A stretch of DNA of 64,000 nucleotides from positions 1 through 64,000 of the forward strand of contig CAJAKC010000022.1 in the NCBI GenBank assembly GCA_903940225.1. The letters are read 5' to 3'. This document shows, piece after piece, positions 1 through 64,000 of the stretch (its first letter is position 1; each line of letters begins with the position of its first letter). A program made the position numbers and the translations under genes. Origin of the DNA: an uncultured Microbacteriaceae bacterium (GTDB taxonomy: Bacteria; Actinomycetota; Actinomycetes; Actinomycetales; Microbacteriaceae). Under the pieces are notes generated by a model. That model was not told the DNA's origin, made no database searches, and saw only the letters and a program-made list of their open reading frames with translations.

Positions 1-1
1 G

Positions 2-355
2 ACCATTGTCGGTGGTACGCACGGTGCTGTCTTCCTTGGCTATGGCGTAACGGCGGCACTTGTCGGCGTCAACCAGCGATGGGCAGTGGGTCGGATTGTC
101 GGCGGAATCGCCCTCGCGATTGTGCCCTATGCAACAGTTCCATTCGAGCGGGCCGCGATTCGCCGAGGACTCGTCGAAGGATCGTGGCGCACCACCACAA
201 CTTCAGATCCGCGCGATGCTCATTGGTTCGACCGTTTGTTCCGGTGGTTCATCGCCAGGCCAGCACTGCTCGTCGTCACACTGTTCGCCGTGGTCGCGGC
301 AATCTTTGCGGTGTTGGTATCCCTCGGTCCTCCAACCGAATGGTTTAACCGGTAA
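2..355 (+). CDS. DUF3817-like integral membrane protein (5' truncated by window edge)
   Basis: Open frame from the window edge to the stop at 355; hydrophobic helices, HGAVFLGYGV...VPYATVPFE resembles DUF3817 proteins. Confidence 0.6.
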   Translation, partial: TIVGGTHGAVFLGYGVTAALVGVNQRWAVGRIVGGIALAIVPYATVPFERAAIRRGLVEGSWRTTTTSDPRDAHWFDRLFRWFIARPALLVVTLFAVVAAIFAVLVSLGPPTEWFNR

Positions 356-703
356 CTACTTGATGAACCGGAACGTCAGCGGGAATTTGTAATACTCGCC
401 CAGCGACGCTTTGTAGGCGGCGATGATCCTGAATATGACGTAGTAGATCGGTAGCGCCCAGATGACGAGCCACCCGACAATCGAGACCACCAGCGCAATC
501 GCCACAATAACCATCGTGATTCCAAAGTTCAGCGACTCTTTCACGTGGTGAGTGATGAACGGGCCTCTGCCGTTGAAGACAAGGTACGCGATCAGCGGCG
601 CAAGGCCCTCGAAGAAGATGGCGGCAACATTCTGAAGAATCGCCCAGGTCTTCTCCATCTCGGGAGTCAGTGGGCTGTTGCTGGCGTAAGGGTTATCGGT
701 CAT
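356..703 (-). CDS. DUF4870/Tic20-like membrane protein
   Basis: 115 aa ORF; MEKTWAILQNVAAIFFEGLAPLIAYLVF...HHVKESLNFGITM is typical of DUF4870. Confidence 0.75.
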   Translation of the reverse strand: MTDNPYASNSPLTPEMEKTWAILQNVAAIFFEGLAPLIAYLVFNGRGPFITHHVKESLNFGITMVIVAIALVVSIVGWLVIWALPIYYVIFRIIAAYKASLGEYYKFPLTFRFIK

Positions 704-774
704 GTGTGTCCTCCTTCTTTCTCACAGTAGCCCTTTTCAGCGGTTTAAGTGCTCCACGAGGTATTGTCGGAGAC

Positions 775-2043
775 ATGCGAATTCTGCTTGTGGGCGCCGG
801 GGGTGTTGGCGATGCAATCGCCAAGATCGCCGCACGTCGTTCCTTTTTCGAAACCATCATCGTCACCGATTACGACCCGGCCCGTGCCGAGAGCACCATC
901 GCGTGGATTCGTGACAAGCACGGGGACGCCGTCGCCTCGAAGTTTGTCGCTGACCAAATTGATGCATCCAAGCCGGACGTCGTCGCCGAAGTGGCGAGGA
1001 AGCACGCCGCCACGCACGTGATGAATGCTGTCGAACCCAAGTTCGTCCAGTCAATCTTTGCCGGCGCGAAGGCGGCCGGGGCCAACTACCTCGACATGGC
1101 GATGAGCCTGTCGCATCCACACCCGACCAACCCCTACTCGGAAACGGGCGTCAAGCTGGGCGACGAACAGTTCGCTGCGGCTGACGAGTGGGAGAAGGAT
1201 GGGCAACTGGCCCTTGTTGGAATCGGTGTCGAACCGGGAATGTCCAACGTGTTCGCTCGATACGCCGTCGATTATCTGTTCAGCGAAGTCGACGAACTGG
1301 GCACGCGCGACGGCGCCAACCTTGCCGTGTTTGACGACGACGGCAACGAGATCTTTGCCCCCAGCTTCAGCATCTGGACCACCATTGAAGAGTGCCTCAA
1401 CCCGCCCGTCATCTGGGAGAAAGACAAGGGGTGGTTCACCACCGAGCCATTCAGTGAACCCGAAGTGTTCGACTTCCCCGAAGGAATCGGGCCGGTGGAA
1501 TGCGTCAATGTCGAGCACGAAGAAGTACTCATGATGCCGCGCTGGCTGCCCGCCAAGCGCGTGACGTTCAAGTACGGCCTGGGCAACGAGTTCATTGGCG
1601 TTTTGAAGACGTTGCACGCCCTGCACCTCGATTCGATCACACCGATTCGCGTACGCAGTGCGAACGGACCCGTCGAAATCGCCCCGCGTGATGTCGTGGC
1701 CGCCGCCCTGCCGGATCCCGCCACAATCGGCCCGCGAATGACGGGCAAGACGTGTGCGGGAGTCTGGGTCACCGGGAAGGGCAAAGACGGCAACCCGCGC
1801 GAGGTCTATCTGTACCACGTGTCCGACAATGCCTGGACGATGGCGGAATACGATAGTCAGTGCGTCGTGTGGCAGACAGCGCTGAACCCGGTCATCGCCC
1901 TGGAGCTCTTGGCGACAGGGGCGTGGAGCGGCGCTGGCGTCCTCGGGCCCGAAGCGTTCGACGCCAAACCGTTCCTCGATCTCATGGCCGCACCCGAATC
2001 CGAAGGCGGCTACGGTCAGGCGTGGGGACTGCGCGAACAATAA
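775..2043 (+). CDS. saccharopine dehydrogenase family protein
   Basis: N-terminal Rossmann motif MRILLVGAGGVGDAIAK; ATG at 775 preferred over upstream start at 670. Confidence 0.85.
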   Translation: MRILLVGAGGVGDAIAKIAARRSFFETIIVTDYDPARAESTIAWIRDKHGDAVASKFVADQIDASKPDVVAEVARKHAATHVMNAVEPKFVQSIFAGAKAAGANYLDMAMSLSHPHPTNPYSETGVKLGDEQFAAADEWEKDGQLALVGIGVEPGMSNVFARYAVDYLFSEVDELGTRDGANLAVFDDDGNEIFAPSFSIWTTIEECLNPPVIWEKDKGWFTTEPFSEPEVFDFPEGIGPVECVNVEHEEVLMMPRWLPAKRVTFKYGLGNEFIGVLKTLHALHLDSITPIRVRSANGPVEIAPRDVVAAALPDPATIGPRMTGKTCAGVWVTGKGKDGNPREVYLYHVSDNAWTMAEYDSQCVVWQTALNPVIALELLATGAWSGAGVLGPEAFDAKPFLDLMAAPESEGGYGQAWGLREQ

Positions 2044-2045
2044 AA

Positions 2046-2075
2046 TCGGGGCGCCACCCGAAAGTGACGCCCCGA
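2046..2075 (-). terminator. Rho-independent terminator of rplL
   Basis: Hairpin TCGGGGCG...CGCCCCGA followed by TTTTATT on the minus strand. Confidence 0.7.
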
Positions 2076-2090
2076 ATCTGAAGTAGGTGA

Positions 2091-2483
2091 CTACTTGAGG
2101 GTGACGGTTCCGCCAGCCTCTTCGAGAACGGCCTTAGCCTTCTCTGCGGTCTCCTTGTTGGCGTTCTCGAGAACGGTCGCGGGTGCGCCGTCAACGAGAG
2201 CCTTTGCTTCACCAAGTCCGAGGTTCGTGAGTGAACGAACCTCCTTGATGACCTGAATCTTCTTGTCACCGGCAGCTTCGAGAACGACGGTGAACGAGTC
2301 CTTCTCTTCTGCAGCCTCGGCGCCACCAGCAGCGCCACCAGCAGCAGGAGCTGCGGCAACGGCGACGGGGGCGGCGGCGGTAACTTCGAAGACCTCTTCG
2401 AACTTCTTGACGAAGTCCGAGAGTTCGATGAGCGAGAGCTCCTTGAAGGCCTCAATGAGGTCGTCAGCGCTGAGCTTAGCCAT
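2091..2483 (-). CDS. rplL: 50S ribosomal protein L7/L12
   Basis: [30 protein letters not shown]...[13 protein letters not shown]. Confidence 0.98.
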
Positions 2484-2524
2484 GATTTTCTCCTTGTTGT
2501 TTGTTGGTTTTTACCGCGTAAGGG

Positions 2525-3037
2525 TTACGCGGATTCTTTCTTCTGACGCAACGCATCGACCGTACGAACGGCCTGTGCAAGCGGTGCGTTGAACATGTAG
2601 GCAGCGCCGAAGAGCGAAGCCTTGAAGGCGCCTGCAAGCTTCGCAAGCAGAACCTCTCGGGTTTCGAGATCGGCGAGCTTCCTGACTTCCTCGACTGTAA
2701 CGACGGCTCCATCAAAGTAGCCACCCTTCAGAACGAGTTTGTCGTTCGCCTTGGCGAAGTCACGCAGCGCCTTCGCAACAGAGACGGTGTCTCCGTGAAC
2801 GAAAGCGATAGCGGTCGGTCCAACGAGTTCAGCGTCAAGTCCTGAGACGCCAGCCTCGTTGAGCGCACGCTTAGCCAGCGTGTTCTTCACCACGGCGTAC
2901 GTAGCGTTATCACGGATGTTGCTGCGCAGCTGCTTGAGCTGTGCGACCGTGAGTCCGCGGTACTCGGTGAGCAGTACGGCGCTCGAGGTGCGGAAACCCT
3001 CCGCAATCTCGGCGATCGTTGCTTCCTTGTTCGCCAT
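2525..3037 (-). CDS. rplJ: 50S ribosomal protein L10
   Basis: [39 protein letters not shown]. Confidence 0.98.
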
Positions 3038-3077
3038 GGTGCTCCTTGTGTTGTGGATGTGTTACCGAACGCCTCTG

Positions 3078-3215
3078 GCAAAGAAAAAACTCCGGCGCAT
3101 GCGCACGGAGTGAAAATGGCTTTCGCCACGGAACTTCGTTTGCCTGCGCGGGTCTTCACCGGGGTGAAACTTCGATCGGGGGATTTCTCCTCCGATGACC
3201 AGCGGTCTTCGGTTC
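3078..3215 (-). ncRNA. L10 leader (ribosomal protein autoregulatory leader with attenuator hairpin)
   Basis: Minus-strand 5' region of rplJ contains GAAGACCGCTGGTCATCGGAGGAGAAATC and AAGACCCGCGCAGG, followed by the terminator-like hairpin CTCCGTGCGCATGCGCCGGAGTTTTTT. Confidence 0.75.
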
Positions 3216-3256
3216 CCTCAGCGTAACAGCGCGGGGTTGCCCCGCGCAAATCGTGC

Positions 3257-4672
3257 CTAAACCGCTCGTGGCAGAGTGATGGTGAATCGCGTGTCGCCCG
3301 GTTCACTCGTGACGGCAATTGTCCCCTTGTGGGCGCGGACAAGACCGTCGACAATCGCCAAGCCCAACCCGGTCGAACCCGTCGCGCGCTGGCGCGAGGT
3401 GTCAGCACGAACGAATCGCTCGAACAGTGAATCACGGATGTCTGCGGGAATTCCGGGTCCGTCGTCGGCGACGGTGATGACCACATCGGTGTCGGTTCCC
3501 GCCGCGGTGACCGTAACCGTCGTCCCGGCGGGAGTATGTGTTCGGGCGTTGGCCAGCAGGTTTGTGAAGACTTGATAGAGACGGTTTTTGTCCGCCGCAA
3601 CAGCCAGCCCGCGCGATGCCGTGACCGTCCAGGTGTGATCGGCGCCCGCGACCTGTGCGTCGTTCACCGCATCCTTGAGTAGCTTCGAGACGTCGAGCCT
3701 GGTGAGTTCTAGATCGCGGCCCTCGTCGAGTCGCGCCAAGAGGAGAAGGTCTTCGACCAGTTCGGTCATGCGAACGGATTCGCTTTCAATTCGACCAAGC
3801 GCGTGACGCACTTCGTCACTCACATCCATGTTGTGGCGACGCGTCAACTCCGAGTAACCACGAATTGCGGTCAAGGGTGTCCGCAGCTCGTGACTGGCAT
3901 CAGAGACAAACTGGCGCACTTTCGCTTCACTCGCGCGACGAGCGGTGAGTGCTTCGTCGACGTTGTCGAGCATGCGGTTGAACGCGGTGCCCAACTGCCC
4001 GACCTCGGTGTTGGGGTCATCGACCGTGACGCGTTCTGTGAGGGCGACCTCGCCCGACGCGAGCTGCATGCCGGAGACGCGATTCGCCGTCTCTCGCATC
4101 CGCTCGAGCGGACGCATGGCGACACCGACACCCTTGCGACCAGCAAGCACGACCAGCCCGACGATGACAATTACGAGGATTAGCTGAAAAGTGGCGATGC
4201 GCGACACCGTGCGGTCGATTGCCGCTGTCGGCAATCCCATGAGGAACGTCGTGTCGCCCTGTTTTCCCATGACGGCCATGCGATATTCGCCGGATTGACC
4301 GATGCGGACGGTTCGAATTTCGGGGCCCCAACCGGTTTGAGGAATTCCGGCGAGTTGACGACCGGTGAACTCACGAGCATTCGCTTCAGCATTCAGGTAT
4401 GCCGCAGAAATGTTGCCCGCGGTGTTGAAGGCAACGAGTACCGTTCCTACCGAGGTGCCGGGGCCGTTAAGTTGTGACCCAAAGTCGGGGTCGCGATTGT
4501 TGTCAACCATGTGGTGGCGGTTCGTCGCCTGTAGCAAGTCTTCATCCAGTTGGCCGACCATGTACGACCGAATTCCCACGAGAGTCGCCACACCAATCGC
4601 AATTCCCGCCAGTGCGGTGAGCACGGCGGTGACGGCGATGAGCCGTTTGCGAAGAGGCCACGAGGAGAACAC
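3257..4672 (-). CDS. sensor histidine kinase (HAMP, HisKA, HATPase_c)
   Basis: Two TM segments, FVSDASHELRTPLTAIRGYSELTRR, ADDGPGIP, GSTGLGLAIV motifs. Confidence 0.93.
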   Translation of the reverse strand: MFSSWPLRKRLIAVTAVLTALAGIAIGVATLVGIRSYMVGQLDEDLLQATNRHHMVDNNRDPDFGSQLNGPGTSVGTVLVAFNTAGNISAAYLNAEANAREFTGRQLAGIPQTGWGPEIRTVRIGQSGEYRMAVMGKQGDTTFLMGLPTAAIDRTVSRIATFQLILVIVIVGLVVLAGRKGVGVAMRPLERMRETANRVSGMQLASGEVALTERVTVDDPNTEVGQLGTAFNRMLDNVDEALTARRASEAKVRQFVSDASHELRTPLTAIRGYSELTRRHNMDVSDEVRHALGRIESESVRMTELVEDLLLLARLDEGRDLELTRLDVSKLLKDAVNDAQVAGADHTWTVTASRGLAVAADKNRLYQVFTNLLANARTHTPAGTTVTVTAAGTDTDVVITVADDGPGIPADIRDSLFERFVRADTSRQRATGSTGLGLAIVDGLVRAHKGTIAVTSEPGDTRFTITLPRAV

Positions 4673-4674
4673 TT

Positions 4675-5403
4675 TTAGGTTGCCGGTCGGATCACGTAAC
4701 CGACGCCGCGGACGGTGTGAATGAGCGAGGGACCCAGAGTGTCAATCTTTTTGCGCAGGTACGAAATGTAGATTTCGACGATGGACGAGCGGCCCCCGAA
4801 GTCGTAAGACCACACACGATCGAGAATCTGGGCCTTGGAGAGGACCCGCTTGGGGTTGCGCATCAGATAGCGAAGCAGTTCGAATTCGGTCGCGGTGAGT
4901 TCGACCCGGTGGTCGCCTCGAAAGACTTCGTAGGTTTCCTCGTTGAGGGCCAAATCGCCGACGCGAATTTCGGGGTCGTCCTTGACAGTGGCCGCGGAGA
5001 GGGTGCGGCGCACAATGCCTCGAATTCGGGCAACAAGTTCCTCGACCGAGAACGGCTTGGTGACATAGTCGTCACCACCGGCGGTCAGTCCCGCGATGCG
5101 ATCCTTTACGTCGTCCTTCGCCGTGAGAAACAAGACGGGGACGTCGGTGCCGGTGGCGCGGATGCGCTTCATGACCTCCAGACCGTCGAAGTCGGGAAGC
5201 ATGATGTCCAACACGATGACGTCGGGGTCGAAATCGTGAGCGGCGGTGACGGCCTGCTGGCCAGAGGCGGCGGTGCGCACGTCGAACTTTTCGTAGCGAA
5301 GTGCCAGTGACACGAGGTCGGAGATGGACGACTCGTCGTCCACGACGAGAGCACGAATCGGCTTACCGTCGGGCTTGACGAGTTCGGTTGTGTCTGTGTT
5401 CAT
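4675..5403 (-). CDS. OmpR-family response regulator
   Basis: RALVVDDESSISDLVSLALR...VIVLDIMLPDFDG...FLTAK...; winged-helix C-terminus DFGGRSSIVEIYISYLRKKID. Confidence 0.95.
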   Translation of the reverse strand: MNTDTTELVKPDGKPIRALVVDDESSISDLVSLALRYEKFDVRTAASGQQAVTAAHDFDPDVIVLDIMLPDFDGLEVMKRIRATGTDVPVLFLTAKDDVKDRIAGLTAGGDDYVTKPFSVEELVARIRGIVRRTLSAATVKDDPEIRVGDLALNEETYEVFRGDHRVELTATEFELLRYLMRNPKRVLSKAQILDRVWSYDFGGRSSIVEIYISYLRKKIDTLGPSLIHTVRGVGYVIRPAT

Positions 5404-5467
5404 AGTTCCAGTCTTATGACTTTCCTATGAATTTCCCTAATTTGACCAAAAAACGGCCTGAGAAAAG

Positions 5468-5501
5468 CCAGAACGCCCGAGCCGTGGCCCGGGCGTTCTG
5501 G
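5468..5501 (-). terminator. Terminator downstream of rplA
   Basis: CCAGAACGCCCG...CGGGCGTTCTGG hairpin followed by CTTTTCT on the minus strand. Confidence 0.7.
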
Positions 5502-5511
5502 TGATGAATCG

Positions 5512-6201
5512 TTAGAGTGCTGCGATATCGATCGGGATGCCCGGACCGAACGTTGTCGACAGAGTCGCCTTCTGGATGTAGCGACCCTTCGACGACGAGG
5601 GCTTCAGGCGCTGAACTTCGTCCATTGCGGCGCGGAAGTTGTCGCCGAGCTGGTCTTCGGTGAACGACGCCTTGCCCACGATGAAGTGAACGTTGGAGTG
5701 CTTGTCGACGCGGAACTCGATCTTTCCGGCCTTGATTTCCGTGACCGCCTTGGCCGGGTCGGGGGTAACCGTTCCGGTCTTGGGGTTCGGCATAAGGTTT
5801 CGGGGTCCGAGGACCTTACCGAGACGACCGACCTGACCCATGAGCTCAGGTGTGGATACGGCCGCGTCAAACGCGGTGTAACCGCCGGCAACCTTGTCGA
5901 TCAGCTCGACGCCACCGACCTCGTCGGCACCCGCCGCGAGAGCGGCTTCGGCTGCTGGTCCGGTCGCGAAAACGATAACGCGCGCGACCTTTCCGGTTCC
6001 GTGAGGCAGGTTGACGGTTCCACGAACCATCTGGTCTGCCTTGCGCGGGTCGACCGCGAGCTTCAATGCGACCTCAACGGTCGAGTTGAACTTGGACGAA
6101 CCCGTCTTCTTGGCGATTTCAACTGCTTCAACGGGTGTGTAGAACTTGCCCTCTTCGAGAAGGGCGACTGAGGCGATGTACGCCTTGGACTTCTTAGCCA
6201 T
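5512..6201 (-). CDS. rplA: 50S ribosomal protein L1
   Basis: [33 protein letters not shown]...[15 protein letters not shown]. Confidence 0.98.
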
Positions 6202-6269
6202 GCTTGGTTTCTCCTTGTGAGAATCGCGGTGTCGTGAGCCTGGCGACTCTCCCGCTAAATGGAAATGGG

Positions 6270-6695
6270 TTATTCGACCGTGATGCCCATGGAGCGGGCG
6301 GTACCGGCGATGATCTTCGCTGCTGCGTCGATGTCGTTGGCGTTGAGATCGGTCTGCTTCTCTGTCGCAATCGCGCGAACCTGGTCTTGGGTCAACTTCG
6401 CGACCTTGACCGTGTGCGGCGTCGACGAGCCCTTCGCAACTCCGGCGGCCTTTTTGATGAGTTCCGCGGCCGGCGGGGTCTTGAGGATGAAGGTGAACGA
6501 ACGATCTTCGTACACCGTGATTTCAACGGGAATAACGTTTCCGCGCTTGTCCTGCGTGGCGTTGTTGTAAGCCGTGCAGAACTCCATGATGTTGACTCCG
6601 TGCTGACCGAGCGCCGGACCAATGGGCGGTGCGGGGTTAGCCGCGCCTGCCTGGATCTGGAGCTTGATCAGGCCAACAGCTTTCTTACCTGCCAT
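6270..6695 (-). CDS. rplK: 50S ribosomal protein L11
   Basis: [35 protein letters not shown]. Confidence 0.98.
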
Positions 6696-6774
6696 TTTTC
6701 TTTTCCTTACTGTCGTGTGTGACGGGTGTCACACGCTCCCACGTCGACACCAATGCGCCGCGTGGTAAATCTGG

Positions 6775-7713
6775 TTACTGCTTCTCGACCTGGGCGAACG
6801 TGAATTCGACCGCCGTGTCACGCCCGAAGACGTTGATGAGGATGGACAACTTTCCGGTTTCGGCGTGGATCTCGTTGATGGTTCCCTGCAACCCAGCGAA
6901 CGCACCTTCCTTGATTCCGACGGTCTCGCCCAGTTCGTAATCCGTGGTGACCTTCGCTGAGCGCGAAGAACCCGACTTCAGTCCGCCGGCGGCGCGAGCG
7001 CCTTCGACGTCTGCGGTGGTCTTGAGCATGTCGAACGATTCGTCAAACGACAGCGGGATCGGGTTGTGGGCGTTACCGACGAAACCGGTCACGCCGGGGG
7101 TGTGGCGAACGGTCGACCATGATTCTTCGTTGAGGTCCATGCGGACCAGCACGTAAGAGGGCACGCGAACCCGGGTCACGAGTTTGCGCTGGCCGTTCTT
7201 GATGTCGACGACGTCTTCCAGCGGAACCTGGACTTCGAAAATGGAGTCCTGCATGTTCATCGAGAGAACTCGGTTTTCGATGTTCGTCTTGACCTTCTTT
7301 TCGTAACCCGCATACGAGTGAATGACGTACCACTTGCCCGACTTGCGACGAAGGTCCTTCTTGAAGTCCGCGTAAGCGTCTTCTTCAGCTGCGGCTTCAG
7401 CGATGAGTTCCGCGGAGACGGCCTCTTCGTCGGATGTTGCATCGGCGGCAGCATCTGCTTCCGCGGCGGAATCAATGTCGAGTGCATCCTCGACAACGGC
7501 GTCAGCCTCAGGGTCGACAGCATCGGCGAGAGCGTCCAACGCCTCGTCCAAATCGGTGCCGCCGTCGTTCACCTCGTGCATGGCGAGTTCCTCGGCGCTC
7601 GTCGCGCCTGCCTCGTCCTCGCTGAGAGTGTTGCCCTCTTGGGCTTCATCTTCTTCCGACGACTGCTCGGCGGCAGTCGACAGGTCGATGTCTTCGAAGT
7701 GGTTTTCCGTCAC
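6775..7713 (-). CDS. nusG: transcription termination/antitermination factor NusG with acidic N-terminal extension
   Basis: KWYVIHSYAGYEKKVKTNIENRV...VRHTPGVTGFVG...; acidic Ala-rich N-terminus. Confidence 0.97.
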   Translation of the reverse strand: MTENHFEDIDLSTAAEQSSEEDEAQEGNTLSEDEAGATSAEELAMHEVNDGGTDLDEALDALADAVDPEADAVVEDALDIDSAAEADAAADATSDEEAVSAELIAEAAAEEDAYADFKKDLRRKSGKWYVIHSYAGYEKKVKTNIENRVLSMNMQDSIFEVQVPLEDVVDIKNGQRKLVTRVRVPSYVLVRMDLNEESWSTVRHTPGVTGFVGNAHNPIPLSFDESFDMLKTTADVEGARAAGGLKSGSSRSAKVTTDYELGETVGIKEGAFAGLQGTINEIHAETGKLSILINVFGRDTAVEFTFAQVEKQ

Positions 7714-7731
7714 GATATGTCCTCTAATTCC

Positions 7732-8001
7732 TTAGTTTCCGGAAGTCCACGAACCGCCACCGAAAACAAACCCGGTGACAATTCCGATCACAAAATCGAG
7801 ACCCGTAATCAATGCCATCACGATGACGACGAACGCAAGCACAACCCCGGTGAAGTTGAGGAGTTCCTTGCGAGTGGGGGTTACGACCTTGCGCAACTCC
7901 AGTATGACCTCACGCAGGAATTGCGTGAGTCGTCCAAATACGCCCTTGCCACGCTCGCCACGCGATTCGTGGGAAGCGGCGTCAGTGGGATTCTCGGTCA
8001 C
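7732..8001 (-). CDS. secE: preprotein translocase subunit SecE
   Basis: FLREVILELRKVVTPTRKELLNFTGVVLAFVVIVMALITGLDFVIG; GTG start at 8001 inferred, in canonical position upstream of nusG. Confidence 0.92.
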   Translation of the reverse strand: MTENPTDAASHESRGERGKGVFGRLTQFLREVILELRKVVTPTRKELLNFTGVVLAFVVIVMALITGLDFVIGIVTGFVFGGGSWTSGN

Positions 8002-8048
8002 TGTTGTTGCCTTTCGGTTAGGTGTGGATGTCAACGGATTGACATTCG

Positions 8049-8121
8049 CAGGGCGGACAGGACTCGAACCTGCAACCTGCGGTTTTGGAGACCGCTGCTC
8101 TACCAATTGAGCCACCGCCCT
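8049..8121 (-). tRNA. tRNA-Trp (CCA)
   Basis: AGGGCGGTGGCTCAATTGGTAGAGCAGCGGTCTCCAAAACCGCAGGTTGCAGGTTCGAGTCCTGTCCGCCCTG; anticodon CCA. Confidence 0.95.
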
Positions 8122-8258
8122 GTGCTGCGGCCCCACGCCCACAGCGCCTGACGGCGCGACGAAGCATGGTGTTTTCGCACCAATCGTCAAGTGTATTGCA
8201 GGGTTCGCCAATCGCCAAAGTGAGGTGGGGACGGTCCTCGCTCAAGTAGTCTGGTGCA

Positions 8259-9461
8259 GTGACGGAACCGCGTAAACGAGTCTCGGCGTTGATTGGCGCC
8301 ATTGCCGAAAGTGCCACCCTCAAGGTCGATGCGAAAGCTAAAGCTCTCAAGGCGGCGGGTCGCCCCGTCATTTCCTACGGTGCGGGTGAGCCGGACTTTG
8401 CGACGGCCGAGCACATCGTCGAGGCGGCCGTGGCCGCGGCCATTGACCCCAAGAACCACCGTTACACGCCAGCTGCCGGGCTGCCCGAGTTGCGCGAGGC
8501 GATCGCCGAAAAGACGAAACGTGATTCGGGTTGGGCGGTCTCCGCTTCGCAGGTGATTGTCACCAACGGCGGCAAGCAAGCGGTGTATCAAGCGTTCCAG
8601 GCTCTACTCGATGTGGGTGATGAGGTTCTCGTTCCCTCTCCCTACTGGACCACCTACCCCGAGGTAATCGCTCTGGCCGGGGGTGTTGCGGTGGACGTTT
8701 TTGCCGGTGCCGACCAGGGCTACCGGGTGACGGTCGACCAGCTTGAAGCTGCGCTGACACCCAAGACAAAGGTGCTGTTGTTCGTCAGCCCATCGAACCC
8801 GACCGGTGCGGTCTATTCGGCCGACGAAACCCGGGCCATCGGCGAATGGGCACTGGCGAAGGGCTTGTGGGTCGTCGCAGACGAGATTTACCAGAATCTG
8901 ACCTACGAGGTCGAGCGTGCACCGTCGATTACGGAGGTTGTCCCAGGTCTCACCAACCAGACGATTCTGGTCAACGGAGTTGCCAAGACATACGCGATGA
9001 CGGGCTGGCGATTGGGGTGGATGGTGTCACCGCCCGACATCACCGTGGCCGCGGCGAACCTGCAGTCGCACTTGTCGAGCAACGTCTCGAACATTTCCCA
9101 GCGTGCAGCACTTGCCGCTCTCACCGGGGATCAATCAATCGTCACCGAGATGAAGAAGGCGTACGCCCGTCGTCGCGACGTGATGGTCGCCGAACTCTCC
9201 ACAATCGACGGATTTGTCGTCCCCGAACCGGGCGGTGCGTTCTACGTCTATGCCGACGTCACGGGTTTACTCGGTCGCGAGTGGGGCGGCCAACGAATCG
9301 ACTCGACGCTGCAGCTCGCGGACTACATCCTCGACGTTGCCGAAGTCGCGGTTGTTCCCGGTGAAGCATTCGGCCCCAGCGGGTACTTGCGTTTTTCCTA
9401 CTCGCTCGGAGATGACGAACTGTTGGAGGGAATGCACCGCCTCCAGAAGTTGTTCGCTTAG
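8259..9461 (+). CDS. aspC: PLP-dependent aspartate/aromatic aminotransferase
   Basis: [38 protein letters not shown] (PLP-Lys); GTG start. Confidence 0.9.
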
Positions 9462-10546
9462 TCGAATCCGATAAACGATGGTTCGGGCGTCAGCATGATG
9501 CCGAACGTGTCGTGAACGCGAATCGAGATGTATCGGGCGAGTTCGGCGATTTGCTGTGCTGTCGCCCCGCCGCGGTTGATGATGGCGAGCGTGTGTTTGG
9601 AGGACACCCCGGCGTTGTTTCCGGGCAATGCGAACCCTCGGGGAATTCCCGCCCGCTCGATGAGCCATGCGGCCGATAGTTTGACGGCGGGCGCAGCGCG
9701 GTCGAAATCGGTGAACTCGTGGTCAGCCCCGAGCGGGACGACGGTCGGTTCGCGGTCCGCCTCCAGCGGATAGCGGGGGGCATCCGCCGGCAGACGGCGT
9801 GACATCTCATCACTGACGATCGGGTTGGTGAAGAACGATCCGGCGGAGACCGAGTCGGGGTCGTCCGAGAGGACCATCCCCTTTGACGCACGCAAATCCA
9901 GCACGGTGCGGCGAACATCGGCGAGCGCCACGGAATCGCCAACGGCCACTCCCAGTGCGGTTGCGAGTTGACCGTATCGAATCGGAGCCGACGTGTCGGA
10001 CTTCGTCAGCCCAAAAGTGACCGAAACGACCAGTCCCGCGCGGCCTTCCTTCAGGGCAGACGTTCGGTATCCAAATCCCAGCTCATCCCGAGCGAAGGTA
10101 ACGACCTCACCCGATCCGGCTTCGACGAATTGGAGGTGGGCGACGGTGTCTGATAATTCCGCGCCGTACGCCCCGATGTTTTGGATGGGTGCCGCCCCGA
10201 CCGTTCCGGGGATACCCGACAGCGCCTCGAGTCCCGCGAGTCCGTTTTCGACCGTCCACGCGACAAGGTGTTCCCACGATTCCCCCGCTTGCGCGGTGAC
10301 GAGCACTGTTGCGCCATCTTCGCGCGATTCGATTCCCGTGGTAACAACGTGAATGACCGTTCCCTCGAATTCGTCGTCCGAGACGAGGATGTTCGATCCG
10401 CTGCCCAACAGAAACCACGGTCGGCGACCGGTGCTGACCTCGCGGAACGTTTCGATGAGGTCGGCGCGAGTTGTCGGTCGTCGATAGTCCGTGATGGGCC
10501 CGCCGACCCGGAGAGTCGTCAGGTCGCTGAACCGTTTCTCAGTCAA
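9458..10546 (-). CDS. murB: UDP-N-acetylmuramate dehydrogenase
   Basis: [51 protein letters not shown]. Confidence 0.97.
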
Positions 10547-10946
10547 AAACGACCTGAACCTGCGCTTTACCGAGGACCGTGTCGCCCTGGAATGTCACCG
10601 TGAGGTCGAACCGAATGGCGTTGTCGACAATGGCCCCGACTGTGGTTTCGATCGTGACGTCTGCGCCGTGTTCGGGGTCGACGACGATGGGACGTGTGAA
10701 TCGCACACCGTAGTCAGCGATGCGTCCCTGTGTGCCGAGGAAGTCGGCCAGCGGTTGAATCGCGAAACCCATCGTCAACATTCCGTGCGCGAGGACTCCG
10801 GGAAGGCCCACGGATTCAGCAACATCGTCGCGGTAGTGAATCGGGTTGAAATCGCCCGAAGCACCCGCATAGCGAACGAGAGAACCGCGGTCGAGGTGAA
10901 TGGTGCGAGTGGCGACGACGTCGCCAACGGTTACTCCTGCCAACAC
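10539..10946 (-). CDS. MaoC/HadB-like (R)-hydratase
   Basis: YAGASGDFNPIHYRDDVAESVGLPGVLAHGMLTMG hydratase motif. Confidence 0.85.
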   Translation of the reverse strand: MLAGVTVGDVVATRTIHLDRGSLVRYAGASGDFNPIHYRDDVAESVGLPGVLAHGMLTMGFAIQPLADFLGTQGRIADYGVRFTRPIVVDPEHGADVTIETTVGAIVDNAIRFDLTVTFQGDTVLGKAQVQVVFD

Positions 10947-10948
10947 GA

Positions 10949-11395
10949 TTACTCCCCTCCTCGAACGACGAGAGTGGAGGTTGCCGTGACGACGTGGGCG
11001 CCGGTCGGGTCGGTCATGACGGACTCGCTGGTGACCATCGAGTGTCCCCCCAGCGTCTTGACGCTTGTGACGGCGAGTGTTGCCGTCAGTTCGTCTCCGG
11101 CGACCACGGTACGTGAATAACTGAAGCGCTGGTCTCCGTGCACGACACGTGAGAAGTCGATGTTCGCATCCGGCTCGGACAGCAACTGCGCGAGAGTGTG
11201 TTCTTGGATGACAACCGGGAATGTGGGGGGCGCGACGACGTCAGCGTGACCGGCTGCACGGGCTGCCTCGAGGTCCGTGAAGATCGGGTTTGTCGCAAAC
11301 ACGGCCCGGGCAAACTCCCGCACTTTTTCTCGCCCGACCAGATACGGACCGACGGCGGGGAATTCTCTTCCGACCAGTTCAGGGTTCACAGTCAT
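10949..11395 (-). CDS. FAS1-type dehydratase N-terminal (HadA-like) hot-dog protein
   Basis: GREFPAVGPYLVGREKVREFARAV...APPTFPVVIQ...VVHGDQRFSYSRTVVAGD. Confidence 0.85.
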   Translation of the reverse strand: MTVNPELVGREFPAVGPYLVGREKVREFARAVFATNPIFTDLEAARAAGHADVVAPPTFPVVIQEHTLAQLLSEPDANIDFSRVVHGDQRFSYSRTVVAGDELTATLAVTSVKTLGGHSMVTSESVMTDPTGAHVVTATSTLVVRGGE

Positions 11396-11404
11396 GGGTT
11401 CAGT

Positions 11405-12091
11405 CTACAAACGGCCGTGGCTCGCGGGCAGGAGCAGCTCTGGTCCGTCACCGCGCACGGGGTTCACCTCGTGGATGCGAAGGGCGCTGGCGATGGGGAT
11501 CGAACGCTCGACGGCGTCGTTGACGAACGCCTGATCGGCGGTTGTTTCGCGGTTCAGCCACCACGCCCAGTCATCGGAACCGAGGACGACGGGGGTGCGA
11601 TCGTGCAACCACGCAAGCGTCTCCGGTGCCTCCATCGTGAGAATCGATGCGGTGAGCACCCACTCGCTGGCCGGAGAATCCCGCCACCACGAGTAAATGC
11701 CGGCAAATGCGAGCAGCCCTGATTCGGGCACGACGGCGTGCGGAGTCTTCACCTTCCCCTCGGTGTGCCATTCGAAGTATGCGTCGGCGGGCAAAATGGC
11801 ACGTTGATGAACAATCGCCGAGCGAAATGACGGCTTTTCACAGACGGTTTCGCTGCGAGCGTTGAACGTGGGAAATTTCAGCGTTAGTGAATCGGCGAAC
11901 GGCGGAACAAGTGACCACCGAGCGCTCGTGACGAGTCGTGCTCGTCCATCGCGCTTCTCGAGAACGATCGGGACCTGCTGTGTCGGTGCGATGTTCCACG
12001 ACGGCCGAAGCTCTACATCGGCGATTTCGTCGGCAGCAAAGTAGCGCCCGAGCTCTTCGCCGCTGAGGGTTGAAGCGTAACGGCCACACAT
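11405..12091 (-). CDS. SOS response-associated peptidase (YedK/HMCES family)
   Basis: MCGRYAS catalytic Cys2, NARSETV, R(C/A)ILPADAYFEW, HDRTPVVL. Confidence 0.92.
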   Translation of the reverse strand: MCGRYASTLSGEELGRYFAADEIADVELRPSWNIAPTQQVPIVLEKRDGRARLVTSARWSLVPPFADSLTLKFPTFNARSETVCEKPSFRSAIVHQRAILPADAYFEWHTEGKVKTPHAVVPESGLLAFAGIYSWWRDSPASEWVLTASILTMEAPETLAWLHDRTPVVLGSDDWAWWLNRETTADQAFVNDAVERSIPIASALRIHEVNPVRGDGPELLLPASHGRL

Positions 12092-12095
12092 CGTT

Positions 12096-12395
12096 TCAGT
12101 GGGCGGAGTCGACGCACGCGCGATGGCTGACGTTGGCGCGAATCCACTGGGCCGCGGCCTGATGTGCCGGATGATCCTGGTAACCCTGGAGCGCCTCCGG
12201 TGAGTCGTGTTCGCTGACGAGAACCAGGTCGAAGTTGGTGGAATCGTTTCCGAGATCGGAGGTGACCTTGAGGGACGTCATCCCCGGAACGACACCCAAC
12301 AGGCCCTCGAGAAGGCGCGTGATTTCCTGCGTCACGGACACTCGCTCGGCGGGGTCGGTAGCGCTCAGCTTCCACATCACAATATGGCGAATCAC
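12096..12395 (-). CDS. Dabb (stress-responsive) family protein
   Basis: MIRHIVMWKL...NFDLVLVSEHDSPEALQGYQDHPAHQ. Confidence 0.85.
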   Translation of the reverse strand: MIRHIVMWKLSATDPAERVSVTQEITRLLEGLLGVVPGMTSLKVTSDLGNDSTNFDLVLVSEHDSPEALQGYQDHPAHQAAAQWIRANVSHRACVDSAH

Positions 12396-12646
12396 GGTGT
12401 TGCCTCCTTTAGCGCTTCACGGAACTCTGTTTCGTCAACGCGCCACTGGGTGTGCCTAACGGAGTTAATCGTGATGACGGGAATCTCATTCTTCATTGTT
12501 TCAAACCAGTCAACGTCATCCAGGATGTTCCGTTCGATGAGTGTCACTGCGGGAAACTCGGTCAGTACCTGGTCGATCACGACGCGCGCATCGTCACACA
12601 AGTGGCATCCCGGTTTCCCAAACAACTCGACCGTGACCTGCGACAT
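12392..12646 (-). CDS. glutaredoxin-like DUF836 family protein
   Basis: VELFGKPGCHLCDDARVVIDQV CxxC motif. Confidence 0.8.
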   Translation of the reverse strand: MSQVTVELFGKPGCHLCDDARVVIDQVLTEFPAVTLIERNILDDVDWFETMKNEIPVITINSVRHTQWRVDETEFREALKEATP

Positions 12647-12668
12647 GCCCCCAGCCTATGCTGGGGTG

Positions 12669-13358
12669 ATGCCACAATCCGGGCGCGCCATCGCGTTTTT
12701 TGACCTCGACAACACTCTCGTTCGCGGGTCAACGATGTTTCTCTATGCACTCACGGCGTGGAAGCACAAACAATTACGGCTGATCGACATCATTCGGTTT
12801 GGATGGCATCAGCTCACGTTCCTCACGGTCGGTGAAACCGATGCCCACAGTGTCGTCGCGCAAAGCCGCGGATTAGCGCTGATTGCCGGGAGGTCGGTTG
12901 CTGCCCTCGCCGAAATTGCCCACGCGGCGGTTCGTGATGCCGTCGGGTCCAGGCTCATCACGGCGAGTCTTGACCGTGCCCGCGCGCACCTTGAACGTGG
13001 TGACGAGGTCTGGATTGTTACCGCATCGCCCCTCGCGTTCGCCGAAATCGTCGCTGCGGATCTGGGCTTCACCGGTGCTCTCGGCACAGAGGTTGAATCG
13101 AAGGACGGCATCGCGACGGGAAATCTCGTCAACGCGCCCCTGCACGGCCGTCGAAAGGTCGATGCCATCACCAAACTGGCCAAGGCGAAGGGCATCGCCC
13201 TTGCCGATTGTTCCGCCTATTCGGATTCCCGAAACGACATTCCAATGCTTGGCGCTGTCGGTCACGCGTTCGCCGTCAACCCCGACCGCGGGCTCACCCG
13301 CGAGGCGATTCGACGCGGTTGGGAAATCATCCCGATACGACAAAAGCGTCGAGCTTAA
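12669..13358 (+). CDS. HAD-IB family phosphatase
   Basis: AIAFFDLDNTLVRGST; YSDSRNDIPML. Confidence 0.88.
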   Translation: MPQSGRAIAFFDLDNTLVRGSTMFLYALTAWKHKQLRLIDIIRFGWHQLTFLTVGETDAHSVVAQSRGLALIAGRSVAALAEIAHAAVRDAVGSRLITASLDRARAHLERGDEVWIVTASPLAFAEIVAADLGFTGALGTEVESKDGIATGNLVNAPLHGRRKVDAITKLAKAKGIALADCSAYSDSRNDIPMLGAVGHAFAVNPDRGLTREAIRRGWEIIPIRQKRRA

Positions 13359-13385
13359 GCCCGACGCTTCGCGGTCGCCTAGCGA

Positions 13386-13484
13386 CTACTTCTTGTTGCG
13401 ACGTTGGTGACGAGTCTTGCGAAGCAACTTGCGGTGCTTCTTCTTCGCCATACGCTTGCGGCGCTTTTTGATAACGGAACCCAT
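13386..13484 (-). CDS. 32-aa basic ribosomal protein bS22 (AURKAIP1/COX24 domain)
   Basis: Translation [32 protein letters not shown]; nearly identical in style to mycobacterial bS22; below the ORF-track size cut-off. Confidence 0.9.
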
Positions 13485-13541
13485 TGGACACCTTTTACCT
13501 GAGCCGGCACGAATGCCGGCGAACGGACAATAACGAGCAGT

Positions 13542-13946
13542 CTAGCGCGAATCGGAGCGCGGGGGGCGCGGAGGCGGGAAGATCGATGCGGCAAAGCGCC
13601 CAACGGCACGGCCAATCCCCGTGACGTCAACGTCTTTGAGGATTCGTGGGGTCACGACCGGGCGCGATGGAAACGCTTCTTTGCGGTCATTCATCCCCAG
13701 AACCCAGCCCTCGACCGACGCGAGAGGTTCGGGGTTGAGTCGGTAGAAACGGCGCTGACCCTCCTCGCGCACGGACACTAGGCCAGAGTCGCGGAGCGCC
13801 TTGAGGTGCTTGGATACGTTCGGCTGACTGAGTCCCAGTGTCGAGACGAGGTCTCCGACCGCAAGGTCATTCGGCGCCGCGTTGCGCAATCGAACCAGGA
13901 TTTCGCGTCTGATTGGCTCGGCCAATACGGAGAAAATGTCATCCAT
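13542..13946 (-). CDS. ArsR-family winged-helix transcriptional regulator
   Basis: MDDIFSVLAEPIRREILVRLR...LSQPNVSKHLKALRDSGLVSVREEGQRRFYRL. Confidence 0.9.
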   Translation of the reverse strand: MDDIFSVLAEPIRREILVRLRNAAPNDLAVGDLVSTLGLSQPNVSKHLKALRDSGLVSVREEGQRRFYRLNPEPLASVEGWVLGMNDRKEAFPSRPVVTPRILKDVDVTGIGRAVGRFAASIFPPPRPPRSDSR

Positions 13947-14011
13947 AAGAAACAGGGTATCCCCTGCGGGATACCCTGTCTCTCCAACACAGAGAGGAGA
14001 AAAGCGCTGAC

Positions 14012-14365
14012 TTACGGTGTGGTCGACGGCGCAGGTGTCGATCCCTGGGGGACCGAGCCGTCGGTCGGAGCGTCCATTGAGTGATCGCCCTGAGGACCGC
14101 CGCGGTGTCCGTCGCCCTTCATTCCCTTTCCGCGTTCACCACGCTCACCACGCTCGCCGTGTTCTCCGTTGGGTCCAGCGTGACTCTCGGCGGCGAATTC
14201 GCCACCACGGGGTCCGTCGAGGACGGGCCCGACCGCAGCACCCGCTGCGAACGACATTCCGAGCGCAAGGACTCCGCCGGCGATCCAGCCGGCGGTGACT
14301 AACTTCTTTCGATTTACAGTGACCGTCTGTTCAACGGTCTCTTCTTTCCTAGCCATGTGAGACAT
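14012..14365 (-). CDS. small membrane/secreted protein with charged Gly-rich tail
   Basis: N-terminal TM (AGWIAGGVLALGMSFAAGAAVGPVL) then GEHGERGERGERGKGMKGDGHRGG; start possibly at the inner Met. Confidence 0.65.
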   Translation of the reverse strand: MSHMARKEETVEQTVTVNRKKLVTAGWIAGGVLALGMSFAAGAAVGPVLDGPRGGEFAAESHAGPNGEHGERGERGERGKGMKGDGHRGGPQGDHSMDAPTDGSVPQGSTPAPSTTP

Positions 14366-14450
14366 CCTTTCGGTTTGTGTGTTTCACATGAACACTGTCT
14401 CCCCCGCGGCTGTAAGTTCCCTATACGCATCCTGAACGTCGGTTGAGAAT

Positions 14451-15260
14451 TTATAGCCCGAGTTCGCGGGCCAATTCGCGTGCGCGGGCGAGTGCGGCCT
14501 CAGCGGCCGCTCGATAGATCTCCGCGAGGTGCGCCTCATCGAGAACCGCGATCGCGCGCTCGGTCGTGCCGTTTGGGCTGGTGACCCGGCGTCGCAACTC
14601 GGCCGGGCCGACACCCGTCGACTCCTGCAACGCGGTCGCACCGGCGAAGGTCTTCTCGACGAGGTTCCGGGCGTCCTCTTCGGAGAACCCCAGTTCGACG
14701 GCGGCTCGAGTCCACTGTTCCATCGCGTGAAAAACGTACGCGGGGCCGGATCCGGAAATAGTGCTGAGTACGTCAATCTGCGATTCGGGTAATTCGAGAA
14801 CCCAACCGACGACGCCAAACAATTCGTGAGCCTGCGCGAGATGCGCGGGCGTTGACCGTGAACCGGCGGCAATGCCTGTCACGCCCTTGCCGATGAGCGC
14901 CGGAGTGTTGGGCATCGCACGGACGACGGCGTTGGGTACAACCGATTCCATCGTTGCCGTCGTCACACCGGCCGCAACGCTGATGATCAGCGTCGTTGGG
15001 GAAAGCGAATCGGCAACGTCGCGCAAGAGGTCGGTGACCATCGCGGGCTTCACGCCGACAACGACGATGTCAGCGCCCTCAACAGCCCATCGGTTGGCGT
15101 TGGCGTCACTTTCGGTCGACCTCGACTCGACGCCGTTCCGCGTTCCCGCGCTTGCCCGAGTGGTCGACCGAATCACCACACCGGGACGCCCCGCAACCAG
15201 ACCATCAAGGATTGCGCCGCCCATCGACCCCGTTCCAAGGAAAGCAAAAGTATCCGCCAT
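14451..15260 (-). CDS. proC: pyrroline-5-carboxylate reductase
   Basis: FLGTGSMGGAILDGL, VRAMPNTPALIGKGVTGI, ISGSGPAYVFHAMEQ. Confidence 0.95.
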   Translation of the reverse strand: MADTFAFLGTGSMGGAILDGLVAGRPGVVIRSTTRASAGTRNGVESRSTESDANANRWAVEGADIVVVGVKPAMVTDLLRDVADSLSPTTLIISVAAGVTTATMESVVPNAVVRAMPNTPALIGKGVTGIAAGSRSTPAHLAQAHELFGVVGWVLELPESQIDVLSTISGSGPAYVFHAMEQWTRAAVELGFSEEDARNLVEKTFAGATALQESTGVGPAELRRRVTSPNGTTERAIAVLDEAHLAEIYRAAAEAALARARELARELGL

Positions 15261-15284
15261 GACTCCAAGAGTATTGTGACAACC

Positions 15285-15659
15285 ATGGAACTCCTCAAAG
15301 AATCACTCGTCCTTGTTCACCTCGCGGGAATGGCCGTCCTCGTCGGAGCCTTCATCCTCAACATGAGACGGAAGAACGATTTCCCTTTCACCGCGATGAT
15401 GTGGGCAGCCATCGTGCAACTGGCCACGGGAATTTTGCTCGTTGGGCTCTCCTACGCGCTTGACGACGCTCCCGACAACGCCAAGATCACCGTGAAATTG
15501 TTGCTGGCAACGGGTGTGCTCGTTGCGGCGATGCTCGGTCGCGCGCGCCAGGCGAAAGGCGAATCAAAGCTGCAGCCGTTCTTCCACACGGCCGGCGGAC
15601 TCGCCGTCATCAACCTCGTCATCGCAGTTCTGTGGAACGCGGAGCTCTGGGCCTTCTAG
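15285..15659 (+). CDS. hypothetical integral membrane protein (4 TM)
   Basis: ELLKESLVLVHLAGMAVLVGAFILNMRRKNDF; short hydrophobic ORF. Confidence 0.7.
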   Translation: MELLKESLVLVHLAGMAVLVGAFILNMRRKNDFPFTAMMWAAIVQLATGILLVGLSYALDDAPDNAKITVKLLLATGVLVAAMLGRARQAKGESKLQPFFHTAGGLAVINLVIAVLWNAELWAF

Positions 15660-16120
15660 TCTCTGAGGTTTCCGAAGAATTCGGTCAGCAGGTCCGAACA
15701 TTCGGTTTCGAGCACGCCCCCGATAACTTCGTCGACGCGAATCGGGAGGGTGCGGTCTCGCAAGAGGTCGACCACGCTGCCTGCGGCTCCGGCCTTGGGG
15801 TCCCACGCGCCGAAAACGACTCGACCGATGCGCGCGTTGAGGATCGCGCCGGCACACATCACGCACGGCTCGAGCGTCACGACGAGCGTGTGGCCGGATA
15901 GGTTCCACGAACCTGTGGCAGTTGCGGCAGCGCGCAGCGCCATTACTTCGGCGTGTGCGGTCGGGTCGCCCGTCGCTTCGCGCTCGTTGTGACCTGCGCC
16001 GACGACGTCGCCGTCAGGCCCGACCACGATTGCCCCGACGGGCACATCGCCTGTAGCAAGAGCCTGCATCGCCTCAGTCAAGGCAATAGCCATCGCGGAA
16101 TCCAACGCGGACACGGGCAC
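15656..16120 (-). CDS. tadA: tRNA-specific adenosine deaminase
   Basis: [10 protein letters not shown] and [21 protein letters not shown] zinc motifs. Confidence 0.95.
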
Positions 16121-16138
16121 CTCCTATACAGTGAGCCT

Positions 16139-16774
16139 ATGCGAGTGATTGTTGCCGACCACCCCCTCATCACACACAAATTGACGATGTTGCGGGACAA
16201 ATCGACCCCGTCGTCGGTTTTCCGCAAACTGGCCGACGAGCTCGTCACTCTCCTCGCCTACGAGGCGACGCGCGATGTTCGCGTCATTCCACACCACATC
16301 GAAACACCCGTTGCGCCGACCGAGGGAGTCATCCTCGCCGAGCCGCACCCCCTCATCGTCCCCATCTTGCGCGCCGGTCTGGGAATGCTCGACGGAATGT
16401 TACGACTGATGCCCTCGGCCGAGACCGGTTTCCTCGGAATGGTCAGGGATGAGCAAACACTTCAACCCACTGTGTACGCCGAACGACTGCCCGCCGACCT
16501 CACCGGTCGGCAGTGCTACGTGCTCGATCCCATGCTGGCGACGGGTGGCTCGCTCATCGCCGCGATTGAATACATTTTTGACCGCGGAGCGAAAGACGTC
16601 ACCGCCGTGTGCCTGCTTGGCGCCCCGGAAGGCGTCGAAGCGGTCAAGGCCGCCGTGGGAAATCGCGATGTAACCCTCGTACTTGGATCTCTCGATGAAC
16701 GACTCAACGAACACGGATATATCGTTCCTGGACTGGGTGATGCGGGCGATCGGCTCTACGGAGTTGCTGGGTAA
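16139..16774 (+). CDS. upp: uracil phosphoribosyltransferase
   Basis: [31 protein letters not shown]...[11 protein letters not shown]. Confidence 0.96.
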
Positions 16775-16790
16775 GCGGTAAAATTTCGGG

Positions 16791-17402
16791 ATGCCCGAAA
16801 ATCCCGAAGCGAACGCGCAATTGCGCGGTTTTGCGCTGTATGTCGGGGTGGACGAGGCGACTGCCGAAGCGGCGGGCACTTCGATTGCGGACATCGTCGC
16901 AACACTTCGTAAAACTCTCGACGACCAGGTGGCGGATTCCGAGAGTCACGTTGCCGTCGCCTATGCGCCCCCCGGACAGCGCGGGAAAAACCTCGACATT
17001 GTTCGGCTCGCGCTTCGCGAGCCGAAAGCCGTCGCTGAGCTGCTGCCGCCAAAGCCAACAACCACGAGCGCGGGCGTTGCCATCGACCTGTCCCGCAAGC
17101 GAGTCTTCATCAAGGACGAACCGGCACCACTGACTTACAAAGAATTCGAGCTGCTGCAATTCCTGGTTCTGCGCGAGGGTGTCACCGTAGACCGGAGCGA
17201 CATCATCGACACGCTATGGTCAGCGAGTGACGTTGACCGTCCCAACACGCGCACCATCGACGTACACGTGCGTCGACTTCGCAGCAAACTCGAACCGTTC
17301 GAGGACATCGTGCGGACGGTCCGCGGAATCGGATACCGCTTTGACCGCCACGCCGACGTGACCATCGACTTCGGAACGGGCCGTTCGCCCGACATGTTCT
17401 AG
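16791..17402 (+). CDS. orphan winged-helix (OmpR/PhoB output-type) protein lacking a receiver domain
   Basis: C-terminal LTYKEFELLQFLVLREGVTVDRSDIIDTLWSA...RTIDVHVRRLRSKLEPFEDIVRTVRGIGYRF; N-terminus lacks receiver Asp motifs. Confidence 0.85.
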   Translation: MPENPEANAQLRGFALYVGVDEATAEAAGTSIADIVATLRKTLDDQVADSESHVAVAYAPPGQRGKNLDIVRLALREPKAVAELLPPKPTTTSAGVAIDLSRKRVFIKDEPAPLTYKEFELLQFLVLREGVTVDRSDIIDTLWSASDVDRPNTRTIDVHVRRLRSKLEPFEDIVRTVRGIGYRFDRHADVTIDFGTGRSPDMF

Positions 17403-17408
17403 GTAATC

Positions 17409-18752
17409 GTGACCACCGCCCTCGTTTGGCTGCGCGACGACCTTCGGGTCGCCGACAATCCGGCGTTGACCGCCGCGCTGAAGACCGCGGAACGTGTCGC
17501 CGTGCTTTACGTTCTCGACGACGAATCGCCAGAAATTCGGCCACTCGGCGCCGCAAGCAAGTGGTGGTTGCATCACTCGTTGCGTGCACTCTCACGCGCC
17601 ATCTCCGAACGTGGCGGCCAACTAATCCTGCGGCGTGGGCCCGCCCGCCGTGTCGTGGCCGAGGTCGTCGCAGAAATCGGGGCGACGAGTGTTCACTGGT
17701 CACGACGATTTGGTGCCGCTCGGGCGATTGACTCCGACCTCAAAGCGACTCTGCCCGATGCACACAGCCACAACGGCACCCTGTTGCACGAACCGTGGTC
17801 GTTGCAGACCGGCGGCGGAACGCCATTCAAAGTTTTCACGCCGTTCTGGAAGGCGTACCGAGCCGGAGACCCCCCGCGCGACCCGTTCCCAGCGCCCGAT
17901 GCAATCCCCGGAGTTGAGGCTCCGAGTGACAGCCTGGAATCGTGGGATCTGCTGCCGTCAATTCCGTGGGATCACGAGTTCCCCGACACATGGTCACCCG
18001 GCGAGGCAGGGGGGCAGGCCCGTCTTGACCGCTTTGTTGCGCACGGGCTCGCGCTGTATCACCGCCGCGACGAACCGGGCGTGGAGGCGACGAGTGGTCT
18101 GAGCCCCCACTTGCGATTCGGTGAGATCAGTCCGTACCAGGTGTGGCACGGGATCGAGGCGGCGACAACGGCCGAAAACCACGCGAACGCGACGAGATTT
18201 CTCTCGGAAATCGGGTGGCGGGAGTTCTCGTACCATCAGCTCTTTCACAACACCGACATTCACGAGCGAAACCTGCGGTCCGAGTTCGACGGTTTCCCGT
18301 GGAGCCCGCCCGACCCGGCAATCCTCGGCGCGTGGCGCAGGGGAACAACGGGCATCTCGCTCGTCGACGCGGGAATGCGCGAACTGTGGCGAACGGGCAC
18401 CATGCACAATCGCGTGCGAATGGTCGCAGCAAGCTTCCTCATCAAAAACATCGGAATCGACTGGCGCATCGGGGAGGCATGGTTCTGGGACACGCTGGTC
18501 GACGCCGACGAAGCGAGTAATCCCGCGTCATGGCAGTGGGTCGCCGGCAGCGGTTACGACGCTGCCCCCTATTTCCGCGTTTTCAACCCCGAATTGCAGG
18601 CCGCGAAATTCGACCCCGACGCGACCTATCGGTTGCGCTGGGTCCCCGAATTCGGCACTCCGGTGTATCCCGAACCGGTCATTAGCCTGAGTGACAGTCG
18701 CGCACGTGCTCTCGCCGACTACACAACTATGCGGGGCGAGCGCCAACCGTAA
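17409..18752 (+). CDS. phr: deoxyribodipyrimidine photolyase
   Basis: ALVWLRDDLRVADNPAL, MHNRVRMVAASFLIKNIGIDWR, ASNPASWQWVAGSGYDAAPYFRVFNP. Confidence 0.95.
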   Translation: MTTALVWLRDDLRVADNPALTAALKTAERVAVLYVLDDESPEIRPLGAASKWWLHHSLRALSRAISERGGQLILRRGPARRVVAEVVAEIGATSVHWSRRFGAARAIDSDLKATLPDAHSHNGTLLHEPWSLQTGGGTPFKVFTPFWKAYRAGDPPRDPFPAPDAIPGVEAPSDSLESWDLLPSIPWDHEFPDTWSPGEAGGQARLDRFVAHGLALYHRRDEPGVEATSGLSPHLRFGEISPYQVWHGIEAATTAENHANATRFLSEIGWREFSYHQLFHNTDIHERNLRSEFDGFPWSPPDPAILGAWRRGTTGISLVDAGMRELWRTGTMHNRVRMVAASFLIKNIGIDWRIGEAWFWDTLVDADEASNPASWQWVAGSGYDAAPYFRVFNPELQAAKFDPDATYRLRWVPEFGTPVYPEPVISLSDSRARALADYTTMRGERQP

Positions 18753-19614
18753 GCAAGCCACCCGCGGCGACGCGGGCGCCATTCTTTGCCGCTTCGACAG
18801 GGGAAGCCCCGTTGGCGAGCGCCGCGAGCATCCCCGCATTGAACGAGTCGCCGGCACCGGTCGGGTCGACCACGTCAACCGGGTCGACGCTGACGTGGAC
18901 AATGGGTTTTCCGCGCTCGGCGACCAACACGCCTTTACCGCCGCACGTCGTCACGACGAGCGGGAAACGCTCGGTCAATTTCTCGGTGGCGGTGGCGACA
19001 TCGGTGACCCCGGCAAGAATGCAGGCTTCGTCTTCGTTCGGTCGCAAGATGTCCACACCAGCACAGAGGTGAAGGAATTCATCCACTCCGAAGTCGGTGA
19101 TGAATCCCGCGGACGCCGGATCGACGCTGACAACGGCCTTGTGGGCGTGAGCGCGCGCGATGAGTCGCACCGCCGCTTCTCTTTTCGGTAGGTCGATAAT
19201 CGTGTGACCCGTGAAGTGCACATAATTCGCGATGGCGATCAAGTCATCCGGGACCGAGTCAAGGTCGAAAACAACGTTTGCCCCGCGGTCGGTCAACATC
19301 GTTCGCGCCTCACCCTCCACCAGGATGACGATTGTGCCGGTGGGGTGAATGGGGTCACCGGCAAGGTGTGTCTGAACACCGAATCGTTCGAGTTCGCTTG
19401 CGTGGCGTGCCACGTCGGCCTCGCCGAGGCGCCCGAAGAAATGCACGTCTGCGCCTATCGAACCCAACCAGGCAGCGGTGTTGGCCGCGGATCCGCCCGG
19501 ATGGCGCTCGATGGACGCAGGGGTATCCGTGTCGTGTCGAATCGGGCCACGCGGTCTCACGATGACGTCATCGATGACGTCACCAACGACGAGGATCAAT
19601 CCCGCAACGGTCAT
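18727..19614 (-). CDS. psuK: PfkB-family kinase, probable pseudouridine kinase
   Basis: GGSAANTAAWLGSIGADVHFFGRLG and DPTGAGDSFNAGML PfkB signatures; coupled with psuG. Confidence 0.82.
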   Translation of the reverse strand: MTVAGLILVVGDVIDDVIVRPRGPIRHDTDTPASIERHPGGSAANTAAWLGSIGADVHFFGRLGEADVARHASELERFGVQTHLAGDPIHPTGTIVILVEGEARTMLTDRGANVVFDLDSVPDDLIAIANYVHFTGHTIIDLPKREAAVRLIARAHAHKAVVSVDPASAGFITDFGVDEFLHLCAGVDILRPNEDEACILAGVTDVATATEKLTERFPLVVTTCGGKGVLVAERGKPIVHVSVDPVDVVDPTGAGDSFNAGMLAALANGASPVEAAKNGARVAAGGLLTVGARPA

Positions 19615-20522
19615 GAATTCAGTCGGGCCCAGGCGGTGGCGATGTCACCCGCGACACGGATGTTGTTGCGGGCCAGATCGAGGTTGACCTCGAGGCTTCG
19701 ACCTGCCGATGCGTCGACGATGTACCCCAACAGGAACGGAGTGACGGCCTTACCGCGAATATCGGCGCGCTCGGCCGCCAGCAAGGCCTCGGCGAGCACG
19801 TGATCGTGTTCGCCGGGATCCCACTGCTTCTCGACGGGAATCGGGTTGGCGATGACAATTCCTTGGCCGTGGCTCGTATCGTCGTGGGCTCGCATGATAC
19901 GCGCTACTTCGTCCGCGTCTTTCGCCAGCCAGTCGAGCGTGAATCCGGAATCGGTCAGCCAAAACGAGGGGAACTTTGTCGTTCCATACCCAATGACGGG
20001 GACAGACAAGGTTTCCAATCGCTCGAGGGTCGCGGCGATGTCCAACACGGATTTCACGCCCGCCGAGACCACCGTGATGTTGGTGACGGCGAGAGTCGAG
20101 AGGTCGGCGGATTCGTCGAACGATTCGCTCGCATCACGATGCACCCCGCCCAGCCCGCCGGTGGCAAAGACGCGAATTCCGGCCCGTGCGGCGATGTGGG
20201 CTGTTGCGGCGACAGTGGTCGCACCGCTCAGACCTTTCGCCATCAGTATCGGTAGGTCCCGAACGCTCGCCTTAGCGATGTCGTGATCCGCAATTATTGC
20301 CAATCCGGCATCATCGAGACCGACCGTCGGGATTCCGTCAATGACGGCGATCGTGGCTGGCGTGACACCGGCATCACGCAAGATTGATTCGAACTCGTGG
20401 GCGGCCTCGCGGTTGCGGGGACGTGGCAGTCCGTGCGAAATGATGGTCGATTCGAGAGCCACTACCGGTCTACCTTCGCCAAGGGCGAGTTCAACCTCGG
20501 GGGCGATGTTCAGCGTCGTCAC
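19611..20522 (-). CDS. psuG: pseudouridine-5'-phosphate glycosidase
   Basis: PVVALESTIISHGLPRPRN, ATGGLGGVHRDASESFDESADL, GIVIANPIPVE. Confidence 0.95.
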   Translation of the reverse strand: MTTLNIAPEVELALGEGRPVVALESTIISHGLPRPRNREAAHEFESILRDAGVTPATIAVIDGIPTVGLDDAGLAIIADHDIAKASVRDLPILMAKGLSGATTVAATAHIAARAGIRVFATGGLGGVHRDASESFDESADLSTLAVTNITVVSAGVKSVLDIAATLERLETLSVPVIGYGTTKFPSFWLTDSGFTLDWLAKDADEVARIMRAHDDTSHGQGIVIANPIPVEKQWDPGEHDHVLAEALLAAERADIRGKAVTPFLLGYIVDASAGRSLEVNLDLARNNIRVAGDIATAWARLNS

Positions 20523-20557
20523 ACTGCGAACTTACCGCACCCCTTACTATCGGATTT

Positions 20558-22063
20558 ATGGCTCATCACCTTGCAGACGACCTCCCCGTCAGAATGGCGG
20601 CGGACGGACTCCCCGCGCGTGTCCTCGTCACCGGTGCAACGGGTTATATCGGCGGGCGTCTCGTCCGTGAACTGCTGGGCCACGGATACCGTGTGCGGGT
20701 GTTGGTGCGCAACGCCTCGCGCCTGCGCTATCACCCGTGGGTTGACAAGGTCGAGATTATTGACGGCGACGCGATGAATCCTGCCGACCTTGACCGTGCC
20801 TTTGCGTCAGTTGATGTCGCGTTCTATCTGTTGCACGCCCTGAATCAGAAAACTGGGTTTGAAGAACAAGAGCGAGTTCTTGCGGAATTGTTTGGCGCTT
20901 CGGCAAAGGCGGCGATGGTCTCACGAATTGTCTACCTCGGTGGAATGGTGGATTCGGAGACGGAGCTTTCCCCCCACCTGCGATCGCGCCAGGAAACGGG
21001 GGACGTGCTGCGGGAATCGGGTGTGCCGACGATTGAACTTCGCGCGGGCATCGTCATCGGCTCGGGAAGTGCATCGTTCGAAATGCTGCGCTATTTGACC
21101 GAGCGGCTGCCCATCATGACGACGCCCAAGTGGGTGAACTCGCGCACGCAACCAATAGCTGTTCGCGACGTCCTTCGCTACCTCGTCGGAGCGGTTTCTC
21201 TTGACCCGAAGGTTCACGGAGATTTCGACATTGGTGGGCCCGACGTCATCACGTATCGGGACATGATGCAAACGTATGCGCGGGTTGCTGGACTAACCAA
21301 ACGCATCATCATTCCGATTCCTGTGCTCACGCCGCGCCTGTCCAGCGGCTGGGTTGGGCTGGTGACACCGGTTCCGTATCGGCTCGCTCGGCGATTAGTC
21401 GCCAGCCTCAAGAACGAGGTCGTCGCCAGAGACGATTCGATTCGGAAGCTGATTCCCGATGCCGCGGGCGGACTGACCCCACTGGCGCGGGCCATCGAAC
21501 TCGCCCTCGCCAAGGTCAAAGAAGCGAAGGTCGACACCCGTTGGTCTGATGCGTCCATTCCCGGTGCGCCGTCGGACCCGCTGCCAACTGACCCCGATTG
21601 GGCGGGTGGGACACTGTACCAAGACATTCGTGTCGCGACGACGACTGATTCGGTTGAGAAGGTCTGGGAGCGCATCGAATCGATTGGCGGCGACAACGGC
21701 TATTCCCGAGCCACATGGGCGTGGGAAGTTCGTGGGTTCATAGACCGTATCCTTGGCGGCGTCGGCCTGCGACGCGGCCGTCGCGACCCAGCTCATCTTG
21801 TCGAAGGCGAAGCACTTGATTTTTGGCGAGTCGAAACGATTCGTCGACCTCACATTTTGCGACTTCGCGCCGAGATGCTCATGCCCGGTCGTGCGTGGCT
21901 GGAGTTCGTTGTGGACGAGGTAGATGGGTTGACGCGCATCACACAGTGTGCTCTCTTCGCTCCGCAGGGGCTCGCCGGACACGTTTACTGGTGGTGTGTC
22001 TGGCCAATGCACGGATTTGTCTTCCCGTCGATGGTCAACTCGATCGCCCGCGGAATTCGCTGA
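20558..22063 (+). CDS. NAD(P)H-binding SDR with C-terminal DUF2867
   Basis: VLVTGATGYIGGRLVRELLGHGYRVRVLVRN; long C-terminal domain ending GLAGHVYWWCVWPMHGFVF. Confidence 0.85.
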   Translation: MAHHLADDLPVRMAADGLPARVLVTGATGYIGGRLVRELLGHGYRVRVLVRNASRLRYHPWVDKVEIIDGDAMNPADLDRAFASVDVAFYLLHALNQKTGFEEQERVLAELFGASAKAAMVSRIVYLGGMVDSETELSPHLRSRQETGDVLRESGVPTIELRAGIVIGSGSASFEMLRYLTERLPIMTTPKWVNSRTQPIAVRDVLRYLVGAVSLDPKVHGDFDIGGPDVITYRDMMQTYARVAGLTKRIIIPIPVLTPRLSSGWVGLVTPVPYRLARRLVASLKNEVVARDDSIRKLIPDAAGGLTPLARAIELALAKVKEAKVDTRWSDASIPGAPSDPLPTDPDWAGGTLYQDIRVATTTDSVEKVWERIESIGGDNGYSRATWAWEVRGFIDRILGGVGLRRGRRDPAHLVEGEALDFWRVETIRRPHILRLRAEMLMPGRAWLEFVVDEVDGLTRITQCALFAPQGLAGHVYWWCVWPMHGFVFPSMVNSIARGIR

Positions 22064-22088
22064 ACCGCAAAGCCCTAGGCTGGAGCGG

Positions 22089-22985
22089 ATGTCCTCAAAA
22101 CTCCGCAACGAACTACTGCCAGTGGCTGCCCTGCTGTCGGTGACAGCGTCGTGGGGTGCATCGTTCGTTCTCATGAAGGACGCCATCGAGCGCCAGCCCG
22201 TTCCCGACTTTCTCTTCACCCGCTTTGCCTTGGCCGCCGTGGTCATGATTCTCGTCCGCCCGCGCGTACTGCTGGACATCACGCCCCGCGTCTTGTGGAC
22301 GGGAAGCATCGCTGGAGCAGTGCTCGGGGTAGGGTTCATGACTCAGACGATTGGCTTGCAGCTTTCGACCGCCGCAATTACGGGATTCCTCACCGGGCTT
22401 TACGTCATCCTGACCCCGCTCATTGCCTGGATATTCCTCCGGCAAAGGCTCAGCCCGCAAGTTCTCATAGGTGCGGTACTCGCTCTCGGCTCGCTGGCCG
22501 TTTTGTCAATCACCGACATTGGCTTCAGTGAGGGAAGTTTCTGGGTCATCGCGTGCGCCGTGCTTTTCGCCGTCCACATCGTAGCCCTCGGGGTGTGGAG
22601 TCCCGGGAGTAGCGCCTACACGCTCACGGTCGTTCAAATCCTGATGGTGACATTCATCACTGGAGTGTGGACGCTCGCGGATGGTGACGGCTATGTGGCA
22701 CCGCCGGATGAAGGTGTCTGGACTGCCGTCATCATTACCGCGGTCTTTGCCACCGCCGCCGGGTTCCTTTTGCAAACGTGGGCGCAGGCTCGCATGGACA
22801 CCGGGCGCGTTGCCATTCTGCTAACCACCGAAGTACTGTGGGCGGGCATTCTCGCCGTCGGGGTCGGACAAGAACCGCTCACGATTCGACTCGTCATCGG
22901 TGGTGCGATTATGTTTGCGGCGATGCTCATCATTGAGTGGCCTACGAAGAAGACCCCCGAGCACCCGCTCGTTCATCTCGAATAG
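22089..22985 (+). CDS. DMT/EamA-family transporter
   Basis: Ten hydrophobic segments; SWGASFVLMKDAI, GLYVILTPLIAWIFLRQRL; start at ATG 22089. Confidence 0.88.
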   Translation: MSSKLRNELLPVAALLSVTASWGASFVLMKDAIERQPVPDFLFTRFALAAVVMILVRPRVLLDITPRVLWTGSIAGAVLGVGFMTQTIGLQLSTAAITGFLTGLYVILTPLIAWIFLRQRLSPQVLIGAVLALGSLAVLSITDIGFSEGSFWVIACAVLFAVHIVALGVWSPGSSAYTLTVVQILMVTFITGVWTLADGDGYVAPPDEGVWTAVIITAVFATAAGFLLQTWAQARMDTGRVAILLTTEVLWAGILAVGVGQEPLTIRLVIGGAIMFAAMLIIEWPTKKTPEHPLVHLE

Positions 22986-22997
22986 CGGGAGCGGTGA

Positions 22998-24095
22998 TCA
23001 ACCCCCCTGATCGAGTGCCTTGATCTTCTTACGCTTCGTGGGGATATAGCCGGACAGGGCGTCACGGCTCCAGAGGTTCTTGATCCATTGCATCTCGGTT
23101 TTGTTGACAAGGATTGCGTATTGCGAACCAACCATCGCTGACTTCTTTATCGGCATCGTGAACTGGTGAAGGTGACCAGACTCAAAAGGGCTCAACTCCG
23201 TTGCGGTCCGAACGATCCAACCCGAATCAAGTCCCGAGTCGACAATAAGGAGCTTTCCCACCGCTGCGGCAACCTGTGACATCTTTCCAGGGTCAGTCAG
23301 AAGTCCAATGGAAAGCATCTTCTCGGCGACCGCGGTGACAAACCGCTGTTGATTAGCGACGCGCGAAATGTCTCCGTCCGAAAAAGCGTGCCGTTCACGA
23401 ACGTAAGCGAGAGCGCGAGCACCCTCCAGAGTGATTTCTCCCTTTTCAAACCGGTAGCGGTTGCGCTCGTAGTTGTTGGTGTCCGAGGTGAAGGCAGTGG
23501 GATTGTTCAGCGTCACCCCGCCGAGAATCTTTGTCAACTTTTTGACGCCACTGAAGTCGATGAGGACGAAGTGGTCGATGTGAACGTCGAGGAATCCCTC
23601 CACCATCGAGACCGCGCAGGGCACTCCGCCATAGGACATGGCCCAGTTTGCTTTGCCCTTCCCGTAGCAGGGCATTGCGATCCACGTGTCACGCGGAATA
23701 GACATTATCTGGACGGTGCGGCGATCACCCGAGATGTGCATCACCATAATGACGTCCGAGCGGTTACCCCGCGCAGTGGGATCCGTGCCCAATCGACCTC
23801 GAGAATCACTGCCAAGAATGAGGATGTTCTGCGGAGCGTAGGGGGTTGTGTACGGTTCGGCAGGAGTCGGTGCCGCGGTGATAACGCCCTCCACCGAGGT
23901 GGTCGCCTCATCAAATTGTGCGGCAAGGAACCAGGCATAACCGGCGACAGTTCCCGTCACCGCAACGACAATCGCGACAACAACAGCGAGAATGCGTTTC
24001 GTCAGGCTTCGCTTGGGTGAGCGGGAGTGACGGATTTGACGTTCACGATGGCGACCACTCGGCACACCGTCGGAGGACTTATCGCTGTTATTCAT
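22998..24095 (-). CDS. LytR-CpsA-Psr (LCP) family protein
   Basis: NILILGSDSRG, DVIMVMHIS, SIPRDTWIAMP, HFVLIDFSGVKKLTKILGGV, ALAYVRERHAF. Confidence 0.9.
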   Translation of the reverse strand: MNNSDKSSDGVPSGRHRERQIRHSRSPKRSLTKRILAVVVAIVVAVTGTVAGYAWFLAAQFDEATTSVEGVITAAPTPAEPYTTPYAPQNILILGSDSRGRLGTDPTARGNRSDVIMVMHISGDRRTVQIMSIPRDTWIAMPCYGKGKANWAMSYGGVPCAVSMVEGFLDVHIDHFVLIDFSGVKKLTKILGGVTLNNPTAFTSDTNNYERNRYRFEKGEITLEGARALAYVRERHAFSDGDISRVANQQRFVTAVAEKMLSIGLLTDPGKMSQVAAAVGKLLIVDSGLDSGWIVRTATELSPFESGHLHQFTMPIKKSAMVGSQYAILVNKTEMQWIKNLWSRDALSGYIPTKRKKIKALDQGG

Positions 24096-24211
24096 TACAT
24101 CAATGCTAATCGCACGTCGGTGCCGTTCCTGCCGTTTGAGCGGATCGCGGATTGTGCACCCGTGGAGCGTTGTCGGTGGAGTCCGCGACACGCGGTGGAT
24201 AGGATTCGCTC

Positions 24212-26071
24212 ATGCTCATGCAGAACGCGATCGCCCGACATGGATTCGGCAACTTTCGCGAATTGCATCATTGGTCAGTCGACCAACCGACCGAATTCTG
24301 GCGGGAAGCCTGGGACGACCTGGGGATTGTCGGCGAACGCGGAAGTCGAACGACCGATGGGTCGGGGTTTGAGGGAACAACGTGGTTCCCCGACGCTCGG
24401 CTGAACATTGTGGACACGCTGTTGGCGGGCGACCCGACTGAGACCGTCGTCGTTTCACTCATCGAAGATTCCCCTCGGCGGGCATTTACCCGCGCGGAGC
24501 TGAGGGCGGAGGTCGCCGCCTGCGCGGCTGCCCTGCGAGGTTGCGGTGTTCAGGTCGGCGATCGTGTCGCGGCCTGGACCCCCAACGTTGTCGAAACCGT
24601 CATCTTTGCTCTCGGGGCCCTGTCTATCGGGGCTGTCGTCAGCACGGCGTCGACGGATTTTGGCCCTGCTGCTCTACTTGATCGGTTTGGACAAATTGAG
24701 CCCGTTGTCCTGCTTGCTGCTGCCTCGTATCGTTATGGCGGCAAGGAACACTGGCTCGACGAATCCCTTGGTGAAGTGGTCCGCGGATTGCCGACGGTCA
24801 CCACACTCGTTGTGCTGGGCTCAACAGACTCACACACCGCGTGGGACGAGTGGCTTGCCCCGCACCGCGGTGCCGAGTTGAGTGCCAGCCCACTTCCTTT
24901 TGACCATCCCGGCTTCATCTTGTATTCGAGCGGTACGACGGGTCGCCCCAAGTGCATTGTGCACTCGGCTGCCGGCGTACTGCTCAAGGTTCTCAGCGAA
25001 CAGGGCTACCACCTTGACGTGCGCGCCGAGGATACGGTGTTGTACGCCACAACCTGCGGCTGGATGATGTGGAACTGGTTGCTGTGCGGCCTCGGGCGGG
25101 GTGCGACGATTGTGCTCGCGGACGGCAGCCCGGGCTACCCCGACATCAATCGACTGTGGTCTGTCGCCCACGACGAACGCCTGACGTTCCTTGGTGTTTC
25201 CGCAGCTCTCATCGATGCGTGGCGTCGCGCCGACCTCGAACCCCGCCGTCACTTCGACCTGTCATCACTTCGAACAATTGCGTCGACGGGGTCGCCCCTC
25301 GCAGCGTCGGGCTATGACTGGGTGGCGAGCGCCGTATCGCCCGATGTCGTCGTTGCGTCCATTGCGGGTGGTACCGACCTCTGCGGCTGTTTGGTGTTGG
25401 GCGTGGACACCGAGCCCGTGGTGCGCGGCGAAATTCAGGGTCCCGCGTTGGGTCTTGACGTCACGGTTCTGCGGTCGGACGGTTCAGTGGCCGACATCGG
25501 CGAAGAGGGCGAGCTGGTGTGTCGGACGCCCTTCCCCACCGTGCCGGTCACGTTTTGGGGCGACACCGATGGTTCGCGCCGCCGCGCCGCATATTTTGAC
25601 CGATACCCGGGCCTGTGGGCACACGGTGACTACGCGCGGCGAACACCCTCGGGCGGATTTGAAATCCTTGGTCGTCTCGACGCAACGCTCAACGTCAAGG
25701 GCGTCCGCATCGGAACCGCTGAGATTTATCGTGTCGTCTTGTCGCTGCCCGGTGTCGTTGAGGCAATGGCCATCGAACAGCCCGACGGGGACGATGCGCA
25801 GATTGTTCTCTTTGTCGTCCTGGATGGCATCCTCGACGAAGCCATGGACGCCACAATTCGATCGGCTCTGCGAACACAGGCAAGTCCCCGCCACGTCCCG
25901 GGGATCATCGTCCAAACCCCGGAACTACCTCGCACGCGCAGCGGGAAGATGACCGAACTCGCGGTAGCGGACATCGTGACGGGTCGACCCGAGCGAGACA
26001 CCTCGTCACTGGCAAACCCGGAATGCCTTGAGTGGTTCCGGTCGTGGGCCGCGGAATCTAGGTCGGCGTAA
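24212..26071 (+). CDS. acetoacetate-CoA ligase-type acyl-CoA synthetase
   Basis: ILYSSGTTGRPKCIVHSAAGVLL, GWMMWNWLLCGL, ASIAGGTDLCGCLVLG, LDATLNVKGVRIGTAEIYRVV. Confidence 0.88.
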   Translation: MLMQNAIARHGFGNFRELHHWSVDQPTEFWREAWDDLGIVGERGSRTTDGSGFEGTTWFPDARLNIVDTLLAGDPTETVVVSLIEDSPRRAFTRAELRAEVAACAAALRGCGVQVGDRVAAWTPNVVETVIFALGALSIGAVVSTASTDFGPAALLDRFGQIEPVVLLAAASYRYGGKEHWLDESLGEVVRGLPTVTTLVVLGSTDSHTAWDEWLAPHRGAELSASPLPFDHPGFILYSSGTTGRPKCIVHSAAGVLLKVLSEQGYHLDVRAEDTVLYATTCGWMMWNWLLCGLGRGATIVLADGSPGYPDINRLWSVAHDERLTFLGVSAALIDAWRRADLEPRRHFDLSSLRTIASTGSPLAASGYDWVASAVSPDVVVASIAGGTDLCGCLVLGVDTEPVVRGEIQGPALGLDVTVLRSDGSVADIGEEGELVCRTPFPTVPVTFWGDTDGSRRRAAYFDRYPGLWAHGDYARRTPSGGFEILGRLDATLNVKGVRIGTAEIYRVVLSLPGVVEAMAIEQPDGDDAQIVLFVVLDGILDEAMDATIRSALRTQASPRHVPGIIVQTPELPRTRSGKMTELAVADIVTGRPERDTSSLANPECLEWFRSWAAESRSA

Positions 26072-27071
26072 CCGCTACCGGCCCCGTCGTTCCCCGAATG
26101 ACGAGAGTTGCGGAAACCTGTTCGCGCTGGGCGGGTGCCGAACGGTCGTTGATGCGGCGCAGAATCTGCTGGGCCGCGAGCCGGCCCAGGTCGGCGAGTG
26201 GTTGAGCGATGGTGGTGAGGTTCACCCGGCGCATGCCGCCGATGGAGATTCCGTCGTAGCCGATGACCGAAATGTCTTCGGGGACGCGGAGGTTTGCGTA
26301 TTCAATTGCGGCGATTGCCCCCATCGCCGCGACATCGTTTGCAACGAAGAGCGCCGTCGGTTTGAGGGCGAGCGCGTCGTGAACGGCGGCATATCCCGTC
26401 GCATCGGTCAGGCCTCCGGGGACAACGTGAATCTGCGCGGCCAATCCGTGTTGCGTCATTGCCTGGCGGTATCCCTCAGCTCGCGCATCCGACACGGGGT
26501 TGTCGCCGCCACTGAGATGGACAATCCGCGAATGCCCCTGCCCAACCAAATGATCAACGGCCATTCGTGCGCCAGCGATGTCGTCGTTCGACACGGTGTC
26601 CATCGTGGGGGCGGCGATGTCGTCTCTGGTCACAATCACCGTCGGCACTTCGGCGGCTATCGCCCTGAGGGCTTCGGCGGGCAGCCGGTGGGCGATGAGG
26701 ATGAGCCCCTCGACCTGAAACTGCAAAAGCATGTCGATTTCGGCCTGCTCCAGCGCGGGGTCGACGCCTCCCGAGATGAGCATCGTGCTGAAACCGTGCT
26801 GTCTGACTTCGGTCTGAACGCCGTCGAGGATTTCGGCGAAGACCGGATTGTGTAGGTCAAGAATGAGAACGCCGATGGTGTGGCTTCGACGGACGACAAG
26901 ACTTCTCGCGGCGGCGTTCGGTCGGTATCCCAGTTCGGCCGCAGCGTCCACGATTCGTTTTCGGCTCGCGTCGCTGACTTTGGGGGAACCGGAAAGAGCG
27001 AGGGATACCAGGGACTTTGACACACCCGCCCGCGTGGCGACATCGTGGATGGTCGGGCGTGAGTGTGCCAT
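26058..27071 (-). CDS. LacI-family transcriptional regulator
   Basis: TIHDVATRAGVSKSLVSLALSGSPKVSDASRKRI; adjacent to iol genes. Confidence 0.93.
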   Translation of the reverse strand: MAHSRPTIHDVATRAGVSKSLVSLALSGSPKVSDASRKRIVDAAAELGYRPNAAARSLVVRRSHTIGVLILDLHNPVFAEILDGVQTEVRQHGFSTMLISGGVDPALEQAEIDMLLQFQVEGLILIAHRLPAEALRAIAAEVPTVIVTRDDIAAPTMDTVSNDDIAGARMAVDHLVGQGHSRIVHLSGGDNPVSDARAEGYRQAMTQHGLAAQIHVVPGGLTDATGYAAVHDALALKPTALFVANDVAAMGAIAAIEYANLRVPEDISVIGYDGISIGGMRRVNLTTIAQPLADLGRLAAQQILRRINDRSAPAQREQVSATLVIRGTTGPVAVTPT

Positions 27072-27075
27072 TGGT

Positions 27076-28068
27076 CTATTTGACGTCAGCGACGCGTACC
27101 GCTGTCCCTGACTCAACCGATTGTTCACAGGCAATCGCGATTCGCAAACTTTCCAGGGCGGAGGCGGGAGGGCACGGGTTTGCGATTTCTCCACGCGCAA
27201 ATGACACGAACGATCGCGTCTCGTTTCGGAACGCTTCGCGGAAGCGGTCAACGAACCCGACGTAGGGCTGCGAATTGAGGGCAAGGTCGGTTTCGACGGA
27301 TCTCAGGGGCGTCCTCGAGTTGAGACCAGCCGAGACAGAATCGTTCGAGCCAAATGCCTCCAGTCGAACGTCGTGACCCAACGCGTCGTGCCGCGTACCG
27401 GTGATCACAACTTGTACTCCGCTGGTTGTGACGGCGATTACTGAACACACATCGGCATCGTCGAAGTCCGCATAATCGAAGTGTTCACGAACCGCTTTCG
27501 TCGCGAACACTGTTTCCACTTCGCTGCCGGTCAACCAGCGAACGAGGTCGAAATCGTGAACCAGCATGTCGCGGAAAATTCCGCCACTTCCGGCGATGAA
27601 CTCGCGGGCGCTGGGTGTGTGATCGTGGGCGGTCATGGTGAGCGAATAGAGGGTACCAATGTCACCCGAATCGATGGTGTCGAACACCGCGCGAATCGAG
27701 TCATCGAACCGCCGCTGAAATCCGATCTGCAATCCCGAGCCGTGTGCCTTCGCCTTCGCAATAACATCGTTCGTCGCGTCGAGTGTCAGGGCGATGGGCT
27801 TTTCGCAGAGCACCGGAATGCCGTAGGGGAGAACTTCGGCCAGGATCTGTTCGTGGGCATCAGTCCCCACGGCCACGACGACGGCGTCGACCACCGAACT
27901 CGGCGCCGATTCCCACGGCACTGCGGTAGCTCCGAATTGTTCGGCCACGTCACGCGCGCGCTGATCGTTTCGATTGGTGATGAGGACTTCGCTCACACGC
28001 GAATCGGCAACCAAGTCTTCGACTCGGATGGACCCCATGCGACCGGCTCCGGCAACGAGAACTTTCAC
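27076..28068 (-). CDS. Gfo/Idh/MocA oxidoreductase (inositol 2-dehydrogenase-like)
   Basis: VLVAGAGRMGSIRVEDLVA, CEKPIALTLD; GTG start at 28068 inferred. Confidence 0.88.
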   Translation of the reverse strand: MKVLVAGAGRMGSIRVEDLVADSRVSEVLITNRNDQRARDVAEQFGATAVPWESAPSSVVDAVVVAVGTDAHEQILAEVLPYGIPVLCEKPIALTLDATNDVIAKAKAHGSGLQIGFQRRFDDSIRAVFDTIDSGDIGTLYSLTMTAHDHTPSAREFIAGSGGIFRDMLVHDFDLVRWLTGSEVETVFATKAVREHFDYADFDDADVCSVIAVTTSGVQVVITGTRHDALGHDVRLEAFGSNDSVSAGLNSRTPLRSVETDLALNSQPYVGFVDRFREAFRNETRSFVSFARGEIANPCPPASALESLRIAIACEQSVESGTAVRVADVK

Positions 28069-28125
28069 GGCACAACCCCTTCGTCGGTGCAAATCTTGCG
28101 GTTTAGGCTTTTAGTCTGCCATAAT

Positions 28126-28143
28126 CGTTGGAGCGTTCCAACG
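28126..28143. promoter_or_regulatory. Putative LacI-family operator between divergent iol transcripts
   Basis: CGTTGGAGCGTTCCAACG, near-perfect CG-centred palindrome immediately 3' of a CATAAT -10-like element. Confidence 0.65.
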
Positions 28144-28154
28144 AAAGGTTTCCC

Positions 28155-29051
28155 GTGTCGGATTTTCTCTCCCGCGTTGCGTCAGCCCCCATTTCCTGGG
28201 GAATTTGTGAAGTGCCCGGTTGGGGCGCGATGTTGCCGAAACAACGTGTTCTCACCGAGATGGTCGAGCTGGGCTTCACCGCGACCGAACTCGGCGCGGA
28301 CGGATTTCTTCCCAGCGACCCGGATGAACTCAACGCTGATCTCAAGCCATTTGGAATGACGTTGCTCGGCGGGTTTACCCCTGTCGTGCTGCACGATCCG
28401 TCACAGCGCGCGGCAGCCATCGCCAGCGCGACGGCGACCGCTCAGTTTTTCCAGAAAACCGGCGCAACCAAATTTGTGTCCTCGGTCGTTCAGGACATGG
28501 ACTGGTCTTACCCGCGAGAGCTGTCGACGGAAGAAAAGCGGCACATGGCCGAGATGCTCGGTGTCATCGATGACATTTGCGGCGAGTACGGTCTCGAACA
28601 GGTGCTCCACCCTCACGTCCAGACGCTCGTCGAGACGAAGGACGACATTTCGCGCGTTCTGGATTCGTGTGACGTGCACTTTTGCCTCGACACCGGCCAC
28701 ATGGCCTTTGGAGGGCAGGACCCCGTCGAATTTGCCAAGACCGCAATGGACAGGGTCGGTCACGTTCACCTGAAAGATATCCGAATGGATTTGGTTCCCG
28801 CCGTGCTGCGTCGCGAGGTTTCCCTCATGGCGGCCACTCAGGCTGGCGTTTTCACCAATCTCGGTGCCGGTGACGTCGACATTCTGGGTGTTGTGCAAAC
28901 CCTCGAATCGTCTGGCTACCGCGGGTGGTACGTAATCGAGCAGGACACCGCAATTACGGACGGGTTCCCCGCCGAGGGAGAGGGGCCGGCCCTGCAGGTC
29001 TCCGCTTCGCTTGCCTACCTCACCGACGTTGTCGCGCCGACTCTCGGATAA
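28155..29051 (+). CDS. iolE: sugar phosphate isomerase/epimerase, IolE-like (myo-inosose dehydratase type)
   Basis: APISWGICEVPGWGAMLPKQRVLTEMVELGFTATELGADGFLP; HPHVQTLVETKDDISRVLDSCDVHFCLDTGHM. Confidence 0.8.
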   Translation: MSDFLSRVASAPISWGICEVPGWGAMLPKQRVLTEMVELGFTATELGADGFLPSDPDELNADLKPFGMTLLGGFTPVVLHDPSQRAAAIASATATAQFFQKTGATKFVSSVVQDMDWSYPRELSTEEKRHMAEMLGVIDDICGEYGLEQVLHPHVQTLVETKDDISRVLDSCDVHFCLDTGHMAFGGQDPVEFAKTAMDRVGHVHLKDIRMDLVPAVLRREVSLMAATQAGVFTNLGAGDVDILGVVQTLESSGYRGWYVIEQDTAITDGFPAEGEGPALQVSASLAYLTDVVAPTLG

Positions 29052-29056
29052 TCACC

Positions 29057-30001
29057 ATGGGACCGTTAGATGTTCTCAGTGTCGGCCGAATCAGTGTCGA
29101 CCTTTACGCCGTTGAACCGAACGTGGGGTTCGAGGGGCAGCAGAGCTTCCAGAAATCCGTTGGCGGCAGCCCGACCAATGTCGCCGTGGCGGCTGCGCAA
29201 TTGGGACTCAGCGTTGCGTTAGCGACAAAGGTCGGCGACGACGCGTTTGCGGATTACGTCCGCGCCCGACTCACCTCATGGGGTGTCGGAACGGCTTATG
29301 TCGGAACGAGCAACGGTGCCCAAACACCATTGGCGATGGCCGCACTCACACCACCCGAAAGCCCGACCGTCATCTTTTATCGTGGACCGGCGGCTCCGGA
29401 TACGACGTTGACGGTCAGTGACGTTCCAGCTGATGTTGTGGGCGATGCCCGGATCCTCTGGATCAGTCAGGGCTCACTCGCTCAAGGTTCGACGGCGACA
29501 ACGTGCCTCGAATGGATGGCGCTGCGGTCACGAGATTCGCACACCATCCTCGACCTTGATTACCGACCGTCTCTCTGGAACAGCGTCGAAGACGCCCGGG
29601 ACATGGCCGCGCGCGCCATCGCGCTAGCGACCGTCGTCGTCGGAAATCGCGAAGAGTGCGACATCGCGCTCGGAACCAGTGACCCTGACGATGCCGCCGA
29701 TGCGCTGCTCACTGCGGGTGTCCGGCTCGCCATCATCAAGCTCGGCGCCGATGGCGCACTGCTCGCCACCGCAACCGAGCGGGTGCGAATCCCCGCTCTT
29801 CCCGTCGATGTGGTGTGCGGACTTGGTGCGGGTGATGCTTTTGGCGGGTCCCTGTGTCTCGGGCTTATCAGCGACTGGAGCCTGGAGCGCATCGGCCGAT
29901 ATGCCAACGCCGCCGGAGCGCTCGTTTCCACCCGCCTCACCTGTGCCGATGCGATGCCCAGTGTGAGTGAACTCACCGCCCTGGTGGGAGAAGCCGCATG
30001 A
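29057..30001 (+). CDS. iolC: 5-dehydro-2-deoxygluconokinase
   Basis: PfkB kinase; DVLSVGRISVDLYAVEPNVGFEGQQSFQKSVGGSPTNVAVAAAQLG. Confidence 0.88.
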   Translation: MGPLDVLSVGRISVDLYAVEPNVGFEGQQSFQKSVGGSPTNVAVAAAQLGLSVALATKVGDDAFADYVRARLTSWGVGTAYVGTSNGAQTPLAMAALTPPESPTVIFYRGPAAPDTTLTVSDVPADVVGDARILWISQGSLAQGSTATTCLEWMALRSRDSHTILDLDYRPSLWNSVEDARDMAARAIALATVVVGNREECDIALGTSDPDDAADALLTAGVRLAIIKLGADGALLATATERVRIPALPVDVVCGLGAGDAFGGSLCLGLISDWSLERIGRYANAAGALVSTRLTCADAMPSVSELTALVGEAA

Positions 30002-30915
30002 CGCTGGGACGCACCCCATACGAAGCGCTCATGGAGGCGCGGATTTTCGACCCTCAATCCCTCGTCGACGCGCTGGTATCGCGGCGGCGACGAACGATCG
30101 CGGGCAGTGATGGTCGGCTCGTCATCGTGGCCGCCGATCACACCGCACGGGGGAAAATCTCGCTCGGGTCGGACCCTCTGGCGATGGCGGATCGGTACAC
30201 GCTGCTGGATCGACTCGTGCGCTGTCTCGCGATGCCACAAGTGGACGGAGTCCTCGCCAGTGCGGACGTCTTGGAGGAACTCGCCTGGCTCGGCGCGCTC
30301 GATGGCAAGCTCGCAATCGGCACAATGAACCGCGGAGGAATCCTCGGCGCAACGTGGGAGCTCGACGATCGGCTGACGGCGTACGACACCGACCACATTG
30401 AATCGATGGGTCTAGACGGCGGCAAGACACTCATCCGTATCGACTACGCCGACAGCAGTGTCGCTCGAACGCTCGAAACCGTTGCGCGGTTGACGACTGA
30501 ATTGGCGGACCGACGACTCATGGCGATGATCGAGCCACTGCCTTACACAAAGGACGGCAACGGCAAAGCCGTTCTCGACACATCCGATGAAGCCCTCATC
30601 AAGGTGGTTGCGATCGCAACCGGCCTTGGTGCTTCATCGGCGTATTCGTGGCTCAAGATTCCCGCGAGTTCGCGAATGTCGGAAATTGCCGGCGCAACGA
30701 CGCTGCCCATTCTCATGCTGGGTGGCGAACCGAGCGAAAATCCGGACGACATTTTTGCGCTGTGGAAAGAGTCCATGAGCGAACCCAACGTTCGTGGAGT
30801 GGTGGCCGGTCGCACCGTCCTCTACCCCAACGATGCCGACCCCGAGGGCGCAGTGTTGCGGGCTGCCGCTGCTGTGCGACCCGACACACCGACCGAGACG
30901 AAAGGTTCATCATGA
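29998..30915 (+). CDS. Cgl0159/deoxyribose-phosphate aldolase-like TIM barrel in iol cluster
   Basis: VIVAADHTARG...GTMNRGGILGATWELDDR; ATGA overlap with iolC. Confidence 0.8.
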   Translation: MTLGRTPYEALMEARIFDPQSLVDALVSRRRRTIAGSDGRLVIVAADHTARGKISLGSDPLAMADRYTLLDRLVRCLAMPQVDGVLASADVLEELAWLGALDGKLAIGTMNRGGILGATWELDDRLTAYDTDHIESMGLDGGKTLIRIDYADSSVARTLETVARLTTELADRRLMAMIEPLPYTKDGNGKAVLDTSDEALIKVVAIATGLGASSAYSWLKIPASSRMSEIAGATTLPILMLGGEPSENPDDIFALWKESMSEPNVRGVVAGRTVLYPNDADPEGAVLRAAAAVRPDTPTETKGSS

Positions 30916-31811
30916 CCTGGTTTTACCCCGCGGGAACACTGACAAACGGTGATGCCGACGTCCACGTCACACCGGAGAATGCCGGTTGGGCCTACAGCGG
31001 TCTGCGGGTCTACACCCTGACCACTGGCTCAACGGTTTCGGTCACCCTCGACGGAGAAGAGGGGGTTCTCGTTCCCCTGTCGGCCGAAAACGTCACCGTC
31101 ACCGTCGACGGAGCCCCCTTCACCCTGACCGGTCGTCGCGGGGTCTTTGCCGCGGTATCCGATTGGGTCTACGTCCCCGTCGGGTCGACCATCACCATGG
31201 CGGGGGAATCGGGCGAAATTGCTCTCTGCACCGCGCGTGCGACGGAGGTCTTTCCCGTTCAACACATTGCCGCGGTCGACGTCCCCGTCGAAGTTCGGGG
31301 ATCCGGTAAATCGACCAGGCAAGTGACCAACATCGCGACACCGACATCGTTCACCGACGCGCACCGGATCAACGTGTGCGAAGTCATCACACCCGGTGGC
31401 AACTTGTCCTCGTGGCCCCCGCACCGCCACGACGGAATCGGTGATTGCCCGACAGCGAACGAAGAGATCTACTATTTCCGCATCGGCCGAGGCGATAGTC
31501 CGCACGGAGACCCCTCGGGTCAAGGACTGTTCCATCTGTACACCGTCGACGGGTCCGTCGACGACACCGTCACGATTCACGACGGAGACGTCTACAACGT
31601 GCCCGAGGGTTACCACGGTCCGACCGTCGCTCCGCCCGAATATCCGATGTACTTTCTCAATGTGCTTGCTGGTCCCGCCGCAGAACGGACGATGGCGTTT
31701 TGCGACGACCCCGAGCACCACTGGATTCGCGAAACATGGAACACTCAAACCCAAGATCCCCGTTTGCCGTTGACCACGGCAGCGGGCCGCAGAGAAAAGA
31801 GCACGTCATGA
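30912..31811 (+). CDS. iolB: 5-deoxy-glucuronate isomerase
   Basis: RINVCEVITPGGNLSSWPPHRHDG...EEIYYFRI...GDVYNVPEGYHGPTVAPPEYPMYFLNVLAGP. Confidence 0.93.
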   Translation: MTWFYPAGTLTNGDADVHVTPENAGWAYSGLRVYTLTTGSTVSVTLDGEEGVLVPLSAENVTVTVDGAPFTLTGRRGVFAAVSDWVYVPVGSTITMAGESGEIALCTARATEVFPVQHIAAVDVPVEVRGSGKSTRQVTNIATPTSFTDAHRINVCEVITPGGNLSSWPPHRHDGIGDCPTANEEIYYFRIGRGDSPHGDPSGQGLFHLYTVDGSVDDTVTIHDGDVYNVPEGYHGPTVAPPEYPMYFLNVLAGPAAERTMAFCDDPEHHWIRETWNTQTQDPRLPLTTAAGRREKSTS

Positions 31812-32992
31812 ACCGACGCATCGGAGTAGCCGTCTTAGGTCTGGGTTGGATGGGGCAGGCGCACAGTCGCTCCATGCTCCGAATCCCTTCCCTCTTCCCT
31901 GATCGATCGTTCGATCCCGAACTCGTTGTCTGCGCAGACACCGAGGAAGAGCGACGCGATCGCGCGGTGAACGACTTTGGATTCCAGCGCGCCGTCGCCG
32001 ACTGGCGCGAAGCGGTCGAATCGGATGACGTCGATGTCGTGTGGGTCACCGCACCCAACATGCTCCACGTCCCCATGATCGAAGCCGCCTGTGCTGCGGG
32101 TAAAGCGGTCTTCAGCGAAAAACCGATTGGCGGAAAGCCCGAACACACGGTTGCCGCGTTCGAGGCGGCAACGGCAGCCGGCGTTCGCACCGGAGTGGGC
32201 TACAACTACCTGTGGGCGCCACTCGTTATGCACGCACGTGACCTCATCGCGTCGGGTGCGCTCGGAGAGATTACTCACTACCGGGGTCGGTTCGTTTCGA
32301 TGTACGGCAGTGACGAGTTAGGGCTGCTGACCTGGCGATTCATCCTTGACCAGGCCGGCTACGGCGTCACGAGTGACATCCTCAGCCACTCCGTGTCGAT
32401 GGCCCAGTTCCTCATCGGCGACATCACGAGTGTCGTGGGAATGCAGAACACCACCATCCCCCAACGACCTCTGCCCACCGGTGCAGCAAGCCATTATGGC
32501 CGCGGCCGCCCCGAAGACCCCAAGGGCGACGTCGAAAACGAAGACTTCGCGTCAATGCTGTGCACGTTTGAAAACGGCGCAACGGGAACGTTTGAGGTCA
32601 GTCGCACGATGGTCGGTCCGGAAAGCCAAAACGCCTTCGAGATTTACGGCACGAAGGGGTCCATCGGATGGAACCTCGAGCGCATGAACGAGTTGCAGTA
32701 CTACAAATTGACCGAAGACCCCAGCTCGGGATACACGACAATCTTCGGCGGCGAACGATTCCCCTTCCACGGGGTTTTCTCCCCGGGCCAGGCAAACCCC
32801 ATCGGACTGGAAGACCTCGTCGCCATCGAGGACTACTCCTTCCTCGAAGCCCTCGCAACCGATGCGCCGTTCTCGCCGAGCTTCCGCGAAGCGGTCGACG
32901 TCGTCAACGTGCAGCAAGCCCTCATCAACTCATGGACATCGAAAACGTGGGAACACGTCACCGACCTCACGGGAGAACCTCATGTCAAATAA
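31808..32992 (+). CDS. Gfo/Idh/MocA oxidoreductase
   Basis: VAVLGLGWMGQAHSRSM, SEKPIGGKPEHT. Confidence 0.9.
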   Translation: MNRRIGVAVLGLGWMGQAHSRSMLRIPSLFPDRSFDPELVVCADTEEERRDRAVNDFGFQRAVADWREAVESDDVDVVWVTAPNMLHVPMIEAACAAGKAVFSEKPIGGKPEHTVAAFEAATAAGVRTGVGYNYLWAPLVMHARDLIASGALGEITHYRGRFVSMYGSDELGLLTWRFILDQAGYGVTSDILSHSVSMAQFLIGDITSVVGMQNTTIPQRPLPTGAASHYGRGRPEDPKGDVENEDFASMLCTFENGATGTFEVSRTMVGPESQNAFEIYGTKGSIGWNLERMNELQYYKLTEDPSSGYTTIFGGERFPFHGVFSPGQANPIGLEDLVAIEDYSFLEALATDAPFSPSFREAVDVVNVQQALINSWTSKTWEHVTDLTGEPHVK

Positions 32993-34832
32993 GACCGTCT
33001 GCATCACCACCGCCGAGGCGATTGTTCGATTCCTCATTGCCCAACGCACCGTTGTGGAGGGCGTCAACGTTCCCCTCTTCCCCGGCGCATACGGAATTTT
33101 CGGACACGGCAACGTTACGAGCCTCGGCCATTCGCTCGAATCGCACCGTGACGAACTGCCCGTCTGGCGGGGACAAAACGAGCAAGGGATGGGTCTCGCG
33201 GCAGCAGCGTTTGCCAAGGCGACCCGCCGCCAGCAAATTATGGTGTGCACGTCCTCGATTGGACCCGGTGCGACAAACATGGTGACCGCTGCGGGTGTCG
33301 CCATGTCCAACAGACTTCCCGTGCTCTTTATCGCCGGTGACACCTTCGTTTCGCGGCTGCCCGACCCCGTCCTACAACAAGTTGAGCATTTCGGAACCCC
33401 TTCCATCACGGTGAATGACGCGTTCCAGCCGGTCGTTCGGTATTGGGATCGCATCACCCATCCCGCACAGATTCTCAGCTCTCTGCCGCAAGCCGTGGCC
33501 ACGATGTTGGATCCCGGTGACTGTGGACCGGCGTTCATCGGTCTGCCCCAGGACGTCGCGGCGGATGCCTTCGACTACCCCGAATCGTTCTTTCAGACGA
33601 TTGTTCACGAGCGACCACGACCACGACCGGACCGGGGGCAGCTCGCCCGGGCGGTCGATGTTCTTCGCGCCGCGAAACGGCCCGCAATCATCGCGGGCGG
33701 TGGTGTCCATTATTCACTCGCCGAAGCAGAGCTTGCGGCTTTTGCCGAAAAGCACGGAATTCCCGTCGTCGAAACCGTTGCCGGAAAGTCCTCGTTGCTG
33801 TCCGACCACCCGAACTACGCTGGCCCGGTCGGAGTGACGGGGGCCGACGCCGCAAACCAGGTGGTGAGCAAGGCCGATGTTGTTCTTGCTGTCGGTACGC
33901 GACTGGAAGACTTCACGACGGGGTCGTGGACGCTGTTTGCTCCAGAGACCCAATTCATTGGAGTCAATGCCGCGCGGTTCGACGCCCTCAAGCACCGATC
34001 ACTCCCCGTCGTCGCCGATGCTCGCGAAACGTTGACCGAAATGAGTGCTGCACTCGGTGACTGGTCGACCGACGCGTCGTGGACGGAGCACTCTGCGAAA
34101 TGGCGCGGTGAACTAACTAAGTTCGTCACCGACCGCACCGCCGATGACAGCGTGTGGCCGCCCAGTTATGCGCAATTGGTGGGCCTTGTCCACGAATCCG
34201 CGACACCGGACGACTACGTTTTGACCGCTGCGGGCGGTCTGCCGGGAGAACTCAACATCAATTGGATGAGTAAAGGCATCGCCACCTTCGACTGCGAATA
34301 CGGTTACTCGTGCATGGGATACGAGATTTCGGGTGCGTGGGGTGCGGCAATGGCCCGCCCCACCGGCCAGGTCTATTCGATGGTCGGCGACGGGTCCTAC
34401 CTGATGCTCAATTCGGACATCTACGCGTCAATCCTTTCTGGGCACAAAATGATTCTGGTTGTGTGCGACAACGAGGGGTACGCCGTCATCGAGCGCTTGC
34501 AGGTAAGCCAAGGCGGCGCGTCCTACAACAACATGCTGGCCGACTCCACCGGCACGGGTTCGAGCGCTCGGGTCAACTTCGCGGCCCACGCGGCGTCGAT
34601 GGGCGCCGTGACGTTCGAGGTGCACAGCCTTGCTGAATTTGCCGATGCGCTCGTGAAAGCCCGATCCTCAAGCACCAGTGCCGTGATCGTCACGAAGGTT
34701 CGCGCCAAGGACTTCACCGAAGGTGGTGCGTTCTGGCAGGTCGGTGTCCCAGAAGTCTCCGACCGCGCGAGTGTCACCGCGGCGCGCGCAAAAATGGACA
34801 AGGGCCTCACGGCACAGCGCGCCGGGGTGTAG
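32982..34832 (+). CDS. iolD: 3D-(3,5/4)-trihydroxycyclohexane-1,2-dione acylhydrolase
   Basis: TAEAIVRFLIAQRT...FGHGNVTSLGHSLE; TPP-enzyme C-terminus MVGDGSYLMLNSDIYAS. Confidence 0.93.
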   Translation: MSNKTVCITTAEAIVRFLIAQRTVVEGVNVPLFPGAYGIFGHGNVTSLGHSLESHRDELPVWRGQNEQGMGLAAAAFAKATRRQQIMVCTSSIGPGATNMVTAAGVAMSNRLPVLFIAGDTFVSRLPDPVLQQVEHFGTPSITVNDAFQPVVRYWDRITHPAQILSSLPQAVATMLDPGDCGPAFIGLPQDVAADAFDYPESFFQTIVHERPRPRPDRGQLARAVDVLRAAKRPAIIAGGGVHYSLAEAELAAFAEKHGIPVVETVAGKSSLLSDHPNYAGPVGVTGADAANQVVSKADVVLAVGTRLEDFTTGSWTLFAPETQFIGVNAARFDALKHRSLPVVADARETLTEMSAALGDWSTDASWTEHSAKWRGELTKFVTDRTADDSVWPPSYAQLVGLVHESATPDDYVLTAAGGLPGELNINWMSKGIATFDCEYGYSCMGYEISGAWGAAMARPTGQVYSMVGDGSYLMLNSDIYASILSGHKMILVVCDNEGYAVIERLQVSQGGASYNNMLADSTGTGSSARVNFAAHAASMGAVTFEVHSLAEFADALVKARSSSTSAVIVTKVRAKDFTEGGAFWQVGVPEVSDRASVTAARAKMDKGLTAQRAGV

Positions 34833-34843
34833 CCCGCTCCGAA

Positions 34844-35614
34844 TTACCCGTCAGCGGCCAGGTTGAGCAGTTGCGTGACGTCTTCGCCGGTGCGTTGCAT
34901 GTGCTCGCGCCCGCACTGTCCCGCTCGAGCCGCGTCTCCGCTAGCAATGAGTTCCACTAATTCGGCTTGTCGCTTCGACCAATCGCCCGCGAGTGTTTTC
35001 ACAATGGGATAGAAGTAGAACCGCGCGCGTTTTTCCAGTCCGAGGGAAAGGTTCGCGAGAACCTGGTTATGACAGGAAAGCCGGACTGCGACGTTGAAAT
35101 CGACGCTCGCTCGGAACGCGGCCTCGACGTCGTTCGTCGTTGCAGCAGAAGCGCTCCTCTGAACAATTAGGCGCAAAGACTCAAGGTCTTCCTCAGTTCG
35201 GCGTTGCGCTGCCAGACTCGCGATCTCCGCTTCAACAGCCGCCCTCGCCTCGAAAAGGTCCGTCAGCTCGTTGAGCGAGTGAACACAAACGTAGGCCCCA
35301 TACCGAGGGCGAATTTCAACCCACCCGGCCTGTTGCAAGGAACTGAGTGCTTCCCTCACGGGAATTCGGCTGACGCCAAATTCGGACGCGAGGTCGTCGG
35401 GTAACAGTCGAGTTCCTGGTTGGATATCGCCGTGAATGATGGCGTCTTCAAGAAGGTCATGTATTTGGTTGGGTAGCGGTTTGACCTCGACCGCGGGCCG
35501 CAGCGATTCAAATCGCGTCGCACGCCCTCGAAGCCACGATGCGTCGGCCAGAGGCGCTCGTGGCGAATCGGGTCGCGCGCCGCTGAACTCCATGCCGACT
35601 CCTTGTTTTCTCAC
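34844..35614 (-). CDS. GntR-family (FadR-like) transcriptional regulator
   Basis: LLPDDLASEFGVSRIPVREALSSLQQAGWVEIRPRYGAYV wHTH plus helical FCD-like domain; GTGA overlap with upstream M20 gene. Confidence 0.92.
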   Translation of the reverse strand: MRKQGVGMEFSGARPDSPRAPLADASWLRGRATRFESLRPAVEVKPLPNQIHDLLEDAIIHGDIQPGTRLLPDDLASEFGVSRIPVREALSSLQQAGWVEIRPRYGAYVCVHSLNELTDLFEARAAVEAEIASLAAQRRTEEDLESLRLIVQRSASAATTNDVEAAFRASVDFNVAVRLSCHNQVLANLSLGLEKRARFYFYPIVKTLAGDWSKRQAELVELIASGDAARAGQCGREHMQRTGEDVTQLLNLAADG

Positions 35615-36849
35615 GTGAGAAACTCTCGTGCACTAACAACGTATAACATCACACAGTTCAGGACTTCGTCCTCGACCGCATAATCATCGTTTCCCGAGGA
35701 CAGAAGTGGCTGGGGTCCGTAACACAGGGCGGGAACTCCGAGTCGGCGCCAGCGGCTTGCGTCACTTGCCGGAAGCCGAATTGCCATCTCGGGGAAATCA
35801 ATCTCCAGTGCCAGCGATGCCGCCCGCCATGATTCCACGATGTCCGACTCGACGTCAGTGATGTTCGCTTCCCACCCTTTGATGACCGAGATGTGCGCAT
35901 CGGCATCGATCCTCTCAATTTCTGACGTCAGGTGGGCCAACACGTCGGCGATTGTCAGGCCGGGGGGAATCCGGAAATCAATTTCTGAGTGAGCCGTCGT
36001 CGATACCTGCCCGATAAAGGTTCCCGATTGGACGACTCCGACGTTGGCGGTGAGGAAGCTGGAACGATCGTTCTCCTCGTCAAGCCCGGATTCACGGCGC
36101 ACACGAAACGCATCGAATGTTTCATCGCCGCGCCACCCTGTCAACCCATCAACGACAGAGACAATACGAGCAATCCGAGCCGAGGCGGAGGTCGTGGACC
36201 TTACCGACGATGAGTGTCCTGAATCAGCCTTCACCTCGATCCGCACCCAGAGGACACCTTTTTCTCCGTGAGAGAGCCTCCGGAAACCGGGTCCCTCACC
36301 GCAAATGAGTGCGTCACCCGTTATCTGCCGATCCTCAATCAGAGCCTGTGCCCCGTTGGGTCCAAAAACGACCTCATCGCTCACCGCGGCAAACGTGATG
36401 GTCCCGTTCCACTGATCTCGATTTCTCCAGAGGATGTCCATCGCGTGGGACATCGCAACGACCGCGCCCTTCATGTTTCCCATACCAAGGCCATACAGTT
36501 TGCCGTCGCGACGGGTCAGTTCAAACGGTTTGACGGTCCACTCCGATAAGTCGCCCGGTGGCATTGTGTCCAGGTGGGCATTGAACAGCAGGTTCTTTCC
36601 CGGTTTTCCCGAATCGATGCGGACGACCACGGAGGGCATCGAGTCGACCTTGTGAAACAGTTCGGCCTTAATGCCCAGTTCGTCAAAAAAGTTGCGAACC
36701 CGCTCCGCCACGAGGGTGGTGTCTCCGGGTGGGTTGACGCTGTTGGCCGTGACCACCGATTCACAGAACTCGACAATCGATTCACGTCGGCTTTCGACCT
36801 CGGCTCGGACGATTCCAGCGAAGTCTGTTGGGCTGATTTTTGCCGTCAT
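35611..36849 (-). CDS. M20-family metallohydrolase (divergent active site)
   Basis: LLFNAHLDTMPPGDLSEW, YGLGMGNMKGAV, SDEVVFGPNGA. Confidence 0.85.
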   Translation of the reverse strand: MTAKISPTDFAGIVRAEVESRRESIVEFCESVVTANSVNPPGDTTLVAERVRNFFDELGIKAELFHKVDSMPSVVVRIDSGKPGKNLLFNAHLDTMPPGDLSEWTVKPFELTRRDGKLYGLGMGNMKGAVVAMSHAMDILWRNRDQWNGTITFAAVSDEVVFGPNGAQALIEDRQITGDALICGEGPGFRRLSHGEKGVLWVRIEVKADSGHSSSVRSTTSASARIARIVSVVDGLTGWRGDETFDAFRVRRESGLDEENDRSSFLTANVGVVQSGTFIGQVSTTAHSEIDFRIPPGLTIADVLAHLTSEIERIDADAHISVIKGWEANITDVESDIVESWRAASLALEIDFPEMAIRLPASDASRWRRLGVPALCYGPQPLLSSGNDDYAVEDEVLNCVMLYVVSAREFLT

Positions 36850-38294
36850 CCGATTCTTCCCACTACTCCTCGTCGCGAATCGGCGCCAACGATGAGGCCG
36901 TGTGGCCCAAACCCTGCGGCGACGACAGCCCCGAAAATTGGATCGCCGTATTCCTGATGGATGAGGGTATGACCCCGAGATTCAAGGTCAGCCGCGGCGG
37001 GATGGCCGGCCTCGATGAGCAGCGAACCGTTCTCGCTGCGCCAGCGCGGGGTATCGATTGCTTCCTGAATGTCTTGCCCGTCAAATTCCATCGCGGAAAG
37101 CACCTGTAGCAGGGTCTGCACCTGTCCATCGGCGCCTGGAGTCGCCAGTGCCAGCGTCACCCCGTCCCGTGTGCGAACAATCGCCGGGGCGAGCGTATGA
37201 ACGGGATATTCGCCGGGCCGGTAGGAATTCTCCTTTTCGGTGAATCCGTCTCCTCGATTGTTGAGCGTGATTCCGAGCTCGGGGACGAATACACACGAAC
37301 CAAAATCGTCGAACACGCTGACCAGCGAGGACACAACCTGGTCGGCAGTCGCAACGACAACTCCGGCGGTGTGCACGTATCCTCGCGGTCCGCCGCGGCG
37401 ATCAGCGCTGGATTCGTTCACGACAAGTGCACGGCTGAGCAGGGACTCGCCGTTCTCAATCACGTCGTCGCGCGACTCAAACGCCGCTTCCGTCGCTTCG
37501 ACGAGAAGGTGATCTCGAATCGTCGGGGACTCCTCAAGCAGTGCGCGATTCTGATCAATCCACCTCGATGCCATCGACAGGATTATCCCCTGGGACGGTG
37601 CTGGCTGCACCTCGAGTGTTCCACCAGACCACGACGACCGAACGGGTTCCGCGAGTGTGGCCCGGTGCTGAGCAAAATCGTCCACTGTCAGCGTTGACCC
37701 GTGTCGTCGGGCAGCCGCGACGATTGCCGCCGCAACCTCGCCCTCGTAAAAATGGTCGAACCCGTCGCGCGCCAACTTCTCAAGCAGGTCGGCCAACTCG
37801 GGCTGAATCCACGTGTCGCCCTGCGACTTCTCAAGGAGTGACCAACCGGTGTCACCCAGTGCCTCAAAACGTCGGCGTTGCCCGCTTACCGCCGATGCAA
37901 GATCGGCGTCGATGGTGACCCCATTCCGCGCGAGCTCAATTGCGGGTTGAAGAATGGTTTGTCGATCGAGCAGGCCCCACCGCTCGTGCGCACTGTGCCA
38001 GCCGGACACCAACCCCGGCACCGTGATGCTGCGTCCGACAGAATTTGTCGGGCTTGCGACAATCGCGGATCGACCCGATCCGGTCACGGCGAGCGCCGCG
38101 TCGTCTCGTGACGCGACAATCATCATGAGGTCTCCACCGAGACCCGCAGCCTGCGGCATCGCGACACAAATGACGGCGTGGGCCGCGATGGCGGAGTCGG
38201 CCGCGCTTCCCCCCGCGCGGCTGATGTCAATAGCCGCCTGCGTGGCCAAGCGATGCGCCGTGGAACACGCGATCGTCTCGTTGCGCTTTGTCAT
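36846..38294 (-). CDS. gamma-glutamyltransferase family protein (no signal peptide)
   Basis: ACSTAHRLATQAAIDISRAGGSAADSAIAAHAVICVAMPQAAGLGGDLMM; ITVPGLVSGW; LGITLNNRGDGF. Confidence 0.87.
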   Translation of the reverse strand: MTKRNETIACSTAHRLATQAAIDISRAGGSAADSAIAAHAVICVAMPQAAGLGGDLMMIVASRDDAALAVTGSGRSAIVASPTNSVGRSITVPGLVSGWHSAHERWGLLDRQTILQPAIELARNGVTIDADLASAVSGQRRRFEALGDTGWSLLEKSQGDTWIQPELADLLEKLARDGFDHFYEGEVAAAIVAAARRHGSTLTVDDFAQHRATLAEPVRSSWSGGTLEVQPAPSQGIILSMASRWIDQNRALLEESPTIRDHLLVEATEAAFESRDDVIENGESLLSRALVVNESSADRRGGPRGYVHTAGVVVATADQVVSSLVSVFDDFGSCVFVPELGITLNNRGDGFTEKENSYRPGEYPVHTLAPAIVRTRDGVTLALATPGADGQVQTLLQVLSAMEFDGQDIQEAIDTPRWRSENGSLLIEAGHPAAADLESRGHTLIHQEYGDPIFGAVVAAGFGPHGLIVGADSRRGVVGRIG

Positions 38295-38388
38295 GCCACC
38301 TCGTACTCGGAGTTGAATCCACAGTTCAGGAAATACAGGGACGGTTAACGTCGTATCGATACTCTAACCCTTGACAAACGTCAATCGT

Positions 38389-38404
38389 ATAATGTATACA
38401 TTAT
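38389..38404. promoter_or_regulatory. Perfect 16-bp palindrome, putative GntR operator
   Basis: ATAATGTATACATTAT in the GGT/E1-alpha divergent intergenic region, downstream of a TTGACA element at 38371. Confidence 0.65.
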
Positions 38405-38469
38405 TTCACAGGCACGGATTCGCTAGGCCTCCCCGGAGACCGCCGCACACTCAATGAAGAGAGAGGCCC

Positions 38470-39477
38470 ATGGCCACACAGAAGGATCTCGACCACATCA
38501 CCAAAGATGATGCGCTCGACATGTTGCGCCGGATGATTCGCATTCGACGGTTTGAGGAAAAACTGTCCGTCTTGTTTAAGCGGGGAAAACTCCCCGGCTT
38601 CGTGCACCTTTATACGGGTGAAGAAGCTATCGCCGTCGGCGCCTGTTCCGCTCTGCGCGACGATGATCGGATTACGTCGACCCACCGGGGCCACGGTCAC
38701 CTCATCGCGAAGGGCGCACTCGTCAATCGCATGATGGCCGAACTTTTCGGTCGAGTGGACGGTTACTGCCGCGGCAAGGGTGGATCCATGCACATCGTCA
38801 GTTTTGAGCTGGGGATTATCGGCACCAACGGAATCGTCGGCGGTGGTATCCCGATTGGTACTGGAAGCGCGTGGGCCGATAGCCACCTCGGGCGAGACAA
38901 TGTCACCATTGTGTTTTTTGGGGACGGCGCATCCAACCAGGGTGTGTTCTTCGAATCCATGAACATCGCCAGTGTCTGGAAACTCCCGGTGATCTTTGTC
39001 TGCGAAAACAACGGCTACACGGAATGGACTCCGACCGCAGAATTAACGGCCGGCAACATCGTCGACCGATCCGCACCGATGGGGATTCCCGGTGAGGCCG
39101 TCGACGGAAACGACGTCGTGGCGATGCGCCTGGCTGTCGAAAGAGCTGTTTCTCGCGCCCGAGCGGGTGACGGACCGACCCTCATCGAGGCGCGAAGTTA
39201 CCGCTGGAACGGCCACAACGAAGGTGAAGAGGCCTTCGCTGGAGCATATCGACCGGATGCGGAACAAGCGGAATGGCGCGAGCGTGACCCCATCGTCGCG
39301 TTTGGCGAGCGCCTAGTCTCGGCGGGGTGGATGACCCGCGATGAGTGGGACGCTGTTGACGCGGAGGAACTAAGCTCCGTTGACGCAGCGGTTGAATTTG
39401 CCGAACAGAGTCCTTTTCCCGATGCCGACGAGGCACTACTCCACCTATTCGCCGACGATTCGGAGGGCGTCCGATGA
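38470..39477 (+). CDS. thiamine-dependent E1 component alpha subunit (acetoin/pyruvate dehydrogenase type)
   Basis: TPP motif GDGASNQGVFFESMNIASVWKLPVIFVCENN; STHRGHGHLIAKG. Confidence 0.93.
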   Translation: MATQKDLDHITKDDALDMLRRMIRIRRFEEKLSVLFKRGKLPGFVHLYTGEEAIAVGACSALRDDDRITSTHRGHGHLIAKGALVNRMMAELFGRVDGYCRGKGGSMHIVSFELGIIGTNGIVGGGIPIGTGSAWADSHLGRDNVTIVFFGDGASNQGVFFESMNIASVWKLPVIFVCENNGYTEWTPTAELTAGNIVDRSAPMGIPGEAVDGNDVVAMRLAVERAVSRARAGDGPTLIEARSYRWNGHNEGEEAFAGAYRPDAEQAEWRERDPIVAFGERLVSAGWMTRDEWDAVDAEELSSVDAAVEFAEQSPFPDADEALLHLFADDSEGVR

Positions 39478-40466
39478 ACGCACAGTCGACCACAACCGAC
39501 CGCAGCATCTACTTCATTGAAGCGATGCGCGAAGGGCTTCGCGGAATGTTGACCGAGGACGAGAACGTCGTCGTGATCGGTGAGGACGTGGGGCGTTCTG
39601 TCATCGGTGCCACGCGCGGCCTCGTCGAAGACTTCGGCCCGATGCGTGTGCGGAACACGCCCATCTCGGAAGCAACTTTTGTAGGGATGTGCGTCGGTGC
39701 GGCTGCGGTCGGGCTTCGACCGGTCGTGGACTTGATGGTGGGATCGTTCTTCTACGTCGCCATGGACCAGCTTGCAGATCAAGCCGCAAAACTCCGCTAC
39801 ATGTCGGGCGGCCAAGTGAGCCTTCCCATCGTCTATTTCACCGCAAGTGGGCCGAGCGGTTCAGCGGCTGCTCAGCATTCCGAAAACCCTCACCCGATGC
39901 TGATGAACGTCGCGGGTCTCAAAATTGTGATGCCCTCGACGCCTTATGACGCCAAGGGTCTGATGGTCTCCGCGGTCCGCGATAACAACCCCGTGGTGTA
40001 CTTCCAAGACTTTGTGCTCGGTGGGACCCGCGGAGTCGTGCCGGAGGAGTTGTACTCCATCCCGCTCGGCGTGGGAGACATCAAGCGTCACGGAACGGAC
40101 GTCACCGTCGTCGCCATTGGCGCCGCGGTCCCCAAAGCTCTGCGCGTTGCAGAAGTGATGGAGAAAGACGGCGTCTCCGTTGAAGTTGTCGATCCGCGAA
40201 CTCTCGTGCCCATGGATTACGACCTGATTTTGGAATCCGTTACGCGGACCGGACGGCTCGTGGTCGTCGACAATGCCCGACTGACCTGTTCGGCCGCGAG
40301 TGAAATTGTCGCCACCGTCACGGAGAGGGGTTTCGACCTCCTCAAATCAGCACCGCAGCGTGTTGCCTGGGCGGACGTCCCGGTTCCGTTCTCCCCTCCG
40401 CTGGAAGAACGGGTAGTCATCAGCGACAGCGACATCGTCTCTGCAATCCGCGCGGTGCTCGCCTAA
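39474..40466 (+). CDS. E1 component beta subunit
   Basis: IGEDVGRSVIGATRGL...RVRNTPISEATFVGMCVGAAAVGLRPVVDLM; ATGA overlap with alpha. Confidence 0.93.
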   Translation: MNAQSTTTDRSIYFIEAMREGLRGMLTEDENVVVIGEDVGRSVIGATRGLVEDFGPMRVRNTPISEATFVGMCVGAAAVGLRPVVDLMVGSFFYVAMDQLADQAAKLRYMSGGQVSLPIVYFTASGPSGSAAAQHSENPHPMLMNVAGLKIVMPSTPYDAKGLMVSAVRDNNPVVYFQDFVLGGTRGVVPEELYSIPLGVGDIKRHGTDVTVVAIGAAVPKALRVAEVMEKDGVSVEVVDPRTLVPMDYDLILESVTRTGRLVVVDNARLTCSAASEIVATVTERGFDLLKSAPQRVAWADVPVPFSPPLEERVVISDSDIVSAIRAVLA

Positions 40467-40499
40467 CTGTTTAGTTCACCCAACCGAAAGGGACACAAA

Positions 40500-40727
40500 A
40501 TGGACGTAGTACTTCCCAAATGGGGAATGTCGATGCAGGATGCCGTCGTTGCCCAATGGCACGTGGCGGTTGGAGACGCCGTGACAGAGGGCCAAACGCT
40601 CGCAACCGTTGAGACGGACAAGGTCGATGCGGCGGTAGAAGCACCGTGTGCGGGAACTATCGTTGAGCTTCTTGCCAGCGCAGGGGACACTGTGGACGTC
40701 GGAAGTATCATCGCGCGAATCGGATAA
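40500..40727 (+). CDS. stand-alone lipoyl/biotinyl-domain protein
   Basis: 75 aa: LPKWGMSMQDAVVAQWHVAVGDAVTEGQTLATVETDKVDAAVEAPCAGTIVEL; ETDKV lipoylation motif. Confidence 0.92.
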   Translation: MDVVLPKWGMSMQDAVVAQWHVAVGDAVTEGQTLATVETDKVDAAVEAPCAGTIVELLASAGDTVDVGSIIARIG

Positions 40728-40735
40728 AGGACATC

Positions 40736-41173
40736 ATGAACCAGGCGTTCGACCCCTCGGCTCTCAGTGACGATCACGCGATGACCGCACTCGGAGAATT
40801 CCGCGATGAATGTCGTCGTCGAGCGCTGCGCCTTTCCTTCGCAATGACGGATCGTGGTGGCAACGTCGTTCTCAGTCATCGAATGGTGGGTGCCCAGTTG
40901 GGGTCTCTCGGATTGGCCATCGACAAGGCTTACACCGCGGTCGCTTTCGAACATCCCACAAGTGCCTGGACCGAATCCTCAGCGCCGGGGCAGTCGGACT
41001 GGGGGCTGGCGCACACCCTCGGTGGTCGTGTCACCGTTTTCCCGGGTGGCGTCCCCATCTTTCGCAACGGACAGCTCGTCGGTGGAATCGGAGTGAGTGG
41101 AACAAAGGCAACAACGGACGAAGAAATCGCAACAGCCGTCGTGCATGCGCTCGGTTGTGAGGTGCATCCGTGA
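40736..41173 (+). CDS. GlcG/HbpS (DUF336-like) family protein
   Basis: SFAMTDRGGNVVLSHRMVGA...GGVPIFRNGQLVGGIGVSGTKATTDEEIA. Confidence 0.85.
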   Translation: MNQAFDPSALSDDHAMTALGEFRDECRRRALRLSFAMTDRGGNVVLSHRMVGAQLGSLGLAIDKAYTAVAFEHPTSAWTESSAPGQSDWGLAHTLGGRVTVFPGGVPIFRNGQLVGGIGVSGTKATTDEEIATAVVHALGCEVHP

Positions 41174-41907
41174 CGACCTCGGTGGTTATTGGTGGTGCGT
41201 CGGGAATTGGCCGAGCTGTCGCCGAAAATCTGCATGCTCGCGGCGATGTGGTCATTGTCGTCGATCGTGATGATGCGGGAAAGGAACTGGCCAAGAATCT
41301 GGGTTCGAACGCCCACTTTGTCCACGCGGACATGTCCACATCGACTGGTCCGCGCGAGTCAATCACGGAATCCCTGGAGATTTCCGGGGGCGAAATCGAC
41401 GTCCTCTATTTTGGACCGGCAGTCCTCGAATCGCGTCGTCTCGCCGAATGGACCCTCGAGGATTGGGACCGCAGCCTGTCCGTGAACCTCCGGGCGGCTT
41501 TCTTCGTGTGCCAAGCAGCGGAGACCGCGCTTCGGAAGTCGCCCCTCGGTCGAATCGTCCTGATGTCCTCCACCGGAGCGTTTCGTGGCCACGCGGGGAT
41601 GCACGCGTATCACGCGTCCAAATCCGGAATGTTGGGGCTGGTGCGTTCTCTTGCGGATGAATTTGCCCCGTCCGTCACGGTGAATGCGGTGTGCCCCGGA
41701 TGGATCGATACGCCCTTCAACGATTCCTTCTGGACCTTTCAAGAGGACCCAAAACGCGCCCGCGAACAGATTGAAGCGTCCATTCCCGCTCGTCGACAGG
41801 GTCAACCCAGCGACGTCGCAGGCATCATCAATTTCCTGACAACCCCCGAAGCGTCGTACATCACGGGCCAGTCCGTGACCGTCGACGGCGGATACACGGC
41901 GGTGTAG
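41170..41907 (+). CDS. short-chain dehydrogenase/reductase
   Basis: VVIGGASGIGRAVAENL; YHASKSGMLGLVRSLADEFAPSVTVNAVCPGWIDTP. Confidence 0.93.
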   Translation: MTTSVVIGGASGIGRAVAENLHARGDVVIVVDRDDAGKELAKNLGSNAHFVHADMSTSTGPRESITESLEISGGEIDVLYFGPAVLESRRLAEWTLEDWDRSLSVNLRAAFFVCQAAETALRKSPLGRIVLMSSTGAFRGHAGMHAYHASKSGMLGLVRSLADEFAPSVTVNAVCPGWIDTPFNDSFWTFQEDPKRAREQIEASIPARRQGQPSDVAGIINFLTTPEASYITGQSVTVDGGYTAV

Positions 41908-41909
41908 TC

Positions 41910-43121
41910 ATGACGAAAACATTCTTCCCGACGACACGCCCCTCGAGCGCCGCCGTCCCCGTGCTCGACACGCGAGCCATTCGAGCCTTTCATCAGTCTC
42001 TTCCGGGTTACGCGGTCACGCCCCTCTATTCCTGCCCCCTACTCGCCGAACGCCTTGGAGTCGCGCGAGTGCTCGTGAAGGACGAGTCGAAACGACTGGG
42101 ATTGCCCTCGTTCAAAATGCTCGGTGCGTCGTGGGCGACGGCCACGGCGATATCGCGTGAGTGGCTCGGTTTCGCCGCGAACCCGGAATCTATCGCTCAA
42201 CTGAAACGTGACTTAGCCAGCACCTACGGCAGAACGTGGCGCGTCGGCCGACGGCTCGTTGCTGCAACAGACGGCAACCACGGTCGCGGTGTCGCGCGCA
42301 TGGCGCGCTTGCTTCGCCTGAGGTGTCAGATTTTCGTGCCGGCAGGGACCGCGAAGTCGCGCATTCGCTCGATTGAACGTGAAGGAGCACGCGTCGACGT
42401 TGTGAACGGAACATACGACGATGCAATCGCGCGATCGGCGGAGGAAGCCTCGGCCACGACTCTCGTCGTATCGGACACGTCGTGGGATGGATACACCGAG
42501 ACTCCGACGAATGTCATCAACGGGTACTCCACCATGTTTTCCGAAATCGACGATCAAATGGGTCTCGCGCAACCTAACGTCGTTGCTTTTCAGGCGGGTG
42601 TTGGTGCCTTTGCCGCGGCGGGGATGATGCACTGGGCAAATCGACGCAAGCCCTCAGACGTCACAATGCTGGCCATCGAACCATCGACCGCGAACTGTCT
42701 CATGGAGTCCGCCCGCGCAGGAGCCATCACACTCGTGCCCGGCCCACACGAATCTACGATGGCTGGTCTCAACTGCGGATTACCGTCGCTCATCGCCTGG
42801 CCGATGGTCGAGAAATTTACCGACGGATACATCGCCGTCACCGATGACTCAACGTATGCCGCAATGCGACTCCTCGCGGAATGCGGAATTGTTGCGGGCG
42901 AATCCGGCGCCGCGGGACTCGCCGGTCTGCTCGCCGTGAGTGATCCCGATCAGCGCCGCCACACCGGCCTCACGTCAGATGCCACGGTGTTGGTCATCAA
43001 CACCGAGGGTGCAACGGATCCGTTGAACTATCGCCGGGTCACCGGTGAGACGGCAAAGGGGGTGATGCGAACCCAACGACGACGACAGAATCGAACACAC
43101 ACGATCACCGTGAACTCGTGA
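41910..43121 (+). CDS. diaminopropionate ammonia-lyase-type PLP enzyme
   Basis: VLVKDESKRLGLPSFKMLGASWA (PLP-Lys), ATDGNHGRGVARMARLL, GESGAAGLAGL. Confidence 0.85.
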   Translation: MTKTFFPTTRPSSAAVPVLDTRAIRAFHQSLPGYAVTPLYSCPLLAERLGVARVLVKDESKRLGLPSFKMLGASWATATAISREWLGFAANPESIAQLKRDLASTYGRTWRVGRRLVAATDGNHGRGVARMARLLRLRCQIFVPAGTAKSRIRSIEREGARVDVVNGTYDDAIARSAEEASATTLVVSDTSWDGYTETPTNVINGYSTMFSEIDDQMGLAQPNVVAFQAGVGAFAAAGMMHWANRRKPSDVTMLAIEPSTANCLMESARAGAITLVPGPHESTMAGLNCGLPSLIAWPMVEKFTDGYIAVTDDSTYAAMRLLAECGIVAGESGAAGLAGLLAVSDPDQRRHTGLTSDATVLVINTEGATDPLNYRRVTGETAKGVMRTQRRRQNRTHTITVNS

Positions 43122-43147
43122 CAAACCGGCGAGTCCGGGATGGACAG

Positions 43148-43165
43148 GTTCACCTATAGTTCACA
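43148..43165 (+). promoter_or_regulatory. 11-bp spaced direct repeat upstream of NCS1 permease
   Basis: GTTCACC-TATA-GTTCACA, same geometry as the PHO-box-like repeat before pstS. Confidence 0.45.
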
Positions 43166-43206
43166 CCTCAGTTTTGTAAGTCTCACTATTTGAAAGGTTG
43201 GCTTCA

Positions 43207-44595
43207 ATGTCGCAGTCACAAAGCACCTCGACTCTCGAGGTACATCACGTCGACGTGATTTCTCGTGCCGATAGGCACGGAAAAGCGCGCGACCTATTCC
43301 CGGTTTGGTTCGCTGCAAACCTCAATGTCGGTAACGCGTTCTTCGGAGCACTTGCCGTCATCGTCGGCAACAGTTTTTTCTGGGCCGTCGTCGTCGTCAT
43401 TCTGGGAAACCTTGCTGGCGCAGCGTTCATGTCTCTGCACTCCATCCAGGGTGCAAAGCTCGGAGTGCCCCAGCTGATTCAAAGTCGCGGGCAGTTTGGC
43501 TTCATCGGCGCTCTCTTGCCGGTTGCGCTCGCCGCGTTGCTCTACCTCGGGTTCTTTTCCACCACCGCGGTAATCGGAGGACAATTCCTCACGGCGGCTG
43601 TCCCGGCACTGGATATGTTCTGGTCGCCAATCGTTGTCTCCGTCTTGAGCCTTGTGCTTGCGCTTGTGGGTTATCGCGCAATTCACAAAGCAGCTAAGTG
43701 GGGACAGTGGCCGCTTGCAATTGCGGTTGTCGTCGTGACGGTTGGTTCGCTCGCCCACGGCGGGTTCGACCTGTCCATGAGCGGATTCGCCCTCGGACCG
43801 TTCCTGACCGCGTTCGGGATCATCGCAACATTCCTGTTGACGTACGCTCCGTACGTTTCGGACTATTCGCGATACCTCCCTTATGAAACAAAGGCCAAGG
43901 ACGCCTTCTGGTGGACGTTCGGTGGCTCGTTCCTGGGTACTCTGTGGACTGAACTTCTGGGTGTCATGCTGGCCGTTCAATTCATTCCGGGTGACACCGC
44001 TGGAGCGATTGCCGAGATGTTTGGCGGCGGTTGGATGGTTTCGCTCCTGTTGCTTGTGACCGCAGTTGCTATCGCGGGAAACAACGCGATGAACCTTTAC
44101 GGTGGAATGCTGAACCTCATTACGGCGCTCTCTACCTTCAAGGCTCCGAAGGCGTCTCTCGCCTTGCGAATCGGAATGCTCATTCCGACCTTCGCTCTCG
44201 GGTTGCTCATTGCGGTCGCAGCGACCGCCGACTTCAACTCGCTCGTGTCAACATTCCTGTCGTTCTTGTTGCTCGGATTCGTTCCATGGGGAATCATCAA
44301 CCTTGTGGACTATTACTGGATCCGAAAAGGCGATTACGACGTCAAGGCATTCTTCGAGCCGAAGGGTCGCTACTTCAGCGACGCTGCATCGTGGACTGTC
44401 GCCGGCTTCAACCTCAAAGCGCTGCTGTCCTACGGAATTGGTATCCTCGTATCACTGCCGTTCGTCAACAACGCCGCCTTCCAAGGTGGAGCGACGGCTT
44501 GGGTTGAGGGTGCAGACATCTCGTGGATTCCTGGTCTCATTGTGACCGGCGCAATCTACTGGATTCTCACCGTCGGTAGCCGAGTTAAGGACTAG
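43207..44595 (+). CDS. NCS1-family (cytosine permease-like) transporter
   Basis: LFPVWFAANLNVGNAFFGALAVIVGNSFFWAVVVVILGNLAGAAFMSLHSIQGAKLGVPQLIQSRGQFG; 12 TM. Confidence 0.92.
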   Translation: MSQSQSTSTLEVHHVDVISRADRHGKARDLFPVWFAANLNVGNAFFGALAVIVGNSFFWAVVVVILGNLAGAAFMSLHSIQGAKLGVPQLIQSRGQFGFIGALLPVALAALLYLGFFSTTAVIGGQFLTAAVPALDMFWSPIVVSVLSLVLALVGYRAIHKAAKWGQWPLAIAVVVVTVGSLAHGGFDLSMSGFALGPFLTAFGIIATFLLTYAPYVSDYSRYLPYETKAKDAFWWTFGGSFLGTLWTELLGVMLAVQFIPGDTAGAIAEMFGGGWMVSLLLLVTAVAIAGNNAMNLYGGMLNLITALSTFKAPKASLALRIGMLIPTFALGLLIAVAATADFNSLVSTFLSFLLLGFVPWGIINLVDYYWIRKGDYDVKAFFEPKGRYFSDAASWTVAGFNLKALLSYGIGILVSLPFVNNAAFQGGATAWVEGADISWIPGLIVTGAIYWILTVGSRVKD

Positions 44596-44604
44596 GTATC
44601 AATT

Positions 44605-45459
44605 GTGTCGATGGCCGAACGGCTTTTCATTCTCCAATACGGCGCCGAGCGAGTTTCAAAGAATTTGTCACTCGCCGGCGGCCCGCATCACCTGTATTGG
44701 GAACCGCTGCTCGGAATCCTCGTCGACACGGCGGATGGGTGGGTGTTACTGGACACAGGGATGTCACGTAACGCCCACCTGTCACGCGAAAACCAGGACG
44801 CGTACGTGGCTGGCGGAGTCGATGCTCCCAACCTCGACTCCGTGTGGCATCTTCGCCCCACCCCTCCCGATGCACAGGCCTGGAATTGGATTCGCGATGG
44901 CGACCCTCTCGTCGCAGCATTAGGTGATTACGGACTGACGCCGAGCGACATTAGCCTCGCGGCCATAAGCCACATGCACGTCGACCATTCGGGAGGAATT
45001 CCCACGCTGTCCGAAGCGGGGGTTCCGATCGCGATTCAGTCGCGCGAACTGGATTTCGTGCAGTCCGGTGCCGTGGGCATCTCCGAAGGATTTTTCAGTG
45101 ATGACTGGAGTCACCCCCACACGAATTGGCGATTACTTGACGGTGACGAGGAATTAGCCCCCGGAGTTTCTGCAGTGTTTACGCCGGGTCACACCCCCGG
45201 CCATCAATCGTTTTCCGTGACCCTGCCGGAAACGGGAACGTGGGTTTTCGGTTGCGATGCCACCGACCTTGCACAAAACTTTTTGGATAACGTCCCCTGC
45301 GGTTCGTGCGCAGGAGGGACAACCGCGGATGAAACTGAAGCTCGTGCGTCCCTAGACAAACTGTTGGCCCTGGGCCGACGCACGAATACACGCCTAATCC
45401 CCGGACATGACCAGCTGGTTGCCAATGCCGTTGCGCATCCCCCTCAGGGGCACCGATGA
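44605..45459 (+). CDS. metallo-beta-lactamase fold lactonase (N-acyl homoserine lactonase-like)
   Basis: SHMHVDHSGGIP (HxHxDH), FTPGHTPGHQSF, FGCDATD. Confidence 0.87.
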   Translation: MSMAERLFILQYGAERVSKNLSLAGGPHHLYWEPLLGILVDTADGWVLLDTGMSRNAHLSRENQDAYVAGGVDAPNLDSVWHLRPTPPDAQAWNWIRDGDPLVAALGDYGLTPSDISLAAISHMHVDHSGGIPTLSEAGVPIAIQSRELDFVQSGAVGISEGFFSDDWSHPHTNWRLLDGDEELAPGVSAVFTPGHTPGHQSFSVTLPETGTWVFGCDATDLAQNFLDNVPCGSCAGGTTADETEARASLDKLLALGRRTNTRLIPGHDQLVANAVAHPPQGHR

Positions 45460-46253
45460 GCACCGACGATTTCTCGCTGGCCGGGCGGACTGCGCTCGTC
45501 ACGGGGGCGACGGGCCTGATTGGATCCGCCATTTGCGCGGAGTTTGCGCGAGCCGGTGCACGAATCGTCGTCTCCGACGTTGACGCGGCGATGTGCGCAC
45601 AATTAGCGGACGAGCTGACTCGAGAGTGGCAGGTTGACACATTCCCCGTGGCAATGGATGTCAGCAGCGGTGAGTCCGTGATTGCTGCGGCTAGGGAGAC
45701 CACAAAAGACTTTGGGGTGTGCGACGCGATTGTCGTCAATGCCGGAATACTCGCGCTCGCGCCCGTGCTCGACATCGATGACAGCACCTGGGAAAAAGTC
45801 ATCCGCGTCAATCTGACCGGCTCGTTCAATACGGCGCGTTCGTTTGCGGCCGAGATGGTAAAGGCCGGGCGGAAGGGGACAATCGTGTTCTCGTCCTCGC
45901 TGTTCGGGGTCCGCGGTGGCGCCGGAAATGCAGCCTATTCGGCCAGCAAGTTCGGACTCCTCGGTTTGTCGCAAAGCATGGCCGCTGACCTGGCCGTCCA
46001 CGGGATCCGGGTCAATGCAGTGTGCCCTGGCCAAATCGACTCCTCGATGATGAACGGGCTCTTCGAGACGCGCGCCAACGCAAATGGGACGACCGCCGCT
46101 GAGGAACGAGCAGAGTTCCTTCGGCGAATTCCCCTTGGGGAATTGGGCACTATTGATGAGGTCGCAAAGGCTTACCGGTACCTGTCTTCTGACGCCAGCG
46201 CGTACGTCACCGGCCAGCACATCATCGTCGATGGCGGCTGGCAAATTGGTTGA
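45456..46253 (+). CDS. short-chain dehydrogenase/reductase
   Basis: ALVTGATGLIGSAICAEFARAGARIVVSD; YSASKFGLLGLSQSMAADLAVHGIRVNAVCPG. Confidence 0.93.
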   Translation: MSTDDFSLAGRTALVTGATGLIGSAICAEFARAGARIVVSDVDAAMCAQLADELTREWQVDTFPVAMDVSSGESVIAAARETTKDFGVCDAIVVNAGILALAPVLDIDDSTWEKVIRVNLTGSFNTARSFAAEMVKAGRKGTIVFSSSLFGVRGGAGNAAYSASKFGLLGLSQSMAADLAVHGIRVNAVCPGQIDSSMMNGLFETRANANGTTAAEERAEFLRRIPLGELGTIDEVAKAYRYLSSDASAYVTGQHIIVDGGWQIG

Positions 46254-46322
46254 AGTGCGCCTGGAGAGAATAATTGACGAAATTTAGTAACCCGTAATCT
46301 GATTTATCGTAAAGTTTTGTCC

Positions 46323-47072
46323 ATGGGACGGCCTCCAAAGGGAACACAACCGAAGACTGATCCTTCGTTGACCCCGGACTTCTGGCGAAATCTCACGGGG
46401 CGCGCTGAGCCCAGCCAACGGGATAAGTTTCTGTGGCTCACGATCGATCGCGTCCGAACGATGGGTCTCGTTCAATTCAAAGTCACTTTGATTGCCAAAA
46501 TGTTGGGCTACTCGGAGGCCATGGTGAATCACCACTTCGGTTCTCGCGACGGGCTAATCGCAGAATGTGCCGAAGTTGTTCACTCTGACTATTCCGCGAA
46601 ACTTATCGACGCAACGGAGAGTGCGCCGCGTGACCCGCGCTCGCGACTACTGGCTCACATTCGCGCGCGCTTCGACGAAGGACAGAAGTTGGGCGGGTGG
46701 AGCCAGGTGCTCAACTATCCTTATCACTCCTTTGAATCACCCGTCATTGCGATGGCACGGGTCGGCTCTTCATTCAGTGATAGCTTCTACCGAAACCTCT
46801 TGTACATCACGCAATTGGTAATCGATGTCCGAGAGGGAACCGTCAATCACAGCACGATCGATCCGCGCGAGTTTCCGGCCGCCGTCCTCAAACACGACGC
46901 GGATGCGCTCGCGCATGCAATAACGATTGGCATTGCCACGTCCGGAGGAGCCATGTGGATAGCCGGTCGGGTCGACACGGGAACACATTCGCCGGAAATT
47001 CGCGCGCTCGCGGAAATGATGACCAACCGTCAGGCTGAACTATTGATCGACATAATCACACCCCGGAGCTGA
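46323..47072 (+). CDS. TetR-like transcriptional regulator
   Basis: HTH-like KVTLIAKMLGYSEAMVNHHFGSRDGLIAECAEVVHSDY. Confidence 0.75.
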   Translation: MGRPPKGTQPKTDPSLTPDFWRNLTGRAEPSQRDKFLWLTIDRVRTMGLVQFKVTLIAKMLGYSEAMVNHHFGSRDGLIAECAEVVHSDYSAKLIDATESAPRDPRSRLLAHIRARFDEGQKLGGWSQVLNYPYHSFESPVIAMARVGSSFSDSFYRNLLYITQLVIDVREGTVNHSTIDPREFPAAVLKHDADALAHAITIGIATSGGAMWIAGRVDTGTHSPEIRALAEMMTNRQAELLIDIITPRS

Positions 47073-47099
47073 GCCCGTCAACGAGTAAACGTCGGCATG

Positions 47100-47135
47100 A
47101 AAAAACCCCGCTCAACGCGATATTGAACGGGGTTT
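47100..47135 (-). terminator. Terminator downstream of tRNA-Arg
   Basis: AAACCCCGTTCAATATCGCGTTGAGCGGGGTTTTTT on the minus strand. Confidence 0.7.
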
Positions 47136-47137
47136 CG

Positions 47138-47210
47138 TGCGCCTGGAGGGATTCGAACCCCCAACCGTCTGATCCGTAGTCAGATACTCTATCCGTTGAG
47201 CTACAGGCGC
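47138..47210 (-). tRNA. tRNA-Arg (ACG)
   Basis: GCGCCTGTAGCTCAACGGATAGAGTATCTGACTACGGATCAGACGGTTGGGGGTTCGAATCCCTCCAGGCGCA; anticodon ACG. Confidence 0.96.
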
Positions 47211-47276
47211 GCGTTGCCGGGGCAACCTGACGATTCTAACAGGTTGCGGTAACTCGCCCAAAACGAGAGGAACACC

Positions 47277-47663
47277 GTGGTTGCATCACACAGAATTTCA
47301 TCGGGGGGACCGTGGGAGGAATCGATTGGCTATTCCCGCGCGACGGTCGCAGGGCCGCACGTTCACGTCTCGGGGTCAACTGCAACGGTCGGTGGGGTGC
47401 TGCAGCACGCTGGTGACGCCTACGGCCAGACGATGGTCGCGTTCGAGGTGATTGCCGCAGCACTCGCTGAAGCAGGGCACGCGCTCGAGGACGTCGTACG
47501 CACGCGCATGTACTTGGCGAACGCGGCCGACATGGACGCGGTTGGACGGGCGCACGGCGAACTGTTTCGCGAGATTCGACCCGCCGCGACGATGCTCGCC
47601 GGCATTGAATTTATTAACCCCGAGATGCTTGTCGAGATCGAAGTCGACTCATACAAGGCGTAA
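47277..47663 (+). CDS. RidA/YjgF family protein
   Basis: ISSGGPWEESIGYSRATVAGPHVHVSGSTA...VVRTRMYLANAADMDAVGRAH...PAATMLAGIEFINPEMLVEIEV. Confidence 0.92.
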   Translation: MVASHRISSGGPWEESIGYSRATVAGPHVHVSGSTATVGGVLQHAGDAYGQTMVAFEVIAAALAEAGHALEDVVRTRMYLANAADMDAVGRAHGELFREIRPAATMLAGIEFINPEMLVEIEVDSYKA

Positions 47664-47664
47664 A

Positions 47665-47691
47665 CCGCCCGAACCTTTCGGTTCGAGCGGT
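47665..47691. terminator. Hairpin between convergent RidA and surface-protein genes
   Basis: CCGCCCGAACCTTTCGGTTCGAGCGG stem-loop. Confidence 0.45.
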
Positions 47692-47708
47692 TCACGTCTG
47701 GTTAGTGC

Positions 47709-49883
47709 TTAGGCCTTGCGGCGACGGGTTGCGGCAACGGCCACCCCACCCACTGCGAGGACTGCGAAGCCAGCCATCGCGAAGGTTCCCGCGTCAACTC
47801 CGGTCGAGGCGAGCTGTGCGAGCGGCAAGGCGATTCTCAGTCCTGACGCTTCACACATATCCGCAGAGTTAACTCCATCTAACGTGATGGTCTGCTTGCT
47901 ACCGACGTCACTGCCGGTGGTCGGGCGCGTGATGCTGGTTCCCTCAACGATTCCATCTGCGATTGATCCTGCAGGAGGGTCGGCAACCACGGTTGTTTCA
48001 CAGTGGTTGCTGGCATCCAGTGCCAAGCAAAGCTCCGGGTCCTCGCCCACGAAGGTTACCGTCGCGGATATCTGCTCAGCAAGCTCATCCGAGATGTCGC
48101 CGGCAATGATTCGGATAGAAGGCTGAGTGCCGGTCGTTTCCGAGGTAAGACCGCTGAGGTCGATAAGTCCGCTCGCGTCCGGCGTCAAGTCGACATATCC
48201 GTCGACGGCCATCGGTGCATCGTCCTCATCCTCAGGGTCAGACGTGTCATAGAACGACACCTGAACGTCTCCCATGGACACGCCAACGGGGAGGTTGACC
48301 ACGATGCTCTCCCACGCGGTTACTCGGCCGTCCTCCACGCACGACATTCGAGGCGTGACTGTTTCGTAAGGCAGTTCGACTTCGGGGTCACCAAGGTCAC
48401 AGCCAACTTCACCCGTCGTTGCGTTGAGCGGGTAGATATTTCCCTTGTCACCGTTTATCCAAACACAGTTCGCGATCTGGCTGTCAATGGTTGCACTGTA
48501 GAAATTCACAATCTCGTCAATGTACCCGTCGAAACCTGCACAAGCGGCCTGAGTCTCGAAGTCATAACAAGTGACCCAGTTCGAGCCCCAGTCAAGCGCA
48601 TCATTCTCTGTTTCGAAGTAGAACCGGTTATTGGCGTAGGCAAACTGTTCCGCGTTCTGCCGTGCCACAACCCAGTTGATCGGGTTTGCGTCGATGAAGG
48701 TTCCCAGTGTGGCAGGGAAGGCGAAGGTTGCGCCCGTGCTGCCGATGCACTGTTCACTGTAGACGTCGCAGACTCCCAATACAGTTCCTACCGTGTTCTC
48801 AACGGGAAGCGGCGGCATTCGATTGGCGGTGTCCGTCAGCGTGATTGCCGAAGTTCCCGAGCAAAGACCGTCGGTTGCGGGGTTGTAGCAGCCGAGCTTG
48901 TTGTTGAGTGTCCAGTAAACCAAACCACCCAGCGCCGTGACACGACCGGTATCGAATGCGTAATCCGTCGTTCCGACGTTCCAGCCGTTGTCGGAACATG
49001 GTGCCGCCGTTGACATGTCAAGGCACATCAGGTCGCCGTTACCGGCGATGCTCCAGATGATGTTGCCCCCACGCGACGAGGAACCCATGTCCTGGTAATC
49101 GGCGAATCCCTCTTCAAAATCAGTCACGACGGTGGTCACTCCAAGAATGTCGAATCCGCATCCGACGGGAGTGTCATTGGTGTAATCGACACATAGGACA
49201 CCAAAGTTCTTGGAGTCGTCCATGGCGTAGGCAAAAACCTTGTCTTGCGAGTCGTACGAGTAGATCGATGACCCGTGGTTCGACGAGTAATCCTCGATGA
49301 CGAATTCGGGAGTCGCACACAGCTCTCCGCTAAAGGTGTGACATTCGATGGTGACACCTGTTTGGGTTCCGCCGTTCTGAGGGGACTGGTGGTGCCAGAA
49401 GTTGAACACCTTGTCGTTTCCGATAGCGACGTCATAACCGTCACCGCCACCCGATCCCGCGAACGACAGTGCGCGAAGAGCGCCGGTCGAGGTGGTCTTG
49501 AACGTGTTTTCGCCAACCGTGTTGACATCTCCGAGGGAACGAATCGCAATGATGTCCGCGACATTGGTCGGCTGGGTCACTGCCCAGTCGATCCAGGAAG
49601 TGCCATCGAGGGTGTACTCAAGGTTCCACCCTTCGGGCCATGTGACGTCGTCTTCTGGCACACCGCTGTCGTCCATGACAAGACCGAGGCTCTGTGCACT
49701 CCAGGTTGCATACAGTTCGTGGACAGCGGGACCGGTCTTGGCGATCGGGCCGGCAACGGTCACATCAAGTGTGTCGCCCGATTCAAGGTCGACAGCGGAC
49801 GAGAGACCGTTCTGAACGTCGAGCGTGGTTGCCACTGCTTGGGCCATTGTCGGGATGAACGCGAGAGACAACGCAGCAACCAC
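47709..49883 (-). CDS. predicted exported repeat protein with LASTG-type sorting signal
   Basis: Signal-like N-terminus, Cys-paired repeats, C-terminal LASTGVDAGTFAMAGFAVLAVGGVAVAATRRRKA; true start uncertain. Confidence 0.8.
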   Translation of the reverse strand: MVAALSLAFIPTMAQAVATTLDVQNGLSSAVDLESGDTLDVTVAGPIAKTGPAVHELYATWSAQSLGLVMDDSGVPEDDVTWPEGWNLEYTLDGTSWIDWAVTQPTNVADIIAIRSLGDVNTVGENTFKTTSTGALRALSFAGSGGGDGYDVAIGNDKVFNFWHHQSPQNGGTQTGVTIECHTFSGELCATPEFVIEDYSSNHGSSIYSYDSQDKVFAYAMDDSKNFGVLCVDYTNDTPVGCGFDILGVTTVVTDFEEGFADYQDMGSSSRGGNIIWSIAGNGDLMCLDMSTAAPCSDNGWNVGTTDYAFDTGRVTALGGLVYWTLNNKLGCYNPATDGLCSGTSAITLTDTANRMPPLPVENTVGTVLGVCDVYSEQCIGSTGATFAFPATLGTFIDANPINWVVARQNAEQFAYANNRFYFETENDALDWGSNWVTCYDFETQAACAGFDGYIDEIVNFYSATIDSQIANCVWINGDKGNIYPLNATTGEVGCDLGDPEVELPYETVTPRMSCVEDGRVTAWESIVVNLPVGVSMGDVQVSFYDTSDPEDEDDAPMAVDGYVDLTPDASGLIDLSGLTSETTGTQPSIRIIAGDISDELAEQISATVTFVGEDPELCLALDASNHCETTVVADPPAGSIADGIVEGTSITRPTTGSDVGSKQTITLDGVNSADMCEASGLRIALPLAQLASTGVDAGTFAMAGFAVLAVGGVAVAATRRRKA

Positions 49884-50004
49884 GGACGCAACTAATTTGA
49901 TTTACAATTCAATTCACTTTCGAAGGGGGCTAGTAAAGACATTAGCGCAAAACGTAAGTTCAGGAACACAACTCGCGCGCGATTTCGCGGCGGGGAACAG
50001 CTAC

Positions 50005-50098
50005 TGGCGGAGACGAGAGGATTTGAACCTCCGAAGGGCTATAAAACCCTTACCTCATTAGCAGTGAGGCGCACTCGACCGGACTATGCGACGTCTCC
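50005..50098 (-). tRNA. tRNA-Ser (GCT), CCA encoded
   Basis: GGAGACGTCGCATAGTCCGGTCGAGTGCGCCTCACTGCTAATGAGG...TTCAAATCCTCTCGTCTCCGCCA; long variable arm. Confidence 0.95.
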
Positions 50099-50146
50099 AG
50101 TGTTGCTATCTTACCGAATTTAGGTGATCTCGGCAGATGGTCGAAT

Positions 50147-51343
50147 CTAGTAGCGGTTGGCAACCGCGCAGGTAATCTGACCGGCCGATTGTCCTTTGAG
50201 CCCTTTGATGACCTTGCCCTTGGGCTTGGCGGTCGAATTCGGATCGGGCTCGTCGCCCGTTAGCGCCGACCCTACGCCGGTGGCGTCACCATCGAGCTGG
50301 AACGGCGCGTCCTTCTTGATCGCTTTGAAGAGCGCAGCGGCAAGTGTGGTGAGGGGTGCTACTTTGTGCTTGTACACCCCGCCGACGCCGGTTGTTCCGG
50401 GATACTGAATGAACATGATGTTTTCGCGCGGGATGTCCTTCAGTACGAGGGCAACCGCGACCATGGTGTCCACGCTGGCCAAAGACGAGGACAACTGCAT
50501 CGATGTCGCCGCGACCTGGGCGAGTCCGTAAACCTTGGCGGGGTCCAGCAGGACACCCTCGTCCTGTATTTTGCGAACCATCGAAGACAAATAATGCTGT
50601 TGGGACGAAATGCGGCCGAGGTCGGACCCGTCGCCTACACCGTGACGTGAGCGAAGAAAAGCGAGCGCCTGGTAGCCCTGGATTGTGTATTTGCCGGCTT
50701 TATCAAATTTGAGCCGCGTGTGCCTGTCGTTAATCTTGCCGTCAACACAGACCTCAACCCCGCCGATTGCATCCGCCATCTTGGCGACGCCATCGAAGGT
50801 AATGAGTCCGGCATAATTGATGTCCATCCCCGTCAAGCCTTCTACGGTGCGAACAACGCAGCCGAGCCCGCCGTACCACAGCGCGACATTGATGGGTTGC
50901 GCAGACATCGCCCCGGTCTTTGACCCATCGGGTTTTGTGCACTGCGGGATCGGCACGACCATATCTCGGGGAATCGAAACAGCGGTGGCACGTTGATGGT
51001 CTTCCGAAATATGAACCAAGATGTTGACGTCGTTAAGTGTGGACCCGACACTCCCAAACCCATAGCCGGACTTCTGGTTCTTTCTGGTGTCCGACCCAAC
51101 AATGAGAACGTTGAATCCGCCCTTTAGTTCGCCGACGGGGGGGAGGGTGACTTCGCCTTGTTCGTCGGTGAGGTCAACGGTCTCGACCTGAGATTGAATT
51201 TTCCATACGACGATAGCGCCGACCGAAGTGGCTGAAATGAGGATTGTCACGAGGGCGACCGTCGCGGCACGCCACAACGTTCCCCACGGGCGTCGAACGC
51301 CGTGTGCGGCGTGACGGGGAGTGGTTGTCTGGTTCTCGTTCAC
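50147..51343 (-). CDS. LytR-CpsA-Psr (LCP) family protein
   Basis: FNVLIVGSDTRKNQKSGYG, VSIPRDMVVPIPQC, DGVAKMADAIGGVEVCVDGKINDR, ALAFLRSRHGVGDGSDLGRISSQQ; GTG start inferred. Confidence 0.92.
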   Translation of the reverse strand: MNENQTTTPRHAAHGVRRPWGTLWRAATVALVTILISATSVGAIVVWKIQSQVETVDLTDEQGEVTLPPVGELKGGFNVLIVGSDTRKNQKSGYGFGSVGSTLNDVNILVHISEDHQRATAVSIPRDMVVPIPQCTKPDGSKTGAMSAQPINVALWYGGLGCVVRTVEGLTGMDINYAGLITFDGVAKMADAIGGVEVCVDGKINDRHTRLKFDKAGKYTIQGYQALAFLRSRHGVGDGSDLGRISSQQHYLSSMVRKIQDEGVLLDPAKVYGLAQVAATSMQLSSSLASVDTMVAVALVLKDIPRENIMFIQYPGTTGVGGVYKHKVAPLTTLAAALFKAIKKDAPFQLDGDATGVGSALTGDEPDPNSTAKPKGKVIKGLKGQSAGQITCAVANRY

Positions 51344-51364
51344 GGTTCTCCTTGTTTCCTTGCG

Positions 51365-51449
51365 CGGAGGGCGCGGGATTCGAACCCGCGAGACATTGCT
51401 GTCCACTGGTTTTCAAGACCAGCTCCATCGGCCGCTCGGACAGCCCTCC
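51365..51449 (-). tRNA. tRNA-Ser (TGA)
   Basis: GGAGGGCTGTCCGAGCGGCCGATGGAGCTGGTCTTGAAAACCAGTGGACAGC...GGGTTCGAATCCCGCGCCCTCCG. Confidence 0.95.
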
Positions 51450-51483
51450 ACGTTAAGTCTAACCGAGTGACCGAACGGTCGTT

Positions 51484-52296
51484 TCAGATTGTGGCGAGAA
51501 CGGAAGGGAGTCCGCCTTCGGCTTCGTCAAGGGTTACCTCGCTCGCCGCGTTACGCACTTCTTCGGGGCCTTGGCCCATCGCGACACCCCGGCCAAACTC
51601 GCCGGCCCACTCGAGCATGTCGATATCGTTGCGGCCGTCACCGATCGCCATAACGCGCTCGCGGGGAATACCCCAGCGCTGCCGAAGTTGCTCGAGTGCC
51701 GTCGCCTTGTTGATCCCTTGTGGGCCAATATCGAGCCACGACGTGTACCCGATGGAATACGTGACCTTATGGAGGCCCAGTGTGGCAACCACGTCGGTGA
51801 AATAGTCTTCGCGTGACGTGGGTGCAATGACCACCACGCGTGTGGCCTCATCGGTCAACAGGTCCTCGAACTTATCTACCTTGATGACATTCACGTTGAG
51901 CCCGGCCTCCGGGAACCATCCGATGTAGCGCAACACGCCCTCCTCGTCTTCGACGGCGTAGTTGGCGTCGGGGATGGACCGGTGAATGGCGGTGAGGATT
52001 TCGGTTGGATTGAACACCTCGACCGCATCGCGCACGTAGAGGGTTGGCGACGAAGCGTCGTGGCGAACGATGATTGCCCCGTTTGCGCAGACCATAAACT
52101 CTGGCGTTATGCCCAAATCCGCAACGACCGACAGTGTCATCGGGACGGAGCGCCCCGTTGCGATGGTGACCTTGTGCCCGTCGGCCACAAGCCGTGCGAC
52201 TTCCCGTTTGGTCCACGGATTCATGACGCCATAGTCCGACACCATGGTTCCATCAATATCAATGGCGATGAGCCACGGTTGAACTCCGGTCGTCAC
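51484..52296 (-). CDS. Cof-type HAD-IIB family hydrolase
   Basis: [44 protein letters not shown]. Confidence 0.92.
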
Positions 52297-53558
52297 CCCA
52301 GTGGCTCCGCGACGGCGAGTCCACCCAGGTAGGGGCGAAGCGCCTCGGGAATGGTCACTGAGCCGTCCGCGTTCTGATGGGTTTCGAGAATTGCGACGAG
52401 CCAGCGGGTCGTAGCGAGTGTGCCGTTGAGGGTGGCGACCATTTCGGTCGAACCGCCGTCAGGTCGATGGCGGATATTGAGTCGGCGTGCCTGAAAGGTT
52501 GTGCAATTCGAGGTCGACGTGAGTTCGCGATAGGTCCCCTGTGTCGGCACCCACGCCTCGATGTCGAACTTTCTCGCTGCAGAAGACCCCAGGTCCCCTG
52601 CGGCAATATCGATGACGCGGTAGGCGAGGCCCAACGCCTGCATCATCTCTTCTTGCCAGGCGACCAGGCGGTCGTGCTCGGCTTCGGCTTCCGCCGGAGG
52701 GCAATACGAAAACATCTCGAGCTTATTGAATTGGTGAACACGCAGAATTCCTCGGGTGTCTTTGCCGTACGAGCCCGCTTCGCGTCGATAACACGTCGAC
52801 CAACCGGCGTACCGAACGGGACCGTTCGACAAATCAATGATTTCGTCCGCGTGGAATCCGGCGAGCGCAACTTCACTCGTCCCCGTCAAATACAGGTCAT
52901 CTTCTGGCAGGTAATAGATTTCGTCCGAATGGGCGCCAAGGAATCCGGTCCCCTGCATGATGGCGGGGCTGACGAGAGTCGGCGTGATGAGTGGAGTGAA
53001 CCCGGCCGCGAGCGCCTTGTCGAGGGCGAGAGACATAAGGGCGAGTTCGAGTCGGGCGCCGATTCCCGAGAGGAAGTAGAAACGGGAACCGGACACCTTG
53101 GCGCCACGGCCCATGTCGATGGCGCCAAGAATTTCGCCGAGTTCGAGGTGGTCGCGCGGTTCAAAGTCAAACGTGGGAATGGTGCCCACCTCGCGCAGAG
53201 TGACGAAGTCGTTTTCACCACCGGCGGGAACGCCGTCGATGATGATGTTTCCGATTCCTCCCGCGAGCGCCGAAAACGCATCTCCTGCCTCGGCCTGGTT
53301 CTTGTCCGCCTGCTTCACCCGATCAGCGAGGTCTTGGGCGGCAGCTACCAGAGCGGCTTTCTCGTCTTTCGGTGCCTGTGCGACGAGTTTGCCGTGGGCG
53401 TTTTGTTCCGCACGAAGGTTTTCAAAGGCAGCAATCGCGTCGCGGCGCGTTGCATCGGCCTCGAGAACGCGGTCGACGATCGATTCGTCGTCTCCGCGAG
53501 CGCGCAGCGACTCACGAACGATTTCGGGATTGACGCGCAGTACCTGTGGGTCGATCAT
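52293..53558 (-). CDS. serS: seryl-tRNA synthetase
   Basis: [68 protein letters not shown]. Confidence 0.97.
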
Positions 53559-53561
53559 GGG

Positions 53562-54485
53562 CTAGACCTCTTCACCGGCAACGAGTCGTTGCAGCCACGT
53601 CCGCGCTTCGACGAAGGTCTCATTGGAATTCTGTTCAATCACGAGCGGAGCATGCCCGTCGGCGCGACGATACGACCCGAGAAACTGAACGCGTGGACTG
53701 AATCGTTTGAGCCCCAAGAGAGCATCGGCAACCCGCTCGTCCTCAACGTGCCCATCAAGGTCGATGACGAATCGATAGCGGCCCAGAGAGTCGCCAATCG
53801 GTCGGGATTCGAGCAGCGAGAGGTTGACCCCTCGGGTTGCAAACTGTTCCAACATTTCGAGCAGTCCGCCGGGGCGGTTGTTGGGAAGCTCAACGATGAG
53901 AGTCGTTTTATCCGTCCCGGTGCTCGGCGCAAGCGGTTGACGGCGACCGATGAGGACGAAACGCGTGACGGCGTTCGGGTTGTCGCCGATGTTCGCGGCG
54001 AGCACGTCCACCTCAGCGTGCTTGCCATATCCGTGCGGGGCGATTGCCGCATCGGCTCGATCCGACGCCGCCAACTCGAGAACCGCGGACACATTTGAGG
54101 TTGCCGGCAAGTGCTCATGACGTGGCATGTTTGCCTCAATCCACGTTCGGCACTGGGCATAGGCCACGGGGTGGGCAACCAGAACGCGCGCGTCGGCTAG
54201 CGCCGTCCCTGGCCGCACCACGATATCGAAATTGACAGGCACCAGATACTCACCCAGTATTTGTAAACCGTTCGATGCCGCAAGGGCGTCCTGTGCGGCA
54301 CTGACGCCGCCCTCAACGGAGTTTTCGACGGCCACCATAGCAGCGACCGCATTCCCCTCTTCAACCACGCGCAGCGCTTCACCGACGTTGTTGACAGCAA
54401 GCCAATCGGCACCGGCCGCCTCTGCAACCTGACCGAGCGCCACCCACGTGAATGTGCCGACGGGGCCTAAATAGGCGTACGTCAT
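53562..54485 (-). CDS. pheA: prephenate dehydratase
   Basis: YLGPVGTFTWVAL; VENSVEGGVSAAQDAL; C-terminal ACT domain NRPGGLLEMLEQFATRGVNLSLLESRPIGDSLGRYRFVIDLDGH. Confidence 0.94.
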   Translation of the reverse strand: MTYAYLGPVGTFTWVALGQVAEAAGADWLAVNNVGEALRVVEEGNAVAAMVAVENSVEGGVSAAQDALAASNGLQILGEYLVPVNFDIVVRPGTALADARVLVAHPVAYAQCRTWIEANMPRHEHLPATSNVSAVLELAASDRADAAIAPHGYGKHAEVDVLAANIGDNPNAVTRFVLIGRRQPLAPSTGTDKTTLIVELPNNRPGGLLEMLEQFATRGVNLSLLESRPIGDSLGRYRFVIDLDGHVEDERVADALLGLKRFSPRVQFLGSYRRADGHAPLVIEQNSNETFVEARTWLQRLVAGEEV

Positions 54486-54536
54486 GGCAACTCCTTGGGT
54501 GATCGGGATGAGTCCAGACTATCGAAGCGAGCGGTC

Positions 54537-55286
54537 CTACTTGGCGTAATCGGGGGCTGCGGGGAGCCCAAAGAACTCTTCGAGCGTGATGTTCGGAGTC
54601 TTGTGAATCTCTGCGGCGAGACCCCGACCGACATATCGCCAGTGCCACGGTTCGTACTTGTATCCCGTGATGTGGGTCTTACCCTTCGGATAGCGCAGCA
54701 CCCAGCCGTATTCCCAGGCGTGTTCGGTTAGCCACCGTCCCTCGGGCGTGGTGCCGAAACACGCGGCGATCGTGCACTTGCCGTTTCCGGCAGCGATGTC
54801 CACCGATAGTCCGATTTGGTGTTCCGAGAAACCCGGACGGGCGCTCTGCAGGTCCGCCTTCGCCTTTCCGAGCCGTTCGACCCAGCCATTGTAAACGCTC
54901 ACTTGTGTTTTGTAGGAGCGGTAGGCACTCAGAATCACGAACGACACCCCATCTGCCTTGGCAGCGGCGTACATCGCGGCGTACGCCCCCGCTGCGTTAG
55001 AACGCAACCTCGGGTCATACCGATGTGGAAGCTTCAGGGTGACGAGTTTTGCCGGCTTGTATTTTTTGGGATTCAGCGGTCGCAGTTTGTCGGCCACAAC
55101 CCACGGTGAGTCGGCGGCATCAAGTGAAAATGTCGTCTTGTCAAACAGCGGTACCGATTTCGGCTGTGTGGCTAGGATGACTTCGTGTTTCGCCGACTGA
55201 ATGGGAGCCGGAATCTCGGACGCGGGCGCCGCGGCACAACCCGAGAGGGCGGTGACAAGGAACAGGGCAGTGACTACACGAAGCAC
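54537..55286 (-). CDS. D-alanyl-D-alanine carboxypeptidase (VanY/LdcB-like lipoprotein)
   Basis: Lipobox-like ALSGCAA; SAYRSYKTQVSVYNGWV, RPGFSEHQIGLSVDIA, GYKYEPWHWRYVG. Confidence 0.92.
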   Translation of the reverse strand: MLRVVTALFLVTALSGCAAAPASEIPAPIQSAKHEVILATQPKSVPLFDKTTFSLDAADSPWVVADKLRPLNPKKYKPAKLVTLKLPHRYDPRLRSNAAGAYAAMYAAAKADGVSFVILSAYRSYKTQVSVYNGWVERLGKAKADLQSARPGFSEHQIGLSVDIAAGNGKCTIAACFGTTPEGRWLTEHAWEYGWVLRYPKGKTHITGYKYEPWHWRYVGRGLAAEIHKTPNITLEEFFGLPAAPDYAK

Positions 55287-55309
55287 CCGTCTAGATTATC
55301 GGGCGTAGG

Positions 55310-56980
55310 ATGGCGCGCGTGCCTAATACAGAAAATCAACAGATGACTCACCGCCAGATCATGCTCGTCCTCGTCGGACTGATGTCAGGAATGTTCCTCT
55401 CGGCCCTCGACCAAACCGTTGTCGGAACCGCGATGCGAACCATAGCCGACGACCTCAACGGGCTTTCTCAACAGGCGTGGGTGACTACCGCGTACCTCAT
55501 TGTGTCTACCGTCGTCACGCCCATCGCGGGAAAGTTATCGGACATTTTCGGGCGCCGACCCATTTACATTATTTCGATTGGCGTCTTCTTGCTGGGGTCC
55601 CTGCTATCTGGTCTCGCCGACTCGATGATGAGCCTCGCCGCTTTCCGTGCCGTACAGGGAATCGGTGGTGGTGGACTCATGTCCCTCGCCTTCACCATCA
55701 TCGGCGATATGGTCCCTCCCCGTGAACGAGCGCGCTACCAGGGCTTTTTCATCGCAGTTTTCGGATCGTCTTCAGTACTCGGCCCGCTCGTCGGAGGGTT
55801 TTTTGCCGGGGCCCCCGACATTCTTGGAATCACCGGTTGGCGCTGGGTGTTCCTCATCAACATGCCAATTGGGGCAATCGCGCTCTTTATGGTCTGGCGT
55901 TTCCTGCACGTTCCGCAGATCAAGCAAGACCACAAGATTGACTGGTGGGGTGTCCTCACCGTCATTATTGCTGTCACGCCTCTCTTGCTGGTAGCGGAAA
56001 ACGGCCGCGAATGGGGCTGGGGTTCGAACGAGTCACTGCTCTGCTACGTCCTCGGCGTGGCCGGAATTGCCGCCTTTATCTGGGCCGAAAAGCGAATGGG
56101 TGCGGCCGCACTGATTCCACTCTCCCTTTTCAAGTCCGTCACCTTTTCCCAATTGACAGTCCTCGGGATTCTTGTCGGATTCGCCATGTTTGGTGCCATG
56201 ATGACGATTCCGCTGTTCATGCAACTCGTCATTGGCTCAACACCGACCGAGAGTGGAATCCAAATGTTGCCGATGGTGTTCGGCATCCTGATTGCCACCG
56301 GAGTCGGTGGGCGCGTGATCTCGAAGACGGGCAAATACAAGATTCTGCCCATCATCGGCACGGGACTGATGGTGTTCGCGTTCGCGTGGTTGTCGCAAAT
56401 CTCGAAGGACAGCGACTACACGTTCATCATGGTCGGCATGTTGGCCGTCGGCATCGGGCTTGGGCTCATGATGCAGACTCTGACCATCGCCAGCCAAAAC
56501 GCGGTGTCTTCTCGTGACATCGGCGTCGCCACGAGCGGCGCGACTTTCTTCCGTCAAATCGGTGGAACGTTGGGAACCGCCGTGCTGTTCTCGGTTCTCT
56601 TCGGTCGAATTCCCGAGGCGTTAAAAGACATCTTCGCCCGACCCGAGACGACAAAGGCGCTGATGACCGCGATTCAAGACCCCGCCATCGCCAACGACCC
56701 GAAGAACGCTGCGATCATCGAACTACTGAAGAACGGCGCGTCGGACCCCGGCTCGGTGTCCGGTGCTCTCTCGGGCGACACCTCGTTCCTGAACGGCGCG
56801 AGCAAGGTCTTGACCGAGCCGTTCGTGGAGGGCTTTGCGTCATCTGCTCAATCCGTCTACCTCGTGGCCGTCATCGTTGCCATAGCCGCATTCGTGTTGT
56901 CCTGGTTCATCAAGGCGGAACCGCTGCGCGACAAGAGCGCGATGCAAGAGAACCTCGAAGCGCAAGCGGGCGGCCACTGA
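55310..56980 (+). CDS. DHA2-family MFS drug transporter (EmrB/QacA type)
   Basis: 14 TM; SALDQTVVGTAMRTIADDL, WVTTAYLIVSTVVTPIAGKLSDIFGRRP. Confidence 0.94.
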   Translation: MARVPNTENQQMTHRQIMLVLVGLMSGMFLSALDQTVVGTAMRTIADDLNGLSQQAWVTTAYLIVSTVVTPIAGKLSDIFGRRPIYIISIGVFLLGSLLSGLADSMMSLAAFRAVQGIGGGGLMSLAFTIIGDMVPPRERARYQGFFIAVFGSSSVLGPLVGGFFAGAPDILGITGWRWVFLINMPIGAIALFMVWRFLHVPQIKQDHKIDWWGVLTVIIAVTPLLLVAENGREWGWGSNESLLCYVLGVAGIAAFIWAEKRMGAAALIPLSLFKSVTFSQLTVLGILVGFAMFGAMMTIPLFMQLVIGSTPTESGIQMLPMVFGILIATGVGGRVISKTGKYKILPIIGTGLMVFAFAWLSQISKDSDYTFIMVGMLAVGIGLGLMMQTLTIASQNAVSSRDIGVATSGATFFRQIGGTLGTAVLFSVLFGRIPEALKDIFARPETTKALMTAIQDPAIANDPKNAAIIELLKNGASDPGSVSGALSGDTSFLNGASKVLTEPFVEGFASSAQSVYLVAVIVAIAAFVLSWFIKAEPLRDKSAMQENLEAQAGGH

Positions 56981-57252
56981 TGGAATTCATCGCAGGACCC
57001 GAACGAATCACCGGCCTTCGCGACGGCGTCGAAGTCGGTTGGGTTGACTTTGAAATTCGTGGTCACGACGCACGGCTTCACCACACCGAAGTACTGCCGC
57101 AAATGCGTAACACGGGCGCCGGAACTGAATTGGTCGTCGGGGCGCTCGAATGGTTCCGCGACAACACCGACTATCGAATCGTCGGGGTCTGCCCGTTCGT
57201 GCCTGTCGTCATTCGTCGTCACCCCGAGTTTCTCGAGTTGACAACACGCTGA
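56980..57252 (+). CDS. GNAT-type N-acetyltransferase (YidJ/Gcn5-like, short)
   Basis: ARLHHTEVLPQMRNTGAGTELVVGALEWFRDNTDYRIVGVCPFV. Confidence 0.82.
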   Translation: MEFIAGPERITGLRDGVEVGWVDFEIRGHDARLHHTEVLPQMRNTGAGTELVVGALEWFRDNTDYRIVGVCPFVPVVIRRHPEFLELTTR

Positions 57253-57253
57253 C

Positions 57254-58033
57254 CTACCCGAATCGACCGGAGATGTAATCCTCGGTCATCTTCTTGGTGG
57301 GGTTGGAGAAGATTGTGGCGGTGTCGTCGAACTCGATCAGTTTTCCTGGTTCGCCCGCGCCGTCGATATTGAAGAATGCCGTCTTGTCGGAAATGCGACC
57401 GGCCTGTTGCATGTTGTGAGTGACGATAACGATGGTGTACTCCTGCTTGAGCTCGGAGACGAGGTCCTCGATGGCGAGAGTGGAGATGGGGTCGAGGGCT
57501 GACGTTGGTTCGTCCATCAGGAGAACCTCGGGCTCGACCGCGATTGCGCGCGCGATGCAGAGTCGCTGCTGCTGCCCACCGGACAAGCCCCCTCCCGGCT
57601 TATCGAGCCGGTCCTTGACCTCTTTCCACAGGTTTGCACGCTTGAGTGACTTTTCAACGACGTCGTCTGCATCGGACTTTGCCACTCGCGCGTTGTTGAG
57701 TTTGTAACCGGCGAGGACGTTGTCGCGGATGGACATTGTCGGGAATGGGTTCGGGCGTTGGAAAACCATCCCAACTTGACGGCGCACCTCAACCGGGTCG
57801 ACATCGGAACCGTATAGGTTGCGCCCGTCCATGAGCACCTTGCCGTCCACGTACGCGCCGGGGATGACTTCGTGCATTCGGTTGAGGGTTCGAATCAGGG
57901 TCGACTTTCCGCACCCCGAGGGGCCGATGAAAGCAGTGACGGTTCGCGGTTCAATATTGAGCGTGACATCGTCGACCGCACGGAAGTCCCCGTAAAAGAC
58001 GCTGACTTTCTTGAGTTCGATTCTTTTGGCCAT
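57254..58033 (-). CDS. pstB: phosphate ABC transporter ATP-binding protein
   Basis: [64 protein letters not shown]. Confidence 0.98.
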
Positions 58034-58042
58034 GACTGTTTC

Positions 58043-59089
58043 CTATCGCGAGGTATGGGGTCGTGCAATTCGGGAGATTAATCGAGCGCCAAGGTTGAGC
58101 ACCATGACGATGACGATGAGGGTGAGTGCCCCGGCCCAGGCGCGGTCGATGTAGGCCTGCGTGTCGGTCCCTTGGCTCGAATACGAGAAGTAAACGAAGA
58201 CGGGCAAGGTCATCATGCGCTCGTTGAACGGGTTGTAATTCATGCTCTGCGTAAAGCCGGCGACGATGAGCAACGGTGCGGTTTCTCCGATCACGCGGGC
58301 GATGGAAATCATGATTCCCGTGACAAGGCCCGCAACGGCTGTCGGAAGCACCACTTTGAGAACGGTGAGCCATTTGGGGACGCCGAGAGCGTAGGACGCC
58401 TCCCGGAGTTCCGAGGGGACGATCCGCAGCATCTCTTCTGAACTGCGAACGACGACGGGGATCATCAAGACGCTGAGAGCAACCGCGCCGGCGAATCCCA
58501 TGCGAATTCCGGGGCCAAAGAACAGCGCGAATACCGCGAAGGCAAAGAGCCCCGCCACGATGGATGGGATGCCGGTCATCACGTCGACCAGCGCCGTGAC
58601 CGCGCGCGCGAGTCGGCCGCGACCGTATTCGACCAAATAGATGGCGGTGAGAAGACCGATCGGAATGGAAATGATCGCCGCGAGGGACGTGATCTCGATT
58701 GTCCCAATGATGGCGTGAAGCGCGCCGCCGCCTTGACCGACCACGTTACGCATGGAGCTGGAGAAAAAGTCCCCGTCAAAGCGCGCGAGTCCCAGTGTGA
58801 CCACCGTCGAAATGAGCGAGATGAGTGGCACGACCGCAATAGCAAACGCGACGAGGACGAGTGTCGTCATCATGCGGTCCTTCGCGACACGAGGGCCCTG
58901 AGCGATGAGCGTGATCAAGAAGCTGAGAATCGCGTAAATCACCGCGCCGAGCGCGCTGGCGCCCACGAAGTTGAACGGCGCCGAAGTCGTGGCCGCCGGA
59001 ATCGTCACGGCAATGGACGAGATGCCGAACGACGCGAGGGCGAGCAACGGCAGGAACCAGCGGTTGAGTCGAATCGAGGTGCGCGCCAT
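58043..59089 (-). CDS. pstA: phosphate ABC transporter permease
   Basis: IYLVEYGRGRLARAVTALVDVMTGIPSIVAGLFAFA; gene order. Confidence 0.95.
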   Translation of the reverse strand: MARTSIRLNRWFLPLLALASFGISSIAVTIPAATTSAPFNFVGASALGAVIYAILSFLITLIAQGPRVAKDRMMTTLVLVAFAIAVVPLISLISTVVTLGLARFDGDFFSSSMRNVVGQGGGALHAIIGTIEITSLAAIISIPIGLLTAIYLVEYGRGRLARAVTALVDVMTGIPSIVAGLFAFAVFALFFGPGIRMGFAGAVALSVLMIPVVVRSSEEMLRIVPSELREASYALGVPKWLTVLKVVLPTAVAGLVTGIMISIARVIGETAPLLIVAGFTQSMNYNPFNERMMTLPVFVYFSYSSQGTDTQAYIDRAWAGALTLIVIVMVLNLGARLISRIARPHTSR

Positions 59090-59090
59090 G

Positions 59091-60017
59091 TTAGAACGCC
59101 ACCTTCCGCGCGTGGCGCGTGATGATTCCGCGGGCGGCGATGTTGACCGCCATGGTGATAACGAAAAGGACGAGTCCGGCCGCGATCAGCGCATTGACGT
59201 TCAAGCCGGCTGCCTCGGGGAAATCGAGGGCAATCGTCGAGGCAATCGTCGACGGGTTTGTCGGCGTGATGAGCGCAAACGTAATCACAGCCGCGGGTGA
59301 CAGCACCATCGCCACCGCCATGGTTTCCCCGACCGCGCGGCCCAGGCCCAGCATCGCCGAGGAGAGCAGCCCGCTGCGGGCAAACGGCAGAACCGAAAGC
59401 TTGATCATTTCCCAGCGGGTGGCGCCGAGGGCGAGCGCCGCCTCTTCATTGAGCTTCGGCGTTTGCAGGAAAATCTCGCGGGCGAGGGCGCTCATGATGG
59501 GCAGAATCATGATGGCTAACACGAATGACACCGTAAGGATTGTGCGACCCGTGCCCGATACCGGGCCCACGAAGAGGGGAATCCACCCCAGATTCTCGTT
59601 GAGCCACTGATAGATGGGTTGCACGGCCGGAGCGAGTACCTGAATTCCCCACAATCCGTAGACGACTGAGGGGATCGCGGCGAGGAGGTCTATGACGTAG
59701 CCGAGAGAGGAAGCGATGCGCCGGGGAGCGTAGTGAGAAATGAAAAGACCGATGCCGATTGCAAGGGGCGTGGCAAAGATGAGTGCGAGAACTGCCGCGA
59801 GCAACGTTCCGAAGACGAGGGGGGCGACGTACGCCCAGAAGCCTTCGGGGGCATTGCCGATTTCCGCCGAAGGATTGAGCGCGGGAAGTGATTCGACAAC
59901 GAGGAAGGTCGCTACCGCACTGAGTGTCACGAGGATCGCAATTCCCGACGCGGTGACGAGGCCGCTGAAAACGACATCTCCCCGTTTCTTCGGGACCTGA
60001 GAACGTGTGTTCGCCAT
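59091..60017 (-). CDS. pstC: phosphate ABC transporter permease
   Basis: AIPSVVYGLWGIQVLAP; ALALGATRWEMIKLSVLPFARSGLLSSAMLGLGRAVGETMAV. Confidence 0.95.
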   Translation of the reverse strand: MANTRSQVPKKRGDVVFSGLVTASGIAILVTLSAVATFLVVESLPALNPSAEIGNAPEGFWAYVAPLVFGTLLAAVLALIFATPLAIGIGLFISHYAPRRIASSLGYVIDLLAAIPSVVYGLWGIQVLAPAVQPIYQWLNENLGWIPLFVGPVSGTGRTILTVSFVLAIMILPIMSALAREIFLQTPKLNEEAALALGATRWEMIKLSVLPFARSGLLSSAMLGLGRAVGETMAVAMVLSPAAVITFALITPTNPSTIASTIALDFPEAAGLNVNALIAAGLVLFVITMAVNIAARGIITRHARKVAF

Positions 60018-60072
60018 TGCTTCCTCGGTTAAAAGTGGGGTGCCGGCCCAACGGGCCGACACCCCTACGTTA

Positions 60073-61140
60073 TTACTTGATTGCTGCAGTGATGGTCGCT
60101 GCGCGCTCGCGGGTCGCGCCACTGATCGGGGCGCTGCCTGCGGCCGACGCTGCATCTGCTTGGCCAGCTTCGCTGGTCAGGTACGAGGCGTAAGCATTCA
60201 CGAGAACGCCGATTGCATCATCGTCGTAGTCGTTGCACCCAACGAGGAACGACACGAGCACGAGCGGGTAAACGCCGGCCGATGTCGAGTCGCGCTTGAG
60301 GTCGATTGCCATGTCGGTTTCGCTGCGGTCGGCAACTGGAGTCGAGTCAGGGATAACCGCTGCTGCTGCATCGGACTCCGGTCCCTGCCAGAATTCGCCA
60401 ACCTTGATGGCAGCGGCAACAAGGTCGCCGGCCTTCGACGCGTCGGCGTAACCGATGGTGCCGGTTCCGTTGGTGACAGCATCGATGACGCCCGAGGTTC
60501 CGGAAGCGCCTTCACCCGTTGTGTAAGGGAACGTGTCGCTCACTTCGCCATCCCAGATGTCTCCAGCGGTCTTTGACAGATAGTTGCTGAAGTTCTTGGT
60601 GGTTCCCGAATCGTCCGAACGGTGAACGGCAGTGATGGTGAGGTCGGGCAGCATCGCCGTCGGGTTGTCAGCAGCAATGGCCGCGTCGTTCCAGTTGGTG
60701 ATGTCACCCTTGAAGATGCTGGCGATCGTCGCCGGGGCAAGGTTGATCGAGTCGACACCGTCGACGTTGACTACAACGGCGATAGGTGAAACGTAGACGG
60801 GGACCTCGAAGAATCCGGTTCCGGGAACGCACAGCGGCGACTCGGTCGTGAGCTCGTCGTCCTTGAGGTAGGAGTCGGTCCCTGCGAACGCAACAGCACC
60901 GGAGAGGAACGACTCGCGCCCCGCACCCGAACCCGAGGGGTCGTAGTTGACGGTGACGCCCTCGTTGGCCTTCTGGAAGGCGGCGATCCATGCTTCTTGT
61001 GCCGAACCGGCGGACGAAGCGCCCGCGCCGTTCAGTGTTCCCGTGAGGTCACTTGCGGGGGTTCCCTCATTTGCGGCGCAGCCCGCGAGTGCGAGAGATG
61101 CAACCGCGACGACTCCAGCGATCTGAAGTGATTTGAACAT
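60073..61140 (-). CDS. pstS: phosphate-binding lipoprotein
   Basis: Lipobox LALAGCAAN; LNGAGASSAGSAQEAWIAAFQ; VNYDPSGSGAGRESFLSG; HRSDDSGTTKNFSNYL. Confidence 0.96.
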   Translation of the reverse strand: MFKSLQIAGVVAVASLALAGCAANEGTPASDLTGTLNGAGASSAGSAQEAWIAAFQKANEGVTVNYDPSGSGAGRESFLSGAVAFAGTDSYLKDDELTTESPLCVPGTGFFEVPVYVSPIAVVVNVDGVDSINLAPATIASIFKGDITNWNDAAIAADNPTAMLPDLTITAVHRSDDSGTTKNFSNYLSKTAGDIWDGEVSDTFPYTTGEGASGTSGVIDAVTNGTGTIGYADASKAGDLVAAAIKVGEFWQGPESDAAAAVIPDSTPVADRSETDMAIDLKRDSTSAGVYPLVLVSFLVGCNDYDDDAIGVLVNAYASYLTSEAGQADAASAAGSAPISGATRERAATITAAIK

Positions 61141-61219
61141 TGGAATGTGTACCTTTCGTGTTGGTGTCAGATGACTTTTTCACTCTAAGGGTGGACAAAT
61201 GTCCAGCGGGGGGAGAACA

Positions 61220-61237
61220 GGTGAACGACAAGTGAAT
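61220..61237 (-). promoter_or_regulatory. PHO-box-like 11-bp direct repeat upstream of pstS
   Basis: Minus strand ATTCACT-TGTC-GTTCACC, two units in 11-bp register. Confidence 0.6.
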
Positions 61238-61249
61238 AAATCTGGTCCT

Positions 61250-61903
61250 TTAGATTTCAGTCTCTGACCAGTCGCCCGTCGTGAGGTAGCTGACCTTCGA
61301 CGAGATCTCGACAACGTGATCGGCGAACCGCTCAAGGTACCGTGAAGCAAGAGTCACATCAACGGTAAACATGGCGTTCTCCGACCACTCGTCGCTGAGA
61401 ACCACATCAAACACGTGACGGTGCAGCTCGTCGACTCGTTCGTCTTCCGCCTGAATTTTGCGGGCAAGATCGACGTCGGTGTTCTTGAGAACCTTCGCGG
61501 TCTTTCGGGCAAGTCGGACAACCAGACGGGACATTTCGTCAAAAGTGTCTTCGAGCGCTTCGGGAACCGCCGACGCCGGAAAACGGTATCGAGCAATAGC
61601 CGCGATGTGGCCGGCGAGTGAAGCCATGCGCTCGAGCGAGTTGGACATGCGAAGCGCCGAAACGAGAATGCGCAAATCCCGAGCAACGGGTGCCTGCCGA
61701 GCGAGCACGCGAATGACGAGTTCATCAAGAGCGAGGGCCTTATCGGAAATTGCGTCGGCACTAGCGAGGGCCTGGTCCGCCTTAGCGACGTCCGTTCCGC
61801 AGAATCCCTGCGTTGCGTTATCGATGATGGTGATGACGTTGTCCGCAATCTCGACCAGGCGGTCTTGGACCTCATGCAATTCCTGCTGGAACATTTCGCG
61901 CAT
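61250..61903 (-). CDS. phoU: phosphate signalling regulator PhoU
   Basis: MREMFQQELHEVQDRLVEIADNVITIIDNATQ...VARDLRILVSALRMSNSLERMASLAGHIA. Confidence 0.96.
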   Translation of the reverse strand: MREMFQQELHEVQDRLVEIADNVITIIDNATQGFCGTDVAKADQALASADAISDKALALDELVIRVLARQAPVARDLRILVSALRMSNSLERMASLAGHIAAIARYRFPASAVPEALEDTFDEMSRLVVRLARKTAKVLKNTDVDLARKIQAEDERVDELHRHVFDVVLSDEWSENAMFTVDVTLASRYLERFADHVVEISSKVSYLTTGDWSETEI

Positions 61904-62047
61904 GGCGTATGCCTTCTTCCGTGTTTGACTTCACCGTGTCAAATTTGGGTGAACATTCGGCAAACTGTCCCTGAATTTCACCCGAACCTTCGCCATCCGG
62001 CGAGCGACCCGTTATGCCAATAATGGCACGTGACCTAGTCTAAAAGC

Positions 62048-63187
62048 ATGACATCCGAGAGCACCGTGGTGCTTGCCGTGCTCGGTGCGACAGTCGCATC
62101 CGGTGTCGTTGTTGCCCTCTTCACCTGGCTGTTGACGCGGCGAGCGATGTCCAGTCGCATGGTCGACAGCAATGTGCTCGAGGTCGGCGAGAAGCTGATC
62201 GACGTTCTCGCAACCGCAGGCTTGGTCATCGACCACTCCAACTCGGTCGTCCGCTATTCGGCCAGTGCCACGGCAATGGGGTTGATTCGCAACCGCGGTC
62301 TTGCGGTCCCTGAACTTCGCGCAATCGTCGACGAGGTTCGGCGCAGCGGCGAGCCCGTGTATCAGGAGCTCGAACTCGCCCGAAAATCGGGTGACTATTA
62401 CTGGGTTGATGTCCGCGCCGCGCTGGCGGGTAACGGAAACGTGGTGTTGCTTCTCGAAGACAACACCGAGGGCCACCGACTCGACGACGCTCGTCGCGAC
62501 TTCATCGCGAACATTTCGCATGAGCTGAAGACGCCCATTGGCGCAATCGGTCTGCTCGCCGAGGCGCTGGTTGGCGCTACCGACGACCCCGAGACGGTTC
62601 GGAAGTTTTCCAAGAACCTCCTCAAAGAATCGCGGCGCCTCGCGGATCTTGTTCAAGACATCATTCAGCTGTCGCGCGTGCAATCCAATGAGGTGCTCCG
62701 GAAGGCAACACCTGTCCGGATCTCCGACATCATCGCCGAGGCGACGGAACGATGCGCAATCCTCGCTGAGTCACAGTCAATCTCCATCACGGTGGAGTGT
62801 CCCGAGTCGGAATACGTCGTCGGTGATTCCGAATTGCTCATCGTGGCCGTCAAAAACCTCATCGATAACGCCATTCAATACTCCGAACCGAAAAAGCGTG
62901 TTGGTATTGGAGTAAAAGCCGCCGACAATTCGGTGCAGATTGCCGTGGCGGACGCGGGCATGGGGATTCCGCAGGACGAACAGGCGCGCATCTTTGAACG
63001 GTTCTATCGGGTTGACGCCTCGCGCTCGCGCCAAACCGGTGGCACCGGCTTAGGGCTCAGCCTGGTGAAGCACATCGCGTTGAGTCACGGCGGCGAGGTT
63101 ACGCTGTTCTCGCAAGTCGGAATCGGCTCGACGTTCACTATTCGACTTCCCCGCTTCGACCCCGCTCAATTGGAGGCACTGTCATGA
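62048..63187 (+). CDS. senX3: phosphate-sensing histidine kinase
   Basis: FIANISHELKTPIGAIGLLAEAL; RFYRVDASRSRQTGGTGLGLSLVKHIA; next to phoU and regX3. Confidence 0.93.
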   Translation: MTSESTVVLAVLGATVASGVVVALFTWLLTRRAMSSRMVDSNVLEVGEKLIDVLATAGLVIDHSNSVVRYSASATAMGLIRNRGLAVPELRAIVDEVRRSGEPVYQELELARKSGDYYWVDVRAALAGNGNVVLLLEDNTEGHRLDDARRDFIANISHELKTPIGAIGLLAEALVGATDDPETVRKFSKNLLKESRRLADLVQDIIQLSRVQSNEVLRKATPVRISDIIAEATERCAILAESQSISITVECPESEYVVGDSELLIVAVKNLIDNAIQYSEPKKRVGIGVKAADNSVQIAVADAGMGIPQDEQARIFERFYRVDASRSRQTGGTGLGLSLVKHIALSHGGEVTLFSQVGIGSTFTIRLPRFDPAQLEALS

Positions 63188-63867
63188 CCACGGTTCTCGT
63201 CGTCGAAGATGAAAAGTCCCTGCGCGAACCCCTCGTGTTCTTGCTGGAGAAAGAGGGATTCACGGTCCACTCGGCCGAAGATGGCAAGGCGGCGCTGGAG
63301 AAGTTCCGTGCGGTGCAACCGGACATCGTGCTGCTCGATCTCATGCTTCCCGGAATCAGCGGAACCGAGGTTTGTCGGGAGATTCGCGCAACGTCGGCGG
63401 TGCCCATCATCATGGTCACCGCGAAGGATGGCGAAATCGACAAGGTCGTCGGGTTGGAAATCGGGGCGGACGATTACGTCACCAAACCCTATTCGACCCG
63501 CGAACTGCTCGCACGAATGAAGGCGGTCTTGCGCCGCGGAAGTTCGACCGGCGGCTCTGGACCGTCCTCCATCTTGGAAGCAGGACCCATCCGGCTCGAC
63601 GCCGAACGCCACAAGGTGTTCGTCGACGATAAACCCGTCTCTCTTCCCCTCAAAGAGTTTGAACTGCTCGAGTACCTCATGGAGAACGTGAATCGCGTTC
63701 TCACACGGGGGCAAATCATCGACCGCGTGTGGGGGTCGAACTATTACGGTGACACCAAGACGCTCGACGTTCACGTCAAGCGGATTCGGTCAAAAATCGA
63801 GACCGATCCAAAAAACCCGACACTCATCGTGACGGTTCGCGGACTGGGCTACAAGTTCGAACTCTGA
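63184..63867 (+). CDS. regX3: phosphate response regulator
   Basis: VLVVEDEKSLREPLVFLLEKEGF...IVLLDLMLPGISGTEVCREIR; TKTLDVHVKRIRSKIE. Confidence 0.95.
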   Translation: MTTVLVVEDEKSLREPLVFLLEKEGFTVHSAEDGKAALEKFRAVQPDIVLLDLMLPGISGTEVCREIRATSAVPIIMVTAKDGEIDKVVGLEIGADDYVTKPYSTRELLARMKAVLRRGSSTGGSGPSSILEAGPIRLDAERHKVFVDDKPVSLPLKEFELLEYLMENVNRVLTRGQIIDRVWGSNYYGDTKTLDVHVKRIRSKIETDPKNPTLIVTVRGLGYKFEL

Positions 63868-63868
63868 G

Positions 63869-64000
63869 TCACGGAACGCGGCGAAGCCACTCGTCGCTCG
63901 AATACTTCGTTTCGACGAGTTCGCGCATCCGGTGTGTCTCCGCTTCGGTGATCGAGCCCTCGCGCAGACCGTACAGGGAGCGGAACGTGGACACCATCAC
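63869..64000 (-). CDS. hypothetical protein C-terminus (truncated by window edge or starting at it)
   Basis: Open minus-strand frame VMVSTFRSLYGLREGSITEAETHRMRELVETKYSSDEWLRRVP*. Confidence 0.5.
   Translation of the reverse strand: MMVSTFRSLYGLREGSITEAETHRMRELVETKYSSDEWLRRVP

Follow-up and report, generated by a model that had tools for sequence, protein, structure and literature searches.

The window discussed here, by which we mean the whole analysed stretch of 64,000 nucleotides, comes from an uncultured Microbacteriaceae bacterium and contains thirteen genes arranged in two divergent operons. What do these genes do together? An earlier note proposed an undescribed catabolic system that imports a nitrogenous compound, deacylates it or removes a gamma-glutamyl group, deaminates the product to a 2-oxo acid, cleaves this oxidatively on a lipoyl carrier, and opens a lactone. 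On balance, and with moderate confidence, we interpret the set from its sequences as a catabolic operon of actinobacteria, rarely found and probably spread by lateral transfer, that its substrate would induce via the GntR regulator and that would end in acyl-CoA. The sequences support the earlier interpretation for the gene set, which has a regulator and an operator-like site in common, and for the lyase (DpaL), the E1 enzyme and the metallo-beta-lactamase-fold (MBL) hydrolase; they make the proposed chemistry of the GGT and M20 proteins doubtful and do not fix the order of the steps.

Genes, promoter and regulators

All thirteen genes are present, together with a promoter-like element and an operator candidate:

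34844..35614, minus strand: GntR/FCD (FadR-type) regulator, conserved core (Pfam PF00392, PF07729)
35611..36849, minus strand: M20-family homologue, altered metal site (PF01546; orthologue alignment, AF2 model, Foldseek)
36846..38294, minus strand: GGT-superfamily Ntn-hydrolase homologue, putative nucleophile Thr309 (PF01019, 272 bits; alignments)
38371..38400, plus strand: promoter-like TTGACA-18 bp-TATACA of the plus-strand operon (sequence; equal spacing in loci L031, L032 and L036)
38387..38399, no strand assigned: palindromic operator candidate (TATANNNTATAC on both strands)
38470..39477, plus strand: E1 alpha, thiamine-dependent 2-oxoacid/acyloin dehydrogenase (PF00676)
39474..40466, plus strand: E1 beta (PF02779/PF02780)
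40500..40727, plus strand: stand-alone lipoyl carrier of 75 aa, motif ETDKVDA (PF00364)
40736..41173, plus strand: GlcG/HbpS-like small protein (PF03928; kept in L031, L036, L039, L111 and L113)
41170..41907, plus strand: SDR1 oxidoreductase (PF13561/PF00106; orthologues)
41910..43121, plus strand: DpaL-type PLP ammonia-lyase (NF006058, 349.8 bits, cut-off 276)
43198..44595, plus strand: NCS1-type importer, divergent clade (PF02133, 166 bits; alternative start ATG at 43207)
44605..45459, plus strand: MBL-fold hydrolase, AiiA/AttM lactonase-like (PF00753)
45456..46253, plus strand: SDR2 oxidoreductase (NCBIfam SDR families; orthologues 48-72% identical)
46317..47072, plus strand: TetR-like regulator, outside the conserved core

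Profile searches with Pfam and NCBIfam bear out twelve of the family labels. The exception is TetR, which has no NCBIfam match at 1e-20; its label comes from the earlier note's call and from the N-terminal sequence. The packing is as tight as was claimed. Five neighbouring pairs overlap by 4 bp (GntR/M20, M20/GGT, E1a/E1b, GlcG/SDR1 and MBL/SDR2), and the remaining gaps are short: 33 bp between E1b and lipoyl, 8 between lipoyl and GlcG, 2 between SDR1 and DpaL, 76 between DpaL and NCS1, 9 between NCS1 and MBL, and 63 between SDR2 and TetR.

The palindrome TATANNNTATAC occurs once in the 64-kb window and in none of 100 shuffles, and its pattern is also present in L031-L033, L036 and L111. It overlaps the -10 element of the divergent promoter, and GntR, whose orthologues in L032, L035, L036, L039 and L111 are 45-72% identical, is the probable protein to bind there. 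This common operator-like site argues against independent regulation of the parts, and the tightly packed set of twelve genes is probably switched jointly. Regulators had been placed at both ends of the set, and for GntR this is borne out by conservation, but TetR is not conserved. Neither it nor the Rid-like gene that follows occurs downstream (3') of SDR2 in L036 or in G011, a genome of the same genus (L113), so that the regulator at the far end is a local feature. The Rid-like gene itself (47277-47663) was considered as a partner for DpaL and rejected, since it is not conserved in L036.

Distribution and modules

The set recurs in other genomes, as a catabolic unit should according to the earlier note. 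Arthrobacter sp. 35W (L036) carries 12 of the 13 genes in identical order and orientation, at 52-79% identity, and this synteny puts the assembly of the set beyond chance. Reduced or rearranged sets are found in Egibacteraceae, in a Frankineae MAG, in another Microbacteriaceae genome and in two genomes of another class. The set is nonetheless rare. At the cut-offs used, and with the window's own genome counted, an E1 beta this close turned up in 1 of 396 genomes for the order and 5 of 396 for the phylum. Three genomes from outside the order have an E1 beta of 73-76% identity, and rarity combined with such identity fits lateral spread. A plasmid search found no E1 alpha above 60% identity.

Parts of the set reappear in L035/L123, L039, L111, L122 and L124, and they fall into two modules. 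Module A comprises NCS1, the lactonase-like enzyme, E1ab-lipoyl and the SDRs; module B comprises the GGT-like and M20-like proteins, GntR, GlcG, SDR1 and DpaL. L122 and L124 have A without DpaL, M20 or GGT, and L111 has B with no E1, NCS1 or MBL nearby; the NCS1 proteins of the L111 genome are only 31-35% identical to the window's. Because each module occurs without the other, the cluster may join two half-pathways, and a single linear pathway is unproven. It is thus possible, if unlikely, that one regulator governs two separate routes, A turning a lactone-type carbon compound into acyl-CoA and B handling an amino-acid conjugate, with only SDR1 and SDR2 in common. The L039 set, which is adjoined by a PAAT-like ABC transporter and has a GH31 gene inserted, also speaks for this division. 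Against it, two families have DpaL and SDR1 in the same operon as lipoyl/GlcG on one side and NCS1 on the other, separated by small gaps only, and both SDRs belong to both modules.

Enzymes and their likely chemistry

The M20 homologue has the domain and fold of its family (PF01546, 70.5 bits; Foldseek of the AF2 model finds DapE, 7uoi, with a TM score of 0.75). It differs at three positions whose residues, from their roles in DapE, we take to be di-zinc ligands: the bridging Asp has become Asn125, the second-site Glu Val160 and the C-terminal His Ser385. All orthologues examined have Asn, Val and either Ser or Ala at these positions; among 22 correctly framed control M20s, Asp is kept in 20, Glu in 22 and His in 21. 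The proposed deacylation is weakened by these replacements, a canonical M20 deacylase is unproven, and to judge from its residues the protein may not be a hydrolase. The GGT homologue scores 210.3 bits with NCBIfam g_glut_trans, below the cut-off of 357.85. Arg, Asp and Ser-Ser-Met, which from their positions in Escherichia coli GGT presumably hold the gamma-glutamyl group, are not conserved: the Arg column reads R, C or S among orthologues, the Asp varies, and SSM becomes HTL. Removal of a gamma-glutamyl group is thereby weakened as a step, and the residues do not support gamma-glutamyl chemistry for this protein. Thr309 of the HTAG motif is invariant and aligns near the expected place of the nucleophile, in a protein whose AF2 model (mean pLDDT 49.8) is too poor to locate it.

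As for the 2-oxoacid/acyloin-type E1, the sequences support a thiamine-dependent E1 with a separate lipoyl carrier. E1 alpha is 69-86% identical in actinobacterial relatives, the solved chains closest to E1 beta are those of bacterial 2-oxoacid/pyruvate dehydrogenases, and the lipoyl motif ETDKVDA is kept in eight loci. No E2 acyltransferase core was found in the window's cluster; L039 has one (PF00198) directly 3' of the lipoyl gene, and the window's own genome encodes E2s elsewhere. In 13 Chloroflexota/Acidimicrobiales loci E1ab-lipoyl is adjoined by an M20 protein with the same Asn substitution, and in Chloroflexota it is linked to M20, two SDRs, a Rid protein and an amidohydrolase, a second nitrogen-handling context for these genes. 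Rather improbably, a new functional unit of actinobacteria and Chloroflexota could consist of E1ab, the stand-alone carrier and a protein of M20 fold whose active site has been rebuilt and is no longer of the di-zinc kind. The M20-like protein would act just before or after the E1-lipoyl step (e.g. as a mono-metal hydrolase or an enzyme releasing acyl-lipoyl), and the pathway, one not described before, would handle a nitrogenous metabolite.

The residues support the ammonia-lyase call, and the family scores are divided. DpaL scores above the cut-off of NF006058 and below those of TIGR03528 (272 against 532) and TIGR01747 (258 against 274), and its SFKMLG, TDGNHGR and SDTSWDGY motifs, conserved in orthologues, align with the E. 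coli enzyme 4d9g. They contain the Lys and two Asp that we take to be the PLP-binding and catalytic residues of diaminopropionate ammonia-lyase. Such conservation would suit a route that breaks down conjugated 2,3-diaminopropionate (the ureido-, oxalyl- or N-methyl- form), with DpaL giving pyruvate and E1ab-lipoyl acetyl-CoA; so would the occurrence together of an M20 protein and a DpaL-type lyase, which YgeY/YgeX also show. In the reductive uric acid pathway, YgeY and YgeX convert albizziin to pyruvate (PMC12507026). We consider this quite improbable for the window: no SsnA, HyuA or YgeW homologue occurs among the cluster genes, the M20 protein lacks di-metal ligands and scores 97.9 against a YgeY cut-off of 321, and pyruvate needs no dedicated E1, SDRs or lactonase.

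The claimed lactonase is an MBL-fold hydrolase with a complete HxHxDH metal motif (SHMHVDHSGG), kept in five orthologues, but it scores well below the AiiA (105.7 against 375) and AttM (92.4 against 390) cut-offs. NCS1 orthologues are 54-86% identical, and neither sequence nor profile searches matched NCS1 to a PDB entry; lacking detectable similarity to solved transporters, its binding site could not be read for a substrate. Both proteins are far from any characterised member of their families. A route for homoserine-lactone-type compounds would give all genes a place: MBL, whose nearest solved or named relatives are AiiA AHL lactonases and AttM, would open the lactone, the Ntn/M20 acylase would remove the acyl chain, and homoserine would pass to 2-oxobutanoate (DpaL) and propionyl-CoA (E1ab-lipoyl). 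We find this very unlikely, as the AiiA chains match over residues 97-234 only, DpaL is kept in clusters without MBL (L111, L039), and no NCS1 carrier is known for AHLs. Least probable of all is a sugar-amino or glycosylated amino compound, suggested by GH31 within the Frankineae operon, by ManD with KDPG aldolase-like and sugar kinase-like genes beside the L111 cluster, and by inositol genes beside the window's, for each genome has different neighbours of this kind, all of them beyond the conserved block, and so they may be unrelated to the set. The inositol genes form a separate, convergent iol set, and a link with them was rejected.

The catabolic operon that we favour would work as follows. 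NCS1 would import a small nitrogen-containing compound, probably ring-closed, and MBL would open a lactone, or else an ester or lactam of similar structure. An amide or ureido group would be split off by the GGT-like Ntn-hydrolase together with the atypical M20 protein, DpaL would convert the beta-substituted amino acid so formed to a 2-oxo acid and ammonia, and SDR1 and SDR2 would oxidise hydroxyl groups. By oxidative cleavage of this 2-oxo acid, or alternatively of an alpha-hydroxy ketone, E1ab would load an acyl group onto the lipoyl arm of the small carrier, from which an E2 encoded elsewhere would pass it to CoA. GntR would repress both divergent operons at the palindrome covering the -10 element.

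Relation to known systems

A streamlined freshwater actinobacterium of 1.37 Mb retains a dozen genes for, apparently, one nutrient, the identification of which would name a compound important in lakes and soils. The full copy in the soil organism Arthrobacter sp. 35W gives experimenters a defined unit; the candidate operator might serve in a biosensor; and the M20 clade (GLGxxNMK) with its altered metal site offers chemistry for study. As the earlier note supposed, no characterised pathway matched within an incomplete coverage of the literature, where we found no description of the combination, of acetoin dehydrogenase accompanied by a separate lipoyl protein, of a DpaL gene cluster or of the Chloroflexota set.

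Several known systems share parts with the window. With YgeY-YgeX, the reductive uric acid pathway (PMC12507026) likewise clusters a protein of the M20 family with a lyase of the DpaL type, but the window lacks XdhD, YgfK, SsnA, HyuA and YgeW (or UacY), and its M20 protein is outside the YgeY family and without metal ligands; with the other enzymes missing, this pathway was rejected. Degradation of 4-pyridoxate (vitamin B6) also combines an SDR with an MBL lactonase. It too was rejected, as scores fall far under the cut-offs (SDR1 to pyridoxal 4-dehydrogenase, 156 against 325; MBL to 4-pyridoxolactonase, 65 against 325) and there is no ring oxygenase or later enzyme. Gamma-butyrolactone and AHL lactonase systems (AttM/BlcC, AiiA) similarly place an MBL-fold lactonase-like enzyme beside dehydrogenases, whereas the window's MBL belongs to a separate clade, scores under the cut-off and is accompanied by many additional genes. 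The acetoin, pyruvate and branched-chain 2-oxoacid dehydrogenase complexes are clear homologues in E1 alpha, E1 beta and the lipoyl domain, which scores best with the E2 of acetoin dehydrogenase; the window differs in its separate 75-aa carrier, in a cluster that encodes neither an E2 core nor E3, and in scores below curated cut-offs. Finally, the Chloroflexota creatininase-YheO-Rid-M20-E1ab-lipoyl-SDR-SDR-amidohydrolase cluster (L040-L059) shares E1ab-lipoyl, two SDRs and the M20 protein with Asn, while creatininase-like, Rid and amidohydrolase genes replace GGT, NCS1 and (mostly) the PLP lyase.

The cluster and its surroundings

The gene set lies on contig C22 of a 1.37-Mb genome (G000) and has the arrangement listed below. 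The thirteen genes in two divergent operons described by the earlier note are all seen, and the several 4-bp overlaps that it reported occur at five adjacent gene pairs.

Features of the cluster and its surroundings
34844-47072, both strands: the cluster
within it, minus strand: GntR/FCD, M20 homologue, GGT homologue
within it, plus strand: E1 alpha, E1 beta, lipoyl protein (40500-40727, 75 aa), GlcG/HbpS-like, SDR1, DpaL-type PLP enzyme, NCS1 carrier, MBL-fold hydrolase, SDR2, TetR-like regulator
28925-34832, plus: inositol set (IolC, IolB, Gfo/Idh/MocA enzyme, IolD), upstream of the cluster and convergent on GntR
24212-26071, plus: acetoacetate-CoA ligase, scoring above its curated cut-off
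47277-47663, plus: small ORF past TetR resembling a Rid-family deaminase; no NCBIfam match at 1e-20; not conserved in Arthrobacter sp. 35W
47709-49883, minus: predicted large surface protein whose C-terminus (LASTG, hydrophobic stretch, RRRKA) resembles a sortase-type anchor

The IolD and GntR stop codons are 11 bp apart, and the Gfo/Idh/MocA enzyme is closest to levoglucosan dehydrogenase. In the relatives compared, the inositol set is absent from the surroundings of the cluster. The divergent intergenic region, 175 bp long, contains a promoter-like TTGACA-18 bp-TATACA whose -10 element is covered by the palindrome TAATGTATACATTA. The sequence TATANNNTATAC has one site in the 64-kb window (both strands read), has none in 100 shuffles, and recurs in the divergent regions of L031-L033 (fragments of metagenome-assembled genomes, or MAGs), L036 (Arthrobacter sp. 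35W) and L111 (another Microbacteriaceae genome, G069). Promoter spacing is identical in L031, L032 and L036. We infer that the palindrome is a candidate operator, to which GntR would bind.

Conservation, rarity and modular construction

The gene set is a real unit, conserved and rare, with a plausible catabolic role. That it recurs in other genomes, as proposed earlier, is clearest in Arthrobacter (L036), where GntR-M20-GGT diverges from E1a-E1b-lipoyl-GlcG-SDR1-DpaL-NCS1-MBL-SDR2 in the order of the window (52-79% identity). Fragments of same-genus and freshwater MAGs (L031, identical with contig G004:C83; L032; L033; and L113 of G011) keep this order up to their contig ends. Of the 15 genomes of the genus, several of which are incomplete, only 3 contain a close DpaL. 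Counting the window's own genome both times, E1 beta is found in one of 396 genomes sampled from the order (E<=1e-110) and in five of 396 of the phylum (E<=1e-100). Since identity is so high and yet the set so rare, these data suggest lateral spread.

Partial sets occur at other loci. The Egibacteraceae locus (L035, the same as L123 of G471) has SDR2, E1ab-lipoyl-GntR, M20, GGT, SDR1 and DpaL, and its genome has no NCS1 of the window's kind at E<=1e-20. A Frankineae MAG (L039) has E1ab-lipoyl, an E2 core, GH31, SDR1 and DpaL, and the opposite strand there encodes GntR, GlcG and a PAAT-like ABC transporter. At L111 the set is reduced to GlcG-SDR1-DpaL-SDR2, with GGT-M20-GntR on the other strand. 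Two genomes of another class (L122 and L124) carry E1ab-lipoyl-SDR2-SDR1, an amidohydrolase and MBL (44%), with no DpaL, M20 or GGT at these loci; the GntR gene adjoining MBL there shares only 25-27% identity with that of the window, and L122 adds an enolase-superfamily gene and an NCS1 at 54%. These reduced sets show that one module (E1ab-lipoyl, SDRs, MBL and NCS1) and another (GGT, M20, GntR, GlcG, SDR1 and DpaL) can exist separately. The window and Arthrobacter have both joined together, and the cluster may have arisen by fusion of the two. A DUF1275 (YoaK-like) membrane protein, possibly an alternative transporter, adjoins the cluster in L036 (18030-18674) and in L111 (9070-9708; assigned by Pfam).

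Active sites and proposed chemistry

Two activities in the scheme first proposed, gamma-glutamyl removal and M20 deacylation, are doubtful. The GGT homologue retains one invariant Thr (HTAG) and scores below the GGT cut-off, and the residues of its gamma-glutamyl pocket vary or have changed; among solved structures it matches 5hft best (87.6 + 62.8 bits, two chains summed), an oxamate amidohydrolase. The M20 homologue has GLGMGNMKG in place of GRGxxDMKG and DEV in place of DEE, and Ser or Ala replaces the C-terminal metal His; the window protein and four orthologues (four lineages) share these changes. Among 22 control M20s, these being the correctly framed proteins from the phylum sample and own genome (six other ORFs, in the wrong frame, were excluded), the corresponding residues are Asp in 20, Glu in 22 and His in 21. 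Since first-site His92, Glu185 and the base Glu159 are retained, the protein may be a mono-metal hydrolase. Its AF2 model (mean pLDDT 82) resembles DapE and 5-nitroanthranilate aminohydrolase in fold.

The other enzymes retain their motifs. DpaL exceeds the NF006058 threshold (349.8 vs 276), falls short of two stricter diaminopropionate ammonia-lyase models, and aligns with the E. coli enzyme; the PLP Lys and the two catalytic Asp are kept in orthologues. MBL retains both the HxHxDH motif and the His, Asp and His that come after it, and its best named relatives, at scores far under the cut-off, are AiiA lactonases. The lipoyl Lys motif is present in every locus compared.

The chemistry that can be made out would probably comprise import, opening of a ring or amide, deamination by the PLP lyase, oxidation by the SDRs and thiamine-lipoyl cleavage, with acyl-CoA as the end product through an E2 acting in trans. 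This last step is supported by the E2 core adjoining the carrier in L039 and by E2s encoded elsewhere in the own genome. Provisionally, the gene combination is undescribed: a literature search, with most subscription journals outside its reach, found no description.

M20 proteins with a similar substitution in Chloroflexota and Acidimicrobiales

An M20 with GLGAxNMK adjoins E1a in 13 Chloroflexota and Acidimicrobiales loci (L040-L043, L046, L047, L049, L051, L053, L055, L058, L059 and L085). The Glu-Glu pair is likewise broken in these proteins (by alignment, either Glu could be the one lost), and they lack the C-terminal His. Most of the loci read creatininase-YheO-Rid-M20-E1a-E1b-lipoyl-SDR-(ALDH)-SDR-amidohydrolase, the non-core names coming from sequence recognition rather than family search; our literature search found no description of this creatininase-YheO-Rid-M20-E1ab-lipoyl cluster. 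To the specialist, the least expected part will be the apparent clade of M20 proteins, from the window's cluster and from these loci, that is depleted in metal ligands and stands alongside E1ab-lipoyl in two phyla.
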